This document shows, in pieces, positions 1-56,120 of a stretch of 56,120 nt of DNA. Positions within the stretch are counted from its first letter, which is position 1; each line of letters opens with the position of its first letter. Under the pieces are notes generated by a model. It saw only the letters and a program-made list of their open reading frames with translations. It had not been told where the DNA came from and did not search any database. The stretch is from an uncultured Prevotellaceae bacterium (GTDB lineage: Bacteria; Bacteroidota; Bacteroidia; Bacteroidales; Muribaculaceae). The translations under genes and the position numbers were made by a program. The DNA lies in the NCBI GenBank assembly GCA_946406035.1, contig CAMJJG010000011.1:1-56120 (forward strand), given 5' to 3'.

Positions 1-9
1 CCCCCTAAG

Positions 10-50
10 AGAGAGGAGATGTCATCAACGATGTCCCCTCTCGTTTTTTT
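10..50 (+). terminator. Rho-independent terminator of a gene left of the window
   Basis: A 9-bp stem with one mismatch (10-20 with 33-42) is followed by a run of seven T on the plus strand at 44-50. The T run is on the plus side only, so it should end a rightward gene that lies outside the window. Confidence 0.7.
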
Positions 51-267
51 GTTGCGTCCGCCTCCAAAAAATCGCCATATCCCACCACATCTCACCACTT
101 CCCATCCCCTCCCATATTCCGGCACAGAGCGCTAAGCGTCACCACGTCGATGGTCAGCGACGCTGGAATGCGCAGGTAATCGGAGTTACTGCAGTTGCAG
201 CGGATCCCTAGTTTTGTCCATGCAAAGATGTTGACCAATGCCCTGTTGCCCCTCGACGTTACATATC

Positions 268-328
268 ATCAAACAACAATAAGCAACCGTACCAATATCT
301 GTTGTAACGGTTGCTTATAGTGTTTGAT
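268..328. repeat. Long inverted repeat downstream of the ATPase
   Basis: The arms 279-290 and 307-318 are perfectly complementary over 12 bp. The complementarity extends outward, with small bulges, to 268 and 328. The loop is 16 nt. It sits about 25 nt beyond the ATPase stop codon, where a terminator is expected, and the minus strand continues into TGTTGTTTG. A transcription terminator or mRNA-stabilising hairpin is the simplest reading. Confidence 0.6.
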
Positions 329-353
329 AGTGTTGTGCTATGGTTGTGTTGTA

Positions 354-2309
354 TTAATTGGACTTGGTAGTGTGCATGAGGCGGAGTGAGTTGAGAACGC
401 ACAGGAGGGCGACACCGACGTCGGCGAATACGGCTTGCCACATGTTTGCGAGGCCGAGAGTACCCAGAATCATCACGATCACTTTAATAGCAATAGCGAA
501 GATGATGTTCTGCTGTACTACTTGGCGTGTACGGCGCCCTAGGACAACGGCATCGGTGACGCGTGATGGCTGGTCGGTCTGTATAACCACATCGGCTGTT
601 TCGATGGCAAGGTCACTTCCTAGTGCCCCCATTGCGATACCCACATCGCTCATTGCCAGTACTGGGGCATCGTTAATGCCGTCGCCCACAAAGGCCACTT
701 GTCTCTCCTTGCTCGCTTGTGCCATTAATTGCTTGACGTGCTCCACCTTGTCTTGCGGCAATAGGTCTCCATGGGCTGTAGTAATGCCTAACTGCTTGGC
801 CACCTTGTCGGCGAGTGATTGCTTGTCACCAGATAGCATGACAGTGTCAATGCCGAGAGTGTTAAGACTGTTGATTGCTTGGCTGGCATCTAGCTTGGGC
901 TTGTCATTGAGTTGGATATATCCAATGTATTGCCCGCCAGCGGCTACGGCAACCATCGTGTCGTTAAAATCGTTTAACTGGCGCGGGAACTCGATATGTT
1001 CGCTTTCTAGAAGTCTGGTTGTGCCAATGAGCCATCGGGTGCCGTCAACGTCGGCGCTCATGCCATAGCCTGCAATGTTCTTCAGACTGTCGACATGAAC
1101 TGGTGCTGGTGCGTGATGGTCGATGATGGCTTGTGCAATGGCGTGAGTGCTGCCTTTCTCGATTGCGGCGACAATGGCTATCTGTTCGTCTGTTAGCCCA
1201 TCAATGTGGCTTACCGTGAATTGTCCCGTGGTCAAGGTTCCTGTTTTGTCAAACACGACTGTGCCGATTTGGGCGATGGCGTCTAGATAGTTGCTGCCCT
1301 TGAAAAGAATACCGCGTCGCGAGGCTGCTCCAATACCAGCAAAATAGCTCAACGGGATGCTGATGACCAGTGCGCAAGGGCATGAAATGACAAGGAAGAT
1401 GAGAGCCCGGTGCAGCCATTCGTGCCACGCGTATTCAAATGATGGCTGGGCGATAGAGTAGAGCCACGGTAGCATGATCACCAGGGCAGCCAATCCCACC
1501 ACAATAGGGGTGTAGATCTTGGCAAAGCGGCGAATGAACAGTTCGGCGGGGGCTTTGCGTTCGGTCGCTTCCTCGACCAGGTGCATGATGCGTGACACGG
1601 CGCTCTCGCTGGCCGGGCGGATGACGTTGATGTGTACTACGTTTTCACTGGCAATCATTCCAGCGAGCACTTCGTCACCATCCTCGATGACGCGAGGCAG
1701 GCTTTCTCCCGTCAGGGCAGCTGTGTCAAATGCTGCCGGACCATTGGCCAACGTGCCATCGAGTGGCACGCGCTCCCCTGGTTTTACCTCGATGATGTTA
1801 CCGATCTTGACATCGGCAGGTGCAACCGATTGCCGCTCGTCGCCATTTATAATCACTGCATGATCAGGCCTAAATGCGATTAGTGACTGAATATTTCCTC
1901 TCGCCTTGCTCACAGCCCTGTCTTGCAGCGCCTCGCCGATACAATAGAGTGTCATTACCGCCACAGCCTCGGGATACTCGCCAATGGCGAAGGCCCCGAT
2001 GCTGGCAACAGACATCAGCAGGAACTCGCTGAAGAAATCACCATCGCGAGCGCTCTCCAGGGCTTCCTTAAGGACGCCAATGCCCGTGGGAATGCATGCT
2101 GCCGCATACCATAACAGTTTTATCCATCCGTTTTGGAACCACTGCACGGCAGTAGCCTCCATGGCGATGCCAGCCAACAGCAATACCATGGATAATGCGG
2201 GTTTCCACCAGCTCATTTCCTCTTGGTTCGAGTGATCGTGTTGGTGCCCGTCACTGCAGCAGCTGCAACTGTGGCAATGCGGGTGATTGTGTTCTTGATT
2301 GTGTGTCAT
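354..2309 (-). CDS. zntA: P1B-2 type Zn2+/Cd2+/Pb2+ exporting ATPase
   Basis: This 651-residue heavy-metal P-type ATPase pumps divalent soft metals out of the cytoplasm across the inner membrane. It has a His/Cys-rich N-terminus (residues 6-26) instead of a folded HMA domain. The TGES actuator motif is at 200-203, the CPC metal site at 310-312, the phosphorylation site DKTGTLT at 354-360, and GDGINDAP at 543-550. A lysine near 609 and the DVG motif near 631 in the last two membrane helices are the signature of the Zn/Cd/Pb subclass. The usual HP dipeptide of the N-domain reads THA here. I chose the start at 2309 because GGAG lies 9 nt upstream and the frame further upstream is not family-like. 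The exact metal is inferred from subclass. Confidence 0.93.
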   Translation of the reverse strand: MTHNQEHNHPHCHSCSCCSDGHQHDHSNQEEMSWWKPALSMVLLLAGIAMEATAVQWFQNGWIKLLWYAAACIPTGIGVLKEALESARDGDFFSEFLLMSVASIGAFAIGEYPEAVAVMTLYCIGEALQDRAVSKARGNIQSLIAFRPDHAVIINGDERQSVAPADVKIGNIIEVKPGERVPLDGTLANGPAAFDTAALTGESLPRVIEDGDEVLAGMIASENVVHINVIRPASESAVSRIMHLVEEATERKAPAELFIRRFAKIYTPIVVGLAALVIMLPWLYSIAQPSFEYAWHEWLHRALIFLVISCPCALVISIPLSYFAGIGAASRRGILFKGSNYLDAIAQIGTVVFDKTGTLTTGQFTVSHIDGLTDEQIAIVAAIEKGSTHAIAQAIIDHHAPAPVHVDSLKNIAGYGMSADVDGTRWLIGTTRLLESEHIEFPRQLNDFNDTMVAVAAGGQYIGYIQLNDKPKLDASQAINSLNTLGIDTVMLSGDKQSLADKVAKQLGITTAHGDLLPQDKVEHVKQLMAQASKERQVAFVGDGINDAPVLAMSDVGIAMGALGSDLAIETADVVIQTDQPSRVTDAVVLGRRTRQVVQQNIIFAIAIKVIVMILGTLGLANMWQAVFADVGVALLCVLNSLRLMHTTKSN

Positions 2310-2340
2310 GTCGTTGTCTCCATTTTGATGATTCTGGAGG

Positions 2341-2348
2341 CAAAGGTA
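2341..2348 (-). promoter_or_regulatory. Promoter -7 box of the ATPase gene
   Basis: Read on the minus strand this is TACCTTTG, matching the Bacteroidota consensus TAnnTTTG. The predicted transcript starts about 25 nt before the ATG at 2309. The ATPase therefore has its own promoter, separate from the glycosyltransferase gene that ends at 2381. Confidence 0.65.
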
Positions 2349-2360
2349 AACACAATTGCG

Positions 2361-2375
2361 TGCAACTGGGTTGCA
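2361..2375. promoter_or_regulatory. Palindrome upstream of the ATPase promoter, candidate metal-regulator operator
   Basis: TGCAAC-N3-GTTGCA is a perfect 6-bp inverted repeat that sits where the -33 region of the ATPase promoter should be. The position and the gene suggest the binding site of a metal-sensing repressor or activator. TGCAA half-sites are common in Fur-superfamily boxes. No regulator gene is adjacent, so the identity of the factor is open. Confidence 0.4.
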
Positions 2376-2380
2376 AAGTG

Positions 2381-3361
2381 CTAGTAGAGCAGGCGGGCGA
2401 TGCGCGCCGAACCACGTTTGCCAGCAGCGATGCGTGCGAACAAATGGCGAGTAATGGGGCCGACAATCCATCGCCAGCATTGAGAGCCGTGGTAGGACTC
2501 TTGCAGCGCTTTATATGCTTGCTGGCATAGGGGTTTGGCCAGTTCGGGACAATCCTCGCGCTGATATTGTGCTGCAAGTACCATGCGTCGATATTCCAGC
2601 AAGCGCTCGAATCGCTGCTTGTGCTGGGGCTTGAGCCTGGAGCATCTGATCTCGTTAATCATGATGTCGATGACATATTCCCATTGTCCGTTGCGGCTGT
2701 GGAATTCGGTACCCGTAATGGAGTCGGAGCCATTATGGTTGATGGTCACTCGTGATCGGCTCCTGCAAAATGCCACATGAGGCGCTGCAAGTAGCAGTCT
2801 CAATCCCAATTCCCAGTCATTCCATCCTGGCAGGTCGATATTCCATCCGTCGGTCGAAGCAAAGAACTCCCGCCTGACGGCATAGCGCTGTGTGGCCAAC
2901 TGGCCATGAAGGATGTGGTTGGCAAACAGGTCATGCCTGTGAAATGGAGCCTCGCGACGTGTCCCATTAGGGAATACCAGGGTTGATCTGGCGCTGATCA
3001 AGTCCAGCGGTTTGCCCCTCTGTCGGGCCTTTTCAATCACTCGGACGTAGGCTTCCACCAATCCTTCTTCCATCAGGTCATCGCTGTCAAAGAACAGAAT
3101 CCACTCGCCAGAGGCCTGTTCAAATCCCCGATTGCGTGCCGCTCCGGCCGTGTGATGCTCCTCGCGTGTGACAATCACCTTGAAGTCCTCGGCTTCATGT
3201 GCCTGCTTGAACTGTTCAAGCGTGTGCAGGGTGTCATCTGAGCTATAGTTGTCGACCAGCACTACCTGTAAAGGGCGGTAAGACTGCGCCAGCACACTGT
3301 CCAGCGTCGCACCAACGACAGTGGCGCGGTTATAGACGGGTATGATAATAGAAACCTCCAT
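2381..3361 (-). CDS. Family 2 (GT-A) glycosyltransferase
   Basis: This 326-residue enzyme begins directly with the GT-A Rossmann-like motif SIIIPVYNRA at residues 4-13. It carries VDNYSSDDT at 37-45 and the metal/nucleotide-sugar site DSDD at 92-95. No membrane segment is evident, so it probably works at the cytoplasmic face of the inner membrane on a cell-surface glycan. It is transcribed leftward, divergently from the glycosyltransferase starting at 3448, which suggests a shared envelope-glycan role. Acceptor and sugar cannot be read from the sequence. The start at 3361 puts the first strand at the very N-terminus, as is normal for the family. Confidence 0.88.
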   Translation of the reverse strand: MEVSIIIPVYNRATVVGATLDSVLAQSYRPLQVVLVDNYSSDDTLHTLEQFKQAHEAEDFKVIVTREEHHTAGAARNRGFEQASGEWILFFDSDDLMEEGLVEAYVRVIEKARQRGKPLDLISARSTLVFPNGTRREAPFHRHDLFANHILHGQLATQRYAVRREFFASTDGWNIDLPGWNDWELGLRLLLAAPHVAFCRSRSRVTINHNGSDSITGTEFHSRNGQWEYVIDIMINEIRCSRLKPQHKQRFERLLEYRRMVLAAQYQREDCPELAKPLCQQAYKALQESYHGSQCWRWIVGPITRHLFARIAAGKRGSARIARLLY

Positions 3362-3407
3362 TAAATCGGCTCAATCCATGATTAGTTGGGGTAAAGGTAC
3401 TGCTTTT

Positions 3408-3439
3408 TTTGATAATTCACAAAAAAAGTCCTACTTTTG
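3408..3439 (+). promoter_or_regulatory. Bacteroidota promoter for the GT-B glycosyltransferase
   Basis: A TTTG -33 box (3408-3411) lies 20 nt before the -7 box TACTTTTG (3432-3439). Transcription should begin about 7 nt later, at or next to the ATG at 3448, so the mRNA would be leaderless or nearly so. Confidence 0.7.
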
Positions 3440-3447
3440 CACCCGCA

Positions 3448-4575
3448 ATGAGAATATTATTCGCAGGAGACGCAAGCAACATGCACAACTGTCTGGCCCA
3501 AGAGCTGCGGCGCTTGGGACATGAGGCGACAGTGGCATCCGACGGGTCACGCTGGATGAACACGGGCCGTGACATCAACCTGTTGCGCCGTCCGGGCTTG
3601 CTGGGGACGTTGCGTTATGTATATGACATCCAGCGCGCTTTGCCCAAGATGACGGGCTATGACATTGTCCAGATTGCATCTCCCATATTCCTAAGGCTCA
3701 GACCACACCGCAACGCGCGCGTGTTTGATTACCTCAAGGCCAACAACCGCCGCATGGTGTTGTCGGCCCTGGGTACCGATATGGTTTACTATGATGCATG
3801 CCATGATGGGCACACCTTCCGTTACAGCGATTACAGGCTGGGAGACGAGCCGTCGCCCTATGTGGGCTCCAGCGAGTATATTGTCCAGCAGCAAGACAAC
3901 TGGAAACAGCCGTTCATGCGTGAGCACAGTGACCATATCCTGGCAGGTATCGACGGTGTTGTCGCCTGCTTGTATGAGTACTATGCCGCCTATCAGCCGC
4001 TGATGGGTGACCGAGTGGCATATGCGGGCATTCCCATTGACACCGCATCGCTGGATTTCAGACCGCTGGAAGCAGCCCCCGACAAAGTGCGTCTGTTCAT
4101 CGGCATCCAGCGCGACCGCCATGTGATCAAGGGCACCGACCGGCTATTGGCCGCGATGAAGCGCGTCCATGACCGCTACCCTGGTCTGACGGAGCTCGAG
4201 GTGGTCGAGAATCTGCCCTATGATGAATACACGCGCCGCATGCGTGCCTCGCATGTGATTCTGGACCAGTTGTATAGTTACACTCCAGGGACCAACGCGT
4301 TGATAGCGATGGCCCAGGGACTTGTGGCAGTGTCGGGTGCTGAGCCAGAATACTATGATCTGATAGGGGAGACGGTCAATAAACCAATCGTCAACGTGTC
4401 GCCTCTAGTCGAGGGAGACATTGACCACAAACTGTCCTGGCTGGTTGAGCATCGTGACCAACTCCCACAGATGTCGCGTGCTAGCCGCATCTTTGTTGAG
4501 AAGCACAATGCCGCTCCCGTCGTGGCCCAGCGTTACCTGGACTACTGGAACCAGCTGCTTGAGCCACAAGATTAA
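3448..4575 (+). CDS. GT-B glycosyltransferase (family 4-like)
   Basis: This 375-residue protein has a typical GT-B N-terminus (MRILFAGDASN). A C-terminal lobe contains the donor-site stretch SYTPGTNALIAMAQG and an AEPEYY element where family 4 enzymes have the E-x7-E motif. It probably transfers a sugar from a nucleotide donor during surface-polysaccharide assembly; the specificity is unknown. The frame is open from 3409, but the promoter -7 box lies at 3432-3439 and the protein only becomes family-like at 3448, so I use that start. It converges on fmt with 9 bp between stop codons. Confidence 0.82.
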   Translation: MRILFAGDASNMHNCLAQELRRLGHEATVASDGSRWMNTGRDINLLRRPGLLGTLRYVYDIQRALPKMTGYDIVQIASPIFLRLRPHRNARVFDYLKANNRRMVLSALGTDMVYYDACHDGHTFRYSDYRLGDEPSPYVGSSEYIVQQQDNWKQPFMREHSDHILAGIDGVVACLYEYYAAYQPLMGDRVAYAGIPIDTASLDFRPLEAAPDKVRLFIGIQRDRHVIKGTDRLLAAMKRVHDRYPGLTELEVVENLPYDEYTRRMRASHVILDQLYSYTPGTNALIAMAQGLVAVSGAEPEYYDLIGETVNKPIVNVSPLVEGDIDHKLSWLVEHRDQLPQMSRASRIFVEKHNAAPVVAQRYLDYWNQLLEPQD

Positions 4576-4584
4576 TCTGTTATG

Positions 4585-5562
4585 TCATGAGCAATGGGTG
4601 CCTGGCGCGATGGTGAAACCGCGCAGGAAGGCATCGGTATCCATGCGTTTCTTGCCCGACTGTTGCAGGGAGTAAACCTCTAGCCAGCCGTCGGCACAAG
4701 CTACGCTCAGGGTCTTTCGGTCGGCCATGATGGTCCCCGGAGCTGGACTCTCGTTCGGTGCGAAAGGCTTGGGTTCGGACGTTTTGAAGACCTTAATAGA
4801 GATCTCGCTTTCCTTGTCGTCTGTCAGGACGCTCCAAGCGGCGGGGTAGGGTGACAGGCCGCGAATGTGATTATAGACCTGCTCGGCGGGTCTATTCCAG
4901 TCGATGCGGCAGGTTTCCTTAAATATTTTGGGTGCAGGGGTGGGCTCTTGCCCGGCGGTGAGCATCTGATCCTGGGGGATAGGCTTTACTGAGCCGTCAA
5001 TGATGGCATCGACCGTCTCGAGAACCATATCGGCACCCATGAGCATCAGTCGGTCGTGGATGACCTCAACATTGTCCTGTCGGCCAATGGGGCAACGGCG
5101 CTGCTGAATCACGTCGCCCGTGTCGATCTCGTGCTTGAGGAAAAAGGTGGTCACGCCCGTCTCGGTATCGCCGTTCATCACGGCCCAGTTGATGGGCGCG
5201 GCACCGCGGTAGCGCGGCAGCAGCGAGGCATGCAGGTTGAAAGTGCCCAGCGGGGGCATCTGCCACACTGCCTGGGGCAGCATTCTGAAGGCGATGACGA
5301 TAAACAGTTGGGCCTGGAATGAGCGCAGTTGCTCGATAAAGGCCTCGTCCTTGAGGCTCACGGGCTGCAATACCGGCAGTCCATGCTCGACGGCAAAACG
5401 CTTCACGTCGCTCTCTTGTAACTGGCGCCCACGGCCGGCAGGCTTGTCGGGCATGGTGACAACGGCGGCTACATGATAACCACCGTCAACGAGACGCTTA
5501 AGGCTCTCGACGGCAAAATCGGGGGTTCCGAAAAATATGATCTTTAACTCGTCCTTTTTCAT
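4585..5562 (-). CDS. fmt: Methionyl-tRNA formyltransferase
   Basis: This enzyme formylates Met-tRNAfMet with 10-formyl-tetrahydrofolate so that translation can initiate. The protein has 325 residues, close to the usual length. The N-terminal formyltransferase domain opens with IIFFGTPDFAV. The catalytic trio is visible as N109, H111 and D150, with the folate-binding SLLPRYRGAAPI at 113-124. The C-terminal tRNA-binding barrel spans roughly 210-320. It is the last gene of the leftward run that starts with glnS and lies 21 nt after the PAP2 gene. Confidence 0.97.
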   Translation of the reverse strand: MKKDELKIIFFGTPDFAVESLKRLVDGGYHVAAVVTMPDKPAGRGRQLQESDVKRFAVEHGLPVLQPVSLKDEAFIEQLRSFQAQLFIVIAFRMLPQAVWQMPPLGTFNLHASLLPRYRGAAPINWAVMNGDTETGVTTFFLKHEIDTGDVIQQRRCPIGRQDNVEVIHDRLMLMGADMVLETVDAIIDGSVKPIPQDQMLTAGQEPTPAPKIFKETCRIDWNRPAEQVYNHIRGLSPYPAAWSVLTDDKESEISIKVFKTSEPKPFAPNESPAPGTIMADRKTLSVACADGWLEVYSLQQSGKKRMDTDAFLRGFTIAPGTHCS

Positions 5563-5583
5563 AGTCGCTAAATTAACATCTAA

Positions 5584-7374
5584 CTAAAACGATATGCACA
5601 GCGCACCACCCAGTACCCACTGGTGCAAGCGCTTGCTGGTGCTGGAGATGTGGGGCAGCGTCGGATCCCATTCGATATATTCCATGAAGCTATAGGCCTC
5701 GGGCGACAGCACTTGCAGGAATCCCATGGGATGGTAGATGGCCTTGAACGTCTTGCGCGAGTAGTCATAGTCGCAGAAGACGCGCCACGAGAAGGAATTC
5801 TTGTGGGCATAGGTAAAAGACAAGCCTGTGCCAAATTTCATTGAGTTGGACGCTTGAACGTTGACATAGTCCCACGAGCCGTTGACTTCCTCGTCGGTCG
5901 GTGAGAATAAATCATCGCTCTCTTCATCGTAATTCAGATTCAACTTCGTGCCTTTAATCACGCCATTGACGTCGATGTCATCCATCACGCTGCGTCCCAC
6001 GAGTAGTTTTGACCCTAGTGCAAACCGTGACGACAGCGGCAGATTGAAGTACACGCCCAGGTCGCCGGCAAACTCGGTGATGTGGTCACTCTCGATGATG
6101 AGGTTGATGTCCTGGATGGCATTTTCCAGGTCGGGATCGCTCTTGACCTCCTGGATGCCTTCTTGCTCGGTGAGGGCAAATGAGTTCCATCCGTTGATGG
6201 GCGTGCTCTTAACCCTCAGGCGTCCGCCGATGCCGACGTAGGGGTTAAAAAACCAGGCAGCCTCTACTCCCACGGCGGTAGCCGCGCGGAACTGCAGGTG
6301 CAGCGGGTCGGTAGTAAATATCTCCTCTTCACCATCCTCTTCGCCTGGGAAGACGAATACAAATGGGGGCAAATTTAAGTTCCTGTTACCTAGTCCTATA
6401 CCCATCGACAGGGAGAAGAATGAAGGATTCTCCCTCAAGTCGGGATAGTAACTCAAGTCGTTCATGAGCAGCCCTTTCTGCTTAAACAGCAGGTCACAGA
6501 TGCCATAGGCCAGCTCGGTGGAGAGGATGCCGATGCCTGCACCCGAAAGCACGTCACTGATCCAGTGGCGGTTGTTGAGCACGCGCATCACGCCCGTGGC
6601 TGTCGCAAGCGAGTAGCCTGCCACCGAGTACCATGGCGAGCGCGTCAGGCCATACTCCTTGTGCAGGATGGTGGCGCCGACAAAGGCGGTCGCTGTGTGT
6701 CCCGAGGGCCACGAGTTGTGGGTTGAGCCATCGGGGCGCAACTCGCTGGCAGTGTACTTGATGCCATTGACAAAGGCTGCCATCACACCGTAGGAGGCTA
6801 GCGACGAGGCCACCAGCCGTGGCCAGCTCGAACGCCCCTCGACACCCGCTAACTTGAGGCCAGCGGTCAAAGCAATGCCCGAGAACTGTGTGTAGTTGTC
6901 CACCTCGCTGTGAAAGTTGTACTTGATGAGGCGTATCTTGGTGTTAGGGTTGTTGTAGTTCTGGCGGAAGGCCTCTTTCTCGCCCTTGGCAATCAAGCCG
7001 GCCAGGAACACGGGAATGCCAGTCCACGTCTGGTCCTGCATGAAGGTATAGGGCTTGACCGCGGGGTTGGTCGTGTTCTTCAAGAAATGGAAGTCAGGAC
7101 CATTGTAGTGGCGGAAAGCATCGGCATCCAGGCAGTACAACCCCCCTTCTAACCCCTTGGAGATATCACTCTCAGCCACTACTGTGTCGATGCTTTGATT
7201 GATGGTTATGGAGTCTTTAACGGCTATAGTGCTGTCAATTCCGTCATAAAGCATGGCGTAATCGTTGATCGATGGGTTATCATCGGTGACTGGCAACTCG
7301 TCGATTGCCAGTGCCGGCATGGTCAGCAATGATGCCGTAAACAGAGAAATCAGAAAAAAGACTTTTTTCATCAC
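5584..7374 (-). CDS. PAP2-family phosphatase fused to an outer-membrane beta-barrel-like domain
   Basis: This 596-residue secreted protein has a signal peptide (about 1-23). The PAP2 domain has its three motifs: K206...RP at 213-214, PSGH at 223-226, and RH...D at 269-274. Such enzymes remove phosphate from lipid phosphates (undecaprenyl pyrophosphate, phosphatidic acid, lipid A). From about residue 310 the sequence becomes alternating beta-strand and ends in LGGALCISF, like an outer-membrane barrel. The active site would therefore face the periplasm on an outer-membrane anchor. It starts 3 nt after the ClC stop codon, so the two are probably translationally coupled. The substrate is not determinable here. 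Confidence 0.82.
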   Translation of the reverse strand: MMKKVFFLISLFTASLLTMPALAIDELPVTDDNPSINDYAMLYDGIDSTIAVKDSITINQSIDTVVAESDISKGLEGGLYCLDADAFRHYNGPDFHFLKNTTNPAVKPYTFMQDQTWTGIPVFLAGLIAKGEKEAFRQNYNNPNTKIRLIKYNFHSEVDNYTQFSGIALTAGLKLAGVEGRSSWPRLVASSLASYGVMAAFVNGIKYTASELRPDGSTHNSWPSGHTATAFVGATILHKEYGLTRSPWYSVAGYSLATATGVMRVLNNRHWISDVLSGAGIGILSTELAYGICDLLFKQKGLLMNDLSYYPDLRENPSFFSLSMGIGLGNRNLNLPPFVFVFPGEEDGEEEIFTTDPLHLQFRAATAVGVEAAWFFNPYVGIGGRLRVKSTPINGWNSFALTEQEGIQEVKSDPDLENAIQDINLIIESDHITEFAGDLGVYFNLPLSSRFALGSKLLVGRSVMDDIDVNGVIKGTKLNLNYDEESDDLFSPTDEEVNGSWDYVNVQASNSMKFGTGLSFTYAHKNSFSWRVFCDYDYSRKTFKAIYHPMGFLQVLSPEAYSFMEYIEWDPTLPHISSTSKRLHQWVLGGALCISF

Positions 7375-7377
7375 TTA

Positions 7378-9219
7378 TTAATCATATGTGTAGTGTTTCA
7401 GCACCTGGCGGTAGCTGTTAAAAATCTTACTCTTGGACACAAAGCCCACATAGTGGCTGTTCTCGTCAACGACGGGCAGGTTCCAGGCTCCCGTGTCATC
7501 AAATATCTTCATTACCCGTTCCATCGGTGTCCCCACCACCACCTTGGCGGGCGGGATGGCCATGAATCGGTTTACGTGCATGCGTCGGTACAGGTCGGGA
7601 CGGAACATGATGTTGCGGATATCGTCGAGCTGAACCACGCCGATGAGCTTGCCCTCATCATCAGTCACTGGGAACAGGTTGCGGTGACTGTGGGCGATGA
7701 TGTCGACCATGTCCTTGAGGCTCATGTCGGGGTGGACGATAGAGAAGTCCTTCTCGATGACGCTGTCCATCTTGAGCAGGGTGAGCACCGAGCGGTCCTT
7801 CTGGTGGGTGAGTAGCTCGCCACGCTTGGCCAGGCGGCGCGAGTAGATGCCATAGGGGGTGAAAATGCGGCACACGCCATAGCTGCTTGCCGACACGATG
7901 AGCAGCGGCAGGAACAGCTCATAGCCGCCAGTCATCTCGGCGGCAAGGAAGATGGCCATCAATGGCGCATGCATCACTCCTGCCATCACTCCTGCCATGC
8001 CCATGAGGGCAAAATTCTTGATGCTGAGTGGTGTGTTGGGGTCGATGAAGCCCAGGTTATTGAACAAGTAGGCGAAAAACACGCCAGCCATCACGCCCAC
8101 AAACAGTGACGGCGCAAACGTACCACCGACGCCCCCACCGCCGTTGGTAGCGGCTGTGGCAAACACCTTGAAGGCTCCCAAGGCGAAGATGAACAGCAGC
8201 ACGGCAATCGTGTTGCTGCGATAGGCATAGAACAGACTGTTGTTGAAGATGCCCATCACATCGCCGTTGATCAGGCGGGTAATGCCATCATATCCCTCGC
8301 CATAGAGCGGAGGCATCAGGTAGATGAGCAGGCTCAAGGTGATGCCGCCCACGGCCCACCTTGCCCAGCGGTTGCGCAGTCGCTTGAAGCCGCGCTCCAC
8401 CCTGTCGATGAGGGTGATGAAATAGAGCGAAACAAAGCCGCAAAACACACCCAGCAACAGGACGTAGGGGATGCGTGAGGCAAAAAACGGCTCGCTCTGT
8501 GAGAAGAAGAACTCGACGTTATAGCCCGTGAACACATAGGCCACCGTGGCGCCAGCCACCGACGCCGTGATCAACGGTATAGCGGCTCCCGCCGTGAGGT
8601 CGAGCATGAGCACCTCGATGGTGAACAGCATGCCCGCGATGGGTGCCTTGAAGATGCCGGCAATACCCGCTGCCGCTCCACAAGCCACGAGCATGGCCAG
8701 CGTTTGGGGCGTGAGCCTGAAAGCCTGGCCCAGGTTGCTGCCAATGGCGGCACCGGTAAACACAATGGGACCCTCGGCTCCGACCGATCCACCGAATCCG
8801 ATGGTCACCGACGAGGCGATGAGCGATGAATACATGTTATGGATCTTGAGGCGGCTCTTTTTTAATGCAAGGGCATATAGCACGCGCGTCACACCATGTG
8901 AGATGGGTTCTCGAGCGATGTAATAGACATACAGGCTTGCCAGCAAGATGCCGATGGCAGGAAAAACAAGGTAGAGCAGGTTGTCACGCTCGATGTCGAA
9001 GCGGCTCGTCAAGAAACCCGCTATCAGGCTGATGAGCGTCTTGAGCAGCACCGCCGCCAGTCCAGCGGTGATGCCCACAACCAGTGCCAGCAAGACGACA
9101 AATGTCTTGTCGGGGATGTGGCGTTCGCGCCACACGAGTAGCTGTATCCACCAGTTGCCCCCCTTGTCGGTGGTGGCTCTGGCGTTGCCGTGGCCTACTG
9201 TAACAGATTGTCGTGCCAT
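7378..9219 (-). CDS. ClC-family chloride channel/transporter with C-terminal CBS pair
   Basis: This 613-residue inner-membrane protein has the ClC selectivity motifs GAEGP at 147-151 (gating glutamate E149) and GGTFAP at 365-370. Two CBS domains follow at about 480-540 and 550-610 and may sense nucleotides. At the position of the internal proton glutamate of the E. coli antiporter (E203) this protein reads IEV, with valine, as animal ClC channels do. This suggests passive chloride conduction rather than Cl-/H+ exchange. Its ATG overlaps the stop codon of the upstream glycosylphosphotransferase by one base (TAATG), which indicates coupling. Confidence 0.93.
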   Translation of the reverse strand: MARQSVTVGHGNARATTDKGGNWWIQLLVWRERHIPDKTFVVLLALVVGITAGLAAVLLKTLISLIAGFLTSRFDIERDNLLYLVFPAIGILLASLYVYYIAREPISHGVTRVLYALALKKSRLKIHNMYSSLIASSVTIGFGGSVGAEGPIVFTGAAIGSNLGQAFRLTPQTLAMLVACGAAAGIAGIFKAPIAGMLFTIEVLMLDLTAGAAIPLITASVAGATVAYVFTGYNVEFFFSQSEPFFASRIPYVLLLGVFCGFVSLYFITLIDRVERGFKRLRNRWARWAVGGITLSLLIYLMPPLYGEGYDGITRLINGDVMGIFNNSLFYAYRSNTIAVLLFIFALGAFKVFATAATNGGGGVGGTFAPSLFVGVMAGVFFAYLFNNLGFIDPNTPLSIKNFALMGMAGVMAGVMHAPLMAIFLAAEMTGGYELFLPLLIVSASSYGVCRIFTPYGIYSRRLAKRGELLTHQKDRSVLTLLKMDSVIEKDFSIVHPDMSLKDMVDIIAHSHRNLFPVTDDEGKLIGVVQLDDIRNIMFRPDLYRRMHVNRFMAIPPAKVVVGTPMERVMKIFDDTGAWNLPVVDENSHYVGFVSKSKIFNSYRQVLKHYTYD

Positions 9220-10655
9220 TACATGCCGCGTCCGGTAAAGACGATTTTGATTGTATAGATGAGTATCTTCAGGTCATTGAGCAATGACATGTTGTCAAGA
9301 TACATCAGATCATACTTGACGCGCTCGACCATCTCGTCGACATTCTTGGCATAGCCGAATTTCACCATACCCATCGAGGTGATGCCGGGGCGCACCTGGT
9401 GCAGCAAGGCATAGGCGGGCACGCGCTTGGTGATCAAGTCCACATAGTACTTGCGCTCGGGGCGGGGGCCAACGAGGGCCATATCGCCCTTGAGTACGTT
9501 CCAGAATTGCGGCAACTCGTCGATGCGGTACTTGCGCATGAAGCGGCCAAAGGGCGTGATGCGCGGGTCGTTGTCCGACGACAGTTGGGGCTTACCGGCA
9601 GCCTCGGCATCTTGCACCATCGAGCGGAACTTAATGATGTTGAACGGCTTGTTGTGGAAACCGATGCGCCGTTGCAGATAGAATACCGGGCCAGGGCTGG
9701 TGAGCTTGATGGTAATGCCCACGGCTGCATAGATGGGAATGAGCAGCACCAGCGCGCTTGCCGACACGAGTATGTCGATGGCACGCTTGATGTTCTTGCC
9801 GCTATCACTCATGCTACTGCGGGAGATGTTGACCAGGGGCTCGCCATAGATGTCGGAGATGCGCACCTGGCTCTGCATCATGTTGAAGCGCTCGGGAGAT
9901 ATCTTGATGGGGAGTCCTAGGGCAAACAGGTGGTTGATGGCATGCATCGTGTTCTGGAAATCGTCTCGCGTGGGTACCACAATAAGTTCCCAAATACCCT
10001 CATTGTCACACACTTGCTGGATGTCTTTCAAGTCATGGCAGGGTAGCGGATTGCCCTGAACGGGAGCCTCGCCCGGAATGTTGACAAAGCCCTTGATGTC
10101 ATAGCCCGCCGAATTGCGCGCCTTGTTCAACTTGTCGGCAAAGGCCAGTGCCGCCGACCCGCTGCCGACAATCAGTGTCGGGAACGTCCAGCGTCGGGAC
10201 TTGATGCGTTGGGTCGCGTGGTTGGTGATGATTAAGCGCATGCCGTATACCCATCCGAACAGCAATGCCCACAGGATGAAGATCATCTCATAGTCCATAC
10301 CACGCACGCCGATGACGTCATTGATGAGCGCGAGGAAGAAGATGAGCAGCGTGTTGATGGCCGCGCTGGCAGCCGTGGTGAGCAGCTCCTGGACGCGCGA
10401 CTTGCGGCACACCTCGTTGTAGTAGCCGCTGAAGGCATAGGTAACCATCATCATCAGGGGGAAGAATACTTGGCCCAGCAGTACAATCTTGCTGGTCAGG
10501 TAGTTCGACAGGTGGGCATATCCCACGACGTGCCCCATCTGGTAGCGCACGATGTTGTAGATGAACCAGGCAATATTGGACATCACGAAGTCGCACACCA
10601 CATACTTGATGCGCTGGCGATGTGCCCTGTTGTTGAAGTCTAGCCTGATTCTCAT
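9219..10655 (-). CDS. Polyprenyl glycosylphosphotransferase (exopolysaccharide initiating sugar transferase)
   Basis: This is a 478-residue WcaJ/CpsE-like enzyme. It has an N-terminal bundle of four to five membrane helices (about 15-125), a Rossmann-like middle domain (about 140-270), and a C-terminal bacterial sugar transferase domain (about 285-478). The C-terminal domain has the hallmark segments KRAIDILVSA, FNIIKFRSM, RIDELPQFWNVL and LVGPRPE. It should place the first sugar-1-phosphate on undecaprenyl phosphate for capsule or exopolysaccharide synthesis. I chose the ATG at 10655, 4 nt after tsaC. No other capsule gene is adjacent, so its presence in a tRNA-gene operon is unusual. Confidence 0.9.
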   Translation of the reverse strand: MRIRLDFNNRAHRQRIKYVVCDFVMSNIAWFIYNIVRYQMGHVVGYAHLSNYLTSKIVLLGQVFFPLMMMVTYAFSGYYNEVCRKSRVQELLTTAASAAINTLLIFFLALINDVIGVRGMDYEMIFILWALLFGWVYGMRLIITNHATQRIKSRRWTFPTLIVGSGSAALAFADKLNKARNSAGYDIKGFVNIPGEAPVQGNPLPCHDLKDIQQVCDNEGIWELIVVPTRDDFQNTMHAINHLFALGLPIKISPERFNMMQSQVRISDIYGEPLVNISRSSMSDSGKNIKRAIDILVSASALVLLIPIYAAVGITIKLTSPGPVFYLQRRIGFHNKPFNIIKFRSMVQDAEAAGKPQLSSDNDPRITPFGRFMRKYRIDELPQFWNVLKGDMALVGPRPERKYYVDLITKRVPAYALLHQVRPGITSMGMVKFGYAKNVDEMVERVKYDLMYLDNMSLLNDLKILIYTIKIVFTGRGM

Positions 10656-10659
10656 GACG

Positions 10660-11262
10660 TTATCTGATGATTTTGAAAGTGCCGTCGCGACCCAGCATGA
10701 TGATGTTGGACGGCTGGTGGGACGTCTTGTCGCCACGACGGTACTCGACGGTGTAGTCCACACCATTGATGATGGCGGGATTGATGTCGGCAAAGGTCCT
10801 GGCTGTGGGTTGGCCGCTCACGTTGGCCGATGTGGACACAATGGGCTTGCCGAAGCTCTGGCACAGGCGGTGGCAGAACTCGTCGTTAGGGATGCGAATG
10901 CCCACGCTGTCCTCGTCGCCGAGCACATTCTGTGCCAGGTTGTAAGCCCCCTCATAGATGATAGTCAGCGGCTTGACTGCCACATCAATGAGCTCGCGGG
11001 CAATCATGGGCACATCGACTACATAGTGGTCCAGGTGGTCGGTACTGTCGATGAGCACGATGAGCGCCTTGCTGTCGTCGCGCTGCTTGAGCTTGTAGAT
11101 GCGCTTGACGGCGTCGGCATTGGTCGCGTCACAACCAATGCCCCACACGGTATCGGTGGGGTAGAGAATCAGTCCGCCGTCGCTCAGCACCTTCAGGCAC
11201 TGGACGATGTCGGCTTCCTGTTGGGATCGGTCTCTCTGTATTTGTTCCTTGCTCAGATTCAT
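10660..11262 (-). CDS. tsaC: Threonylcarbamoyl-AMP synthase (TsaC/Sua5/YrdC family)
   Basis: This protein makes threonylcarbamoyl-adenylate from threonine, bicarbonate and ATP, the first step of t6A37 tRNA modification. At 200 residues it is the short TsaC-like form without the Sua5 C-terminal domain. The YrdC signature is clear: PTDTVWGIGCD at 35-45, then the K-x-R patch in YKLKQRDDSKAL and the SANVSG motif near 160. It lies 23 nt downstream of glnS and 4 nt upstream of the glycosylphosphotransferase. Confidence 0.95.
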   Translation of the reverse strand: MNLSKEQIQRDRSQQEADIVQCLKVLSDGGLILYPTDTVWGIGCDATNADAVKRIYKLKQRDDSKALIVLIDSTDHLDHYVVDVPMIARELIDVAVKPLTIIYEGAYNLAQNVLGDEDSVGIRIPNDEFCHRLCQSFGKPIVSTSANVSGQPTARTFADINPAIINGVDYTVEYRRGDKTSHQPSNIIMLGRDGTFKIIR

Positions 11263-11285
11263 GTCAAGATAGAAACTGAAACGGC

Positions 11286-13007
<1,722 letters not shown>

Positions 13008-13058
13008 ATTATATCAATATATCTCTTAAAAAAATGTTTAATCTCACTAATTAACTTG

Positions 13059-13066
13059 CAAAGTTA
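13059..13066 (-). promoter_or_regulatory. Promoter -7 box for the glnS operon
   Basis: On the minus strand this reads TAACTTTG, followed by C, the typical Bacteroidota -7 context. It lies about 52 nt before the glnS ATG. The -33 box is poor. Confidence 0.55.
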
Positions 13067-13286
13067 CATAATTTCCACAAATATCCCACCCATCTACCGA
13101 AAAATCAGGGAAACCGCACCAAAATTTTTTTATGAAATGATATAGCCGACGGCCCTAAGGGTTTTTAAATGTTGATTGCGCTAGGAAAACGTATTTCACG
13201 AAAAAAATTAAGGTTATTCGTGTAATGATATACCTAATTCGCATTAGTTCAGCAGGGTTCAGGCCAACAGCTATATCGTTCCATTT

Positions 13287-13343
13287 AAAAAACTGAATAC
13301 GCTGGCGCATTCCGGATAGAATAGTCAGCGTATTCAGTTTTTT
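13287..13343 (-). terminator. Strong terminator of the rhomboid-to-M3-peptidase operon
   Basis: A perfect 18-bp stem (13287-13304 with 13326-13343) encloses a 21-nt loop. The minus strand ends the stem in six T. It begins 24 nt after the peptidase stop codon. The stem also ends in T6 on the plus strand, so it could work in both directions. Confidence 0.85.
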
Positions 13344-13367
13344 GTCGTTTTCGGTGAAGTGACCTGA

Positions 13368-15491
13368 TTACTTCAGGCCGCGGTTGCGCAGCAGGGCGTC
13401 GGCAGTGGGAGCCTGACCACGGAAGCGCTTGTAGAGCACCATGGGATCCTCGGTGTCACCTGCCTCGAGCAGCGCGCGATACTTGTTGGCGGTAGCCTTG
13501 TCAAAGCAACCAGCCTGCTCAAATGCCATGTAGCCATCGGCCTCCAGTACCTGTGACCACAGGTAGGTGTAGTAGCCGCAGGCATACTCATCGCTGGCGA
13601 ACACGTGCTTGAAGTAGGGACTGCGATAGCGGAACTCGACCAGGGCGGGCATGTTGAGCTGGTTCTTCACGTCCTGCTCATATGCCTTGACGTCGATGTT
13701 CTTGGCCTCCTCGGGGGTCCAGACCTTCTTGTGCCAGTAGATGTCCAACAGGGCGGCACCCACGAGCTCGGTGGTCATGAAGCCCATGTTGAACTGGGCG
13801 CTCTCGTTGAGCTTCTGCACGAGGCTGTCGGGGATCACTTCGCCCGTCTTGTAGTGGCGAGCGTAGTTCTTCAATACCTCGGGCTCAAATGCCCAGTGCT
13901 CATTGATCTGTGAGGGCATCTCTACCAGGTCGCGGTCGGTGTTGGTGCCGGCCAGACCGCGGTACTGTACGCGGGTCAACATGCCGTGCAGGGCATGGCC
14001 AAACTCGTGGAAGACGGTCTGCACGTCATCCCAGGTGAGCAACGAGGGCGTGTCTCCCGAGGGCAGTGCCATGTTGCCTACATTATAGATAATGGGGCGC
14101 ACGTTCTGGCCACCATAGTTATAGGCCTCTTGCATGGCGTTCATCCAAGCACCGGGAGCCTTGGTGTCGCGGGGCAGGTAATCGGTCATGAAGACGGCGA
14201 GGTGCTTGCCCTCGGCATCCTTCACGTTATAGACCTTGACCTCGGGGTTATACTTGGGTGCATCGGGCATCTCCTCAAAGGTGAGGCCATAGAGCTTGTT
14301 GGCGATGAAGAAGATACCGTTCTTGACCACGCTGTCGAGAGCGAAGTAGGGACGCACGTCATCCTCGCTGAAGTTGAACTTCTCCTTCTTCACCTTCTCG
14401 GCATAGTAGTAATAGTCACAGGCCTCGATCTGGGCCGTATCGCCGTGGGCGGCGGCATAGCGCTGCATGTCGGCAACTTCCTGGTCCACCTTCTTGATGG
14501 CGGGGCGCCAGAGCGACATGAGCAGATCCTCGGCAGCCTTGGGCGTCTTGGCCATGTAGGGATCAACGGCATAGTCGGCAAAGGTGTTGAAGCCGAGCAG
14601 GTTGGCCTTCTGCTGACGCAGGATCAGGATGTTGCGGATGTTCTCGCTGTTGTCCCACTCGTCGCCGTGGCTAGCGGTGGTGGTGTAGGTCTCATACATC
14701 TTGCGGCGCAGGTCGCGGTTGTCGGCATAAGTCAGCACGGGGAGGCGTGTGGCAGCAATGGAGCTGAATGCCCACTGGCCTTTCTTGCCCTTGTCGGCGG
14801 CGAGCTTGGCGGCATTGTCGATGATCTCCTGGGGGAGGCCCTTGAGCTGCTCCTCATTGTCGATGAAGAAGACGCAGTTGCTCAGGTCATGCTGAATGTT
14901 GTTGCCAAACTTGAGGTTGAACTCACCCAGCTTGCGGTTGATCTCCTTGAGGCTGTCCTTCTGGGCTGCGGTGAGCAGGGCGCCGTTGCGCACAAACCTC
15001 TTGTAATACTTCTCGGTGAGGCGCTTCTGGATGGGATCCATCCCCAGCTTGTCGGCGTTTTCATAAGCTGCCTTAACCTTGGCAAACAGGCTGTCGTTCA
15101 TGTACATGGCATCGCTCTGGGCCGTCAGCTTGGGCATCAGGGCCTCTGAGACCTTCTGCATCTCGGGCGTGTTGTCGCTCTCGCTCAGGGCATAGAGTAC
15201 ACCAGTGACCTTTCTCAGGATTTCGCCACAGTTGTCCAGGGCCAGGATGGTGTTCTCAAAGTTGGGCTCGGCCGTGTTCTTGATGATTGAATCAATCTCG
15301 GCGTTCTGCTGCTCGATGCCAGCTTCTACGGCAGGCTCGTAGTCAGCATAGGTGATCTTGTCAAACGGCGGGATGCCGTACTCGTTTTCATACTCCATCA
15401 TGAATGGATTGTCCTTGGCTGTTTTTTTCTCGCTGCAGCTCACAAGCACCAGGGCTGCGAGGGCGAGAACGGTTAAAAATAATTTCTTCAT
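13368..15491 (-). CDS. dcp: M3-family metallopeptidase lipoprotein (peptidyl-dipeptidase Dcp-like)
   Basis: This 707-residue zinc oligopeptidase trims short peptides. The zinc site HEFGH starts at residue 495, followed by ALHGML, as in Dcp/oligopeptidase A. Unlike the cytoplasmic enzymes it has a lipoprotein signal peptide with lipobox LVSC (Cys19), so it probably sits in the periplasm on a membrane. There it could produce dipeptides for uptake. It is the last gene of the leftward run that starts at 18262 and lies 38 nt after the EEP gene. Confidence 0.92.
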   Translation of the reverse strand: MKKLFLTVLALAALVLVSCSEKKTAKDNPFMMEYENEYGIPPFDKITYADYEPAVEAGIEQQNAEIDSIIKNTAEPNFENTILALDNCGEILRKVTGVLYALSESDNTPEMQKVSEALMPKLTAQSDAMYMNDSLFAKVKAAYENADKLGMDPIQKRLTEKYYKRFVRNGALLTAAQKDSLKEINRKLGEFNLKFGNNIQHDLSNCVFFIDNEEQLKGLPQEIIDNAAKLAADKGKKGQWAFSSIAATRLPVLTYADNRDLRRKMYETYTTTASHGDEWDNSENIRNILILRQQKANLLGFNTFADYAVDPYMAKTPKAAEDLLMSLWRPAIKKVDQEVADMQRYAAAHGDTAQIEACDYYYYAEKVKKEKFNFSEDDVRPYFALDSVVKNGIFFIANKLYGLTFEEMPDAPKYNPEVKVYNVKDAEGKHLAVFMTDYLPRDTKAPGAWMNAMQEAYNYGGQNVRPIIYNVGNMALPSGDTPSLLTWDDVQTVFHEFGHALHGMLTRVQYRGLAGTNTDRDLVEMPSQINEHWAFEPEVLKNYARHYKTGEVIPDSLVQKLNESAQFNMGFMTTELVGAALLDIYWHKKVWTPEEAKNIDVKAYEQDVKNQLNMPALVEFRYRSPYFKHVFASDEYACGYYTYLWSQVLEADGYMAFEQAGCFDKATANKYRALLEAGDTEDPMVLYKRFRGQAPTADALLRNRGLK

Positions 15492-15529
15492 GTTTACAAT
15501 GATGGTTAAAGAATGAATTGTATGGATGT

Positions 15530-16657
15530 TTACTTGATATCGATGTCAAATGTCGCCACCAGCGGGTAGTGGTCACTGCTGCCGCCCTTCAGGCGCTTGG
15601 CATTGAGCGCCTTGACCGAGCCTCGATAGAAGATGTGGTCGATGCGGTAGAGCAGGCCGAACTTGTTGTAGGTATAGGCATAGCCAGTGCCCGCATCACG
15701 CCATGCGTCCTTCAGGTCATCGCCCTTGATGGTGCGATAGACGTGTGACGTGGTGATGTCGTTCATGTCGCCGCACACGATGACAGTAGCCGGCGAGTTG
15801 TCGATAGCCTGGCGCAGTGTGGTGGCGTTCTTCTCGCGCAGGGCGAACGAGCGGCGCATCCTCTCGATGCGTGACGGCTTGGCCTCGGGCGAGACGCGCA
15901 CACTCTGGTTCTTGCCGAAGCTCAAGTGATAGGATTGCAGCCTGAAGTTCACCAGGCGCAGTTGCTTGCCATTGGGCATCTGCAGGTCATAGGCCCTCGC
16001 GAGATAAGCCGTGTTGTTCCTGTTGTAGCCCAGTGGTGAGCGTGACTCTATCGACTCGGTGAGGGGCTGAGTCGTGAAGGGATACTTCGACATTAGGCTC
16101 AGGCCCTCGTTGCCAAAGTAGCAGTAGGGGTATTTGGCCTTGATCTCGTTGACGAGGGGCACCAGTGACGGTATCTCGGTCCACTCCAGCCCGCCGGGCA
16201 GGCTCTCTTGCATGAGCACCACATCGGGGTTGGCGTCAAGAATCAGCCGCATCGTTGTCGAGGATTCGGCATTTATTTCCGGGTCGATGTAGTTAAACCC
16301 CAGCACGTTATAGGTCATCACGTCGAGTATCATCGTTGTGTCGGCAGGCACGGGAGGCCCCTCGTCGGGACTGTTGATGGGAACAAATTGACTGATGATG
16401 GGAGCCGTGAATACGACGGCTGCCACGATCTCGAGCACTGCCCACCATCTGCGCCACAGCATGGCCACCACGAGAGCGGCGAGCGCAATCAGCAGCAGTG
16501 GCATGAAACCTAGTGCGGCAAACGGAGCCAAGAAGAAACTTTGGGGACTGATGCGGCCCGCGTGTGCGCAGCACACCAGCAACACGGCGAGCACGCCTAT
16601 CAGAATTTCAAAGGTTCGGTTAACTGGTTTTCTTCTTCTTTTTCGGTAATTAGTCAT
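15530..16657 (-). CDS. Membrane-anchored endonuclease/exonuclease/phosphatase-family protein
   Basis: This 375-residue protein has three N-terminal membrane helices (about 15-33, 40-65, 70-92) followed by an EEP domain facing the periplasm. Catalytic landmarks are MTYNVLGFN, a glutamate in VLMQES, GDMNDI and the C-terminal SSDHYPL. EEP proteins cleave phosphodiesters in DNA, RNA, phospholipids or inositol phosphates, and the substrate cannot be told here. The arrangement, three helices then a phosphatase-like domain, is common in Bacteroidales next to rhomboid genes. It is 20 nt downstream of the rhomboid gene at 16678. Confidence 0.85.
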   Translation of the reverse strand: MTNYRKRRRKPVNRTFEILIGVLAVLLVCCAHAGRISPQSFFLAPFAALGFMPLLLIALAALVVAMLWRRWWAVLEIVAAVVFTAPIISQFVPINSPDEGPPVPADTTMILDVMTYNVLGFNYIDPEINAESSTTMRLILDANPDVVLMQESLPGGLEWTEIPSLVPLVNEIKAKYPYCYFGNEGLSLMSKYPFTTQPLTESIESRSPLGYNRNNTAYLARAYDLQMPNGKQLRLVNFRLQSYHLSFGKNQSVRVSPEAKPSRIERMRRSFALREKNATTLRQAIDNSPATVIVCGDMNDITTSHVYRTIKGDDLKDAWRDAGTGYAYTYNKFGLLYRIDHIFYRGSVKALNAKRLKGGSSDHYPLVATFDIDIK

Positions 16658-16677
16658 TATTAATGCGGTAATGTTGA

Positions 16678-17586
16678 TTAAACAGAGCGTCGCCTGGAAG
16701 CTTTAAACAATTTATCCTTTTCCTCATCGCTCAAGGCGTCATATCCGGCAGCCTTGATCTTGCCCAGGATCATATCCAGTTCCTCCTCGTCAACCAGGTC
16801 GTTGGGGGTGTTGGCGTGAGGGGTGTGATGATTGTTGTGGTGAGGTGAGTTCTCAGTTGATTGGCGGCCAAACTTGGGCATGGTCAATGAGCGGCCGTTG
16901 AAGAATCCCACCACGGCGTCGATTGCGGCATTGAGTGGCCGTGTGATGTCATGACCGCGCTTGATGCGCAGGGCAAACCAGGCCCCCACAATCGCTCCGC
17001 CGATGTGGGCGATGCTGCCCCCCATGTTGCCTGCATCCAGGCTCAGCAGGTCGATGGCGATGGTGATGATGGCGATCCACTTGAGTGGCACCTCGCCCAG
17101 GAAGAGCAACCCAATCTTGTACTCTGGCGCATAGACCGCCGTGGCGACAACGATGGCAATAACCGATGCCGAAGCGCCCACCAGTGTCGCCCTGACCAGC
17201 GCGAGGTGGGGCAACAGGTTATAGGCCAGCAGGTAAAGCACCGCTCCGCCCAGGCCGCCCAGGATATAGACTGCCGTGAGCTGCTTGGAGGAGAAAAACT
17301 CCATGAAGATGCGCCCCAACCAGTATAGCCACAACATGTTGAACAAGATGTGCATCACGCCATAGTGGGCAAACATATAGGTCAACAGTGTCCAGGGCCG
17401 ACGCAACAGCAGCGACAGGTCGCTGGGCAGGCTCACCCAGCTCAACATGCTGTCGCCAGCATTCACGAGCAGGGCGCCCAGGGCCAACAGGTGCAGCAAC
17501 AGGAAAACACCGATGTTGATGAAAATCAATTTCAACAGCATCGAGCCTTGCAGATAACTGCGCTTGATGTCATCAATAAAAGTCAT
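16678..17586 (-). CDS. Rhomboid-family intramembrane serine protease (second of a tandem pair)
   Basis: This 302-residue protein has six membrane helices within residues 18-208. The catalytic dyad is readable as S139 in GASAS and H194 in AHIGG. The oxyanion-loop HxxxN is at H79-N83. A roughly 90-residue cytoplasmic tail follows, with a His/Asn-rich linker (HHNNHHTPHANTPND). It then has the helical segment DEEELDMILGKIKAAGYDALSDEEKDKL (quoted in two parts: DEEELDMILGKIKAAG, YDALSDEEKDKL), a tail often seen on Bacteroidota rhomboids. It overlaps the upstream rhomboid gene by 14 bp. The substrates are unknown. Confidence 0.92.
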   Translation of the reverse strand: MTFIDDIKRSYLQGSMLLKLIFINIGVFLLLHLLALGALLVNAGDSMLSWVSLPSDLSLLLRRPWTLLTYMFAHYGVMHILFNMLWLYWLGRIFMEFFSSKQLTAVYILGGLGGAVLYLLAYNLLPHLALVRATLVGASASVIAIVVATAVYAPEYKIGLLFLGEVPLKWIAIITIAIDLLSLDAGNMGGSIAHIGGAIVGAWFALRIKRGHDITRPLNAAIDAVVGFFNGRSLTMPKFGRQSTENSPHHNNHHTPHANTPNDLVDEEELDMILGKIKAAGYDALSDEEKDKLFKASRRRSV

Positions 17587-18262
17587 TGCGGCGGATGGTC
17601 CCGTTATGTTTCCAATACAATATTAACAAAATGCCGGTAATCATTCCTCCCAGATGGGCAAAATGGCCAACGCCCGGCATGATGTGTGACACGCCAAAGA
17701 AGAGCTCAATCAAGCCATATCCTATTACCAGCCACTTGGCCTTGATGGGAAACGGGAATGGAATGACATACATGTTGACGTTAGGATAAAACATGCCGAA
17801 GGCCAACATGATGCCGAACACGGCACCCGAGGCGCCCACCGACACCACATCGTTAAGCGGCAGGTACATGCCAGCGGCGGCGATATCGTTCATGATCGAG
17901 GACAGCGTGAACTGCCACACCAATTCCTGTAACAGGGCGGCGCCCAAGCCGCACGTGATGTAATAGAACAGGTAGCGCTTGGCCCCCAGCGTGCGCTCGA
18001 TGACTCCGCCCAGCATCCACAGCATGAACATGTTGACCAGGATGTGGGTGAAACTGGACGTGTCATGCAGGAACATGTAGGTGAAAAATTGGGCGATGTT
18101 GAAGTCACTAGCTTGCCAAAAGTGCAGGCCCAGCCATCGAAATAAATCCACGCCATATCTCAAACAGGCCATCGACGCGAGCCACATCAACGCGTTGATG
18201 ATGAGCAGGTGCATCGTTACTGGTGGGACAGATCGAGCAGAAAACCTATTATTCAGTTGCAT
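17573..18262 (-). CDS. Rhomboid-family intramembrane serine protease (first of a tandem pair)
   Basis: This compact 229-residue rhomboid of six helices cleaves membrane-embedded substrates. The active site is S145 in GASGAVFG and H203 in FAHLGG, with N77 in THILVN supporting the oxyanion hole. It lacks the cytoplasmic tail of its downstream neighbour. The 14-bp overlap with that gene implies coupled translation and stable co-expression, so the two may share or divide substrates. It heads the leftward run rhomboid-rhomboid-EEP-M3 peptidase. Confidence 0.93.
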   Translation of the reverse strand: MQLNNRFSARSVPPVTMHLLIINALMWLASMACLRYGVDLFRWLGLHFWQASDFNIAQFFTYMFLHDTSSFTHILVNMFMLWMLGGVIERTLGAKRYLFYYITCGLGAALLQELVWQFTLSSIMNDIAAAGMYLPLNDVVSVGASGAVFGIMLAFGMFYPNVNMYVIPFPFPIKAKWLVIGYGLIELFFGVSHIMPGVGHFAHLGGMITGILLILYWKHNGTIRRNDFY

Positions 18263-18299
18263 ATGTTTTGTGTGATTGAAATTTCATTGAATTAACGCA

Positions 18300-18327
18300 C
18301 AAAAATAGCCAAAAACTCCCTATTCAA
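18300..18327 (-). promoter_or_regulatory. Promoter of the rhomboid operon
   Basis: The minus strand reads TATTTTTG (18300-18307) as the -7 box, with TTG (18325-18327) 17 nt upstream as a slightly close -33 box. It lies about 38 nt before the rhomboid ATG. Confidence 0.5.
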
Positions 18328-18399
18328 CACGTTTTTGATGTTAAAAATGCCGCAAATCGTCATTTTTTGGACTTTTTCAACGATTTTTTTTGATTTTTT

Positions 18400-18430
18400 T
18401 TTGCAGAAAATGTTGTTTTACTTATATTTG
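18400..18430 (+). promoter_or_regulatory. Promoter of the HU gene
   Basis: A TTTG -33 box (18400-18403, after a long T run) lies 19 nt before the -7 box TATATTTG (18423-18430), which is close to ideal spacing. The leader is about 50 nt and A/T-rich. Confidence 0.75.
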
Positions 18431-18488
18431 CGCATAGAAAAAGACAACTTATTTTATTCACATATTAAATTATTTAAAAAATTACACT

Positions 18489-18770
18489 ATGAACAAGACT
18501 GAATTAGTACAAGCAATTGCCGAAAAAGCCAATCTCACCAAGGTTCAGGCTAAGGCTGCTCTTGATGCAATGCTCTGCTCTGTTGGATGCGCTTTGAAGG
18601 ATGGTAAGAAGGTTGCCCTCATTGGCTTCGGTACCTTCCAGGTTGTTGAGAAGGAAGCTCGTGAAGGCATCAATCCCGCAACCAAGGCTAAGATCATAAT
18701 TCCCGCTAAGAGGGTCGTTAAGTTCAAAGCTGGCGCAGAGCTCGCTGACAAGGTGAATAGCAAGAAGTAA
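18489..18770 (+). CDS. hup: HU/IHF-family DNA-binding protein
   Basis: This 93-residue nucleoid protein bends DNA as a dimer. The family features are the N-terminal helices (MNKTELVQAIAEKANL), GFGTF at about 49-53, and the DNA-binding arm. The arm tip reads REGINPATKAKI where classical HU has GRNPQTG, so it has diverged, but the proline that intercalates is kept. It has its own strong promoter and a terminator 51 nt after the stop codon, so it is a single-gene unit, as expected for an abundant protein. Confidence 0.95.
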   Translation: MNKTELVQAIAEKANLTKVQAKAALDAMLCSVGCALKDGKKVALIGFGTFQVVEKEAREGINPATKAKIIIPAKRVVKFKAGAELADKVNSKK

Positions 18771-18821
18771 TAAATTATTGCTTGTACCGTGTCAGGGACG
18801 TGAGTCCATGACAATGATTCA

Positions 18822-18871
18822 CAACCTGCCGCATCCCGTGTCTCGGGACATGTGGCAGGTTGCTTATTTTT
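18822..18871 (+). terminator. Terminator of the HU gene
   Basis: A 9-bp perfect outer stem (18822-18830 with 18854-18862) continues into a CCCG/CGGG inner stem. It is followed by GCTTATTTTTA on the plus strand. Confidence 0.8.
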
Positions 18872-18938
18872 ACAACATGCCCAGAATTGGGCGCTGGCAG
18901 GAACCCTGGCATAAAAAAAAGCACAACTGAAAATAATA

Positions 18939-18979
18939 ATCAATAGGGGCGGCATTCTCAAGGTGCCGCCCCTATTGAT
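18939..18979. terminator. Perfect 16-bp hairpin, terminator-like
   Basis: The arms 18939-18954 and 18964-18979 are fully complementary with a 9-nt loop. The minus strand continues ATTATTATTTTC, so it may back up termination of leftward transcripts from the symporter side. Confidence 0.55.
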
Positions 18980-19002
18980 GGTGTAGGGTAATAAAAAAGA
19001 AT

Positions 19003-19080
19003 GGATTAACCATTCTATTATACCAACAGTATAGTTAATCCGAAACTCTTTGATAAATCAAAATAATATTTTCCCTTTAT
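19003..19080 (-). ncRNA. Candidate small RNA downstream of the symporter gene
   Basis: A minus-strand promoter (19087-19117) should start a transcript near 19080. The predicted RNA of about 80 nt folds into a small hairpin (TTTGAT-TT-ATCAAA, 19049-19062). A larger hairpin follows (arms GGATTAAC and GTTAATCC, 19003-19041), then ATTCTTTTTT. Promoter, two hairpins and a T tail form a complete small-RNA architecture. No known family is recognised. It could instead be only the symporter's terminator. Confidence 0.4.
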
Positions 19081-19086
19081 GCACTG

Positions 19087-19117
19087 CAAAGTTAATATCA
19101 ATTTTTCAAATACAAAA
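19087..19117 (-). promoter_or_regulatory. Promoter of the candidate small RNA
   Basis: The minus strand reads TAACTTTG (19087-19094), with TTTTG (19113-19117) 18 nt upstream. It lies beyond the symporter's stop codon, where no gene needs it. Confidence 0.45.
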
Positions 19118-19176
19118 CTTTTTTGCTCTTTTTTGAAAAAAAAAATCAAAATTACCGAAAAAGGGACTGTACTTTT

Positions 19177-20358
19177 CTATTTTTCGGGTTTAGTATCACC
19201 CTTGTGGTTGTAGATGCGGTCCACAACCAGGGCGATAGCGCCGTCGCCAGTCACGTTGCATGCCGTGCCAAAGCTGTCCATTGCAATGTATAGCGCGATC
19301 ATTAGGCCTTGCTGCTCAGCATTGAAGCCCAAAATGGATTGCAGCACACCCAGCGCTGCCATGATGGCGCCACCGGGCACGCCAGGGGCCGCAACCATCA
19401 TCACGCCCAGCATCATGATAAAGCCGGTGAATTGGCCGATTGATACGTCAAGGCCCTGCATGAGCATCAGTGCAACGGCACATGCGGTAATCTTCATCGC
19501 GCTGCCCGACAAGTGGATGGTCGCGCACAGGGGCACTACAAATCCGGCAATGCCGTCGCTGACGTTATTTTTTTTAACCTGACGTAACGTCACGGGAATC
19601 GTGGCGGCCGACGACGAGGTGCCCAGTGCCGTAAAATAGGCGGGCAGCATGTTGTACAATGCCTTGAATGGGTTGCGGTGGGCGATGGCACCGGCGATGC
19701 AGTACTGCAACACGAGCAGGAAAATGTGCATCGCAAAGATGACCCCGATGATAGCGATGAACACATTGATGATGTGCCAGGCTTGTCCCGTGAACGACAT
19801 GTTCAAGAAGATCGAGAAGATGTATAGCGGGAGTATAGGGATGAGGGCCACCTCGATAGTCTTGGCGATGATGTCGTGAAACTCGTCAAAGACTTTTTTC
19901 AGATTGGGCGAATCAAAGAAGGAAATGCCCAGCCCCATGACAAAGGCGGTAATCAACGCGCTCATCACATTGAGCAATGGGGGAATATCGATCGTGAAGT
20001 AGGGTTTTAATTCCACCGTGTCGGTTATCACTTGTGCGGCCTGGCTGCGATCGATGAGCGTCGGGAAAATGCCCGTGCTGGTAAAGTAGCTCATGAATCC
20101 CGAGAACACGGTGTCGCCATAGGCGATGATAGCCGTGATTAACAGCAACTTGCCCGCTCCCTTGCCGATGTCGGCAATGGCGGGGGTCACCAGTCCCACA
20201 ATGATGAGCGGTATCAGGAACGACAAGAAGTTGCTGAACACGCCGTTAAACGTGACAAAGCATCTCACGGCCCACTCGGGGAAAAAGTAACCGCAGGTCA
20301 CGCCCAGGATGATGGCGATGATGATGCGTGTCAACAGGTTGATCTTGGGTAGTTTCAT
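19177..20358 (-). CDS. Dicarboxylate/amino acid:cation symporter (DAACS/SLC1 family)
   Basis: This 393-residue inner-membrane carrier imports dicarboxylates or acidic/neutral amino acids with H+ or Na+. The family landmarks are the serine-rich re-entrant loop ALGTSSSAATIPVTL, the second loop around PGGAIMAALGV, and the substrate/cation motif AMDSFGTACNVTGDG near the C-terminus. In that motif the NMDGT of other members reads AMDSFGT. The substrate cannot be fixed, although the aspartate in NVTGD is present. It is transcribed alone, leftward, from the promoter at 20392. Confidence 0.92.
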   Translation of the reverse strand: MKLPKINLLTRIIIAIILGVTCGYFFPEWAVRCFVTFNGVFSNFLSFLIPLIIVGLVTPAIADIGKGAGKLLLITAIIAYGDTVFSGFMSYFTSTGIFPTLIDRSQAAQVITDTVELKPYFTIDIPPLLNVMSALITAFVMGLGISFFDSPNLKKVFDEFHDIIAKTIEVALIPILPLYIFSIFLNMSFTGQAWHIINVFIAIIGVIFAMHIFLLVLQYCIAGAIAHRNPFKALYNMLPAYFTALGTSSSAATIPVTLRQVKKNNVSDGIAGFVVPLCATIHLSGSAMKITACAVALMLMQGLDVSIGQFTGFIMMLGVMMVAAPGVPGGAIMAALGVLQSILGFNAEQQGLMIALYIAMDSFGTACNVTGDGAIALVVDRIYNHKGDTKPEK

Positions 20359-20391
20359 GTATCGAAAAGGGTATAATTAAATATTTTTTGA

Positions 20392-20399
20392 CAAAGGTA
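20392..20399 (-). promoter_or_regulatory. Promoter -7 box of the symporter gene
   Basis: The minus strand reads TACCTTTG. It lies 33 nt before the symporter ATG and back-to-back with the rightward box at 20413, so the two divergent promoters overlap in their upstream regions. Confidence 0.55.
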
Positions 20400-20412
20400 A
20401 TATTTTTATTGT

Positions 20413-20420
20413 TATTTTTG
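20413..20420 (+). promoter_or_regulatory. Promoter -7 box of the FemAB-like gene
   Basis: TATTTTTG followed by CG lies 13 nt before the ATG at 20434. A TTTTTTG tract 22 nt upstream could be the -33 element. Confidence 0.5.
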
Positions 20421-20433
20421 CGTTCTAATAGTA

Positions 20434-21381
20434 ATGAGAATGATTGAAATCTTGAGATATGACCCCTCGATGGCGTCGCGGTGGGACGAGATAGTGGGCG
20501 CGAGCCGCAATGGCACGTTCCTTCACCAGCGGGCCTATATGGACTATCACAGCGACCGTTTTGCCGATTGCTCGCTTGTCGCCTGCCGTGACGGCAAGCC
20601 GTGTGCGCTGCTGCCCGCCTGTGTCGAGGATGCCACGCTGTACTCTCATCGCGGCCTTACCTACGGCGGCTGGCTCGTGCCGCTCAAGCACTACGATGCC
20701 ACTGTCATGCTCGAGGTAATGGACGCGGCCTGTGACTGGATGGCTGGTCATGGAATCAGCCGGCTGGTTTACAAGCCGGTACCTCACATCTATCACCGCT
20801 ACCCGTGCGAGGAAGACTTGTATGCCCTGTTTCGGCATGGGGCGATGTTGACCGAGGTGAATATCTCCACGACCATCGATCTGTCATGCCCATTGCCGCT
20901 CGACCGCGGCAACAAGAGCGGCCTGAATGCTGCCCGCAAGGCTGGCATCAGTGTGGGCGAGAGCGACGATTGGCAGGCTTATTGGGACCTGCTCGGCTCG
21001 TTGCTGGGATCGCGCTATGACACGCGCCCCGTCCATAGCCTGGACGAAATCACCCTGTTGCATGACCGTTTTCCCGACCACATACGCCTGTACACGGCAA
21101 CGCTCCACGACGAGTTGCTTGCTGGAGTGGTCATGTACCTGTCGGCTCCCGTTGCCCATTGCCAGTATATTGCCGCTTCACCGGCTGGCAAGCAGATGAA
21201 GGCCCTGACGCTTTTGTTCGATCATCTGATTGGCAGCTACCGCGATTTGGGCTACCGCTACTTTGACTTTGGCATCTCCAACGAGGATCATGGCCGCTAT
21301 CTCAATGCCGGCCTGGTGCAGCAGAAGTCCCGCCTGGGCGGTCGCGGCGTGGTATATAACACGTTTGAAATTACCATATAA
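20434..21381 (+). CDS. FemAB/GNAT-fold acyl- or aminoacyltransferase-like protein
   Basis: This 315-residue soluble protein has two tandem GNAT-like halves. The N-terminal half includes TFLHQRAYMDYHSDRF, as in BioF2/FemAB-like proteins of polysaccharide loci. The C-terminal half has AGVVMYLSAPVAHCQYIAAS and the ending YRYFDFGIS..GRYLNAGL. Such proteins transfer acyl or aminoacyl groups to surface glycans or lipids. The gene directly precedes a flippase gene with 15 nt between, which supports an envelope-glycan role. The acceptor is unknown. ATG codons at 20434 and 20440 are both usable. Confidence 0.7.
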   Translation: MRMIEILRYDPSMASRWDEIVGASRNGTFLHQRAYMDYHSDRFADCSLVACRDGKPCALLPACVEDATLYSHRGLTYGGWLVPLKHYDATVMLEVMDAACDWMAGHGISRLVYKPVPHIYHRYPCEEDLYALFRHGAMLTEVNISTTIDLSCPLPLDRGNKSGLNAARKAGISVGESDDWQAYWDLLGSLLGSRYDTRPVHSLDEITLLHDRFPDHIRLYTATLHDELLAGVVMYLSAPVAHCQYIAASPAGKQMKALTLLFDHLIGSYRDLGYRYFDFGISNEDHGRYLNAGLVQQKSRLGGRGVVYNTFEITI

Positions 21382-21396
21382 TATATATAATGTGTC

Positions 21397-22833
21397 ATGG
21401 CTGGCAAGTCGAGTAACATATCCCGCATGGCGATGAAGGCGATGGGCCTGTTTGGCGGTGTGCAGGTGGCTGGAATCCTCTGCTCGATTATCCGCACCAA
21501 GCTGGTGGCCCTGTGGATAGGGCCTGTTGGCATCGGGCTGTTCGGCTTGTTCAACAATGCGCTCGAGATGATTTCAACGGGCACTAACCTGGGCATCCGT
21601 TCCAGCAGTGTGCGTGACATCTCGCAGGCCTTGTCGGGACGTGACGCGGGCATGGCGGCTCGCATCATCGCGGTGGTGCGCAAGTGGTCACTGTGGCTGG
21701 GTATGGCTGGCGCTCTACTCACCCTGGTACTGGCTCCATTGCTCAGCCAGATTACCTTCGGTGACCAGCAGCACATCTGGGGCTTTGTGGCCCTGAGCAT
21801 TGCCGTGCTGTTGCAAGCGCTCACCAATGGGGAATATGCCGTGCTGCAAGGCACAGCGCGCCTCAAGCGCCTGGCCAGCGTGACGCTGTGGGGCACTATC
21901 GTGGGTCTGGCAGTGTCGATACCGCTGTTCTACTTGATGCGTGAGCGCAGCATCCTGCCGTCGATTATCGCCTATGCCACGGCGCTGGCGCTGTTCGCAT
22001 GGCTCTTTCGCAGCCGGGAGTATCCTCCTGCCCAGGTGAGCCGTCACGAGGCGATTGACATGGGTAAAGGATTCGTGCGCCTGGGCATTTATATGACACT
22101 GGGCAATTTCGCGAGCATTCTGGCGAGCTATGCCTTCAATGCCTGGCTCAATGTTAACGCCGGCACCCAAGCTGTCGGCTATTATCAGGCTGGTTATACC
22201 TTGATTAACAAGTACACAGGGTTGATTCTCACGGCATTGGGCATGGAGTACTATCCCAGGCTCGCCAGGGTGGCCGAGAGCCGGCTCAGGCTGCGCGCGT
22301 TCGTCTCCCAGGAGATCAATGTCGCTATTGCGGTCATGGCGCCTGTCGTGGCCTTGTTCATCCTGCTGCGTGAACTCGTCGTGTGGATTCTGTACACGCC
22401 AGAGTTTAACGTGATACTCACCTTTGTGTCCTGGGGAATGATTGGCACCATCCTGCGAACACTATCCTGGTGCTTAGCGTTCACGATTCTGGCCAAGGGC
22501 GACGGTAAGACCTACTTGTGGACCGAGGTCGCCAGCGCAGTCATCAACCTGGTGTTAAACATCCTGTTCTATCGCTGGTGGGGCCTCACGGGGCTGGGTG
22601 TGGCATTTCTCGTGTCCTACTTGCTCTACACGCTCATTGTGGCCGTGGTTTATTTCAAGGTGTACCGCTTGAGGGTGTCGGTAGCCAGCCTGTACAACCT
22701 GTTATGGACCCTTGCTGTGGCAACTGGCGTGATGGTGGGGATGGAAACTGGGCAGCTCGCTGTCGCTATTGTGTTGACACTGATTAGCATCGTTGTCGCT
22801 TCCCGCCAGATTATCGCTTTGTGGAAACGATAA
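21397..22833 (+). CDS. Polysaccharide flippase (Wzx/MVF-like O-antigen translocase)
   Basis: This 478-residue protein has about twelve to fourteen membrane helices. It begins with the pattern seen in Wzx-like lipid-linked oligosaccharide flippases (RTKLVALWIGPVGIGLFGLF near residues 30-49). It should move undecaprenyl-linked glycan from the inner to the outer leaflet of the inner membrane. It follows the FemAB-like gene by 15 nt, an arrangement consistent with modifying then exporting one glycan. No polymerase or ligase gene is close by. Confidence 0.85.
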   Translation: MAGKSSNISRMAMKAMGLFGGVQVAGILCSIIRTKLVALWIGPVGIGLFGLFNNALEMISTGTNLGIRSSSVRDISQALSGRDAGMAARIIAVVRKWSLWLGMAGALLTLVLAPLLSQITFGDQQHIWGFVALSIAVLLQALTNGEYAVLQGTARLKRLASVTLWGTIVGLAVSIPLFYLMRERSILPSIIAYATALALFAWLFRSREYPPAQVSRHEAIDMGKGFVRLGIYMTLGNFASILASYAFNAWLNVNAGTQAVGYYQAGYTLINKYTGLILTALGMEYYPRLARVAESRLRLRAFVSQEINVAIAVMAPVVALFILLRELVVWILYTPEFNVILTFVSWGMIGTILRTLSWCLAFTILAKGDGKTYLWTEVASAVINLVLNILFYRWWGLTGLGVAFLVSYLLYTLIVAVVYFKVYRLRVSVASLYNLLWTLAVATGVMVGMETGQLAVAIVLTLISIVVASRQIIALWKR

Positions 22834-22935
22834 ATGCTGACCGAAAACGATAACCGCCTTTCTTGAATCGGTTAATTTTTAATAAAAGAGCGGGAATTTA
22901 TTAACATTTTGGTTCTCTGAATCAAATATTATACC

Positions 22936-22943
22936 TATCTTTG
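22936..22943 (+). promoter_or_regulatory. Promoter -7 box of greA-HIT
   Basis: TATCTTTG followed by CA is an ideal Bacteroidota -7 box. A TTTTGG element (22908-22912) lies 24 nt upstream, a little far for -33. The leader to the greA ATG is about 95 nt. Confidence 0.7.
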
Positions 22944-23044
22944 CAACGTTAAAACAAATATTAACCACGGGGGATCTCAAGCGCCAAAATTGGGATTCTT
23001 CTAATTTTTTGAATCTTAAAAATAAAAAAAACACAGTATTTAGC

Positions 23045-23515
23045 ATGGCTATTACTTACATGACACAGGAAGGGTACGACAAGAAGATGGCCGAACTCTC
23101 CCATCTTGAGAATGTCGAACGTCCAGAGGTTGTTCGCGCCATTGTCGAGGCTCGCGACAAGGGTGACTTGTCTGAGAACGCCGAGTATGACGCCGCCAAA
23201 GAACGCCAAGGCATGCTCGAGGCCAAGATTGCCGAGCTCAAGACCCTCATTGCTTCGGCCCGCATTATCGACGAGAGCAAGATCTCGACCGACGAAGTGC
23301 AGTTGCTCACCAAGGTGACCATCAAGAATATCAAGAACAAGGCTACTGTGACCTATACCATCGTAACCGAGACCGAGGCCAACCTGCGTGAAGGCAAAAT
23401 TTCCATCTCTACACCCATCGCCAAGGGGCTCCTGGGCCACAAGGTGGGCGAGACCGTCGAGGTGCAGGCTCCTGCCGGCTTGATGAAGTTTGAAATCTTG
23501 AAAATCGAAATTTAA
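23045..23515 (+). CDS. greA: Transcription elongation factor GreA
   Basis: GreA enters the RNA polymerase secondary channel and triggers cleavage of backtracked RNA. The protein has 156 residues, the normal size. The N-terminal coiled coil carries the acidic tip GDLSENAEYDAAKERQ, and the C-terminal FKBP-like domain ends KFEILKIE. The frame is open from 23009, but those first 12 residues are low-complexity and not family-like, so I start at the ATG at 23045. The HIT gene follows after 8 nt. Confidence 0.96.
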   Translation: MAITYMTQEGYDKKMAELSHLENVERPEVVRAIVEARDKGDLSENAEYDAAKERQGMLEAKIAELKTLIASARIIDESKISTDEVQLLTKVTIKNIKNKATVTYTIVTETEANLREGKISISTPIAKGLLGHKVGETVEVQAPAGLMKFEILKIEI

Positions 23516-23523
23516 TCAGAATT

Positions 23524-23916
23524 ATGGCAACTATTTTCAGCAAAATCGCCGCTGGCGAGATTCCCAGCTACAAGGTCGCCGAGGACGATCGTTATTACGC
23601 TTTTCTAGACATCAATCCCATGGCCAAGGGACACACGCTGGTCATTCCCAAGCACGAGGTGAACTATATGTTTGACCTCGACGAGGAGGAATATGCCGGC
23701 CTGTGGGCATTTGCCCGCAAGGTGGCCATGGCACTCGAGCAGGCTGTGCCCTGCAAGCGCATCGGCATCGGTGTGCTGGGCCTTGAGGTACCTCATTGCC
23801 ACATCCATCTCGTGCCGTTGCAGAGCGAGAAGGACATGGCCTTCGGTGGACCCAAGATGACCCTCCCTGCCCAGGAGATGCAGGCTATTGCCGACGCCAT
23901 CGCCGCCAAGCTTTGA
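23524..23916 (+). CDS. HIT-family nucleotide hydrolase/transferase
   Basis: This 130-residue histidine-triad protein has the active-site triad HCHIH at 91-95 followed by LVP, and the N-terminal signature FSKIAAGEIP. HIT enzymes of this type hydrolyse adenosine phosphoramidates or similar nucleotide conjugates in the cytoplasm. It is cotranscribed with greA. Confidence 0.94.
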   Translation: MATIFSKIAAGEIPSYKVAEDDRYYAFLDINPMAKGHTLVIPKHEVNYMFDLDEEEYAGLWAFARKVAMALEQAVPCKRIGIGVLGLEVPHCHIHLVPLQSEKDMAFGGPKMTLPAQEMQAIADAIAAKL

Positions 23917-24016
23917 CCTCAATGTGGTGGTCGGCGCAATAACAAGAGTTTGACAACATCAATGACGTGCCCGTTTCTTCACTGGAGCGGGCGCGTCTCG
24001 TCATGATCACAAAACA

Positions 24017-24061
24017 GAGGATGCGTCCTCGCGGCTGGCAGTGCCGCTGGGACGCATCCTC
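24017..24061 (-). terminator. Terminator of the cobalamin-riboswitch operon
   Basis: A perfect 12-bp stem (24017-24028 with 24050-24061) contains a further GCGGC/GCCGC stem. The minus strand continues TGTTTTG. It lies 47 nt after the DUF4465 gene's stop codon. Confidence 0.65.
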
Positions 24062-24107
24062 GATTCATGGTTACTATATACTATAATGCTGTGTGTTGTC
24101 GTGGTGG

Positions 24108-25085
24108 CTACTTGATGACCTTGGCGGTGCTGGTGGTGCCGTCGCTGTAGGTGGTAACGACTACATTCACGCCGTCAAAGGGCTTGTCGCTCATCATGCC
24201 TGCCATGTTGACGTACTTCACACCAGCGACTTGCTTGTCGGCATTGACGGTCTCGACGCTGGTCATATTGCTCTTCACCTGGAACTTGTCCATGCAGAAG
24301 TAGCTGGCCGTATTCATGCCGTAAGCGCCCGAGTCGGTCGAATTAAGGGTAAAGTAAACCGAGGTTACCTCGCCCAGGCTAGACAAGTCAAAATAGGTCC
24401 AGTCGTTCAAGGCGTTGAGCTGGCCATTGACATACTCGACGAGCTTGATGCTGGTGCTCTTCTCGTTGCCCAGGGCATCCACACCGACGGCAACCAACTC
24501 AAAGTAGTCACCCTCCTCAAAGGGGCGTGCCATACCGTCGCCATGCATGCATCCGTAGTAGGGCCAGGGATGGTTGCAGACGTAAACACCAGCGGGCGTG
24601 AATGCCATCTGGCCATCCTTGTCCATGAACATCACCTGGTTGCTGGGGCCTTCCATGGCCCAGCTGCTGTAGTAAGCGACGAGATAGGGCTCGTCGGGGT
24701 CAGCGCTGACCGAGCCGTCGGCATTGATGACGCAACCGCCACCAGCCATGCAGCCACCGAAGTTTGTCGTCCATGAAGCGCTGCTGCCGGGCATGCCATA
24801 GTCCGTCTGGTCGCCACCGATGGCGATGGTGAAGCCGTCCCAATAGGCACCGCCCCACGATGCGCCTTCACCATCGATGAGGTGGGAGAGCATGAACTCG
24901 CCATTCTGGTCGCCGAACTCCAGCCAAGTGTAATCCACGTCGTTGTAGGTTCCGGTCCAGATGCCGTTCTCGTTATAATCAATCGTGGCGGGATTGAGCG
25001 GCATGCTCAGGTCGAGGGTTACAATACCAGCCCACATGGCCGATGCCATCATCAGGCTTGATGCAAGAGTAAAAATCTTTTTCAT
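24108..25085 (-). CDS. DUF4465 secreted protein with T9SS-like C-terminal tail
   Basis: This 325-residue protein has a signal peptide (about 1-19) and a beta-rich DUF4465 domain. Its typical pieces are TWLEFGDQNGEFMLSHL, an aromatic YWDGFTIAIG, and DWTYFDLSSLG..TSVYFTLNSTD. The last roughly 40 residues (VKYVNMAGMMSDKPFDGVNV, then VVTTYSDGTTSTAKVIK) match the pattern of a type A T9SS sorting domain (Y-x-x-x-G...P-x-x-G-V-x-V...K-V-I-K). It should be exported and displayed on the cell surface. DUF4465 proteins recur in cobalamin-controlled loci of Bacteroides, by my recall, and this gene is the third in the riboswitch operon. A role in binding corrinoids is inference. The start at 25085 is the first ATG that gives a signal peptide. 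Confidence 0.8.
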   Translation of the reverse strand: MKKIFTLASSLMMASAMWAGIVTLDLSMPLNPATIDYNENGIWTGTYNDVDYTWLEFGDQNGEFMLSHLIDGEGASWGGAYWDGFTIAIGGDQTDYGMPGSSASWTTNFGGCMAGGGCVINADGSVSADPDEPYLVAYYSSWAMEGPSNQVMFMDKDGQMAFTPAGVYVCNHPWPYYGCMHGDGMARPFEEGDYFELVAVGVDALGNEKSTSIKLVEYVNGQLNALNDWTYFDLSSLGEVTSVYFTLNSTDSGAYGMNTASYFCMDKFQVKSNMTSVETVNADKQVAGVKYVNMAGMMSDKPFDGVNVVVTTYSDGTTSTAKVIK

Positions 25086-25132
25086 TCTGTCTTCATTATT
25101 ATAGTTAAACATGCGATTATCTTTTCTTTTTT

Positions 25133-26806
25133 TCAGTTGCTGGACAGCAACTTGTCGATGAGGGTGGTGAGGTCGTCGATCGTGATGCGCTTGTCACCGT
25201 TGACATCGGCTGCTGCCGGGTCATAATTGGCTAGTTGGGATCCCAGCAACACGTCGATGAGGCTGGTGATGTCGTCGATGGTCACCTTGCCGTCCATGTT
25301 CACGTCGCCTGGGGTGGATGCCGCGGTGACTGTGACAGTAAACGTGCCGCTGTCCTGTTTCCCGTTGCTGTCGGTGGTGAGGGTGACAGTCGTCTGCCCG
25401 GGTGCCACGGCGTCGATGAGCAGTTCCATGCCGCTCACCCTGGCTCGGGCCACACCATCGTTGGCCGATGTGGCCGTTGTCACGGCAAGTGCAGCCATGT
25501 TGTCGGCATCATGGATTGCATCCAGCAGGTTAATGGTGTGCTGGCCGCCTGCCGCCATAGTCACATCGCCAACTTGAACCGTGGGCCCATACAGGTCAGG
25601 ATAAACGGCGATTGCCGCAAACCAGTAGGCGTCGCGCAGGCGCACCAGCTGTTTCAGGCTGCGTGATGGCGCATCATAGAACAGCACCCAGTTGTGGTTG
25701 AATATCTGATAGGCATACATTGGAGCCGCCTCGGTGGTCTGGACCACCAGGTCGCCCGTGTGGGGGTCAAAACTCAGTGCCGACGCATACAGCCCCTGAT
25801 GGTTGCGCGTGCCGTCCCAGTTCACCTCGGCAGCCTCGGGCAGGTCGATGTAGTGGTCGGTCAACTGCCGCTTCTCAAAGTCGTAGCAGCTGATGTGGTT
25901 CTGGTACTCCTCGTGATAGTAATACACTTTCTCGTCAACAGGATCGACTGTTAGCATGCGAGCACGCCACGCGCCCCACGAGCTCAGCGCCCCGCACGTG
26001 TCGTCGAGCGGGTGCACATCCTCGACCGTTAGGGTGACAGGGTTAATGCGCGTGAAGTCAGCCTCATAGGGCCCGCCGCCAAAGTCGTATATCTCGCGGC
26101 TGTTGTTGGCCACATACAGGTTGCCGCCAGCCGTGACCAGCACGGTGACGATGTTGGGAAACGGCAGGGTAGTGACCACTTTGTCGCTGGCGGGGTCAAT
26201 GACATGCAAGCCCCGTCCTTGCTGCACGGCAAACACATACTGCCCAAAGCGCACCATGTCGCCGCATTGCTCGGTGTACAAGCTGTTGTAATCGCCGCGG
26301 GCACTAGACTGTGTCCCCGCGATAGGGCCTGTCGTGGACATGGTGGTGACGTCTAGCACCATGATTCCGGCATTGGTGGCAATATACCCCTTGGTGGGGC
26401 TGACGGCGCAGTAACAGCGCCCGTCATACACGCTGTCGGGCGATTGGCCAAACCTCAGCAGACTAGCCTGTTGCTGCAACGTGGTGGCATCGAGCACGGC
26501 CAGCCTGGAACCCATGGTGCTGCCTGACAACTCATTGCCGTTAGCTTGCTTGCTCACGATGTAGAGGCGGCCTCCATAGAGTTGCCCGTGCTGGGTGGTC
26601 ACGCCTAGCTGGGTGTTGGGGTTGACCATCGCATAGGCGTTATACTCCATCTCGTCATAGTCATAGTTGTAATAATTGATGGAGCCCTGATTGGGGCCGT
26701 AACGGTCCTCGTTGATAAAGAAGACACCGTTAGTAAACGTGAACCCCTGGGCCCACGACGTGAAAGCCAACAACGTGGCAAGTGCGGTCAATAGACTAGT
26801 TCTCAT
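25133..26806 (-). CDS. BtuG-like YncE/DUF5074 beta-propeller with C-terminal dockerin-like repeats
   Basis: This 557-residue secreted protein has a signal peptide (about 1-20, no lipobox cysteine). A seven-bladed propeller region at about 22-385 begins NGVFFINEDRYGPNQGSINY, very like the start of BtuG, the surface cobalamin-binding partner of BtuB. An Ig-like domain follows at about 395-495. Two dockerin type I-like calcium repeats end the protein (DVNMDGKVTIDDITSLIDVL and DVNGDKRITIDDLTTLIDKL). Its place in a B12-riboswitch operon supports a corrinoid-capturing role. Known BtuG proteins are lipoproteins, so the dockerin-like tail is an unusual anchor. It overlaps the upstream gene by 11 bp. 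Confidence 0.82.
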   Translation of the reverse strand: MRTSLLTALATLLAFTSWAQGFTFTNGVFFINEDRYGPNQGSINYYNYDYDEMEYNAYAMVNPNTQLGVTTQHGQLYGGRLYIVSKQANGNELSGSTMGSRLAVLDATTLQQQASLLRFGQSPDSVYDGRCYCAVSPTKGYIATNAGIMVLDVTTMSTTGPIAGTQSSARGDYNSLYTEQCGDMVRFGQYVFAVQQGRGLHVIDPASDKVVTTLPFPNIVTVLVTAGGNLYVANNSREIYDFGGGPYEADFTRINPVTLTVEDVHPLDDTCGALSSWGAWRARMLTVDPVDEKVYYYHEEYQNHISCYDFEKRQLTDHYIDLPEAAEVNWDGTRNHQGLYASALSFDPHTGDLVVQTTEAAPMYAYQIFNHNWVLFYDAPSRSLKQLVRLRDAYWFAAIAVYPDLYGPTVQVGDVTMAAGGQHTINLLDAIHDADNMAALAVTTATSANDGVARARVSGMELLIDAVAPGQTTVTLTTDSNGKQDSGTFTVTVTAASTPGDVNMDGKVTIDDITSLIDVLLGSQLANYDPAAADVNGDKRITIDDLTTLIDKLLSSN

Positions 26807-27923
26807 TGCTCAATAGTTTGTCGATAAGTGCTGTTACGTCCGCGATGTTGACATGGCCATCCAGGTCAACGTCGGCTGCTATGACGTCAAGGCCCTGGAT
26901 GTCACCACCCAACAGGTAGTCGATCAGGGCTGTGACGTCGGCGATGTTCACATGTCCATCACCATCAACGTCGCCAGCCAGCAAGGGTACTGCGTCGGGG
27001 TGCAGATCGATGGCGCCACACACCTCGGTCGAGGTCTCGCCGAGCCATCCGCAGTAATACATCTGTCCCGTATAGACCTTGATGAAATCGATGTGGTCCA
27101 GTTCCACGGGATTGCCGTCCTCGTCAATGGCCCAGTCGATTTTGAAGCCAGGCTCCTGGCCATTGGGCAGATTATCGACGTAACCCTCGCCCAAGAAGGG
27201 CTGGAACCAGTTCTTCCCATTACCGTTGCTCAAGTCAATAGCAGTATTGGGTAACTTGGTGCCCTTGAACGTGAGCACGGTGTCCTCGATCCACAGGGGC
27301 CAGTAGGGCTGGCTATGGAATGTGTTGCGCCACACGTGACCGCTGGTGCTGTCGGCCACCTGGTCGTTGCTCGTCCAGTACACATAGCTCGTGTCGTTGA
27401 TAAAGTTCCACTTCTCGTGAGGGGTGCGTGGCTTGCTCTCGTCGGGCTTGTAATAGGTGATTTCATAGTTGAGCTGGCTGCGGTTATGGGAATCGCCCCT
27501 GATTTCATACCACAGGTCGCCCTCGCCGGGCAGCCCGTCACCGTCTATGTCAACACCCACCACGATGATGCCAGGCTCGCAACTGCCGCCTGACACATTG
27601 GGCACTGCTTCGCTCTGGATGGCGTTACCATAAATCTTCACATCATAGTCGTGCCTGTTGATCACTGGATGGTCAAAGCCGAACACGATGTAGCCGCCAT
27701 AGCTGCCCAGGCTCACCGAGCCGTTGACCCTGCCGCACAGGTTGGCCTCGAGCTGGGCAATGATGCTGTCCTGGGTGTAGCCGGGCTTATAGGCTGGGAA
27801 AATGTTGACAAATTGCCCTGGCGCCGGCAGGTAGTCATACACACGGGCGATATAGGGCGAGTTGCCGGCGTTGGCCAGCAGCATGATGGTCGTTGCTAGG
27901 GCTAGAAATATCGATTTGTTCAT
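26796..27923 (-). CDS. Secreted surface protein of the cobalamin operon, with dockerin-like repeats
   Basis: This 375-residue protein has a signal peptide (about 1-19). Its single large domain opens YIARVYDYLPAPGQFVN and contains GSYGGYIVFGFDHPV, GSCEPGIIVVGVD, DGLPGEGDLWYEI and NYEITYYKP. I recognise it as the domain of cell-surface proteins often found beside BtuB and YncE/BtuG-like genes in Bacteroidales. Asp/Asn-rich DVDGDGHVN loops in the last 65 residues form two dockerin-like repeats. It is the first gene after the cobalamin riboswitch, 203 nt downstream of the aptamer. A corrinoid-binding or complex-forming role is inferred from context only. Confidence 0.75.
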   Translation of the reverse strand: MNKSIFLALATTIMLLANAGNSPYIARVYDYLPAPGQFVNIFPAYKPGYTQDSIIAQLEANLCGRVNGSVSLGSYGGYIVFGFDHPVINRHDYDVKIYGNAIQSEAVPNVSGGSCEPGIIVVGVDIDGDGLPGEGDLWYEIRGDSHNRSQLNYEITYYKPDESKPRTPHEKWNFINDTSYVYWTSNDQVADSTSGHVWRNTFHSQPYWPLWIEDTVLTFKGTKLPNTAIDLSNGNGKNWFQPFLGEGYVDNLPNGQEPGFKIDWAIDEDGNPVELDHIDFIKVYTGQMYYCGWLGETSTEVCGAIDLHPDAVPLLAGDVDGDGHVNIADVTALIDYLLGGDIQGLDVIAADVDLDGHVNIADVTALIDKLLSNEN

Positions 27924-28126
27924 GATGACATTATTTATTTATATTTTACAGTATTGGCTACGTGAGTCAATATTTTTATTCTAAATATCGATAATCCAAT
28001 GCGGCATCATCATCGGTCGTGTGTCGCCACTCGAGACTGTTAAGAAAATGGTCGGCTGTTACGGGCCGCATCATCTACTTCGCCAGGGTTCAAATGCCGC
28101 GTGAACCACGATATTATGGCCGTGTG

Positions 28127-28312
28127 GAGGCAGGTCTTCTGACTTCTCCCTCATCGCGACGGCGCCTTCCCGGTGATGATGCAGCAACAGGAGTGTTGCA
28201 ACCAGTGGCATGATGCCGAGCGATGTGTCGTGGGGAGTTACAGCAGCGGGTACTGTCCAGGAGTTTCACCTGGTTCCCTTTTAATTCCTGCCATGCACAA
28301 TTGGGCAGGAAA
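28127..28312 (-). promoter_or_regulatory. Cobalamin (adenosylcobalamin-type) riboswitch aptamer
   Basis: Read on the minus strand, all the conserved parts appear in order. They are GGGAACCAGGTG with AAACTCCTGG (28257-28278), the GCTGCTGTAACTCCCC segment, GCCACTGG (28202-28209), GGGAAGGCGCC (28161-28171), and the 3' B12 box AAGTCAGAAGACCTGCC (28129-28145). This is a full-length cobalamin riboswitch. It precedes three surface-protein genes by about 200 nt, so high cobalamin should shut the operon off. No obvious intrinsic terminator follows. A GGTTCA/TGAACC hairpin at 28087-28107 could belong to the expression platform. Confidence 0.95.
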
Positions 28313-28336
28313 CCTCAACACGTGATATTCACGATG

Positions 28337-28367
28337 CAAAATTACGGCTATTTTGCCAATTAGCCAA
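28337..28367 (-). promoter_or_regulatory. Promoter of the cobalamin-riboswitch operon
   Basis: On the minus strand, TTGG (28364-28367) is 19 nt before the -7 box TAATTTTG (28337-28344). The transcript should begin near 28330, directly ahead of the aptamer. Confidence 0.75.
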
Positions 28368-28449
28368 TAAATAGAGGCCAAAAAGTGAACGCTCGGGGTG
28401 GTGTTAATAAAAAGATGTGAAAAATGATGTCAAGTTGAGCGAAATTGCT

Positions 28450-28457
28450 TACCTTTG
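28450..28457 (+). promoter_or_regulatory. Promoter -7 box of the arc operon
   Basis: TACCTTTG followed by CC lies 59 nt before the arcA ATG. The -33 region is poor. It is divergent from the cobalamin operon promoter about 90 bp away. Confidence 0.6.
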
Positions 28458-28516
28458 CCCCATTAAAACATTAATCATCCATTATCATAAACAAGAACAA
28501 GAAAATTTCCAATGTC

Positions 28517-29746
28517 ATGAGAGGTATTCATGTTACAAGTGAGATAAAACCGTTGAAGAAGGTTTTGTTGCACCGTCCTGGACGTGAACTGCTCAACTTG
28601 ACACCCAACACACTTGAAGAGCTGCTGTTTGACGATATACCCTATCTCAAAGTGGCCGAGGAGGAGCATGACGCCTTCTCTCAGGTGCTGCGTGACAATG
28701 GGGTTGAGGTGGTTTACCTTGAGGATTTGATGGCGCAAGTGCTGGACATCAATCCTGATATCAGGGAGCGCTTCCTGCGCCAGTTCATCGACGAGGCCGG
28801 CATCAGTGCGACAAAATACCACGATATCATCTACAACTACTTGAACGGCATCAGCTCGAGCAAGGAGCTTGTCCTCAAAACGATGGAGGGCATCTACTTG
28901 CAAGACCTGCCACGCGACCCGCGCGAGGTCGAGAACTCGCTCGTTGACCAGGTGCGCGGCGACAGCCGTTTTGTGGTCAAGCCGATGCCCAACCTCTACT
29001 TCACCCGCGACCCGTTCGCCTGCATCGGGGCTGGTGTGAGCATCAACCGCATGTTCTCGGTGACGCGTTGCCGCGAGACCATCTACGGGGACTACATCTT
29101 TAAGTATCATCCCGACTTCAAGGACGTGGAGCACTACTACGACCGCGACCTGCCTTACCGCATCGAGGGCGGTGATATCCTCAACCTCAACGAGCACACC
29201 CTCGCCATCGGCATCTCGCAGCGCACCGAGCCCGACGGCATCGAGCTCATTGCCAAGAACATCTTTAACAACGGCAATGCCGCCATCGATACCGTGCTGG
29301 CCATTCACATCCCCGAGACGCGTGCTTTCATGCATCTCGACACGGTGTTCACCCAGATCGACCACGACAAGTTCACCGTGCATCCGGGCATCCTGGGACC
29401 CCTCGAGGTCTTCAAGATTACCCGTGGCAGCGGTGGCGACATCCGGCTCGAGCGCAAGGAGGAGACCCTCGAGGAAGTTCTTGCCGAATCCCTCGGTCTG
29501 GAGCACGTCAAGCTCATCAAGTGTGGCGGCGGCGACCGCATCACTGCCGAGCGCGAGCAGTGGAACGACGGCAGCAACACCCTGTGCATCGCTCCGGGCA
29601 AGGTCATCGTCTATGAACGCAACAATGTCACCAACGCCATCTTGCGCGACGAGGGCATAACCGTGCTCGAGATACCCAGCAGCGAGCTCTCCCGCGGTCG
29701 TGGCGGCCCCCGATGCATGAGCATGCCCCTGTGGCGCGAGGGCTGA
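28517..29746 (+). CDS. arcA: Arginine deiminase
   Basis: Arginine deiminase hydrolyses arginine to citrulline and ammonia, the first step of the ADI pathway. The 409-residue protein has the family's five-fold alpha/beta propeller signatures. These include FTRDP, a D-x-x-H-region around TVFTQIDHDKF, and the nucleophile C400 in RGGPRCMSMPL at the C-terminus. It heads arcA-arcB-arcC. Gaps of 69 and 31 nt are compatible with one transcript. No arginine/ornithine antiporter ArcD is nearby. Confidence 0.97.
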   Translation: MRGIHVTSEIKPLKKVLLHRPGRELLNLTPNTLEELLFDDIPYLKVAEEEHDAFSQVLRDNGVEVVYLEDLMAQVLDINPDIRERFLRQFIDEAGISATKYHDIIYNYLNGISSSKELVLKTMEGIYLQDLPRDPREVENSLVDQVRGDSRFVVKPMPNLYFTRDPFACIGAGVSINRMFSVTRCRETIYGDYIFKYHPDFKDVEHYYDRDLPYRIEGGDILNLNEHTLAIGISQRTEPDGIELIAKNIFNNGNAAIDTVLAIHIPETRAFMHLDTVFTQIDHDKFTVHPGILGPLEVFKITRGSGGDIRLERKEETLEEVLAESLGLEHVKLIKCGGGDRITAEREQWNDGSNTLCIAPGKVIVYERNNVTNAILRDEGITVLEIPSSELSRGRGGPRCMSMPLWREG

Positions 29747-29815
29747 TTCCTCATTAACAATGAATCATCAATACATTATTAATATTCACCATTAACACAA
29801 AAACATTTTACAATT

Positions 29816-30808
29816 ATGCCAAGAAGTTTATCTGGAAGAAGTTTCCTGAAGTTACTCGATTTCTCAACCGATGAGATTAAGTATTTACTTGAACTTGCTA
29901 AGGATTTCAAGCGCATGAAACGCGCCGGAACGCCTCACAAGTACCTCACTGGCAAGAATATCGTGCTCTTGTTTGAGAAAACCTCAACAAGAACCCGTTG
30001 CTCGTTTGAGGTTGCTGGCAATGACCTGGGTATGGGTGTTACCTATCTCGATCCCGGTTCATCCCAGATGGGCAAGAAGGAGTCTCTCGAGGACACCGCC
30101 AAGGTGCTTGGTCGCATGTTTGACGGTATCGAGTATCGCGGCTTTGACCAGCAGATTGTCGAGGACCTCGCTAAGCACGCTGGCGTGCCCGTGTGGAACG
30201 GCCTGACCACCGAGTTCCATCCCACCCAGATGCTTGCCGACGTGCTCACCATTGAGGAGAACTTCGGTTACTACAAGGGCCTGACAATGGTCTTCATGGG
30301 TGACGCCCGCAACAACGTGGCCAACTCACTGATGGTCGTTTCGGCCAAGTTGGGTATCAACTTCGTGGCTTGCGGTCCCAAGGACAACATGCCCGACGAG
30401 AAACTCGTCAAGACCTGCAAGGCGATCGCTAAGGAGAACGGCTGCACCATCACCCTCACCGACGACGTGAAGAAGGGCACCAAGAATGCCGATGTCATCT
30501 ACACCGACATTTGGGTATCGATGGGTGAGCCCGACGAGATCTGGGAACAGCGCATCAAGCTGCTCAGCCCCTATCAGGTGAACGACGCCGTTATGGCCAA
30601 CGCCAATCCCAATGCCATCTTCCTGCACTGCCTGCCCTCGTTCCATGACCTGGAGACGACCATCGGCAAGGACATCCACGAGAAGTTTGGCCTGCCCGAG
30701 ATGGAGGTGACCGACAAGGTATTCCGCGGCCCGCAGTCCAAGGTGTTTGACGAGGCCGAGAACCGCATGCACACCATCAAGGCTGTCATGTATGCCACGC
30801 TCAAGTAA
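29816..30808 (+). CDS. arcB: Ornithine carbamoyltransferase, catabolic context
   Basis: This 330-residue enzyme splits citrulline with phosphate into ornithine and carbamoyl phosphate when working catabolically. It has the carbamoyl-phosphate motif STRTR at 57-61, HPTQ at 135-138 and the active-site HCLPSFHD near residue 270. Placement between arcA and arcC makes it the catabolic enzyme. The biosynthetic ArgF reaction is the same chemistry in reverse, so it may serve both. Confidence 0.95.
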
Positions 30809-30839
30809 AAACCTCATCATATTTTTATACAGATAGAGT

Positions 30840-31781
30840 ATGAGTAAACGTCTTGTGATTGCTCTGGGCGGTAACGCTCTGGGCAAGACCCCTCAAGAGC
30901 AGCTGGAGCTGGTAAAAAGCACTGCGTCGACGATTGTTGACCTGGTCGAGGAGGGATATGATGTCGTGATCGGTCACGGCAATGGCCCGCAGGTGGGCAT
31001 GGTGAACCTGGCCTTTGAGTACTCGGCCAACAACGGTGGCGGAACCCCCGCCATGCCGTTCCCCGAGTGCGGCGCGATGACCCAGGGATACATCGGCTAT
31101 CACTTGCAACAGGCTGTGGAGCGCGAACTCGCCGTACGTGGCATCAACAAGCCCTGTGCCGCTGTGGTGACCCAGGTCGTAGTTGACAAGAGTGACAGCG
31201 CGTTCCAGAAACCCACCAAGCCCGTGGGCATGTTCTACAGCAAGGAGGATGCCGACCGCATCGTGGCCGAGACGGGTTACACCTTTGTCGAGGACGCCGG
31301 CCGTGGCTATCGCCGCGTCGTGCCTTCGCCCATCCCTGTCAAGATTGTCGAGCTGCCCATTGTGGAACAGCTCGTCGGCCTGCACAGCGTGGTCATCACC
31401 GTGGGTGGTGGTGGCATCCCCGTTGTGGAGAACGGACCTGGCGACTATGAGGGCGTGGCTGCCGTCATCGACAAGGACCGTGCCAGCGCCAAGTTGGCCC
31501 TTGACTTGAATGCCGACATGCTGGTGATCCTCACTGCCGTCGAGAAGGTGTCCATCAACTTCAACAAGCCCGATCAGCAAGATCTGGACCGCATGACCAT
31601 CGCCCAGGCCCGCGAATACATCCAGCAGGGTCACTTCGCTCCTGGCAGCATGTTGCCCAAGGTCGAGTCCTGCATCAGCTTTGTGGAGAACACCACTGGC
31701 GGCACTGCCTTGATCACCTCGCTTGACAAGGCTCGCGAGGCCCTGCAAGGCAAGACCGGTACTCTCCTGGTCAAGGAGTAA
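30840..31781 (+). CDS. arcC: Carbamate kinase
   Basis: This 313-residue enzyme transfers phosphate from carbamoyl phosphate to ADP, the ATP-yielding step of the ADI pathway. It has the amino-acid-kinase fold with ALGGNALGK near the N-terminus, GHGNGPQVG for phosphate binding, and VVDKSDSAFQKPTKPVG, the carbamate-kinase insert. It is the last gene of the arc operon and ends 26 nt before a bidirectional hairpin. Confidence 0.97.
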   Translation: MSKRLVIALGGNALGKTPQEQLELVKSTASTIVDLVEEGYDVVIGHGNGPQVGMVNLAFEYSANNGGGTPAMPFPECGAMTQGYIGYHLQQAVERELAVRGINKPCAAVVTQVVVDKSDSAFQKPTKPVGMFYSKEDADRIVAETGYTFVEDAGRGYRRVVPSPIPVKIVELPIVEQLVGLHSVVITVGGGGIPVVENGPGDYEGVAAVIDKDRASAKLALDLNADMLVILTAVEKVSINFNKPDQQDLDRMTIAQAREYIQQGHFAPGSMLPKVESCISFVENTTGGTALITSLDKAREALQGKTGTLLVKE

Positions 31782-31806
31782 AACCCTACATGACAACAAC
31801 AACAAT

Positions 31807-31840
31807 CGAGGGGCAAGGCCGCAACAGGCCTTGCCCCTCG
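31807..31840. terminator. Bidirectional terminator between arcC and hutI
   Basis: A perfect 14-bp GC-rich stem (31807-31820 with 31827-31840) has a 6-nt loop. It stands exactly between two converging operons. The flanks are only mildly T-rich on either strand. Confidence 0.75.
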
Positions 31841-31865
31841 TTGAATCATCTTGTGGATGATGACT

Positions 31866-33107
31866 TTACTTTACTTCCTGGCCCTGGAGGAAGGTCCTCG
31901 CGATGATGGGCGTGGTGTAGGAGTAGGGGATGAAGTCGATTGACGGGATCTCGTCGGTGATGAAGAAGTTGGCGACTTTGCCCCGGGCGATGCTGCCGTA
32001 GTCGCTGCTCAGGTCCATAGCGGCGGCGGTGTTGATGGTGGCCGCGTTGATGGCCTCGGCGGGCAGCAGACGCATCTTGATGCAGGCCAGCGAGACGACA
32101 AACTTCATGTCGCCGCTGGGCGTTGAGCCGGGATTGTAGTCGCTGGCGGTGGCTACAGGCAGGCCTGCCTCAATCATCTTGCGCGCGGGAGCGAACGGCA
32201 TGTTCAGGAAGAACGATGTGCCAGGCAGTCCCGTGGGGATGGTATTGGTGCCCTTGAGCATCTCGATATCCTCGTCGATCATGCTCTCGAGATGATCGAC
32301 CGAGACAGCGTTGTGTTTCACGCCCACCTCGACGCCACCCGACGGTGCCAGCTCCTGGACGTGAATCTTGGGCCGCATGCCCCACTTGGCGCCGGCCTCG
32401 AGGATACGCGAGGTCTCGTCGGGGGTGAAAAAGCCCTCGTCACAGAAGACGTCGATAAAGTCGGCCAACCCTTGCTTGCCCACCTCGGGGATCATCTCGC
32501 GGATGAGCATATCAACATACTCGCCCTGGCGGCCCGCATATTCGCGGCCCACGGCATGGGCGCCCAGGAAGGTAGATACCACCTTGATGGGACTTGTCTC
32601 GCTGATGCGGCGGATGACGCGCAGCATCTTCAGCTCGTCATCGGTGTTCAGGCCGTAGCCGCTCTTGATCTCGACAGCACCGGTACCTTTGGCAATAATC
32701 TCGTGTACACGGTCCATTGCCTGGACGTAGAGCTCGTCCTCGCTGAGCAGATGCAGGCGGTCGGCCGAATTGAGGATGCCACCGCCACGTCGGGCAATCT
32801 CGGCATAGGACAGGCCGCGGATCTTGTCCACAAACTCGCCCTCACGGCTACCGGCATACACGATGTGGGTGTGGCTGTCGCACCACGAGGGCAACACCGT
32901 GCCGTCAAGGGCATCGATGACGTCCCAGTCGTCCTCGGGCGTGGGCATGGTAGCCATCTCGCCCCAGGAGTCAAAACGGTCGCCGTCGATGAGCAGCCAG
33001 GCATCGTTGAGGCAGTTGAGCGTAGCCATTTCGCTGCCTCGCAGGCAATGTTTCCTCTCGGAATCAATGCCTGCCAGACAAGCGATATTCTTAATCAATC
33101 TTTTCAT
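31866..33107 (-). CDS. hutI: Imidazolonepropionase
   Basis: This enzyme opens imidazolone-5-propionate to N-formimino-L-glutamate, step three of histidine degradation. The 413-residue metal-dependent amidohydrolase has the metal site DSHTHIVYAGSRE at about residues 77-89. Further family segments are GGGILNSADR, EIKSGYGL and FCDEGFFTPDE. It overlaps the hutH stop by 17 bp. It is the last gene of ftcD-hutU-hutH-hutI. Confidence 0.96.
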   Translation of the reverse strand: MKRLIKNIACLAGIDSERKHCLRGSEMATLNCLNDAWLLIDGDRFDSWGEMATMPTPEDDWDVIDALDGTVLPSWCDSHTHIVYAGSREGEFVDKIRGLSYAEIARRGGGILNSADRLHLLSEDELYVQAMDRVHEIIAKGTGAVEIKSGYGLNTDDELKMLRVIRRISETSPIKVVSTFLGAHAVGREYAGRQGEYVDMLIREMIPEVGKQGLADFIDVFCDEGFFTPDETSRILEAGAKWGMRPKIHVQELAPSGGVEVGVKHNAVSVDHLESMIDEDIEMLKGTNTIPTGLPGTSFFLNMPFAPARKMIEAGLPVATASDYNPGSTPSGDMKFVVSLACIKMRLLPAEAINAATINTAAAMDLSSDYGSIARGKVANFFITDEIPSIDFIPYSYTTPIIARTFLQGQEVK

Positions 33108-34578
33108 TCTGCAAGAACTCTACCGATTTAGCGATGTGGGGATACATGGGCTGGTCCTCGTTGATGAACGGAACCACCTTGCGATAGTCGGCGATGACGT
33201 GCTCGAGCACGGGCGACGACTTCAACGGGCGGCGGAACTCAAGTGCCTGGACAGCATTGAACAGCTCGATGGCCAGCACACGCTCGGTGTTCTCAACCAC
33301 CTTGCACAGCTTCACGCCGGCGTTGGCACCCATGCTCACGTGGTCCTCCTGACCCTGCGAGGTGGGGATGGTGTCGGCCGATGAGGGCATGCACAGCGTC
33401 TTGCTCTGGCTGGCGATAGCGGCGGCGGTGTACTGCGGAATCATGAAACCGCTGTTCACACCGGGATGTGCCACGAGGAAGCTGGGCAGGTCGCGGGTGC
33501 CCGACACGAGCTTGTAGGTGCGGCGCTCCGAGATGTTGCTCAGCTCGGCCATAGCGATGCACAGGAAGTCCATTGGCATGGCGATGGGCTCACCATGGAA
33601 GTTGCCGGCCGAGATGATGAGATCCTCGTCGGGACATACGGTGGGGTTGTCGGTCGCCGAGTTGATCTCGGTGTCGATGACCGAGCCCACGTAGCGGATG
33701 GTATCCTTGACCGAACCGTGAACCTGCGGGATGCAACGGAACGAGTAGGGATCCTGCACGTTGACCTTGGGCTGCTTGATGAGCTCACTGCCGTCGAGTA
33801 GCTCGCGCATGCGGGCAGCCGTGTCGATCTGGCCCTGGTGGGGACGCACAGCGTGCACGGCATGGGTGAACGGCTCGATGCGGCCGTCATAGGCCTCGAG
33901 CGAGATGGCGGCGATGACGTCGGCCCAGCGGCTCAGCCGTTCAGCCTTGATCATGGCCCACACGGCGTGGGCGCTCATGTTCTGGGTGCCGTTGAGCAGT
34001 GCCAGACCTTCCTTGGAACCCAACTTGATGGGTTCCCAACCCATCTTCTTGCAGATGTCGGCACCGCTCATGCGCTCGCCCTTGTACTCGACCTCGCCCA
34101 GGCCCACGATGGGCAGGCACAGGTGAGCCAGCGGCACGAGGTCGCCCGATGCGCCCACCGATCCCTGCTTGTACACCACGGGATAGACATCATTGTTGAA
34201 CAGGTCGATGAGCCTCTCGACGGTATCGAGCTTCACGCCCGAGTATCCGTAGGAGAGAGACTGCACCTTCAACAGGATCATGATCTTGACAATGTCGTTG
34301 GGTACGCGCTCGCCCACGCCGCAGGCGTGAGACATCATCAGGTTGATCTGCAGCTGCGAGAGCTGGTCGTTGCTGATAGAAATCTTGCACAGCGACCCGA
34401 AGCCCGTGGTCACGCCATAGATGGGCTTGTCGCTCTGGGCAATCTTCTTGTCAAGGTATTCACGGCAGTGGGTGATGCGCTTGATGGCATCGGCACTGAG
34501 TTTAAGCGAATGATGGCCTTCGATAATCTCGGCGATCTTCTGGACCGTCAGATGTTCGGCACTGATTTGATGTGTCAT
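33091..34578 (-). CDS. hutH: Histidine ammonia-lyase
   Basis: This enzyme deaminates histidine to trans-urocanate. The 495-residue protein forms its MIO electrophile from A143-S144-G145 in GSVGASGDLVPLAHL. The family tyrosine loop is seen at YGVTTGFGSL near residue 54. It lies between hutU (46 nt upstream) and hutI (17-bp overlap). The order ftcD-hutU-hutH-hutI puts the first pathway enzyme third in the operon. Confidence 0.97.
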   Translation of the reverse strand: MTHQISAEHLTVQKIAEIIEGHHSLKLSADAIKRITHCREYLDKKIAQSDKPIYGVTTGFGSLCKISISNDQLSQLQINLMMSHACGVGERVPNDIVKIMILLKVQSLSYGYSGVKLDTVERLIDLFNNDVYPVVYKQGSVGASGDLVPLAHLCLPIVGLGEVEYKGERMSGADICKKMGWEPIKLGSKEGLALLNGTQNMSAHAVWAMIKAERLSRWADVIAAISLEAYDGRIEPFTHAVHAVRPHQGQIDTAARMRELLDGSELIKQPKVNVQDPYSFRCIPQVHGSVKDTIRYVGSVIDTEINSATDNPTVCPDEDLIISAGNFHGEPIAMPMDFLCIAMAELSNISERRTYKLVSGTRDLPSFLVAHPGVNSGFMIPQYTAAAIASQSKTLCMPSSADTIPTSQGQEDHVSMGANAGVKLCKVVENTERVLAIELFNAVQALEFRRPLKSSPVLEHVIADYRKVVPFINEDQPMYPHIAKSVEFLQNEKID

Positions 34579-34624
34579 TTCTGTAAGTTATATGTGGGTT
34601 TATCAAGTTGATGTCTATTGTGGT

Positions 34625-36652
<2,028 letters not shown>

Positions 36653-36678
36653 TGTATTGTTGTTTTTTATCGTTGTTT

Positions 36679-38382
36679 TTACTTGATTTTCTCCTCAACC
36701 ATAGCGGTGATCTCGGCCTCCTCGGCATTAGCCTTGGCAACCAGTTCATTGGCCTCACCGATAAGTTTCTCGGCCACAGAGCGGTCGGTCAGGCTCTGGG
36801 CGTTGATCTTCACGTTCATGCCGGCACCGATAACGGCGGCACGTGCGGCCAGGGCTCCCACGCCAGCGTCGGTCACGCTGTTGGGGTTGCCGGTCTCGAC
36901 CATGGCGCGGCAGATCTCGAATGCCTTGAACGAAGCCTTCATCGTGCGCAGGGGCACCTGGGTGGCATAGAGCGTCGCATCCTGGATGGCAGCCGTGCGG
37001 GCAGCCTTGTCCTCGTCGGTCTTTTTGGGCATGCCAAATGCAGCCATGATTCTATTGAAGGCGTCGGTGTCCTCGTCAACGAGGTGCAGCAGCTCGACCT
37101 TGAGAGCCTGGCCCTTGTCGGCCCACACGCTGAACTCGTTCCAGCGGTCGTCCCAACCGGGCTTGTGGCTCGACAGGTTGGCTACCATCGTGCCCAGCGA
37201 GGCGGCCAGGGCACCCATGTAGGCGCTGATGGAACCGCCGCCGGGAGCGGGTGATTCGCGAGAGGTCTCGTCGGCAAAACCGGTCACGGTGAGGTCCACC
37301 AGGCGGTTTTTCTTGTCGTCGGCCTCGAGCATGAACTCGATAACCTTCTCCTGCGGGTCAAAAGGCTTCAAGTCGTCCAGACCCATCGAGTGGATGGCGA
37401 TGTTGATGATGTCCTCCTCAGGGATACCCGTCGAGCGCTGCTGCTTCTCCAGGAAGTACTTGCCGGCCTCGATCAGGCAGCGCTTGGGCATGAGGCCCAC
37501 GATCTCGGTGCCGGTGACGCGGATGCCGCGGTTCTGAGCGCAGCGGCACACCTCGTCAAATGCCACGTGCAGCGGTGTGACGTTGATGTTGGTAATGTTC
37601 ATCGACACCTGTGCAATCTTGTACTCGTCGATATACCAGCCGATGGCCTTAGTGCCCTTCAGGGTACCGGGCTTCATCACGTTGTTGCCATTCTCGTCCT
37701 TGACGATCTTGCCGGTGATGGGATTGCCCTCGCGCACGGGGCGGCCCTTCTCGCGAACGTCAAAGGCGATGGCGTTGGCACGGCGGGTCGAGGTGGTGTT
37801 CAGGTTGTAGTTCACGGCGATGAGGAAGTCGCGGGCACCCACGGCTGTGCAGCCTGTGCGTGCAACGCCCTCGTCAAAGGGGCGGTTACCGAAGTCCGGA
37901 CCCTTCTCGGTGTTCATCTTCTCGGGCAGCGCCTCATACTCGCCGGCGCGGCACACGGCCAGATTCTGGCGACCTGGCTTCATGGCTGCGGCCTCATAGC
38001 AGTAGCACGGGATATTGTGTTCGCGGGCAATGCGCTCGGCCAGCTTGTGGGCCAGTTCGGCACACTCCTCGAGGGTGATGCCGGCCACGGGAATGAGCGG
38101 GCACACGTCGGTGGCACCCATGCGGGGGTGTGCGCCGTGATGACCGCGCATGTCGATGAGTTGGCCGGCCTTGCCGACGGCCTGGAAGGCTGCCTCGAGC
38201 ACTGCATCGGGCTCGCCCACAAAGGTTACCACCGTGCGGTTGGTTGCCTCACCCGGGTCCACGTCGAGCAGCTTCACGCCCTTGACACGTTCGATCTCAT
38301 CAGTGATTTGCTTGATAATGGCCATATTGCGTCCCTCGCTGAAGTTAGGCACGCATTCCACGATTTTTTTCTCCATACTCAT
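36679..38382 (-). CDS. ftcD: Bifunctional glutamate formimidoyltransferase / formimidoyl-THF cyclodeaminase
   Basis: This 567-residue fused enzyme has the same domain order as animal FTCD. The N-terminal half (about 1-330) transfers the formimino group from formiminoglutamate to tetrahydrofolate. It has ECVPNFSEGRN and DMRGHHGAHPRMGATD, with the catalytic histidine region. The C-terminal half (about 360-560) releases ammonia to give methenyl-THF, with SPAPGGGSISAYMGALAAS. It ends the pathway in glutamate and a one-carbon unit. It is the first gene of the hut operon. Either Met1 or Met3 may be the start. Confidence 0.95.
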   Translation of the reverse strand: MSMEKKIVECVPNFSEGRNMAIIKQITDEIERVKGVKLLDVDPGEATNRTVVTFVGEPDAVLEAAFQAVGKAGQLIDMRGHHGAHPRMGATDVCPLIPVAGITLEECAELAHKLAERIAREHNIPCYCYEAAAMKPGRQNLAVCRAGEYEALPEKMNTEKGPDFGNRPFDEGVARTGCTAVGARDFLIAVNYNLNTTSTRRANAIAFDVREKGRPVREGNPITGKIVKDENGNNVMKPGTLKGTKAIGWYIDEYKIAQVSMNITNINVTPLHVAFDEVCRCAQNRGIRVTGTEIVGLMPKRCLIEAGKYFLEKQQRSTGIPEEDIINIAIHSMGLDDLKPFDPQEKVIEFMLEADDKKNRLVDLTVTGFADETSRESPAPGGGSISAYMGALAASLGTMVANLSSHKPGWDDRWNEFSVWADKGQALKVELLHLVDEDTDAFNRIMAAFGMPKKTDEDKAARTAAIQDATLYATQVPLRTMKASFKAFEICRAMVETGNPNSVTDAGVGALAARAAVIGAGMNVKINAQSLTDRSVAEKLIGEANELVAKANAEEAEITAMVEEKIK

Positions 38383-38436
38383 TTGATAGTTAGATGTTTG
38401 TATTTTGTTTGTAATGTGTAAAGGTTAATTTTTCCC

Positions 38437-38468
38437 CAAAATTACTACATTATACATTATTGCACAAA
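38437..38468 (-). promoter_or_regulatory. Promoter of the hut operon
   Basis: On the minus strand a TTTG -33 box (38465-38468) is 20 nt before the -7 box TAATTTTG (38437-38444), a good match. A 9-bp palindrome TTAATGTTT-TAT-AAACATTAA (38493-38513) sits just upstream of -33 and could be an activator site. The leader is about 48 nt. Confidence 0.75.
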
Positions 38469-38667
38469 TTTTTCCCGCTCAACTTCCCCTTTTTAATGTT
38501 TTATAAACATTAACCATGGGTATCATCGATAGCGTCATTAGGACGTGATCGGCGTTAAAATAGTGCTCATGGAGCAACTGCTATATCATTGCCCTTATTT
38601 GTTGAAAAGAAGCCAAATTTCTAGATTCTCCATTCTCCACCTACCCGTCATGGATGTGATGAACCGC

Positions 38668-39675
38668 TCACAGGTTGATGCCAAGCAGATGGAGGAAACC
38701 AGCCATGCCGTGAGTGTTCTCTATGTTGATCGCGGTGTGTTTGGCAGGCTTGAGGTAATGGACCGATCCGTCGGCGGTAATGTCAAACGCAATCAACTGG
38801 GCGACAAGTTGAAAGATGTTGAGCGGGTCGGTCGTCATGACAAACGAGTCGATGCGTGGCGTTGAGGGACGCTCCAGATTGAACTTGTACAGTCCTAGCC
38901 CTGCTGGATTAAACGTAATCGCGTCACAGCCAGTGCGCAATGCGCAGTAGGCCGCTTGACCGCCGCCCTTGCTGTGGCCGACAATGGTCAGGTTCTTGAC
39001 ACCCAACTCGGCTGCGAGACCTTCGGCAACCTCGGCTGCGCGATCATGCTGGTCGCTGATTCCCACCACCTGACCCAGGTTGGTGAGCCAGTCCTTTACG
39101 TCCTGAGTTCCTGATATGGCGTAGGCATAATGCGGCGTTTCGCACTGCTGCTGGTTGACATACAACATCGCTCTGAGGCCCGATTTGGGGTCGTCGAGGC
39201 GGATGTTATTGTACTCATTGCCCAGGCATTGCCATTGATCGGGCAGAATGCTGTCATACAGGTCCCCATACACGTGAGCAGCCATGCGCACATAGTCGCC
39301 CACAGGCTCGATGTCGGTGTCGTTGTCCGATATCATGCGGGCAATCCTCTTGGCGACGGGGAGGGTGCCCTTGGAGAACCATTTCTTGATATTGGCTAGC
39401 ACCAGCTTGATGTTAATGGTGCGATCAAGGTCGAGGGTTGAAACGCCTTCGGCCAGGTTCGTGTCATCGAGCAAGGGTGCCACCTCATCGATTGCCCGAT
39501 CGTCTTCGGGCTCTATATCGTCAGGACGCTGTAATATCGCATTTACGCCCTCGGCGGGTATGCCGGTTATCTTGCTGTACTCGTCGAGGAATAGATTCAT
39601 TGCCTCTCTTGCCTGGTTTTGGTCATTGAGCCCAATGCGCTTGAAAATATCCAGTTCGTCCATTTCCTTTTTCAT
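38668..39675 (-). CDS. Lipase-like alpha/beta hydrolase (class 3/DUF2974-like), no signal peptide
   Basis: This 335-residue protein has a C-terminal alpha/beta-hydrolase domain. The nucleophile elbow GHSKGG is centred on S235, and a C-terminal histidine is available (H-T-A-I or THG). The YAYAISGTQD and CDAITFNPAGLG segments match Mbeg1/DUF2974-like class 3 lipases. The N-terminal 170 residues are charged and helical. There is no signal peptide or membrane helix, so it acts in the cytoplasm or leaves by a non-Sec route. The substrate is unknown. I use the ATG at 39675, since the frame upstream crosses the promoter. Confidence 0.7.
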   Translation of the reverse strand: MKKEMDELDIFKRIGLNDQNQAREAMNLFLDEYSKITGIPAEGVNAILQRPDDIEPEDDRAIDEVAPLLDDTNLAEGVSTLDLDRTINIKLVLANIKKWFSKGTLPVAKRIARMISDNDTDIEPVGDYVRMAAHVYGDLYDSILPDQWQCLGNEYNNIRLDDPKSGLRAMLYVNQQQCETPHYAYAISGTQDVKDWLTNLGQVVGISDQHDRAAEVAEGLAAELGVKNLTIVGHSKGGGQAAYCALRTGCDAITFNPAGLGLYKFNLERPSTPRIDSFVMTTDPLNIFQLVAQLIAFDITADGSVHYLKPAKHTAINIENTHGMAGFLHLLGINL

Positions 39676-39695
39676 GAATTGATGATTAATTGTTG

Positions 39696-39703
39696 CAAAT
39701 ATA
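39696..39703 (-). promoter_or_regulatory. Promoter -7 box of the lipase-like gene
   Basis: On the minus strand this reads TATATTTG followed by CA, about 20 nt before the ATG. No clear -33 box is seen. Confidence 0.55.
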
Positions 39704-39748
39704 CTTGCTTTTTTGGGGAGAATGGTGTGATGGTTGGCGGTTTTTTTG

Positions 39749-39756
39749 TAAGTTTG
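39749..39756 (+). promoter_or_regulatory. Promoter -7 box of the small-lipoprotein/ispA/tatD operon
   Basis: TAAGTTTG followed by CG lies 18 nt before the ATG at 39775, leaving a leader of only about 11 nt. Confidence 0.55.
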
Positions 39757-39774
39757 CGCCAAATATTCGGAATC

Positions 39775-40089
39775 ATGAGACATTTACTGTATATCGTGGC
39801 AGTGGTGGCGGTGCTGATGGGCGGTTGTGCCGAGAAGAAGTCCCCGCTCGACGCCGAGGCACGTGACAGCGGCATGAGGGCCGCAGCGGCGCTGGTGGCG
39901 GTCGATCACACCGATACGATGGCGATGGAGCGTGCCGTGATGGACGCCAAGGCCAAGCAGAGCAAGTATGCCTTGCAGCGCGACTCGGCGGCGGTTCGTG
40001 CGTTTGACGAGGCCTTCCGTGCCTATCTCAAGCAGAAAGATAAGCCATTATATCACTCGATTTTCCCCGAGCACGAGAAACAACGATGA
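39775..40089 (+). CDS. Small lipoprotein of unknown function (first of a coupled pair)
   Basis: This 104-residue protein has a lipoprotein signal peptide ending in LMGGC (Cys18). A charged, mostly helical mature part follows, with repeated Ala/Asp/Lys and no recognised domain. The frame is open further upstream, but the promoter and the signal peptide fix the start at 39775. The last codons overlap the next gene's ATG (ATGA), so the two are translationally coupled. Both are short lipoproteins with similar helical composition, perhaps distant paralogues. Confidence 0.75.
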   Translation: MRHLLYIVAVVAVLMGGCAEKKSPLDAEARDSGMRAAAALVAVDHTDTMAMERAVMDAKAKQSKYALQRDSAAVRAFDEAFRAYLKQKDKPLYHSIFPEHEKQR

Positions 40090-40745
40090 AGAAGTTACCC
40101 TTGATATTGATGGGCCTGATGATGCTGTTGACCGCTTGTAGCGAGGCCAGCAAGCGGGGTGATGCGGCAGGACGGGCATTCCTGGCCGCGTGGGGCGACA
40201 CGGCAGCGATGCGCCAGGCGGTGCAACGCTTCAACGCCCTGCGCGACGATAGCCTGAGCTGGCCCTGGGAGGTAAAGGCGGCCAACCGCGCCTTTACCGA
40301 GCCGTTGCTGGCCGATGGCCGCGACTCGCTGTTCCAGGCGGCCAACGTGATCGTGTTGTCGCCCACCGAACTGGCTCAACGCAAGTGCCAGACGATGGTC
40401 GAGGTGCTCATGCGGCATGAGGACGAACCCGACTCGGCCGCCGACCACCTGTCGCTCATCCACTGGCTGTGCGACGTGTTTGGATATGTGCGTCATGCCC
40501 AGGTGTTTGACAGCACGTTGCAGGCGTCGGTCGATAAACTGTCGATTCACGAGCAGATGCTCGTGTATGCCCAGGCGTCGCGTCCTGCTGCCCTGGGTGC
40601 CGCGCTGGCCGATGACGCTAACCAGCCCCATGCCGACATGGCCGACATCAACACCCGCATCAACGAGTTGCGTGGCATCTACACCGACGAGGATTACAAG
40701 ACATTTGAGGCCGCCTACAAAGCCGCCTTGAAGAAAAAGAATTAA
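40086..40745 (+). CDS. Lipoprotein of unknown function (second of a coupled pair)
   Basis: This 219-residue protein has a lipoprotein signal peptide ending in LLTAC (Cys18). The mature part is helical, with segments such as MRQAVQRFNALRDD and INELRGIYTDEDYKTFEAAY. I recognise no family. It overlaps the preceding lipoprotein gene by 4 bp and precedes the polyprenyl synthase by 8 nt. Both lipoproteins are probably coexpressed with isoprenoid synthesis, but no link in function can be shown. Confidence 0.78.
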   Translation: MKKLPLILMGLMMLLTACSEASKRGDAAGRAFLAAWGDTAAMRQAVQRFNALRDDSLSWPWEVKAANRAFTEPLLADGRDSLFQAANVIVLSPTELAQRKCQTMVEVLMRHEDEPDSAADHLSLIHWLCDVFGYVRHAQVFDSTLQASVDKLSIHEQMLVYAQASRPAALGAALADDANQPHADMADINTRINELRGIYTDEDYKTFEAAYKAALKKKN

Positions 40746-40753
40746 CGATAATT

Positions 40754-41719
40754 ATGAAATCATTCCAAGAGTACCTAGAACTGGTCAATCAGTCGATTGA
40801 AGCCATCCCTTATCCCGACTCTCCCTCACAACTCTATGAGCCCATCGCCTATCACATGGCCCTGGGAGGCAAGCGCATACGCCCCGTGCTGGCGTTAATG
40901 GCGTGTGATGCCATGGGGGGCGACCCGTCGATAGCCATCGATGCCGCTGTGGGCCTGGAGATGTTCCACAACTTCACGCTGTTGCACGACGACGTGATGG
41001 ACAACGCCGACGTGCGTCGCGGCAAGCCCACCGTGCACCGTCGCTGGAACGACAACACGGCTATCCTGAGCGGTGACACAATGTTGACGATTGCCACCCA
41101 GTATATCGCCCGCTGTGACAACAGGCAAGTGATGGACCTGTTCAACAAGACGGCCATCGAGATCTATGAGGGCCAGCAATGGGACATGGACTATGAGCAC
41201 CGTAACGACGTCTCCGTCGATGAGTATATCAACATGATCAGGCTCAAGACCTCGGTTCTGCTGGGCTGCGCCCTCAAGATGGGAGCCCTCATTGCCGATG
41301 CCGACGAGCAGCAGGCCGACACGCTCTATGAGGCCGGCGTGAACATGGGACTGGCATTCCAGCTCACCGACGACATGCTCGACGTGTGGGGCGACCCCGC
41401 GACATTTGGCAAGGAGATTGGCGGTGATATCATGAATAACAAGAAGACCTATCTGCTCATCAATGCCATGCGTCTGGTCCAGGGTGATGATGCCGACGAG
41501 CTGCGGCATTGGCTCAACGACCCCTATGCCACGCGTGACAACAAGGTGCCTGCAGTGACAGCCCTGTATGAGCGCCTGGGTGTGCGGCAGATGGCTCAGG
41601 ATGCGATCACTCACTATAACGACCTCGCCGTGACTGCCTTCAACCGGCTCAAGATCCGCGACGAGGATCGCAATGCCTTTATCAACCTGACCAATCGCCT
41701 GGCTGGCAGGAAGTATTAA
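40754..41719 (+). CDS. ispA: Short-chain polyprenyl diphosphate synthase (FPP/GGPP synthase type)
   Basis: This enzyme adds isopentenyl diphosphate units to allylic primers. The 321-residue protein has the first aspartate-rich motif as DDVMD at 79-83 with LLH before it, and the second motif DDMLD at 206-210. It also has GGKRIRP at 38-44 for diphosphate binding. The short first motif, with no large residue insertion, is of the bacterial FPP/GGPP type. The exact chain length is not decided. Confidence 0.92.
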   Translation: MKSFQEYLELVNQSIEAIPYPDSPSQLYEPIAYHMALGGKRIRPVLALMACDAMGGDPSIAIDAAVGLEMFHNFTLLHDDVMDNADVRRGKPTVHRRWNDNTAILSGDTMLTIATQYIARCDNRQVMDLFNKTAIEIYEGQQWDMDYEHRNDVSVDEYINMIRLKTSVLLGCALKMGALIADADEQQADTLYEAGVNMGLAFQLTDDMLDVWGDPATFGKEIGGDIMNNKKTYLLINAMRLVQGDDADELRHWLNDPYATRDNKVPAVTALYERLGVRQMAQDAITHYNDLAVTAFNRLKIRDEDRNAFINLTNRLAGRKY

Positions 41720-41742
41720 GGCCAACAGATGAGCCACCAGCT

Positions 41743-42513
41743 ATGATTGACAGTCACAGCCACATCTATTGCGACGCGTTTGACGAGGACCGCGACGCGG
41801 TCATCGCCAGGTCGCGTCAGGCCGGTGTGCGCCACATCATTCTGCCCAACGAGAATGTGGAGAGCGTCGCCCGCCTGGCAGCGTTACACGAGCGGTATCC
41901 CGACTATGTCTCGATGACGTTGGGACTGCACCCCGAGGACGTTCATGACGACTATCTCGCGGCACTTGGGGCGATGCGTCCCATGCTCGACCGTTATCCC
42001 ATCGTGGCGATAGGGGAAATAGGCATCGACCTGTACTGGGACAAGACCTGGCGCGACCAACAGCGCCACGCCCTCGACATCCAGCTGCACTGGTGCCACG
42101 AGCGCGACTTGCCGTTCATCATCCATTGCCGTGAAGCCCTCGACGACATCCTGGATGTCATTGACCATCTGGATTGCCCGGTGCCACGCGGGGTGTTCCA
42201 CAGTTTCACGGGCACGCCCGATGAGGTCGAACGCATCCGTGAGCGGGGGGACTTCTACTTCGGCGTGAACGGCATCGTCACGTTCAAGAAGAGCGCCGTC
42301 CCCCAGTTGCTGCCAGTCATCGGCCTTGACCGCCTGTTGCTCGAGACCGACTCTCCCTATCTGGCCCCCGTGCCTAATCGCGGCAAGCGCAATGAGAGTG
42401 CCAACATTCCCTATATCAACGACTTTGTCGCTCAAGCAATGGGCGTGAGCCCACAAGAGGTGAGTGCCGCTACCGATCGCAATGCGGCAACCTTGTTTGG
42501 AATTAATTTTTAA
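41743..42513 (+). CDS. tatD: TatD-family metal-dependent hydrolase
   Basis: This 256-residue TIM-barrel hydrolase has the metal-binding HSH (H5, H7) at the N-terminus, GEIGIDLYWD, IHCREA, HSFTG and ETDSPYLAPVP. Members are DNases or 3'-5' exonucleases, and some act in D-aminoacyl-tRNA deacylation. It is the last gene of the lipoprotein-ispA-tatD run. Its stop codon is inside the stem of a terminator-like hairpin. Confidence 0.93.
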   Translation: MIDSHSHIYCDAFDEDRDAVIARSRQAGVRHIILPNENVESVARLAALHERYPDYVSMTLGLHPEDVHDDYLAALGAMRPMLDRYPIVAIGEIGIDLYWDKTWRDQQRHALDIQLHWCHERDLPFIIHCREALDDILDVIDHLDCPVPRGVFHSFTGTPDEVERIRERGDFYFGVNGIVTFKKSAVPQLLPVIGLDRLLLETDSPYLAPVPNRGKRNESANIPYINDFVAQAMGVSPQEVSAATDRNAATLFGINF

Positions 42514-42535
42514 TCATCTGTTATTCAGATGATTA
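42511..42535 (+). terminator. Terminator hairpin overlapping the tatD stop codon
   Basis: A perfect 10-bp stem (42511-42520 with 42526-42535) with loop TTATT starts at the TAA stop codon itself. It is followed by TCTTATAATTGT. Confidence 0.6.
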
Positions 42536-42568
42536 TCTTATAATTGTAATAATTTTCACTAAAAAGTG

Positions 42569-42598
42569 TTGCCAGTTCGGGAAAAAGCAGTACCTTTG
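42569..42598 (+). promoter_or_regulatory. Promoter of the SRP RNA
   Basis: TTG (42569-42571) and TACCTTTG (42591-42598) are separated by 19 nt, the preferred Bacteroidota spacing. Initiation falls at about 42604, the first base of the RNA's closing stem. Confidence 0.85.
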
Positions 42599-42603
42599 CA
42601 GCC

Positions 42604-42700
42604 GGGTAAGTCCTACACGGCCAGCTCCCTCCCAATCCCCCAGGTCTTGACCGAAGCAAGGGTAACGAGGTCGTAGCGGCGCGCTGTAGCTCACTTGCCC
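42604..42700 (+). ncRNA. ffs: Signal recognition particle RNA (4.5S, small bacterial type)
   Basis: The two ends pair (GGGTAAGT with ACTTGCCC, then CTACA with TGTAG) into a rod of about 97 nt. The conserved domain IV core is visible in the middle as CCAGGTC-TTGA-CCGAAGCAAGG, followed by GTAA. This matches the pattern CAGGTC...GGAAGCA of SRP RNAs, with a tetraloop variant. The RNA binds Ffh for co-translational targeting of membrane proteins. It has its own promoter and ends in T7. Confidence 0.85.
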
Positions 42701-42707
42701 TTTTTTT
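42692..42707 (+). terminator. T-run terminator of the SRP RNA
   Basis: The closing stem of the RNA is immediately followed by seven T (42701-42707), so the mature stem probably doubles as terminator. Confidence 0.7.
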
Positions 42708-42726
42708 GTACCCCTATCTAACATAG

Positions 42727-42786
42727 TGTTTAAAGGATAATGTTTAAAGAAGCGCCAGCATTCCATTAAACATTATCCTTTAAACA
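42727..42786. repeat. Perfect 21-bp inverted repeat between SRP RNA and the phosphodiesterase gene
   Basis: The arms 42727-42747 and 42766-42786 match perfectly around an 18-nt loop. It lies 27 nt after the minus-strand phosphodiesterase stop codon. It is AT-rich and lacks a T run on either strand. A terminator or 3' stabiliser is likely, and a short mobile-element remnant is the alternative. Confidence 0.65.
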
Positions 42787-42813
42787 TTTTGCACGCACGA
42801 TAGTGCGTTAATC

Positions 42814-44016
42814 TCACCGCAGCATGTCGCGTACCTCGTCAAGGGTGCCATCGTTGGGCGATGGTGTCACGCCCAGCAGGTAGCACAGTAGCGGGTAGAT
42901 GCACACGTTGCGGAAACGGTCGACTTTCTCATAACCCACCTTGAAGTCGGGGCCCACAGCACGGAAACCCACCTGCATGTCGGCGGCTGTGTGGTCAAAG
43001 CCGTGGCTGCCGCGCTGTTTCATGCTCGGCTTGTCGGCAAACAGCCAGCCCACGTCGGGCATCACCACGACGTCGCCCATGTTCTTGTTGGTGCCATAGC
43101 CCAGATAGGCGGGAATATCGGCTTTTTTCCATGCTCTCACGTGATCCACCCTTTGCAACGCGTCACATATCGAGTCGATGTATTGTGGCGCGCTGGCATA
43201 GATCAGAGTGGGGTAGTCGTTGCAGAAACGGGTGTACCAGTGCCGCGGCAGCACGTCATCGATATCTACAAAGCGCTTGGGGTCAACGCTTGTCATGCCG
43301 TGGTCGCCGGTAATGATGAGGTTCACCTTGTCGGCAATGGGCAGCATCTGGATGCGGGTCCACATCAGGCTCAACAGGCGGTCCATATCTTCCATCGCGC
43401 GGCGCGTCAAGCGGTGCAGCGGGCCATAGTTGTGTCCACTGCGGTCTGGCTCCTCAAAGTAGGCCATCACCAGGTGGGGACGGTCTTTCTCGGGCAGCTT
43501 GAGCAGGCGCAGGATCTCGTCAACACGCTCCTCATAGTCCAGTTGCTGCGTCTGGTAGTCACGCCAGTAGGTGGGATGCTCGTCGTTGATAGCCACATCA
43601 CTGCCCACCCAGAAGACGGTCGCCGTCTTCACGCCCTGGTGCTTGGCCGTGAGCCACACCGGGTCTCCGCCGTAATAATAGCCCTTGCTGCGCGTGTTTT
43701 TGTTGCCCAGCGAGAATTCCACACCGCGCTCCCGATCCCAGAAGGTGTTGGCAATGATGCCGTGATGGTCGGGCGTGAGGCCCGTGGCCAGCGTGTAGTG
43801 GTTGGGAAAGGTCTTGCTCGGGAACGACGGCTGCATCACAGCCTTGACGCCCTCGCGCGCCAGTTGCTGCATGAACGGCACGTCATAGGTGTCCAGGTAG
43901 TCCCACCTGAGCCCGTCAAGCGAGATGATGACCGTGTAGTTGTCGCGCCCGGCCGCCCATGCATGATGCCACGGCAGCACAGCGAGCAGTGTGATCAGTA
44001 ACAATAGTTTTCGCAT
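42814..44016 (-). CDS. Secreted alkaline-phosphatase-superfamily enzyme (nucleotide pyrophosphatase/phosphodiesterase, NPP)
   Basis: This 400-residue protein has a signal peptide (about 1-21). It carries the NPP-family active site: D34 in IISLDGLRWDYL, the nucleophile T69 in SFPSKTFPNHYTLATGL, DHHGI, then ITGDHGM and HGFDH for the two zinc ions. Such enzymes cleave nucleotide or sugar-nucleotide pyrophosphates, or phosphodiesters, outside the cytoplasm. It is downstream of the BACON/OB-fold lipoprotein and the receptor gene. I took the ATG at 44016, because the frame further upstream runs through the terminator-like hairpin at 44048. Confidence 0.87.
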   Translation of the reverse strand: MRKLLLLITLLAVLPWHHAWAAGRDNYTVIISLDGLRWDYLDTYDVPFMQQLAREGVKAVMQPSFPSKTFPNHYTLATGLTPDHHGIIANTFWDRERGVEFSLGNKNTRSKGYYYGGDPVWLTAKHQGVKTATVFWVGSDVAINDEHPTYWRDYQTQQLDYEERVDEILRLLKLPEKDRPHLVMAYFEEPDRSGHNYGPLHRLTRRAMEDMDRLLSLMWTRIQMLPIADKVNLIITGDHGMTSVDPKRFVDIDDVLPRHWYTRFCNDYPTLIYASAPQYIDSICDALQRVDHVRAWKKADIPAYLGYGTNKNMGDVVVMPDVGWLFADKPSMKQRGSHGFDHTAADMQVGFRAVGPDFKVGYEKVDRFRNVCIYPLLCYLLGVTPSPNDGTLDEVRDMLR

Positions 44017-44047
44017 ACGATATGTGAGTGATTTGTGTTTGGTAAAA

Positions 44048-44078
44048 AGGGGGAATACCCATGCAGGATACTCCCCCT
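44048..44078 (-). terminator. Terminator-like hairpin between the BACON lipoprotein and NPP genes
   Basis: A 10-bp stem with one G-T pair (44048-44057 with 44069-44078) is followed on the minus strand by TTTTTACC. It should end or attenuate the receptor-lipoprotein transcript before the phosphodiesterase gene. Confidence 0.65.
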
Positions 44079-44108
44079 GTTTATTTGACGGTGTACTGTA
44101 CCAGTGGC

Positions 44109-45626
44109 TTACTGGGCCTTCTCGTGCGAGAAGTAGATACCGTTGGCCAGCTGCGGAGTACCGTTGTAGGTGCTCTTCACGCCAATCACGCTCAACTTGT
44201 CGCCTACTACGATGCCGGCGGTCTCCAGCCAGTTCTTGCGGTTGTCGCCAGTAGCGCCCCAACCGGGATAGCAGCCATAGACGTAAACGCTGTTGGTCTC
44301 ATCCTCTAGGTAGAGGTTACCATAGGTGGGGTTAGCCACCTCGGTGATGGTACCGGTCAGCATGTAGTAAGTGTTGGGATCATCCTCCTTGTCGAGGAAC
44401 TCGTCGATGCTCAGCTGGGTCACGGGAATAACGTTCTCGAGAACGGCGCCGGTCATCTGGGCATCGCCCTTATACTCGCCGCGCTTGCCCACGAGGGTTA
44501 CCACGTCACCAGCCTTCAGGCCAGCAGCCTCAAAGTCGCCCTTGGCGCCAATGCCGTAAACATAGGTCTCACCCGACCAGTCGCGGATGTACACGTTACC
44601 ATAGGTGGGGTTGGCCACGCGGCTGATCACGCCAGTGATGCGATACTGGGTATCGCCCACGGGGGCTGCGAGGAACTCGGCTACGGTAGCGGCCACAATC
44701 GAGCCCTTCTGGTAGATGGTAGCCTGGGCGGTGTATTCCACGCCATTGTCGTCGGTTGTCTTGAACACAACGGTAGTGCTGCGGTCGCCACCGGCGTTAG
44801 CGTTGGCATGGAAGGTTACCACGGGCTCAGCGCCACCGGTTACCGAAACGATACCCAGCCAGCTCTTGGCCTCCTCGGGAATCTCTACCGAGATGCCGTT
44901 GGCGGTCTTGCAGGTCAGGTTCACGGACACGTTACCGCCCTCGACGGGGATAGTGGCATCCTCGGGGTCATAACCCTCGACCTTGACCAGCGACTTCTGG
45001 ATATTGATGACAGTCACGTTAACGAGCTCAACAGTTCCGTTATAGATCTGCTTGGGGCCCTCAACAGTGATGATATCACCCACCTCGATACCAAGACTCA
45101 GGAAGTTCTTTTCCTTACCACTCTTGTCAAGCGTGCCATAGATATACACCTCGCCGGTCTCATCTTGGATATACAAGTTACCATAGGTTGTGTTATTGAT
45201 ACTTGTCACGGTACCGGTCACGCGATAGGTCTTGCCCTCGGGACCTTCATTGACCTCGGCACATGTGGCCTCGCTCACGGTAGCCAAGCCCTGAATCACG
45301 TTGATGGTCTGCTTCTTGTCGGCGCAAGCGACATGAAGAACAGCGGTGCGGCCGTCGATAGTAGCGGGAGCAGAGAAGGTCACCTTGGTCTCACCAGCTC
45401 CACCAGCCATCGGGCTGATGGTCAACCAAGCGGGAAGTTCGGCCTCGTCAAATGACCAGGCTTCCTTGGCATTGATCGTGATGGTGTTTGAGCCACCGTT
45501 CACATCAAGGCCCACATAGGAAGATGAAACCTGAATCTCATCGAGCAAAGTCAACGCATCGTCATCAGAGCAAGCCGACAACAGGGCGACCAGTGCAAAA
45601 AACGAAATAAAATATCTGAGTTTCAT
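44109..45626 (-). CDS. Surface lipoprotein with BACON domains and three OB-fold-like repeats
   Basis: This 505-residue lipoprotein has lipobox LLSAC (Cys19). The order is BACON (about 25-115), OB-fold-like repeat 1 (about 125-215), a second BACON-like domain (about 220-310), then repeats 2 and 3 (about 325-405 and 410-500). The repeats share the pattern Y-R-V-T-G-x-V-T-x-I...P/T-T-Y-G-N-L-Y-I-x-D-E-T-G-x-V-Y-V-Y-G. OB repeats of this type bind oligosaccharides or nucleic acids. It lies 23 nt downstream of the TonB-dependent receptor, in the place of a ligand-binding partner. The ligand is unknown. Confidence 0.82.
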   Translation of the reverse strand: MKLRYFISFFALVALLSACSDDDALTLLDEIQVSSSYVGLDVNGGSNTITINAKEAWSFDEAELPAWLTISPMAGGAGETKVTFSAPATIDGRTAVLHVACADKKQTINVIQGLATVSEATCAEVNEGPEGKTYRVTGTVTSINNTTYGNLYIQDETGEVYIYGTLDKSGKEKNFLSLGIEVGDIITVEGPKQIYNGTVELVNVTVINIQKSLVKVEGYDPEDATIPVEGGNVSVNLTCKTANGISVEIPEEAKSWLGIVSVTGGAEPVVTFHANANAGGDRSTTVVFKTTDDNGVEYTAQATIYQKGSIVAATVAEFLAAPVGDTQYRITGVISRVANPTYGNVYIRDWSGETYVYGIGAKGDFEAAGLKAGDVVTLVGKRGEYKGDAQMTGAVLENVIPVTQLSIDEFLDKEDDPNTYYMLTGTITEVANPTYGNLYLEDETNSVYVYGCYPGWGATGDNRKNWLETAGIVVGDKLSVIGVKSTYNGTPQLANGIYFSHEKAQ

Positions 45627-45649
45627 AATATTGTCTTAGTCTTTAGGAA

Positions 45650-48600
45650 TTAGTTAAAGATGTACTTGATACCGATAGAAGCGCTCCAGCACTGACCGAT
45701 GCCCGGGGTAGAAACAAAGGTCTTGGTGTTGCCGTCGATTACCTTGGGAGTCGAGAAGGTGGCATAGCCTTCGGCGTCAACGCCCTCGTACTTGAGGATG
45801 CGAGCATCACGGCCAGTACCAATCTCGGGATTGATATACTTCATCACTCCCCACTTGGAATTGAAGAAGTTGAGCACGTTCTTCATGTCAAACAGCAGTT
45901 GCAGGGTGTGCTTGGCACCGCATACGTTCAGCGAGAAGTCATGCTTGTAGCTGAAGTCAATGCGGTGAACCCAAGGAGCAAAATGACTATAAGGTTCGGC
46001 ATACTTACCCTGATGGTTCTTCAGGTAGCTGTTGGCGTGCACATAGTCCATGAAGCGGGTCTTGTCACCCTCGCTCACAAAGCGGAACTCACGGTTAGCG
46101 ACCTGCTCGTCGGTGGGGATATAAATGGCATCGTAGTTGAAGCCATCATTATTCATATCATTGGCCATCTCATAATGGAGATTACGGCTGTTACTACCAC
46201 CGCGCCATGTTTCATAAATCAGGCCATAGTGGTTACCGCTCTTGTCATGACCCGTTGCCGAAACGATGAAACGGTCAGGAGTCACATACTGCGAGTTGTG
46301 CAGTTTCATGTAGTTAGGACCGTCAACAGAGGGGATATAGGTGAAAGCACTCGAGGCATCAGAGCCAGGCATACCGGTCAATTCCTTGTTCACGGTGTGG
46401 GTATAAGCAGCCATCAGGCTCAACCAGTTGGTGGGATCAGCATTCAGGGTTACATTGGCAATCCAGCCATAACCCTTGCTGGTGTTGCTCAACATATAAG
46501 CGGCCTTGCCCTGACGGAAACCAGAGGGATAGATGGGACGATTGTCAGCACCATTGAAGCGGGCGAAGCCTGCCACGCTGGGGATAGACCAGTCGCTGAT
46601 GCAGGCAGCATTGATGTTCTTGTTGAAGATACCCTCAACCGTCACACTGAAGGGGAACGATACGGGAATCTGGTAATCAACAGCCAGCGAAGTCTTCCAC
46701 ACCATCGGCATCTTGAACTTGGGATCCACAGCAGCAATCTGCGAGGGAACGGTACCCATATCAGGATTTACTTCGGCAGGATAACCCATACCGATGAGCT
46801 TGTCACGCAGGGCAGCGGCAGTCGGCTTACCATTGGCATCTACAACCAAACCGCCAGCAAACGGGGTCATGTCATTATTAAGATCGGTGAGAACTGCCTG
46901 ATACTGTACCAGACCACCATTGGTGGGCATGTTGGTGAAGAATACCAGGGGCAGACGGCCCGAGAACAGACCCGAACCACCACGCACCTTGAGCACCTTG
47001 TTGCCAAATACATCCCAGCTGAAGCCCACACGGGGTTGAACAATCAGCTTGCTGCTCGGCCACTTGCCCGTGTCGATATGGCGAACGTTGCCGTCATTGT
47101 CATAATAGTCAAGAGCCAGGATGGCGTTGTTGGTCATCAGGTCACCATTGTTGAAGAACAGACCGTCCAGACGCAGACCGTAGGTCAGCTTAAAGTTCTT
47201 GGTGATGTTCCACTCGTCCTGAGCATAGATACCGGCCTTGTTGAACTGCACACGGGCAGCAGGCTTGGTCTCGCTGCCGTAACCGTAGGTCAAGCAAACA
47301 ACCTCGGGAACGGCACCGTTGATAAAGTCGTCAACGCTATTGTAGCGGTAGTAACCCGTACCATTGCGCATGTACTGGTTGTCGGCCATCTGGTGCTCAA
47401 ACGACAGACCACCCATAATCTTGTGGTTACCATAGTACCAGGTAACATCGTCACGCAGGTTCCAGATGGTGTTGTGAACGGCGTTGTTCCAAGTAAAGAG
47501 CTCATAACCCAGAGCCATGTAGTTGTCCTTGACACCATTTTCATCAGGCATGGTGATATCAATGAAGGGGAACTCACCAGAGTTGCTGGAACGAACGTCA
47601 TCCAGCTTGGAGAAAGTAGCCAAGAACTGGTTGGACAGGTTGTCGGCCAGACGGCTGTTCAGGTCAAACGAGAAAGAGTGCACCAGGTTGTCCATGCCAT
47701 ACATCGAGTTGGCAAAGGAGAAAGACTTCTGCGAAACACGAGCAGTGGGCAAACGCTTGGGAGTGGGATCCATTGACGTAGCGTTAGGATTGCTCCAATA
47801 ACGATTCTTGGTGTAATTGTAACGCAAAGCGAGATGGTGATTCTGGTTGATATTCCAGTCCAAGCGAGCCAACAACTTATAGTTGCTCTCGTCGGCGGGG
47901 AACTTGGTCCATGAACCCGTGTCATAACCATACTTGCTCTTGACAAAGTTGCTCACGCGCTCCAGGTCGGCCAAGGTCGTGCGTGAAATGCCACGATCGG
48001 CATCGGCAACGCCATCGGTTGAAGCTTGCCAACGGTTCACAATAGTAGGAATCTTGGACATCTCACCATTGACGAAGAAGAAGAGCTTGTCCTTGATGAT
48101 CGGGCCACCGATGGTCGCACCATAGGTAGTCACCTGATCCTTATCACGAGCACCTGCAATCTGGGTGCGATTCACAGCATCACCGCGCATGTTCTCGTTG
48201 CGATGGAAGATGTAGGCACTGCCGCGGAAGGTGTTGGTACCACTCTTGGTGATAGCGTTCACACCACCACCGATGAAGTTGGTCTGACGCACGTCGTAGG
48301 GCGAAATCACCACCTGCATTTCCTCGATGGCCTCGATGCTGATGGGGTTACCACCACCGGGCAGGTTGTCGCTCAGACCGAAGTTGTTGTTGAAGTTGGC
48401 ACCGTCAACGGTAAAGTTGGCAGTACGGCCATCGGTACCGGCAAAGCTCATGCCACTACCGCCGTAGGGCGACAGACGGGTCACATCAGTCAGGTTACGG
48501 GTAACGGTGGGCAGATTGCTGATCTGGGTGCTGTTGATGTTGGTAGCCGCACCGGTCTTCTCGGCGCGGAACTTGGTAGCAGCAGCAGTAACCACAACCT

Positions 48601-48952
48601 CACCCAGGGCGTTGGCGTCAACGCTCAGGTCAAAGTCGAGATTCGAGGTCTCTGCCAGTTGCAGCGTCACGCCTTGCACGCTACGGGGCTCATAGCCGAT
48701 GTAAGACACGCTGACAGTGTAGGGACCACCGGGGCGCATACCTTGGATGGTGTAACGTCCGTCGATGTTGGTCACGGCGTTGTACTTGGTGCCCGAGGGC
48801 GTGTGCAACGCAGTAATCGTGGCGCCAATCATCGCCTGCTGGTTTTCATCGGTCACAACGCCCGACAGGGCCGAGGTCGTCACCTGGGCACTCGAGGCCA
48901 ATGCCACAAAGAACATTGCCACTAATGCCAAAAGCTTAACTGTTCTCAACAT
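45650..48952 (-). CDS. TonB-dependent receptor, Oar type
   Basis: This 1100-residue outer-membrane receptor has a signal peptide (about 1-22). A carboxypeptidase-regulatory-like domain follows (LSGVVTDENQQAMIGATITA...GRYTIQGMRPGGPYTVSVSY). The plug has FTVDGANFNNNFGLSDNLPG and EEMQVVISPYDVRQTNFIGG. A large barrel ends in YIFN. It resembles Oar-like receptors rather than SusC: no SusD gene follows and the plug lacks the SusC TonB-box arrangement. It probably imports a large ligand with the BACON/OB lipoprotein as partner. The leader of about 245 nt contains a 13-bp hairpin. Confidence 0.9.
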   Translation of the reverse strand: MLRTVKLLALVAMFFVALASSAQVTTSALSGVVTDENQQAMIGATITALHTPSGTKYNAVTNIDGRYTIQGMRPGGPYTVSVSYIGYEPRSVQGVTLQLAETSNLDFDLSVDANALGEVVVTAAATKFRAEKTGAATNINSTQISNLPTVTRNLTDVTRLSPYGGSGMSFAGTDGRTANFTVDGANFNNNFGLSDNLPGGGNPISIEAIEEMQVVISPYDVRQTNFIGGGVNAITKSGTNTFRGSAYIFHRNENMRGDAVNRTQIAGARDKDQVTTYGATIGGPIIKDKLFFFVNGEMSKIPTIVNRWQASTDGVADADRGISRTTLADLERVSNFVKSKYGYDTGSWTKFPADESNYKLLARLDWNINQNHHLALRYNYTKNRYWSNPNATSMDPTPKRLPTARVSQKSFSFANSMYGMDNLVHSFSFDLNSRLADNLSNQFLATFSKLDDVRSSNSGEFPFIDITMPDENGVKDNYMALGYELFTWNNAVHNTIWNLRDDVTWYYGNHKIMGGLSFEHQMADNQYMRNGTGYYRYNSVDDFINGAVPEVVCLTYGYGSETKPAARVQFNKAGIYAQDEWNITKNFKLTYGLRLDGLFFNNGDLMTNNAILALDYYDNDGNVRHIDTGKWPSSKLIVQPRVGFSWDVFGNKVLKVRGGSGLFSGRLPLVFFTNMPTNGGLVQYQAVLTDLNNDMTPFAGGLVVDANGKPTAAALRDKLIGMGYPAEVNPDMGTVPSQIAAVDPKFKMPMVWKTSLAVDYQIPVSFPFSVTVEGIFNKNINAACISDWSIPSVAGFARFNGADNRPIYPSGFRQGKAAYMLSNTSKGYGWIANVTLNADPTNWLSLMAAYTHTVNKELTGMPGSDASSAFTYIPSVDGPNYMKLHNSQYVTPDRFIVSATGHDKSGNHYGLIYETWRGGSNSRNLHYEMANDMNNDGFNYDAIYIPTDEQVANREFRFVSEGDKTRFMDYVHANSYLKNHQGKYAEPYSHFAPWVHRIDFSYKHDFSLNVCGAKHTLQLLFDMKNVLNFFNSKWGVMKYINPEIGTGRDARILKYEGVDAEGYATFSTPKVIDGNTKTFVSTPGIGQCWSASIGIKYIFN

Positions 48953-49033
48953 ACTAATAATTTGTTTAAATGAATGAAATAATGATTAATTATTAAAATT
49001 TTGATTGATTTGATTATCATTTTTATAAAGAGG

Positions 49034-49074
49034 CGCGCCACTATAGCGGTTTTTATCCCATCTATAGTGGCGCG
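49034..49074 (-). promoter_or_regulatory. Hairpin in the leader of the receptor mRNA
   Basis: A perfect 13-bp stem (49034-49046 with 49062-49074) has a 15-nt loop and lies about 80 nt before the ATG. The minus strand after it reads CCTCTTTATAAAAATG, so it is not a standard terminator. It may control stability or translation. Confidence 0.5.
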
Positions 49075-49204
49075 TGTAGTCGCTTAGCTCCCTCTCTTGC
49101 AGCGGGTTATAGAATTGGCTTGACGCCTCACCGCTACAAGTTATCCTGAAAGGTATGCCACAAGAATGTATCAACACTTTTTTATCGCGTCATTTTTTCG
49201 GGTG

Positions 49205-49233
49205 CAAAATTACTCTTTTTTCTGCTCTTTCAA
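49205..49233 (-). promoter_or_regulatory. Promoter of the TonB-receptor operon
   Basis: The minus strand reads TAATTTTG (49205-49212) followed by CACCC, with TTG 18 nt upstream. Transcription should begin near 49199, giving a leader of about 245 nt. Confidence 0.65.
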
Positions 49234-49356
49234 GCAAGATTCCTCAAGATTTTTTAAACAATTTTCAACTTTAACACATTTAAACAACCATGCTGTCACC
49301 TGGCGACTGTCCAGCTCATGTGGATAACACACTGTGGCGCCAGGAGATTATCTTTA

Positions 49357-49443
49357 GGTGTCATCCGCCACTTTGGATGGGCTATAGCATCATCTGATGT
49401 GAATAGAACAAGCCCTCTGGATGACTCCCATATCACCTTTTTT
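49357..49443 (+). ncRNA. Possible structured RNA ending in a T run
   Basis: Several complementary segments are nested: GGTG/CACC outside, GTCATCC/GGATGAC, then GGGCT/AGCCC, and CATCA/TGATG in the centre. TTTTTT follows at 49438-49443. No promoter of the usual type is seen upstream, and no family is recognised. Confidence 0.25.
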
Positions 49444-49501
49444 ATAATTCTGATAATTAGCTGATTAAGTCGGAATGGAGATGCCGTGCGTCGGCATGAC
49501 T

Positions 49502-50068
49502 TCAGCCCTTCACCCGGTCAGGGTGCTGGGCTATAAAGGCTTTCCACGACTTGGAGCCGTGGCTTGATATCGGTTTCTGCCGCTCATAGAAGTGGCACAG
49601 TGCGGCTGCCAGGGCGTCGGTAGCGTCGAGCAGGTGAGGCATTTGGGAGTCGGCTATGCCCAGTGTGCGTTGCAGCATCATCGCCACTTGCTCCTTGCTG
49701 GCGGCGCCGTTGCCGGTAATGGCCATCTTGATCTTGCGGGGCTCATACTCGGTGATGGGAATCTCGCGGTTCAGTGCCGCCACCATGGCCACGCCCTGGG
49801 CGCGACCCAGCTTGAGCATCGATTGCACGTTCTTGCCATAGAATGGCGCCTCGATAGCCATCTCGTCGGGCAGGTACTCGTCGATCACGCCGCTCACGCG
49901 CTCATAGATGTGCCGCAGCCTCATGTAGTGATCCTCCATGCGGTTCAGTTGCAGCACGCCCATGACGATGAGCTCGGCCTTCTTGCCGTTCACCCCCAGC
50001 AGGGCATATCCCATAACATTGGTGCCCGGGTCGATGCCGATGATGATATTCTCGTACTTGTTGTCCAT
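49502..50068 (-). CDS. ruvC: Holliday junction endonuclease RuvC
   Basis: RuvC resolves Holliday junctions in recombination repair. The 188-residue protein has D13 in [15 protein letters not shown], the second acidic residue in [11 protein letters not shown], and the C-terminal pair in [15 protein letters not shown] start it at the ATG at 50068. The codon before it (GTG at 50071) is a less likely alternative. It is transcribed alone from a promoter box at 50083. Confidence 0.96.
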
Positions 50069-50082
50069 CACTTACCGGAGTG

Positions 50083-50090
50083 CAAAGGTA
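50083..50090 (-). promoter_or_regulatory. Promoter -7 box of ruvC
   Basis: The minus strand reads TACCTTTG followed by CA, 14 nt before the ruvC ATG, with TTG 21 nt upstream. The leader would be only about 8 nt. Confidence 0.55.
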
Positions 50091-50406
50091 TGGTTTTTGT
50101 TCCACATCTGCAAGCCCCGCGCATGACTGCTCATGATTGCGGTACCACATTAGATGATCGTAATAGTTGTCCGTCGTTGCTTTTTTTCACGCGAGTTCCG
50201 TTAATGTGATGAGTTCCACTGATTGTTAAAAAATCGCATCGCACCCGCTGAGCTATCTTCTTCTATAGTGTCACATTATATAATAATAGGATAAATGCCC
50301 CCAGCTCGTCGCCCGCATCGGGCGGCAATGGGTGGCAGGTTACATTATTTTGCATTTTTTGTGTTTTCAAAACACCGGGTGGCACATTTATTGTGAGGAT
50401 GTTTTG

Positions 50407-50414
50407 TAATTTTG
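50407..50414 (+). promoter_or_regulatory. Promoter -7 box of rnz
   Basis: TAATTTTG followed by CA lies 13 nt before the rnz ATG at 50428, giving a very short leader of about 7 nt. Confidence 0.55.
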
Positions 50415-50427
50415 CACTTCAAGTGAA

Positions 50428-51348
50428 ATGACAAGGCTGGAATTGAACATACTAGGATGCGGGAGCGCGACGATGACAACGCGCCACACCCCGTCGTGCC
50501 AGGTGCTCAACGTGCGCGATAACCTGATGATGATCGACTGTGGCGAGGGTGCCCAGTTGGGCGTTCGTCGCATGCGGCTCAAGCTCATGCGCCTTAATCA
50601 CATCTTCATCAGCCACCTGCATGGTGACCACTGTTTCGGCTTGCCGGGACTCGTGTCGACCATGGCGCTGTTAAACCGCACCAACTCGTTGACGATACAC
50701 ACCTTCAAGGACGGGGCCGACCTGTTCTCGAGGATGCTCGACTACTTTTGCCGTGAGCGGCCGTTCGAGGTGCGCTTCAACATCATCGACACCCATCGCC
50801 GCGTGATTCACGAGGACGACGCCGTTACCGTGACGACATTCCCGCTGCTCCACCGCGTGCCCGCCGTCGGCTTCATCGTTGCCGAGAAGCCCAAGCTGCG
50901 GCACATCATCGGCGAGGAGGTCAAGCGCCTGGGCATCCCGCATTACGCGATGAACTCGCTCCGCCAGGGCCAGGACTGGATCGCCCCCGACGGGACCGTC
51001 GTTCCCAACGCCCAGTTGACGACTCCCGCCGATCCTTCCATCAGCTACGCCTATTGCAGCGACACCAAGTTCTCGCGACGCGTCATCAAGAGTGTCGAGG
51101 GGGTGGACTGGCTCTATCACGAGGCCACCTACGACGACAGCCTGCGCATCAAGGCCCACAAGCGCTACCACGCCACGGCGCGCGAGGCCGCTACCGTGGC
51201 GCGCGAGGCCGGGGTGCGGCAGCTCATCCTGGGGCACTTTTCCAAGCGGTACAGCGACGAGAGCTTGCTGCTCGACGAGGCCCGCAGCGTCTTTCCCGCC
51301 ACACGCCTTGCCAACGAGGGCCTGGTCATTGACTTGAACGCCCTGTAA
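50428..51348 (+). CDS. rnz: Ribonuclease Z
   Basis: This 306-residue metallo-beta-lactamase-fold RNase removes 3' trailers from tRNA precursors. The metal motif HLHGDH is at 63-68 with LGCGSATMT near the N-terminus. The remaining zinc ligands are in PLLHRVPA, CSDTKFS and HEATYDD/HATAREAA. LILGHFSKRY closes the active site. It is a single gene, divergent from ruvC. Confidence 0.96.
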   Translation: MTRLELNILGCGSATMTTRHTPSCQVLNVRDNLMMIDCGEGAQLGVRRMRLKLMRLNHIFISHLHGDHCFGLPGLVSTMALLNRTNSLTIHTFKDGADLFSRMLDYFCRERPFEVRFNIIDTHRRVIHEDDAVTVTTFPLLHRVPAVGFIVAEKPKLRHIIGEEVKRLGIPHYAMNSLRQGQDWIAPDGTVVPNAQLTTPADPSISYAYCSDTKFSRRVIKSVEGVDWLYHEATYDDSLRIKAHKRYHATAREAATVAREAGVRQLILGHFSKRYSDESLLLDEARSVFPATRLANEGLVIDLNAL

Positions 51349-51503
51349 ACACGTCCCTGGGGAGAGGAAATAGGCCCAATTATTACATTTTTTAACAGTC
51401 GCTGGAAGTAAAAAGTTTGAAAATTTGTTTAAAAACATTGTCTTCCATCAAGATAAAGACTAAAAATCCCCAATTGGGCACAAATTAAGTAAATTTTTCT
51501 TTA

Positions 51504-51530
51504 TTGTTTGAATAATTTGTATTTCCTTTG
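51504..51530 (+). promoter_or_regulatory. Probable promoter of acpP-fabF-rnc
   Basis: TTCCTTTG followed by CA (51523-51530) resembles the -7 box except for its first two bases. TTG lies at 51504-51506, about 16 nt upstream. Confidence 0.4.
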
Positions 51531-51586
51531 CAGTCTCAAAAATGTGAATATACAGTTTTTACAATAACAATTTAAAAATTACGACT

Positions 51587-51829
51587 ATGTCAGAAATTGA
51601 AGAAAGAGTAAAACAAATTATCGTTGACAAGTTAGGTGTTAGCGAGTCTGAGGTAACCCCCGAGGCTACTTTCAGCCAGGATCTGGGTGCTGATAGCCTT
51701 GACACCGTCGAGCTGATCATGGAATTTGAGAAGCAGTTCGACATCAAGATCCCCGATGATAAGTCTGAGACCATCCAAAACGTTGGCGACGCCATTAAGT
51801 TCATTGAGGAAGCTAAGGCAGCCGAATAA
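51587..51829 (+). CDS. acpP: Acyl carrier protein
   Basis: This 80-residue acidic protein carries growing acyl chains on a 4'-phosphopantetheine attached to S37 of the motif [16 protein letters not shown]. It is the first gene of acpP-fabF-rnc, a conserved fatty-acid-synthesis arrangement, with 27 nt to fabF. Confidence 0.98.
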
Positions 51830-51856
51830 TATCTTTTAATTTCCTAAGTATACCAC

Positions 51857-53140
51857 ATGGAATTAAAGAGAGTTGTGGTAACAGGTCTTGGTGCCATCAC
51901 TCCCTTGGGTTTGGACGTTGATACCACTTGGAACAACGCCCTTAAAGGAGTGAGCGGCGCAGGGCCTATTACTCATTTTGACACCACACTGTTCAAGACC
52001 AAGTTTGCTTGCGAGCTCAAGGGTTTTGACCCGCTCAACTATGTGAGCGACCCCAACGACCGCCGCGAGATCAAGGACTTCAAGCGCAACGACCTCTACA
52101 CGCAGTATGCGCTGGCGTGCGCCAAGCAGGCCGTCGAGGACGCCAATCTACTGGCCGATGGCATTGACCGCGACGAGGTGGGCGTGATCTTCGCATCTGG
52201 TATCGGTGGACTGCACACCTTTGAGGAGCAGGCTGGTGATTATGCGCGTCACGAGGACCGTGGACCCATGTATAGCCCGTTCTTCATCCCGACGATGATC
52301 GCCGACATCGCGGCCGGACAGATTTCTATCAAGTACGGCTTCCGCGGCCCTAACTTCGGCGTCGTGTCGGCTTGTGCCACATCGACCAACGCGCTCATTG
52401 ATGCCTTCAACTACATCCGTCTGGGCAAGGCCAAGGCCATTGTCACCGGCGGTAGCGAGGCTCCGTTGTTCCCCGCTGGAGTGGGTGGCTTCAATGCCAT
52501 GAAGGCCATCTCGCTGCGCAACGACGATCCCCAGGGCGCTTCCAGGCCCTTCAGCGCTTCGCGCGACGGTTTCGTCATGGGCGAGGGTGGTGTGTGCCTC
52601 GTGTTCGAGGAACTCGAGCATGCCCTGGCACGCGGTGCCAAGATCTATGGCGAGGTCATCGGTGGCGGCATGAGTGCCGACGCCTATCACATCACCGCCA
52701 GCCACCCCGAGGGCTTGGGAGCCAAGCTCGTGATGCAGCGTGCCATCGAGGACGCCGGCATCAAGCCCGAGGATGTTGACTACGTCAATGCCCATGGCAC
52801 TTCCACACCCGTGGGTGACTTGAGCGAGGCCCAGGCCGTGAAGGATGTCTTCGGCGAGCATGCCTACAAGCTTAACGTGAGCAGCACCAAGTCGATGACT
52901 GGACACATGCTGGGTGCCACCGGCGCCATGGAGGCAGTCTTCTGCTTGCTTGCATGTCGTGACGACATCGTTCCTCCCACCATCAACCATGCCGATGGCG
53001 ACGAGGACGAGAAAATCGACTACAAGATGAACTTCACCTTTAATAAGGCTCAGAAGCGAACAGTAAACATTGCACTATCCAACACGTTTGGTTTTGGCGG
53101 ACACAATGCAAGCATCATCGTTAAGAAATACCAGAAATAA
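51857..53140 (+). CDS. fabF: Beta-ketoacyl-ACP synthase II
   Basis: This enzyme condenses malonyl-ACP with acyl-ACP in fatty-acid elongation. The 427-residue protein has the Cys-His-His triad of the KAS I/II class: C173 in SACATSTNAL, H313 in NAHGTSTPVGD, and H350 in SMTGHMLGATGA. Length, and linkage to acpP, support FabF rather than FabB. rnc follows after 22 nt. Confidence 0.97.
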   Translation: MELKRVVVTGLGAITPLGLDVDTTWNNALKGVSGAGPITHFDTTLFKTKFACELKGFDPLNYVSDPNDRREIKDFKRNDLYTQYALACAKQAVEDANLLADGIDRDEVGVIFASGIGGLHTFEEQAGDYARHEDRGPMYSPFFIPTMIADIAAGQISIKYGFRGPNFGVVSACATSTNALIDAFNYIRLGKAKAIVTGGSEAPLFPAGVGGFNAMKAISLRNDDPQGASRPFSASRDGFVMGEGGVCLVFEELEHALARGAKIYGEVIGGGMSADAYHITASHPEGLGAKLVMQRAIEDAGIKPEDVDYVNAHGTSTPVGDLSEAQAVKDVFGEHAYKLNVSSTKSMTGHMLGATGAMEAVFCLLACRDDIVPPTINHADGDEDEKIDYKMNFTFNKAQKRTVNIALSNTFGFGGHNASIIVKKYQK

Positions 53141-53162
53141 ACCACTGGCATAGGGTAAAACG

Positions 53163-53936
53163 ATGCTGTTGAGCAACGTCATATCACTCATAAAGCTCCT
53201 TTTCATCAAGGATAAGGAGCTTTATGTTTTTATTCATCGCGTGACGGGTTTCTATCCACGCGACATCAGACCCTACCAACTGGCAATGGTGCACCGTTCC
53301 AAGCCAGTGAAAATGCCCGATGGACGATGGGCCAATAATGAGAGGCTGGAGTTTCTGGGCGATGCCGTCCTTGACTTGGTGGTCGCCGATTTCCTCTACG
53401 CCACCTATCCCGAGCACCACGAGGGTTTCCTCACCTCAACGCGAGCCAAGATCGTGCAGCGCGAGAGCCTGAACCGCATTGGCAACACGCTGCATCTCGA
53501 CAGCCACGTGCGGGCAATGATGCACTCGTCGTCACACAACAGCTACCTGTGTGGCAATGCGCTCGAGGCTCTTGTGGGGGCCGTCTATCTCGACCAGGGC
53601 TACAACCGTTGCCGCAAGTTTATCATCAATCGCCTGATTAAAAAGAATTTTGACCTTAACGACCTGGTTAAGACTGAGCAGAACTTCAAGTCTCGTTTGA
53701 TCGAGTGGACCCAGAAATACCGTGTCACCATCGAGTTTGAGCTCGTCGACACCTATACCGATGCCGATAAGAACCCCGTCTTCCGCACCGCGATCATCCT
53801 GGGAGGCATCTATGCCAGCGACGCCGTTGGCTATAGCAAGAAAGAGTCCCACCAGAGCGCGTCCAAGAAAGCCCTCGACCGCCTCCAGCACGACCAGCAA
53901 TTCTGCGAGCAGGTACTCTCCACAGCCCTCAATTGA
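53163..53936 (+). CDS. rnc: Ribonuclease III
   Basis: This enzyme cleaves double-stranded RNA in rRNA processing and mRNA decay. The 257-residue protein has the signature NERLEFLGDAVLD at 59-71 and the second catalytic glutamate in NALEALVGAVYLD. A C-terminal dsRNA-binding domain lies at about 180-248 (NPVFRTAIILGG, ending SASKKALDRL). Its last 8 bp overlap the stop region of a small minus-strand frame. Confidence 0.96.
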   Translation: MLLSNVISLIKLLFIKDKELYVFIHRVTGFYPRDIRPYQLAMVHRSKPVKMPDGRWANNERLEFLGDAVLDLVVADFLYATYPEHHEGFLTSTRAKIVQRESLNRIGNTLHLDSHVRAMMHSSSHNSYLCGNALEALVGAVYLDQGYNRCRKFIINRLIKKNFDLNDLVKTEQNFKSRLIEWTQKYRVTIEFELVDTYTDADKNPVFRTAIILGGIYASDAVGYSKKESHQSASKKALDRLQHDQQFCEQVLSTALN

Positions 53937-54084
53937 CACTCCCAAACAAGAGAGTGCGGCGCCCGCCCATTACATCCTCCTGTGACTGCATGCCCAAGCG
54001 CCCCGCCTCTTGAGCAAGCAGGTTCAGCTGCTCACGGCTGGAACGCGTGTCCATCTTCTTTAAAATTTGGCTATTAAATCTCAT
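53929..54084 (-). CDS. Short hypothetical protein in a prophage remnant
   Basis: This 51-residue frame (MRFNSQILKKMDTRSSREQL, then NLLAQEAGRLGMQSQEDVMG...) begins 5 nt after the stop codon of the phage-like pseudogene, on the same strand. It ends inside the 3' end of rnc. The spacing is what phage gene modules show. No family is recognised, and it may be part of the same decayed element. Confidence 0.4.
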   Translation of the reverse strand: MRFNSQILKKMDTRSSREQLNLLAQEAGRLGMQSQEDVMGGRRTLLFGSVN

Positions 54085-54089
54085 TGATG

Positions 54090-54530
54090 CTATTTCACAT
54101 ACCCGGTGTTGCGTCTCATCTTGTCGCTGTCCAGCGCATCACTCACGATCCCCAGGAACTCGCGCCCGAGCGAGTCAGCCGTGAATTCCTTGATGTTCAT
54201 GAATGAGGCGTAGAACTTCTTCGAGAACCATGGGCGCTTCTGCCTCACCTTGGCACGTCCCATATCTCCAGGATTTTCTCGGGGCACTTCTCGCCCGGTG
54301 CCATAGTTCTGCCACAGACCATATTCAAGGGGGGGCTACGAGAGCGTGATGGCCGTGACGCGCTCGTCCTGGTCACAGCGGATGCCGACGGGTGACTGTA
54401 GCAGCCGTCCGGTATCAATCACGCCCATCAGGACAATCTGTTCCTTCCAGATCTCGACCATCGTGTCATTGAACGCATTGATGTATTTCTCGCGTTCACG
54501 CCGATGAGGTGAATAGTCACAAATTGCCAG
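54090..54530 (-). pseudogene. Truncated phage gene resembling the HK97 gp10/tail-completion family
   Basis: One minus-strand frame reads REREKYINAFNDTMVEIWKE, GVIDTGRLLQSPVGI, then a TAG stop at 54336-54338. It resumes in the same frame with EYGLWQNYGTGREVPRENPG, RQKRPWFSKKFYASFMNIKE and ends NTGYVK. The pattern (V-D-T-G-R-L...E-Y-G...Y-G-T-G-R...R-P-W-F) is that of small phage head-tail/tail-completion proteins. No start codon exists for the 5' part, since an upstream stop closes the frame. I read it as a decayed prophage gene. If the amber codon were readable the gene would still lack its N-terminus. Confidence 0.6.
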
Positions 54531-54656
54531 ATTGTCGCTAATAAACGTGAAAAAGTGAAAAAATTGGTTTCATTTTGAGGGCTTTTGGGTAAGATTGAGT
54601 AAATTCGCAAGCTATTGTGGCACTAAAAGCCACCTAATAACCACGATAATTATTTA

Positions 54657-55307
54657 ATGAGACCGATTACCAATATATTGCTTGTGCTGGCACTCATCTG
54701 CTATGTGTTCCTGCCGTTTTATGACATTTCGCTCAGCGGCACGGTCACTGGACTCAACTTTACCGCTGGCACGATTTCTCAATCACTATCGATCAAGAGT
54801 ATACTGCTGGCATTGCTTCCTTTCATCGCTTGCTTTGGGGCCGTGGCTCTCAACTGCCTCAGGAGCCGATGGTGGATCCTGGGGGCGATAGCCTGCATCA
54901 TCCTCTGGATGGGCTTCTATATGCACACCGGGCACATTCACGACATCGTGTTGCAGCACAATCCCGAGGTCATCCCCGACAACGACATGGGTGAGGGCTT
55001 CAAGATTACGGCCCAGGGCATCGGGTACAAACTGTCCTACGTCCTTACTGCCCTGTCACTACTCTCGGCACTCATCTCGTTATTGCCATTCAAGTTCAAC
55101 GAGACGATTGAGAGGGCCGTGGACGATACCTTTGAGGACGGCCGCCGCCATGTGCGCAAGGAGTTTAACCGCATCGAGAGCAACCTGCACAAGCCCCTTA
55201 AATCCAAGCAGCAACCTGCAACCCCGATATCACCCGGAGCCGAGGGCACCAGTTGTGAGGATCACGTCGAGGATAAGGAAGACCCGACGCGCTTCATGCC
55301 CAAGTAG
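54657..55307 (+). CDS. Conserved-looking inner-membrane protein of unknown function
   Basis: This 216-residue protein has an N-terminal helix (about 3-24), two helices at about 47-65 and 70-90, and one at about 122-145. A charged cytoplasmic tail follows (TIERAVDDTFEDGRRHVRKE...). A loop of about 30 residues holding HTGHIHDIVLQH may face the periplasm. No family is recognised. It is transcribed alone, with no clear promoter box (TAAATTCG at 54599-54606 is a one-base variant). Confidence 0.65.
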   Translation: MRPITNILLVLALICYVFLPFYDISLSGTVTGLNFTAGTISQSLSIKSILLALLPFIACFGAVALNCLRSRWWILGAIACIILWMGFYMHTGHIHDIVLQHNPEVIPDNDMGEGFKITAQGIGYKLSYVLTALSLLSALISLLPFKFNETIERAVDDTFEDGRRHVRKEFNRIESNLHKPLKSKQQPATPISPGAEGTSCEDHVEDKEDPTRFMPK

Positions 55308-55321
55308 GGTAGGGCAAGTGG

Positions 55322-55846
55322 CTACTCGGTGGGGTGGTGCATGTCGATGCGGCGAAAGGTGATAGGCGTGGTCACGCGCAGGGTGTGGTGATTGGCGCCA
55401 TAGAACAGCACTCGACCTGCCAGCACGTCATATTTTGCCAGCACGCCGTGCACATTCTTGTATTTGAGATCACCAAGCCAGATGTAGGCCTGATTGAGAT
55501 CCACACTGTGTAGCAGCACCCACTTGGCCGTGAATTCGCCTTGCCACAGCAGCTGCCACTCGTCGTGCTCGGGTATGCCGTCGGGCGACACGTTGGTGCG
55601 TATCAGCTCATTGTAATAACCCCACACGGTGCTGTCCTTGGTGTTAAAGGTGTAGTTCATCTCGATGAAGCTGATGCTATCCTCGTACTGATAGACCCAA
55701 TCCCCATTCATGTACTTGTTGTACTGGTCTTGAAGCTCGACGCTCTCGAGGGTGGTCCAGTCGGTCTCAATCACCTCGTGGTCGCCCTCACAGGCGGCCA
55801 GCAGCACAATGGCTAGGCTCATCAGCAAATAATTCAGGTATTTCAT
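55322..55846 (-). CDS. Lipoprotein of unknown function
   Basis: This 174-residue protein has a lipoprotein signal peptide ending in LLAAC (Cys19). The mature part is beta-rich with many aromatic residues: WVYQYEDSISFIEMNYTFNT, DEWQLLWQGEFTAKWVLLHS and an ending TFRRIDMHHPTE. It looks like a small lipocalin-like or immunoglobulin-like periplasmic protein, but no family is recognised. It is convergent with the membrane-protein gene (14 nt between stops). Confidence 0.75.
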   Translation of the reverse strand: MKYLNYLLMSLAIVLLAACEGDHEVIETDWTTLESVELQDQYNKYMNGDWVYQYEDSISFIEMNYTFNTKDSTVWGYYNELIRTNVSPDGIPEHDEWQLLWQGEFTAKWVLLHSVDLNQAYIWLGDLKYKNVHGVLAKYDVLAGRVLFYGANHHTLRVTTPITFRRIDMHHPTE

Positions 55847-55882
55847 CTCTTGAAATATTACGTTAGTCTTAATTATATAACG

Positions 55883-55918
55883 AGCGCCGTCGGGAATTTA
55901 TTGTCTCCCGACGGCGCT
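55883..55918 (-). terminator. Terminator of the outer-membrane protein gene
   Basis: A perfect 13-bp stem (55883-55895 with 55906-55918) has a 10-nt loop. It lies 8 nt after the minus-strand stop at 55927. The minus strand continues CGTTATATAATT. Confidence 0.7.
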
Positions 55919-55926
55919 TAGGGTCA

Positions 55927-56120
55927 TCAATTGGCGCCACCACCCATGCCGCCGGTTACGCCGCCTCCGCCCGACTGCTTGCCGCTGCCGATGAGGTCGT
56001 CGTTCTCAATAGACTTGTCGGCCTTCTTGACGCGTGTGGTGAGCGAGCCAAAGCGGTAGCTCACCGAGATGCCGAACTTGCGGCCCTGGCGCTGCTCATA
56101 GCGCGTCCAGCCCGTCACGT
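55927..56120 (-). CDS. C-terminal end of an outer-membrane beta-barrel protein (partial)
   Basis: The last 63 or so residues of a leftward gene cut by the window edge read FGISVSYRFGSLTTRVKKAD and IENDDLIGSGKQSGGGG, ending GGMGGGAN. A strand ending in SYRFG followed by a short linker with V-K-K and a glycine-rich tail is typical of TonB-dependent-receptor-like barrels of the outer_membrane beta-barrel family 3 (the last strand, then an exposed tail). The start lies outside the window. Confidence 0.75.
   Translation of the reverse strand, partial: VTGWTRYEQRQGRKFGISVSYRFGSLTTRVKKADKSIENDDLIGSGKQSGGGGVTGGMGGGAN

Follow-up and report, generated by a model that had tools for sequence, protein, structure and literature searches.

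Competition for cobamides shapes gut communities, and the known Bacteroides systems for capturing them consist, at least in the literature consulted, of lipoproteins that are encoded largely together with BtuB. For Bacteroides thetaiotaomicron, PMC12751083 lays out cobamide operon 1 as btuK1-btuK2-btuH1, an internal riboswitch and btuB1-btuGH-btuJ1, and reports that BtuH, BtuJ and BtuK1 bind cobalamin, while BtuK2, despite its resemblance to BtuK1, did not. BtuH2 and BtuG2 do not robustly co-purify (PMC8941943), so that even for B. thetaiotaomicron a physical hand-off has yet to be established; more than 80% of the btuH homologues in the panel of the same study sit in operons with btuB, which makes the operon described here a minority arrangement. 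This operon lies in the window, i.e., the whole stretch of 56,120 nucleotides that was analysed, which belongs to a MAG of 2.23 Mb in 69 contigs (74.7% complete). The source bacterium is a gut one, related to rumen species.

Layout of the operon and its three products

Three minus-strand ORFs stand in line behind a full-length cobalamin aptamer (Table 1; model positions 1-189 of 189, 108.6 bits, gathering score 31.5), and no BtuB was found among them or elsewhere in the window's contig, all of which agrees with the preliminary description of this DNA as a three-gene operon without btuB behind a complete B12 aptamer. The promoter it had also claimed is represented by a TTG and TAATTTTG upstream of the aptamer, presumably an instance of the TTTG/TAnnTTTG promoter type of Bacteroides; TAnnTTTG lies at -200 relative to the B12 box in the window and 192-209 nt upstream of it in 37 of 37 related leaders, a raw count, with a second match present in some leaders. 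Genes 1 and 2 overlap by 11 nt, and gene 3 follows gene 2 after 20 nt, or after 47 nt when counted from the internal ATG that, as in the orthologues, is probably its start. The probable terminator was read in the sequence behind gene 3; a consensus terminator scan of the operon region gave three candidates versus 3.5 in shuffles, i.e., no excess. Cobalamin would be expected to repress the operon.

Table 1. Features of the operon in the window and the three other cobalamin riboswitch loci of the MAG
Feature	Position	Strand	Description
Promoter-like element	28337..28367	(-)	TTG (28367-28365), 20 nt, then TAATTTTG (28344-28337)
Cobalamin riboswitch aptamer	28112..28332	(-)	RF00174
Gene 1, btuH-like	26796..27923	(-)	375 aa (ORF list)
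Gene 1, dockerin	26978-26811		C-terminal
Gene 2, btuK-like	25133..26806	(-)	557 aa (ORF list)
Gene 2, dockerin	25312-25145		C-terminal
Gene 3, btuJ-like	24108..25112	(-)	334 aa as called; probable start 25085
Gene 3, tail	24266-24111		C-terminal, 52 residues
Probable terminator	24017..24061	(-)	perfect 12-bp inverted repeat, then TGTTTTG
C51			riboswitch before btuB (698 aa), btuG with lipobox (388 aa) and dockerin-bearing btuH (404 aa)
C26			riboswitch before two TonB receptors and apparent CbiK and corrin-synthesis genes (names presumed)
C12			riboswitch before a gene that we take to be BtuR/CobA-like

The first product, formerly described just as a secreted protein, does have a signal peptide (without a lipobox), and it is not anonymous: its residues 22-308 form a BtuH-type B12-binding domain, which a sequence search of the PDB matched to the H-domain 8blw (6.7e-53) and to BtuH2 (7biz, 2.4e-34), and which is followed by a dockerin (PF00404, 40.8 bits, over the cut-off). 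Six of the eight published B12-contact residues of BtuH are identical in gene 1, Y510 and F401 being the two that differ. Judged by these matches, gene 1 is a BtuH homologue, to be called BtuH-like, and a putative B12 binder.

The second product is made up of a signal peptide, again without a lipobox, a beta-propeller (residues about 25-403; PF16819, 243.3 bits, cut-off 27.2), an Ig-like domain and a dockerin (PF00404, over the cut-off). Its earlier designation as a BtuG-like propeller has to be given up: a profile of eight sequences matches BtuK1 in the PDB (1.7e-12, mainly over residues 26-90), the comparison of folds places the structure model closest to BtuK1 (19-22% identity in the structure alignments), and no BtuG chain appeared among the PDB matches, be it up to E 1 with the single sequence or up to 0.1 with the profile. 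A separate, lipidated BtuG adjoins BtuB on contig C51; compared with this BtuG, the gene 2 profile matches weakly and just at the N-terminus (probability 10.7, E 0.0029). Both traits expected of a BtuG, a btuB gene in the operon and a lipobox in the protein, are missing as well. On the strength of profile and model, the propeller should be called BtuK-like; it is a candidate B12 binder by homology, which may nevertheless fail to bind cobamides, because BtuK2 of B. thetaiotaomicron does so despite its likeness to BtuK1.

The third product is a DUF4465 protein, as had been claimed (PF14717, 118.5 bits versus a cut-off of 25), which ends in a tail and matches 4jqr (1.8e-21) and BtuJ2 (9i2l, 4.8e-10) in a sequence search of the PDB. 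It carries the HI-loop tyrosine motif YGMNTASYF, the search pattern for which found 33 of 37 J sequences, and may likewise bind B12. The first 40 residues of all three window proteins are free of Cys, i.e., the signal for lipoprotein export is lacking in all of them.

A separate BtuB, related loci and probable origin

A BtuB query at E 1e-50 has a single match in the MAG, on C51, so that the search of the genome for btuB proposed at the outset did locate one, under its own riboswitch; the cobalamin riboswitches found with Rfam RF00174 number four (the window, C51, C26 and C12). With the eight-sequence profile, a single scan of genome contigs yielded 38 related loci. In 36 of these, the B12 box is followed on its own strand by H, then K, then J, with no BtuB-like ORF among them; L093 matches this order up to a contig end in K (H and K seen), and L094 (26% identity) does not match it. 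A fused H-K protein is encoded in 24 of 37 loci, separate H and K in 13. The hosts named in the record titles are ruminants, the taxon labels are Muribaculaceae, Prevotellaceae, Porphyromonadaceae or Bacteroidales, and in six loci a btuB-btuG-btuH operon, or its end, lies about 6-8 kb upstream.

Within a panel of 150 genomes (the own one, 90 congeners and 59 of other genera), a K orthologue scoring above 500 bits occurs in 36 of the 90 congeners and in none of the 59 others (best there 153.7 bits). BtuB is matched in 89 of the 91 genus genomes, among them all 43 of the more complete genomes, and in 35 of the 36 operon-carrying congeners (none was found in G063, which is 85% complete), where it lies on the same contig in 20 cases, 11.5 to 53 kb from K, and on another contig in 15. 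Of the 36 congeners with a BtuB at least 86% identical to that of the window genome, 35 carry the operon (the exception being G052), and no operon was found in the other BtuB-bearing congeners, i.e., those below 86% BtuB identity. As carriage thus tracks the BtuB-similarity group, the H-K-J operon, by the sequences compared, marks one clade of mostly ruminant-derived Bacteroidales. This comparison lends support to the proposal of a capture layer lacking a BtuB gene of its own, as far as a BtuB-free riboswitch operon of binder families, its constant order in related loci and a BtuB on C51 are concerned; the BtuG identity of its propeller is the part that fell.

Some indication of how the operon may have arisen comes from six sister-species loci, which were picked for a K-like match near BtuB and are not a random sample. 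BtuB is present in all six, and a riboswitch precedes K in L103-L107, for each of which at least two cobalamin riboswitches are confirmed by Rfam; in L108, reading of the sequence revealed no B12 box before K (the Rfam scan covered L103-L107). J follows btuH inside the btuB operon in three of them (L105, L107 and L108), and K carries the J-type tail, without a dockerin, in every one. It seems likely that a duplicated btuH joined with btuK and btuJ in a btuB-free operon, the tail of K being swapped for an Ig-like domain plus dockerin. The K tree (40 rows; L093 and L094 left out) requires two or more switches between the fused and the separate state of H and K; its outgroup branch is far too long to give their direction.

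Proposed cobamide trapping, attachment and alternatives

The reading that we consider quite probable is that of a cobalamin-repressed btuH-btuK-btuJ operon without btuB, the products of which would trap cobamides for a separately encoded BtuB set. Scarcity of cobamides would release expression through the riboswitch; H, K and J, three unrelated binder types, would use Sec for export, have no lipid anchor and be held at or near the surface by the modules at their C-termini, a dockerin each in H and K and a sorting-type tail in J, passing the trapped cobamides to the BtuB-BtuG-BtuH set of the second riboswitch operon on C51. The C-terminal modules are a persistent feature of the related loci: a dockerin pattern detected the module in 12 of 13 H and 12 of 13 K that are encoded separately, and in 21 of 24 fusions (by eye, L072, L079 and L092 look dockerin-like too, and L093 is cut by a contig end), and J, present in 36 of 37 loci, ends by eye in the tail in 30 and in a dockerin in two (L067 and L089), the remaining ones being cut by a contig end (L060, L061 and L065) or ending otherwise (L087). 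As tail and dockerin replace each other, a common role in sorting or attachment is suggested. The few proteins of related loci with a Cys within or before the hydrophobic core (e.g., K of L065 and J of L067) were judged by eye not to have lipoboxes.

Counting that of the window, the MAG has the J-type tail at 22 places, which are sequence matches and not all confirmed C-termini. SprA of the type IX system is present in the MAG (619 bits), and PF18962 gave seven weak matches there, none over the cut-off. A known type IX sorting domain was looked for in the J tail: no type IX model of Pfam or NCBIfam matched it, and 12 J tails scanned against both had no sensible family match.

That all three proteins lack a lipobox could also mean that H, K and J are shed, free or on vesicles, and trap cobamides at a distance, much like protein siderophores, to be drained by BtuBG, with the dockerins attaching them to a matrix or to other cells rather than to the producer. 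We hold both this release and this use of the dockerins to be tentative options with a smaller chance of being right than surface retention; vesicle-borne BtuJ of B. thetaiotaomicron does deliver cobalamin to cells (PMC12751083), but it reaches the vesicles as a lipoprotein, unlike the proteins considered here, and dockerin and tail would point to attachment rather than to free release. A lapse of function in part, whereby cobalamin regulation would have been kept while gene 2, perhaps with others, has lost the binding of cobamides or has a different ligand, appears improbable: the non-binding BtuK2 (PMC12751083) and the mere 19-22% identity of gene 2 to BtuK1 in structure alignments speak for it, whereas the retained H contacts and J HI loop, as well as the retention of the operon in 35 of 36 clade members, speak against it.

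Not exclusive of the surface-held capture layer, but rather one version of it, is a cellulosome-like complex in which H and K (often fused and thus two-site), not being lipoproteins, would sit through their dockerins on multi-cohesin surface scaffolds and deliver cobamides to the separately encoded BtuBG. A cohesin scaffold for these dockerins is possible and unproven, and the complex as a whole seems unlikely to us, albeit less so than the lapse of function. Dockerins are found on H and K throughout the related loci, and 35 of 91 genus genomes have cohesins scoring above the Pfam cut-off (41 have them at E 0.001), but none exceeds it in the MAG (best 15.9 bits), and just 19 of the 36 carriers have a match at E 0.001, with complete-looking genomes among those without. 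In G054, a protein with four cohesins and a dockerin (111.3 bits) lies tail-to-tail with genes that we take to be btuFCD, and a similar one, as two overlapping ORFs, adjoins their homologues in G075; among 17 cohesin neighbourhoods read in 13 carriers, however, these are the only two with btuFCD-like neighbours, and a B12 box was seen in 0 of 17. The ORF on C41 of the own genome that gave the 15.9-bit Pfam match has cohesin-like segments together with dockerins: a genus-derived profile, in which accepted cohesins are combined with domains not accepted by Pfam, matches three segments (85, 54 and 17 bits) and 0 of 200 shuffled copies. By sequence these segments found no cohesin in the PDB, the fold still being possible. 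Of the small dockerin proteins near cohesin matches in congeners, one in seven matched Pfam Cohesin, below the cut-off. Moreover, the number of dockerin matches in the MAG, which is 100 at E up to 0.1, argues that the module is not specific to B12.

Comparison with known systems

If the capture layer is what it seems to be, a clade of mostly ruminant-derived Bacteroidales would have split capture from transport, using three binder families in one operon, with no lipid anchors and with two dockerins, which makes testable both the function of accessory binders not tied to BtuB and the attachment targets of the very numerous dockerins of these bacteria. Each binder family is known; for their BtuB-free, non-lipidated, dockerin-bearing H-K-J arrangement, no description was found in the open-licence literature, consulted mostly at the title and abstract level, and it is thus apparently undescribed. 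Cellulosomes, assembled through cohesins and dockerins, share with the operon secreted proteins that end in type I dockerins, and differ in that the cargo here is putative B12 binders, with an unproven partner and with cohesins that are patchy in the genus.

Taken singly, gene 1 shares its B12-binding domain and six of eight contacts with BtuH2 (BT_1956; 7biz; PMC8941943) and with the BtuG1 H-domain (8blw), from which it differs by having neither PKD domains nor a lipobox and by its added dockerin. Gene 2 shares the propeller fold and an N-terminal stretch of sequence with BtuK1 (PDB 9s6c), identity being low elsewhere, and has an Ig-like domain and a dockerin added and no lipobox; from BtuG1, BtuG2 and BtuG3 it is set apart by the lack of a BtuB partner gene, of a lipobox and of any PDB sequence match to a BtuG chain. 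Gene 3 has the DUF4465 domain and the HI-loop tyrosine of BtuJ1 and BtuJ2 (PMC12751083, PMC13398666) and, compared with these, a C-terminal tail (a dockerin in L067 and L089) in place of the N-terminal lipid. As a whole, operon 1 of B. thetaiotaomicron (PMC12751083) is alike in placing K-, H- and J-type binders under cobalamin riboswitches, in that K-K-H genes with a riboswitch of their own precede the btuB part, and in a two-domain fusion with BtuH; its binders, however, are all lipoproteins encoded together with btuB, whereas the window operon has no btuB, and its H, K and J have dockerins or a tail and no lipoboxes. The fusions differ as well, G being joined to H in operon 1 and H to K (H first) in the related loci, where the natural H-K proteins would thus unite two putative B12 sites in one protein.

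The C-terminal tail and cohesin-bearing proteins

The 52-residue tail that ends the third, btuJ-like (DUF4465) gene of the operon recurs at 21 further places in the MAG, where it is present in many ORFs; it matched nothing in Pfam or NCBIfam, and might be a hitherto undescribed C-terminal sorting signal. The first two genes end in dockerins. A 927-aa ORF, in which four Big_2 domains are combined with a pair of dockerins and with three segments resembling cohesins, is a candidate scaffold encoded by the window's own genome. Two operon-carrying species (G054 and G075) encode a multi-cohesin protein with a dockerin, adjoined in both by what we take to be btuFCD-like genes.

Coordinates of the features discussed
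Feature	Locus	Position	Remark
52-residue tail	window	24266-24111
Bacteroidales small SRP RNA	window	42597-42704	RF04183, 99.6 bits
927-aa ORF	L096 (G000:C41)	1334-4117
Locus with a cobalamin riboswitch upstream of two TonB receptors	L024 (G000:C26)	9482-14839
Multi-cohesin and dockerin protein	L109 (G054:C7)	3471-5279
Multi-cohesin and dockerin protein	L116 (G075:C12)	3601-5870

Genomic settings and other riboswitch loci

The operon occupies at least two genomic places, one (L058, L066, L070, L071, L074 and L084) close to presumed nrdG-like and topA-like genes, and the other (the window and L068) flanked by genes we assume to be arginine-deiminase-like and HIT-family-like. At the riboswitch locus on C26 (L024), the ORF between the TonB receptors presumably encodes a CbiK-like protein, and the genes that follow the receptors seem to us to resemble corrin-synthesis ones; the locus possibly ties uptake to cobalt insertion. 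At five sister-species loci (L103-L107), btuK, preceded by a cobalamin riboswitch of its own, adjoins the btuB operon.
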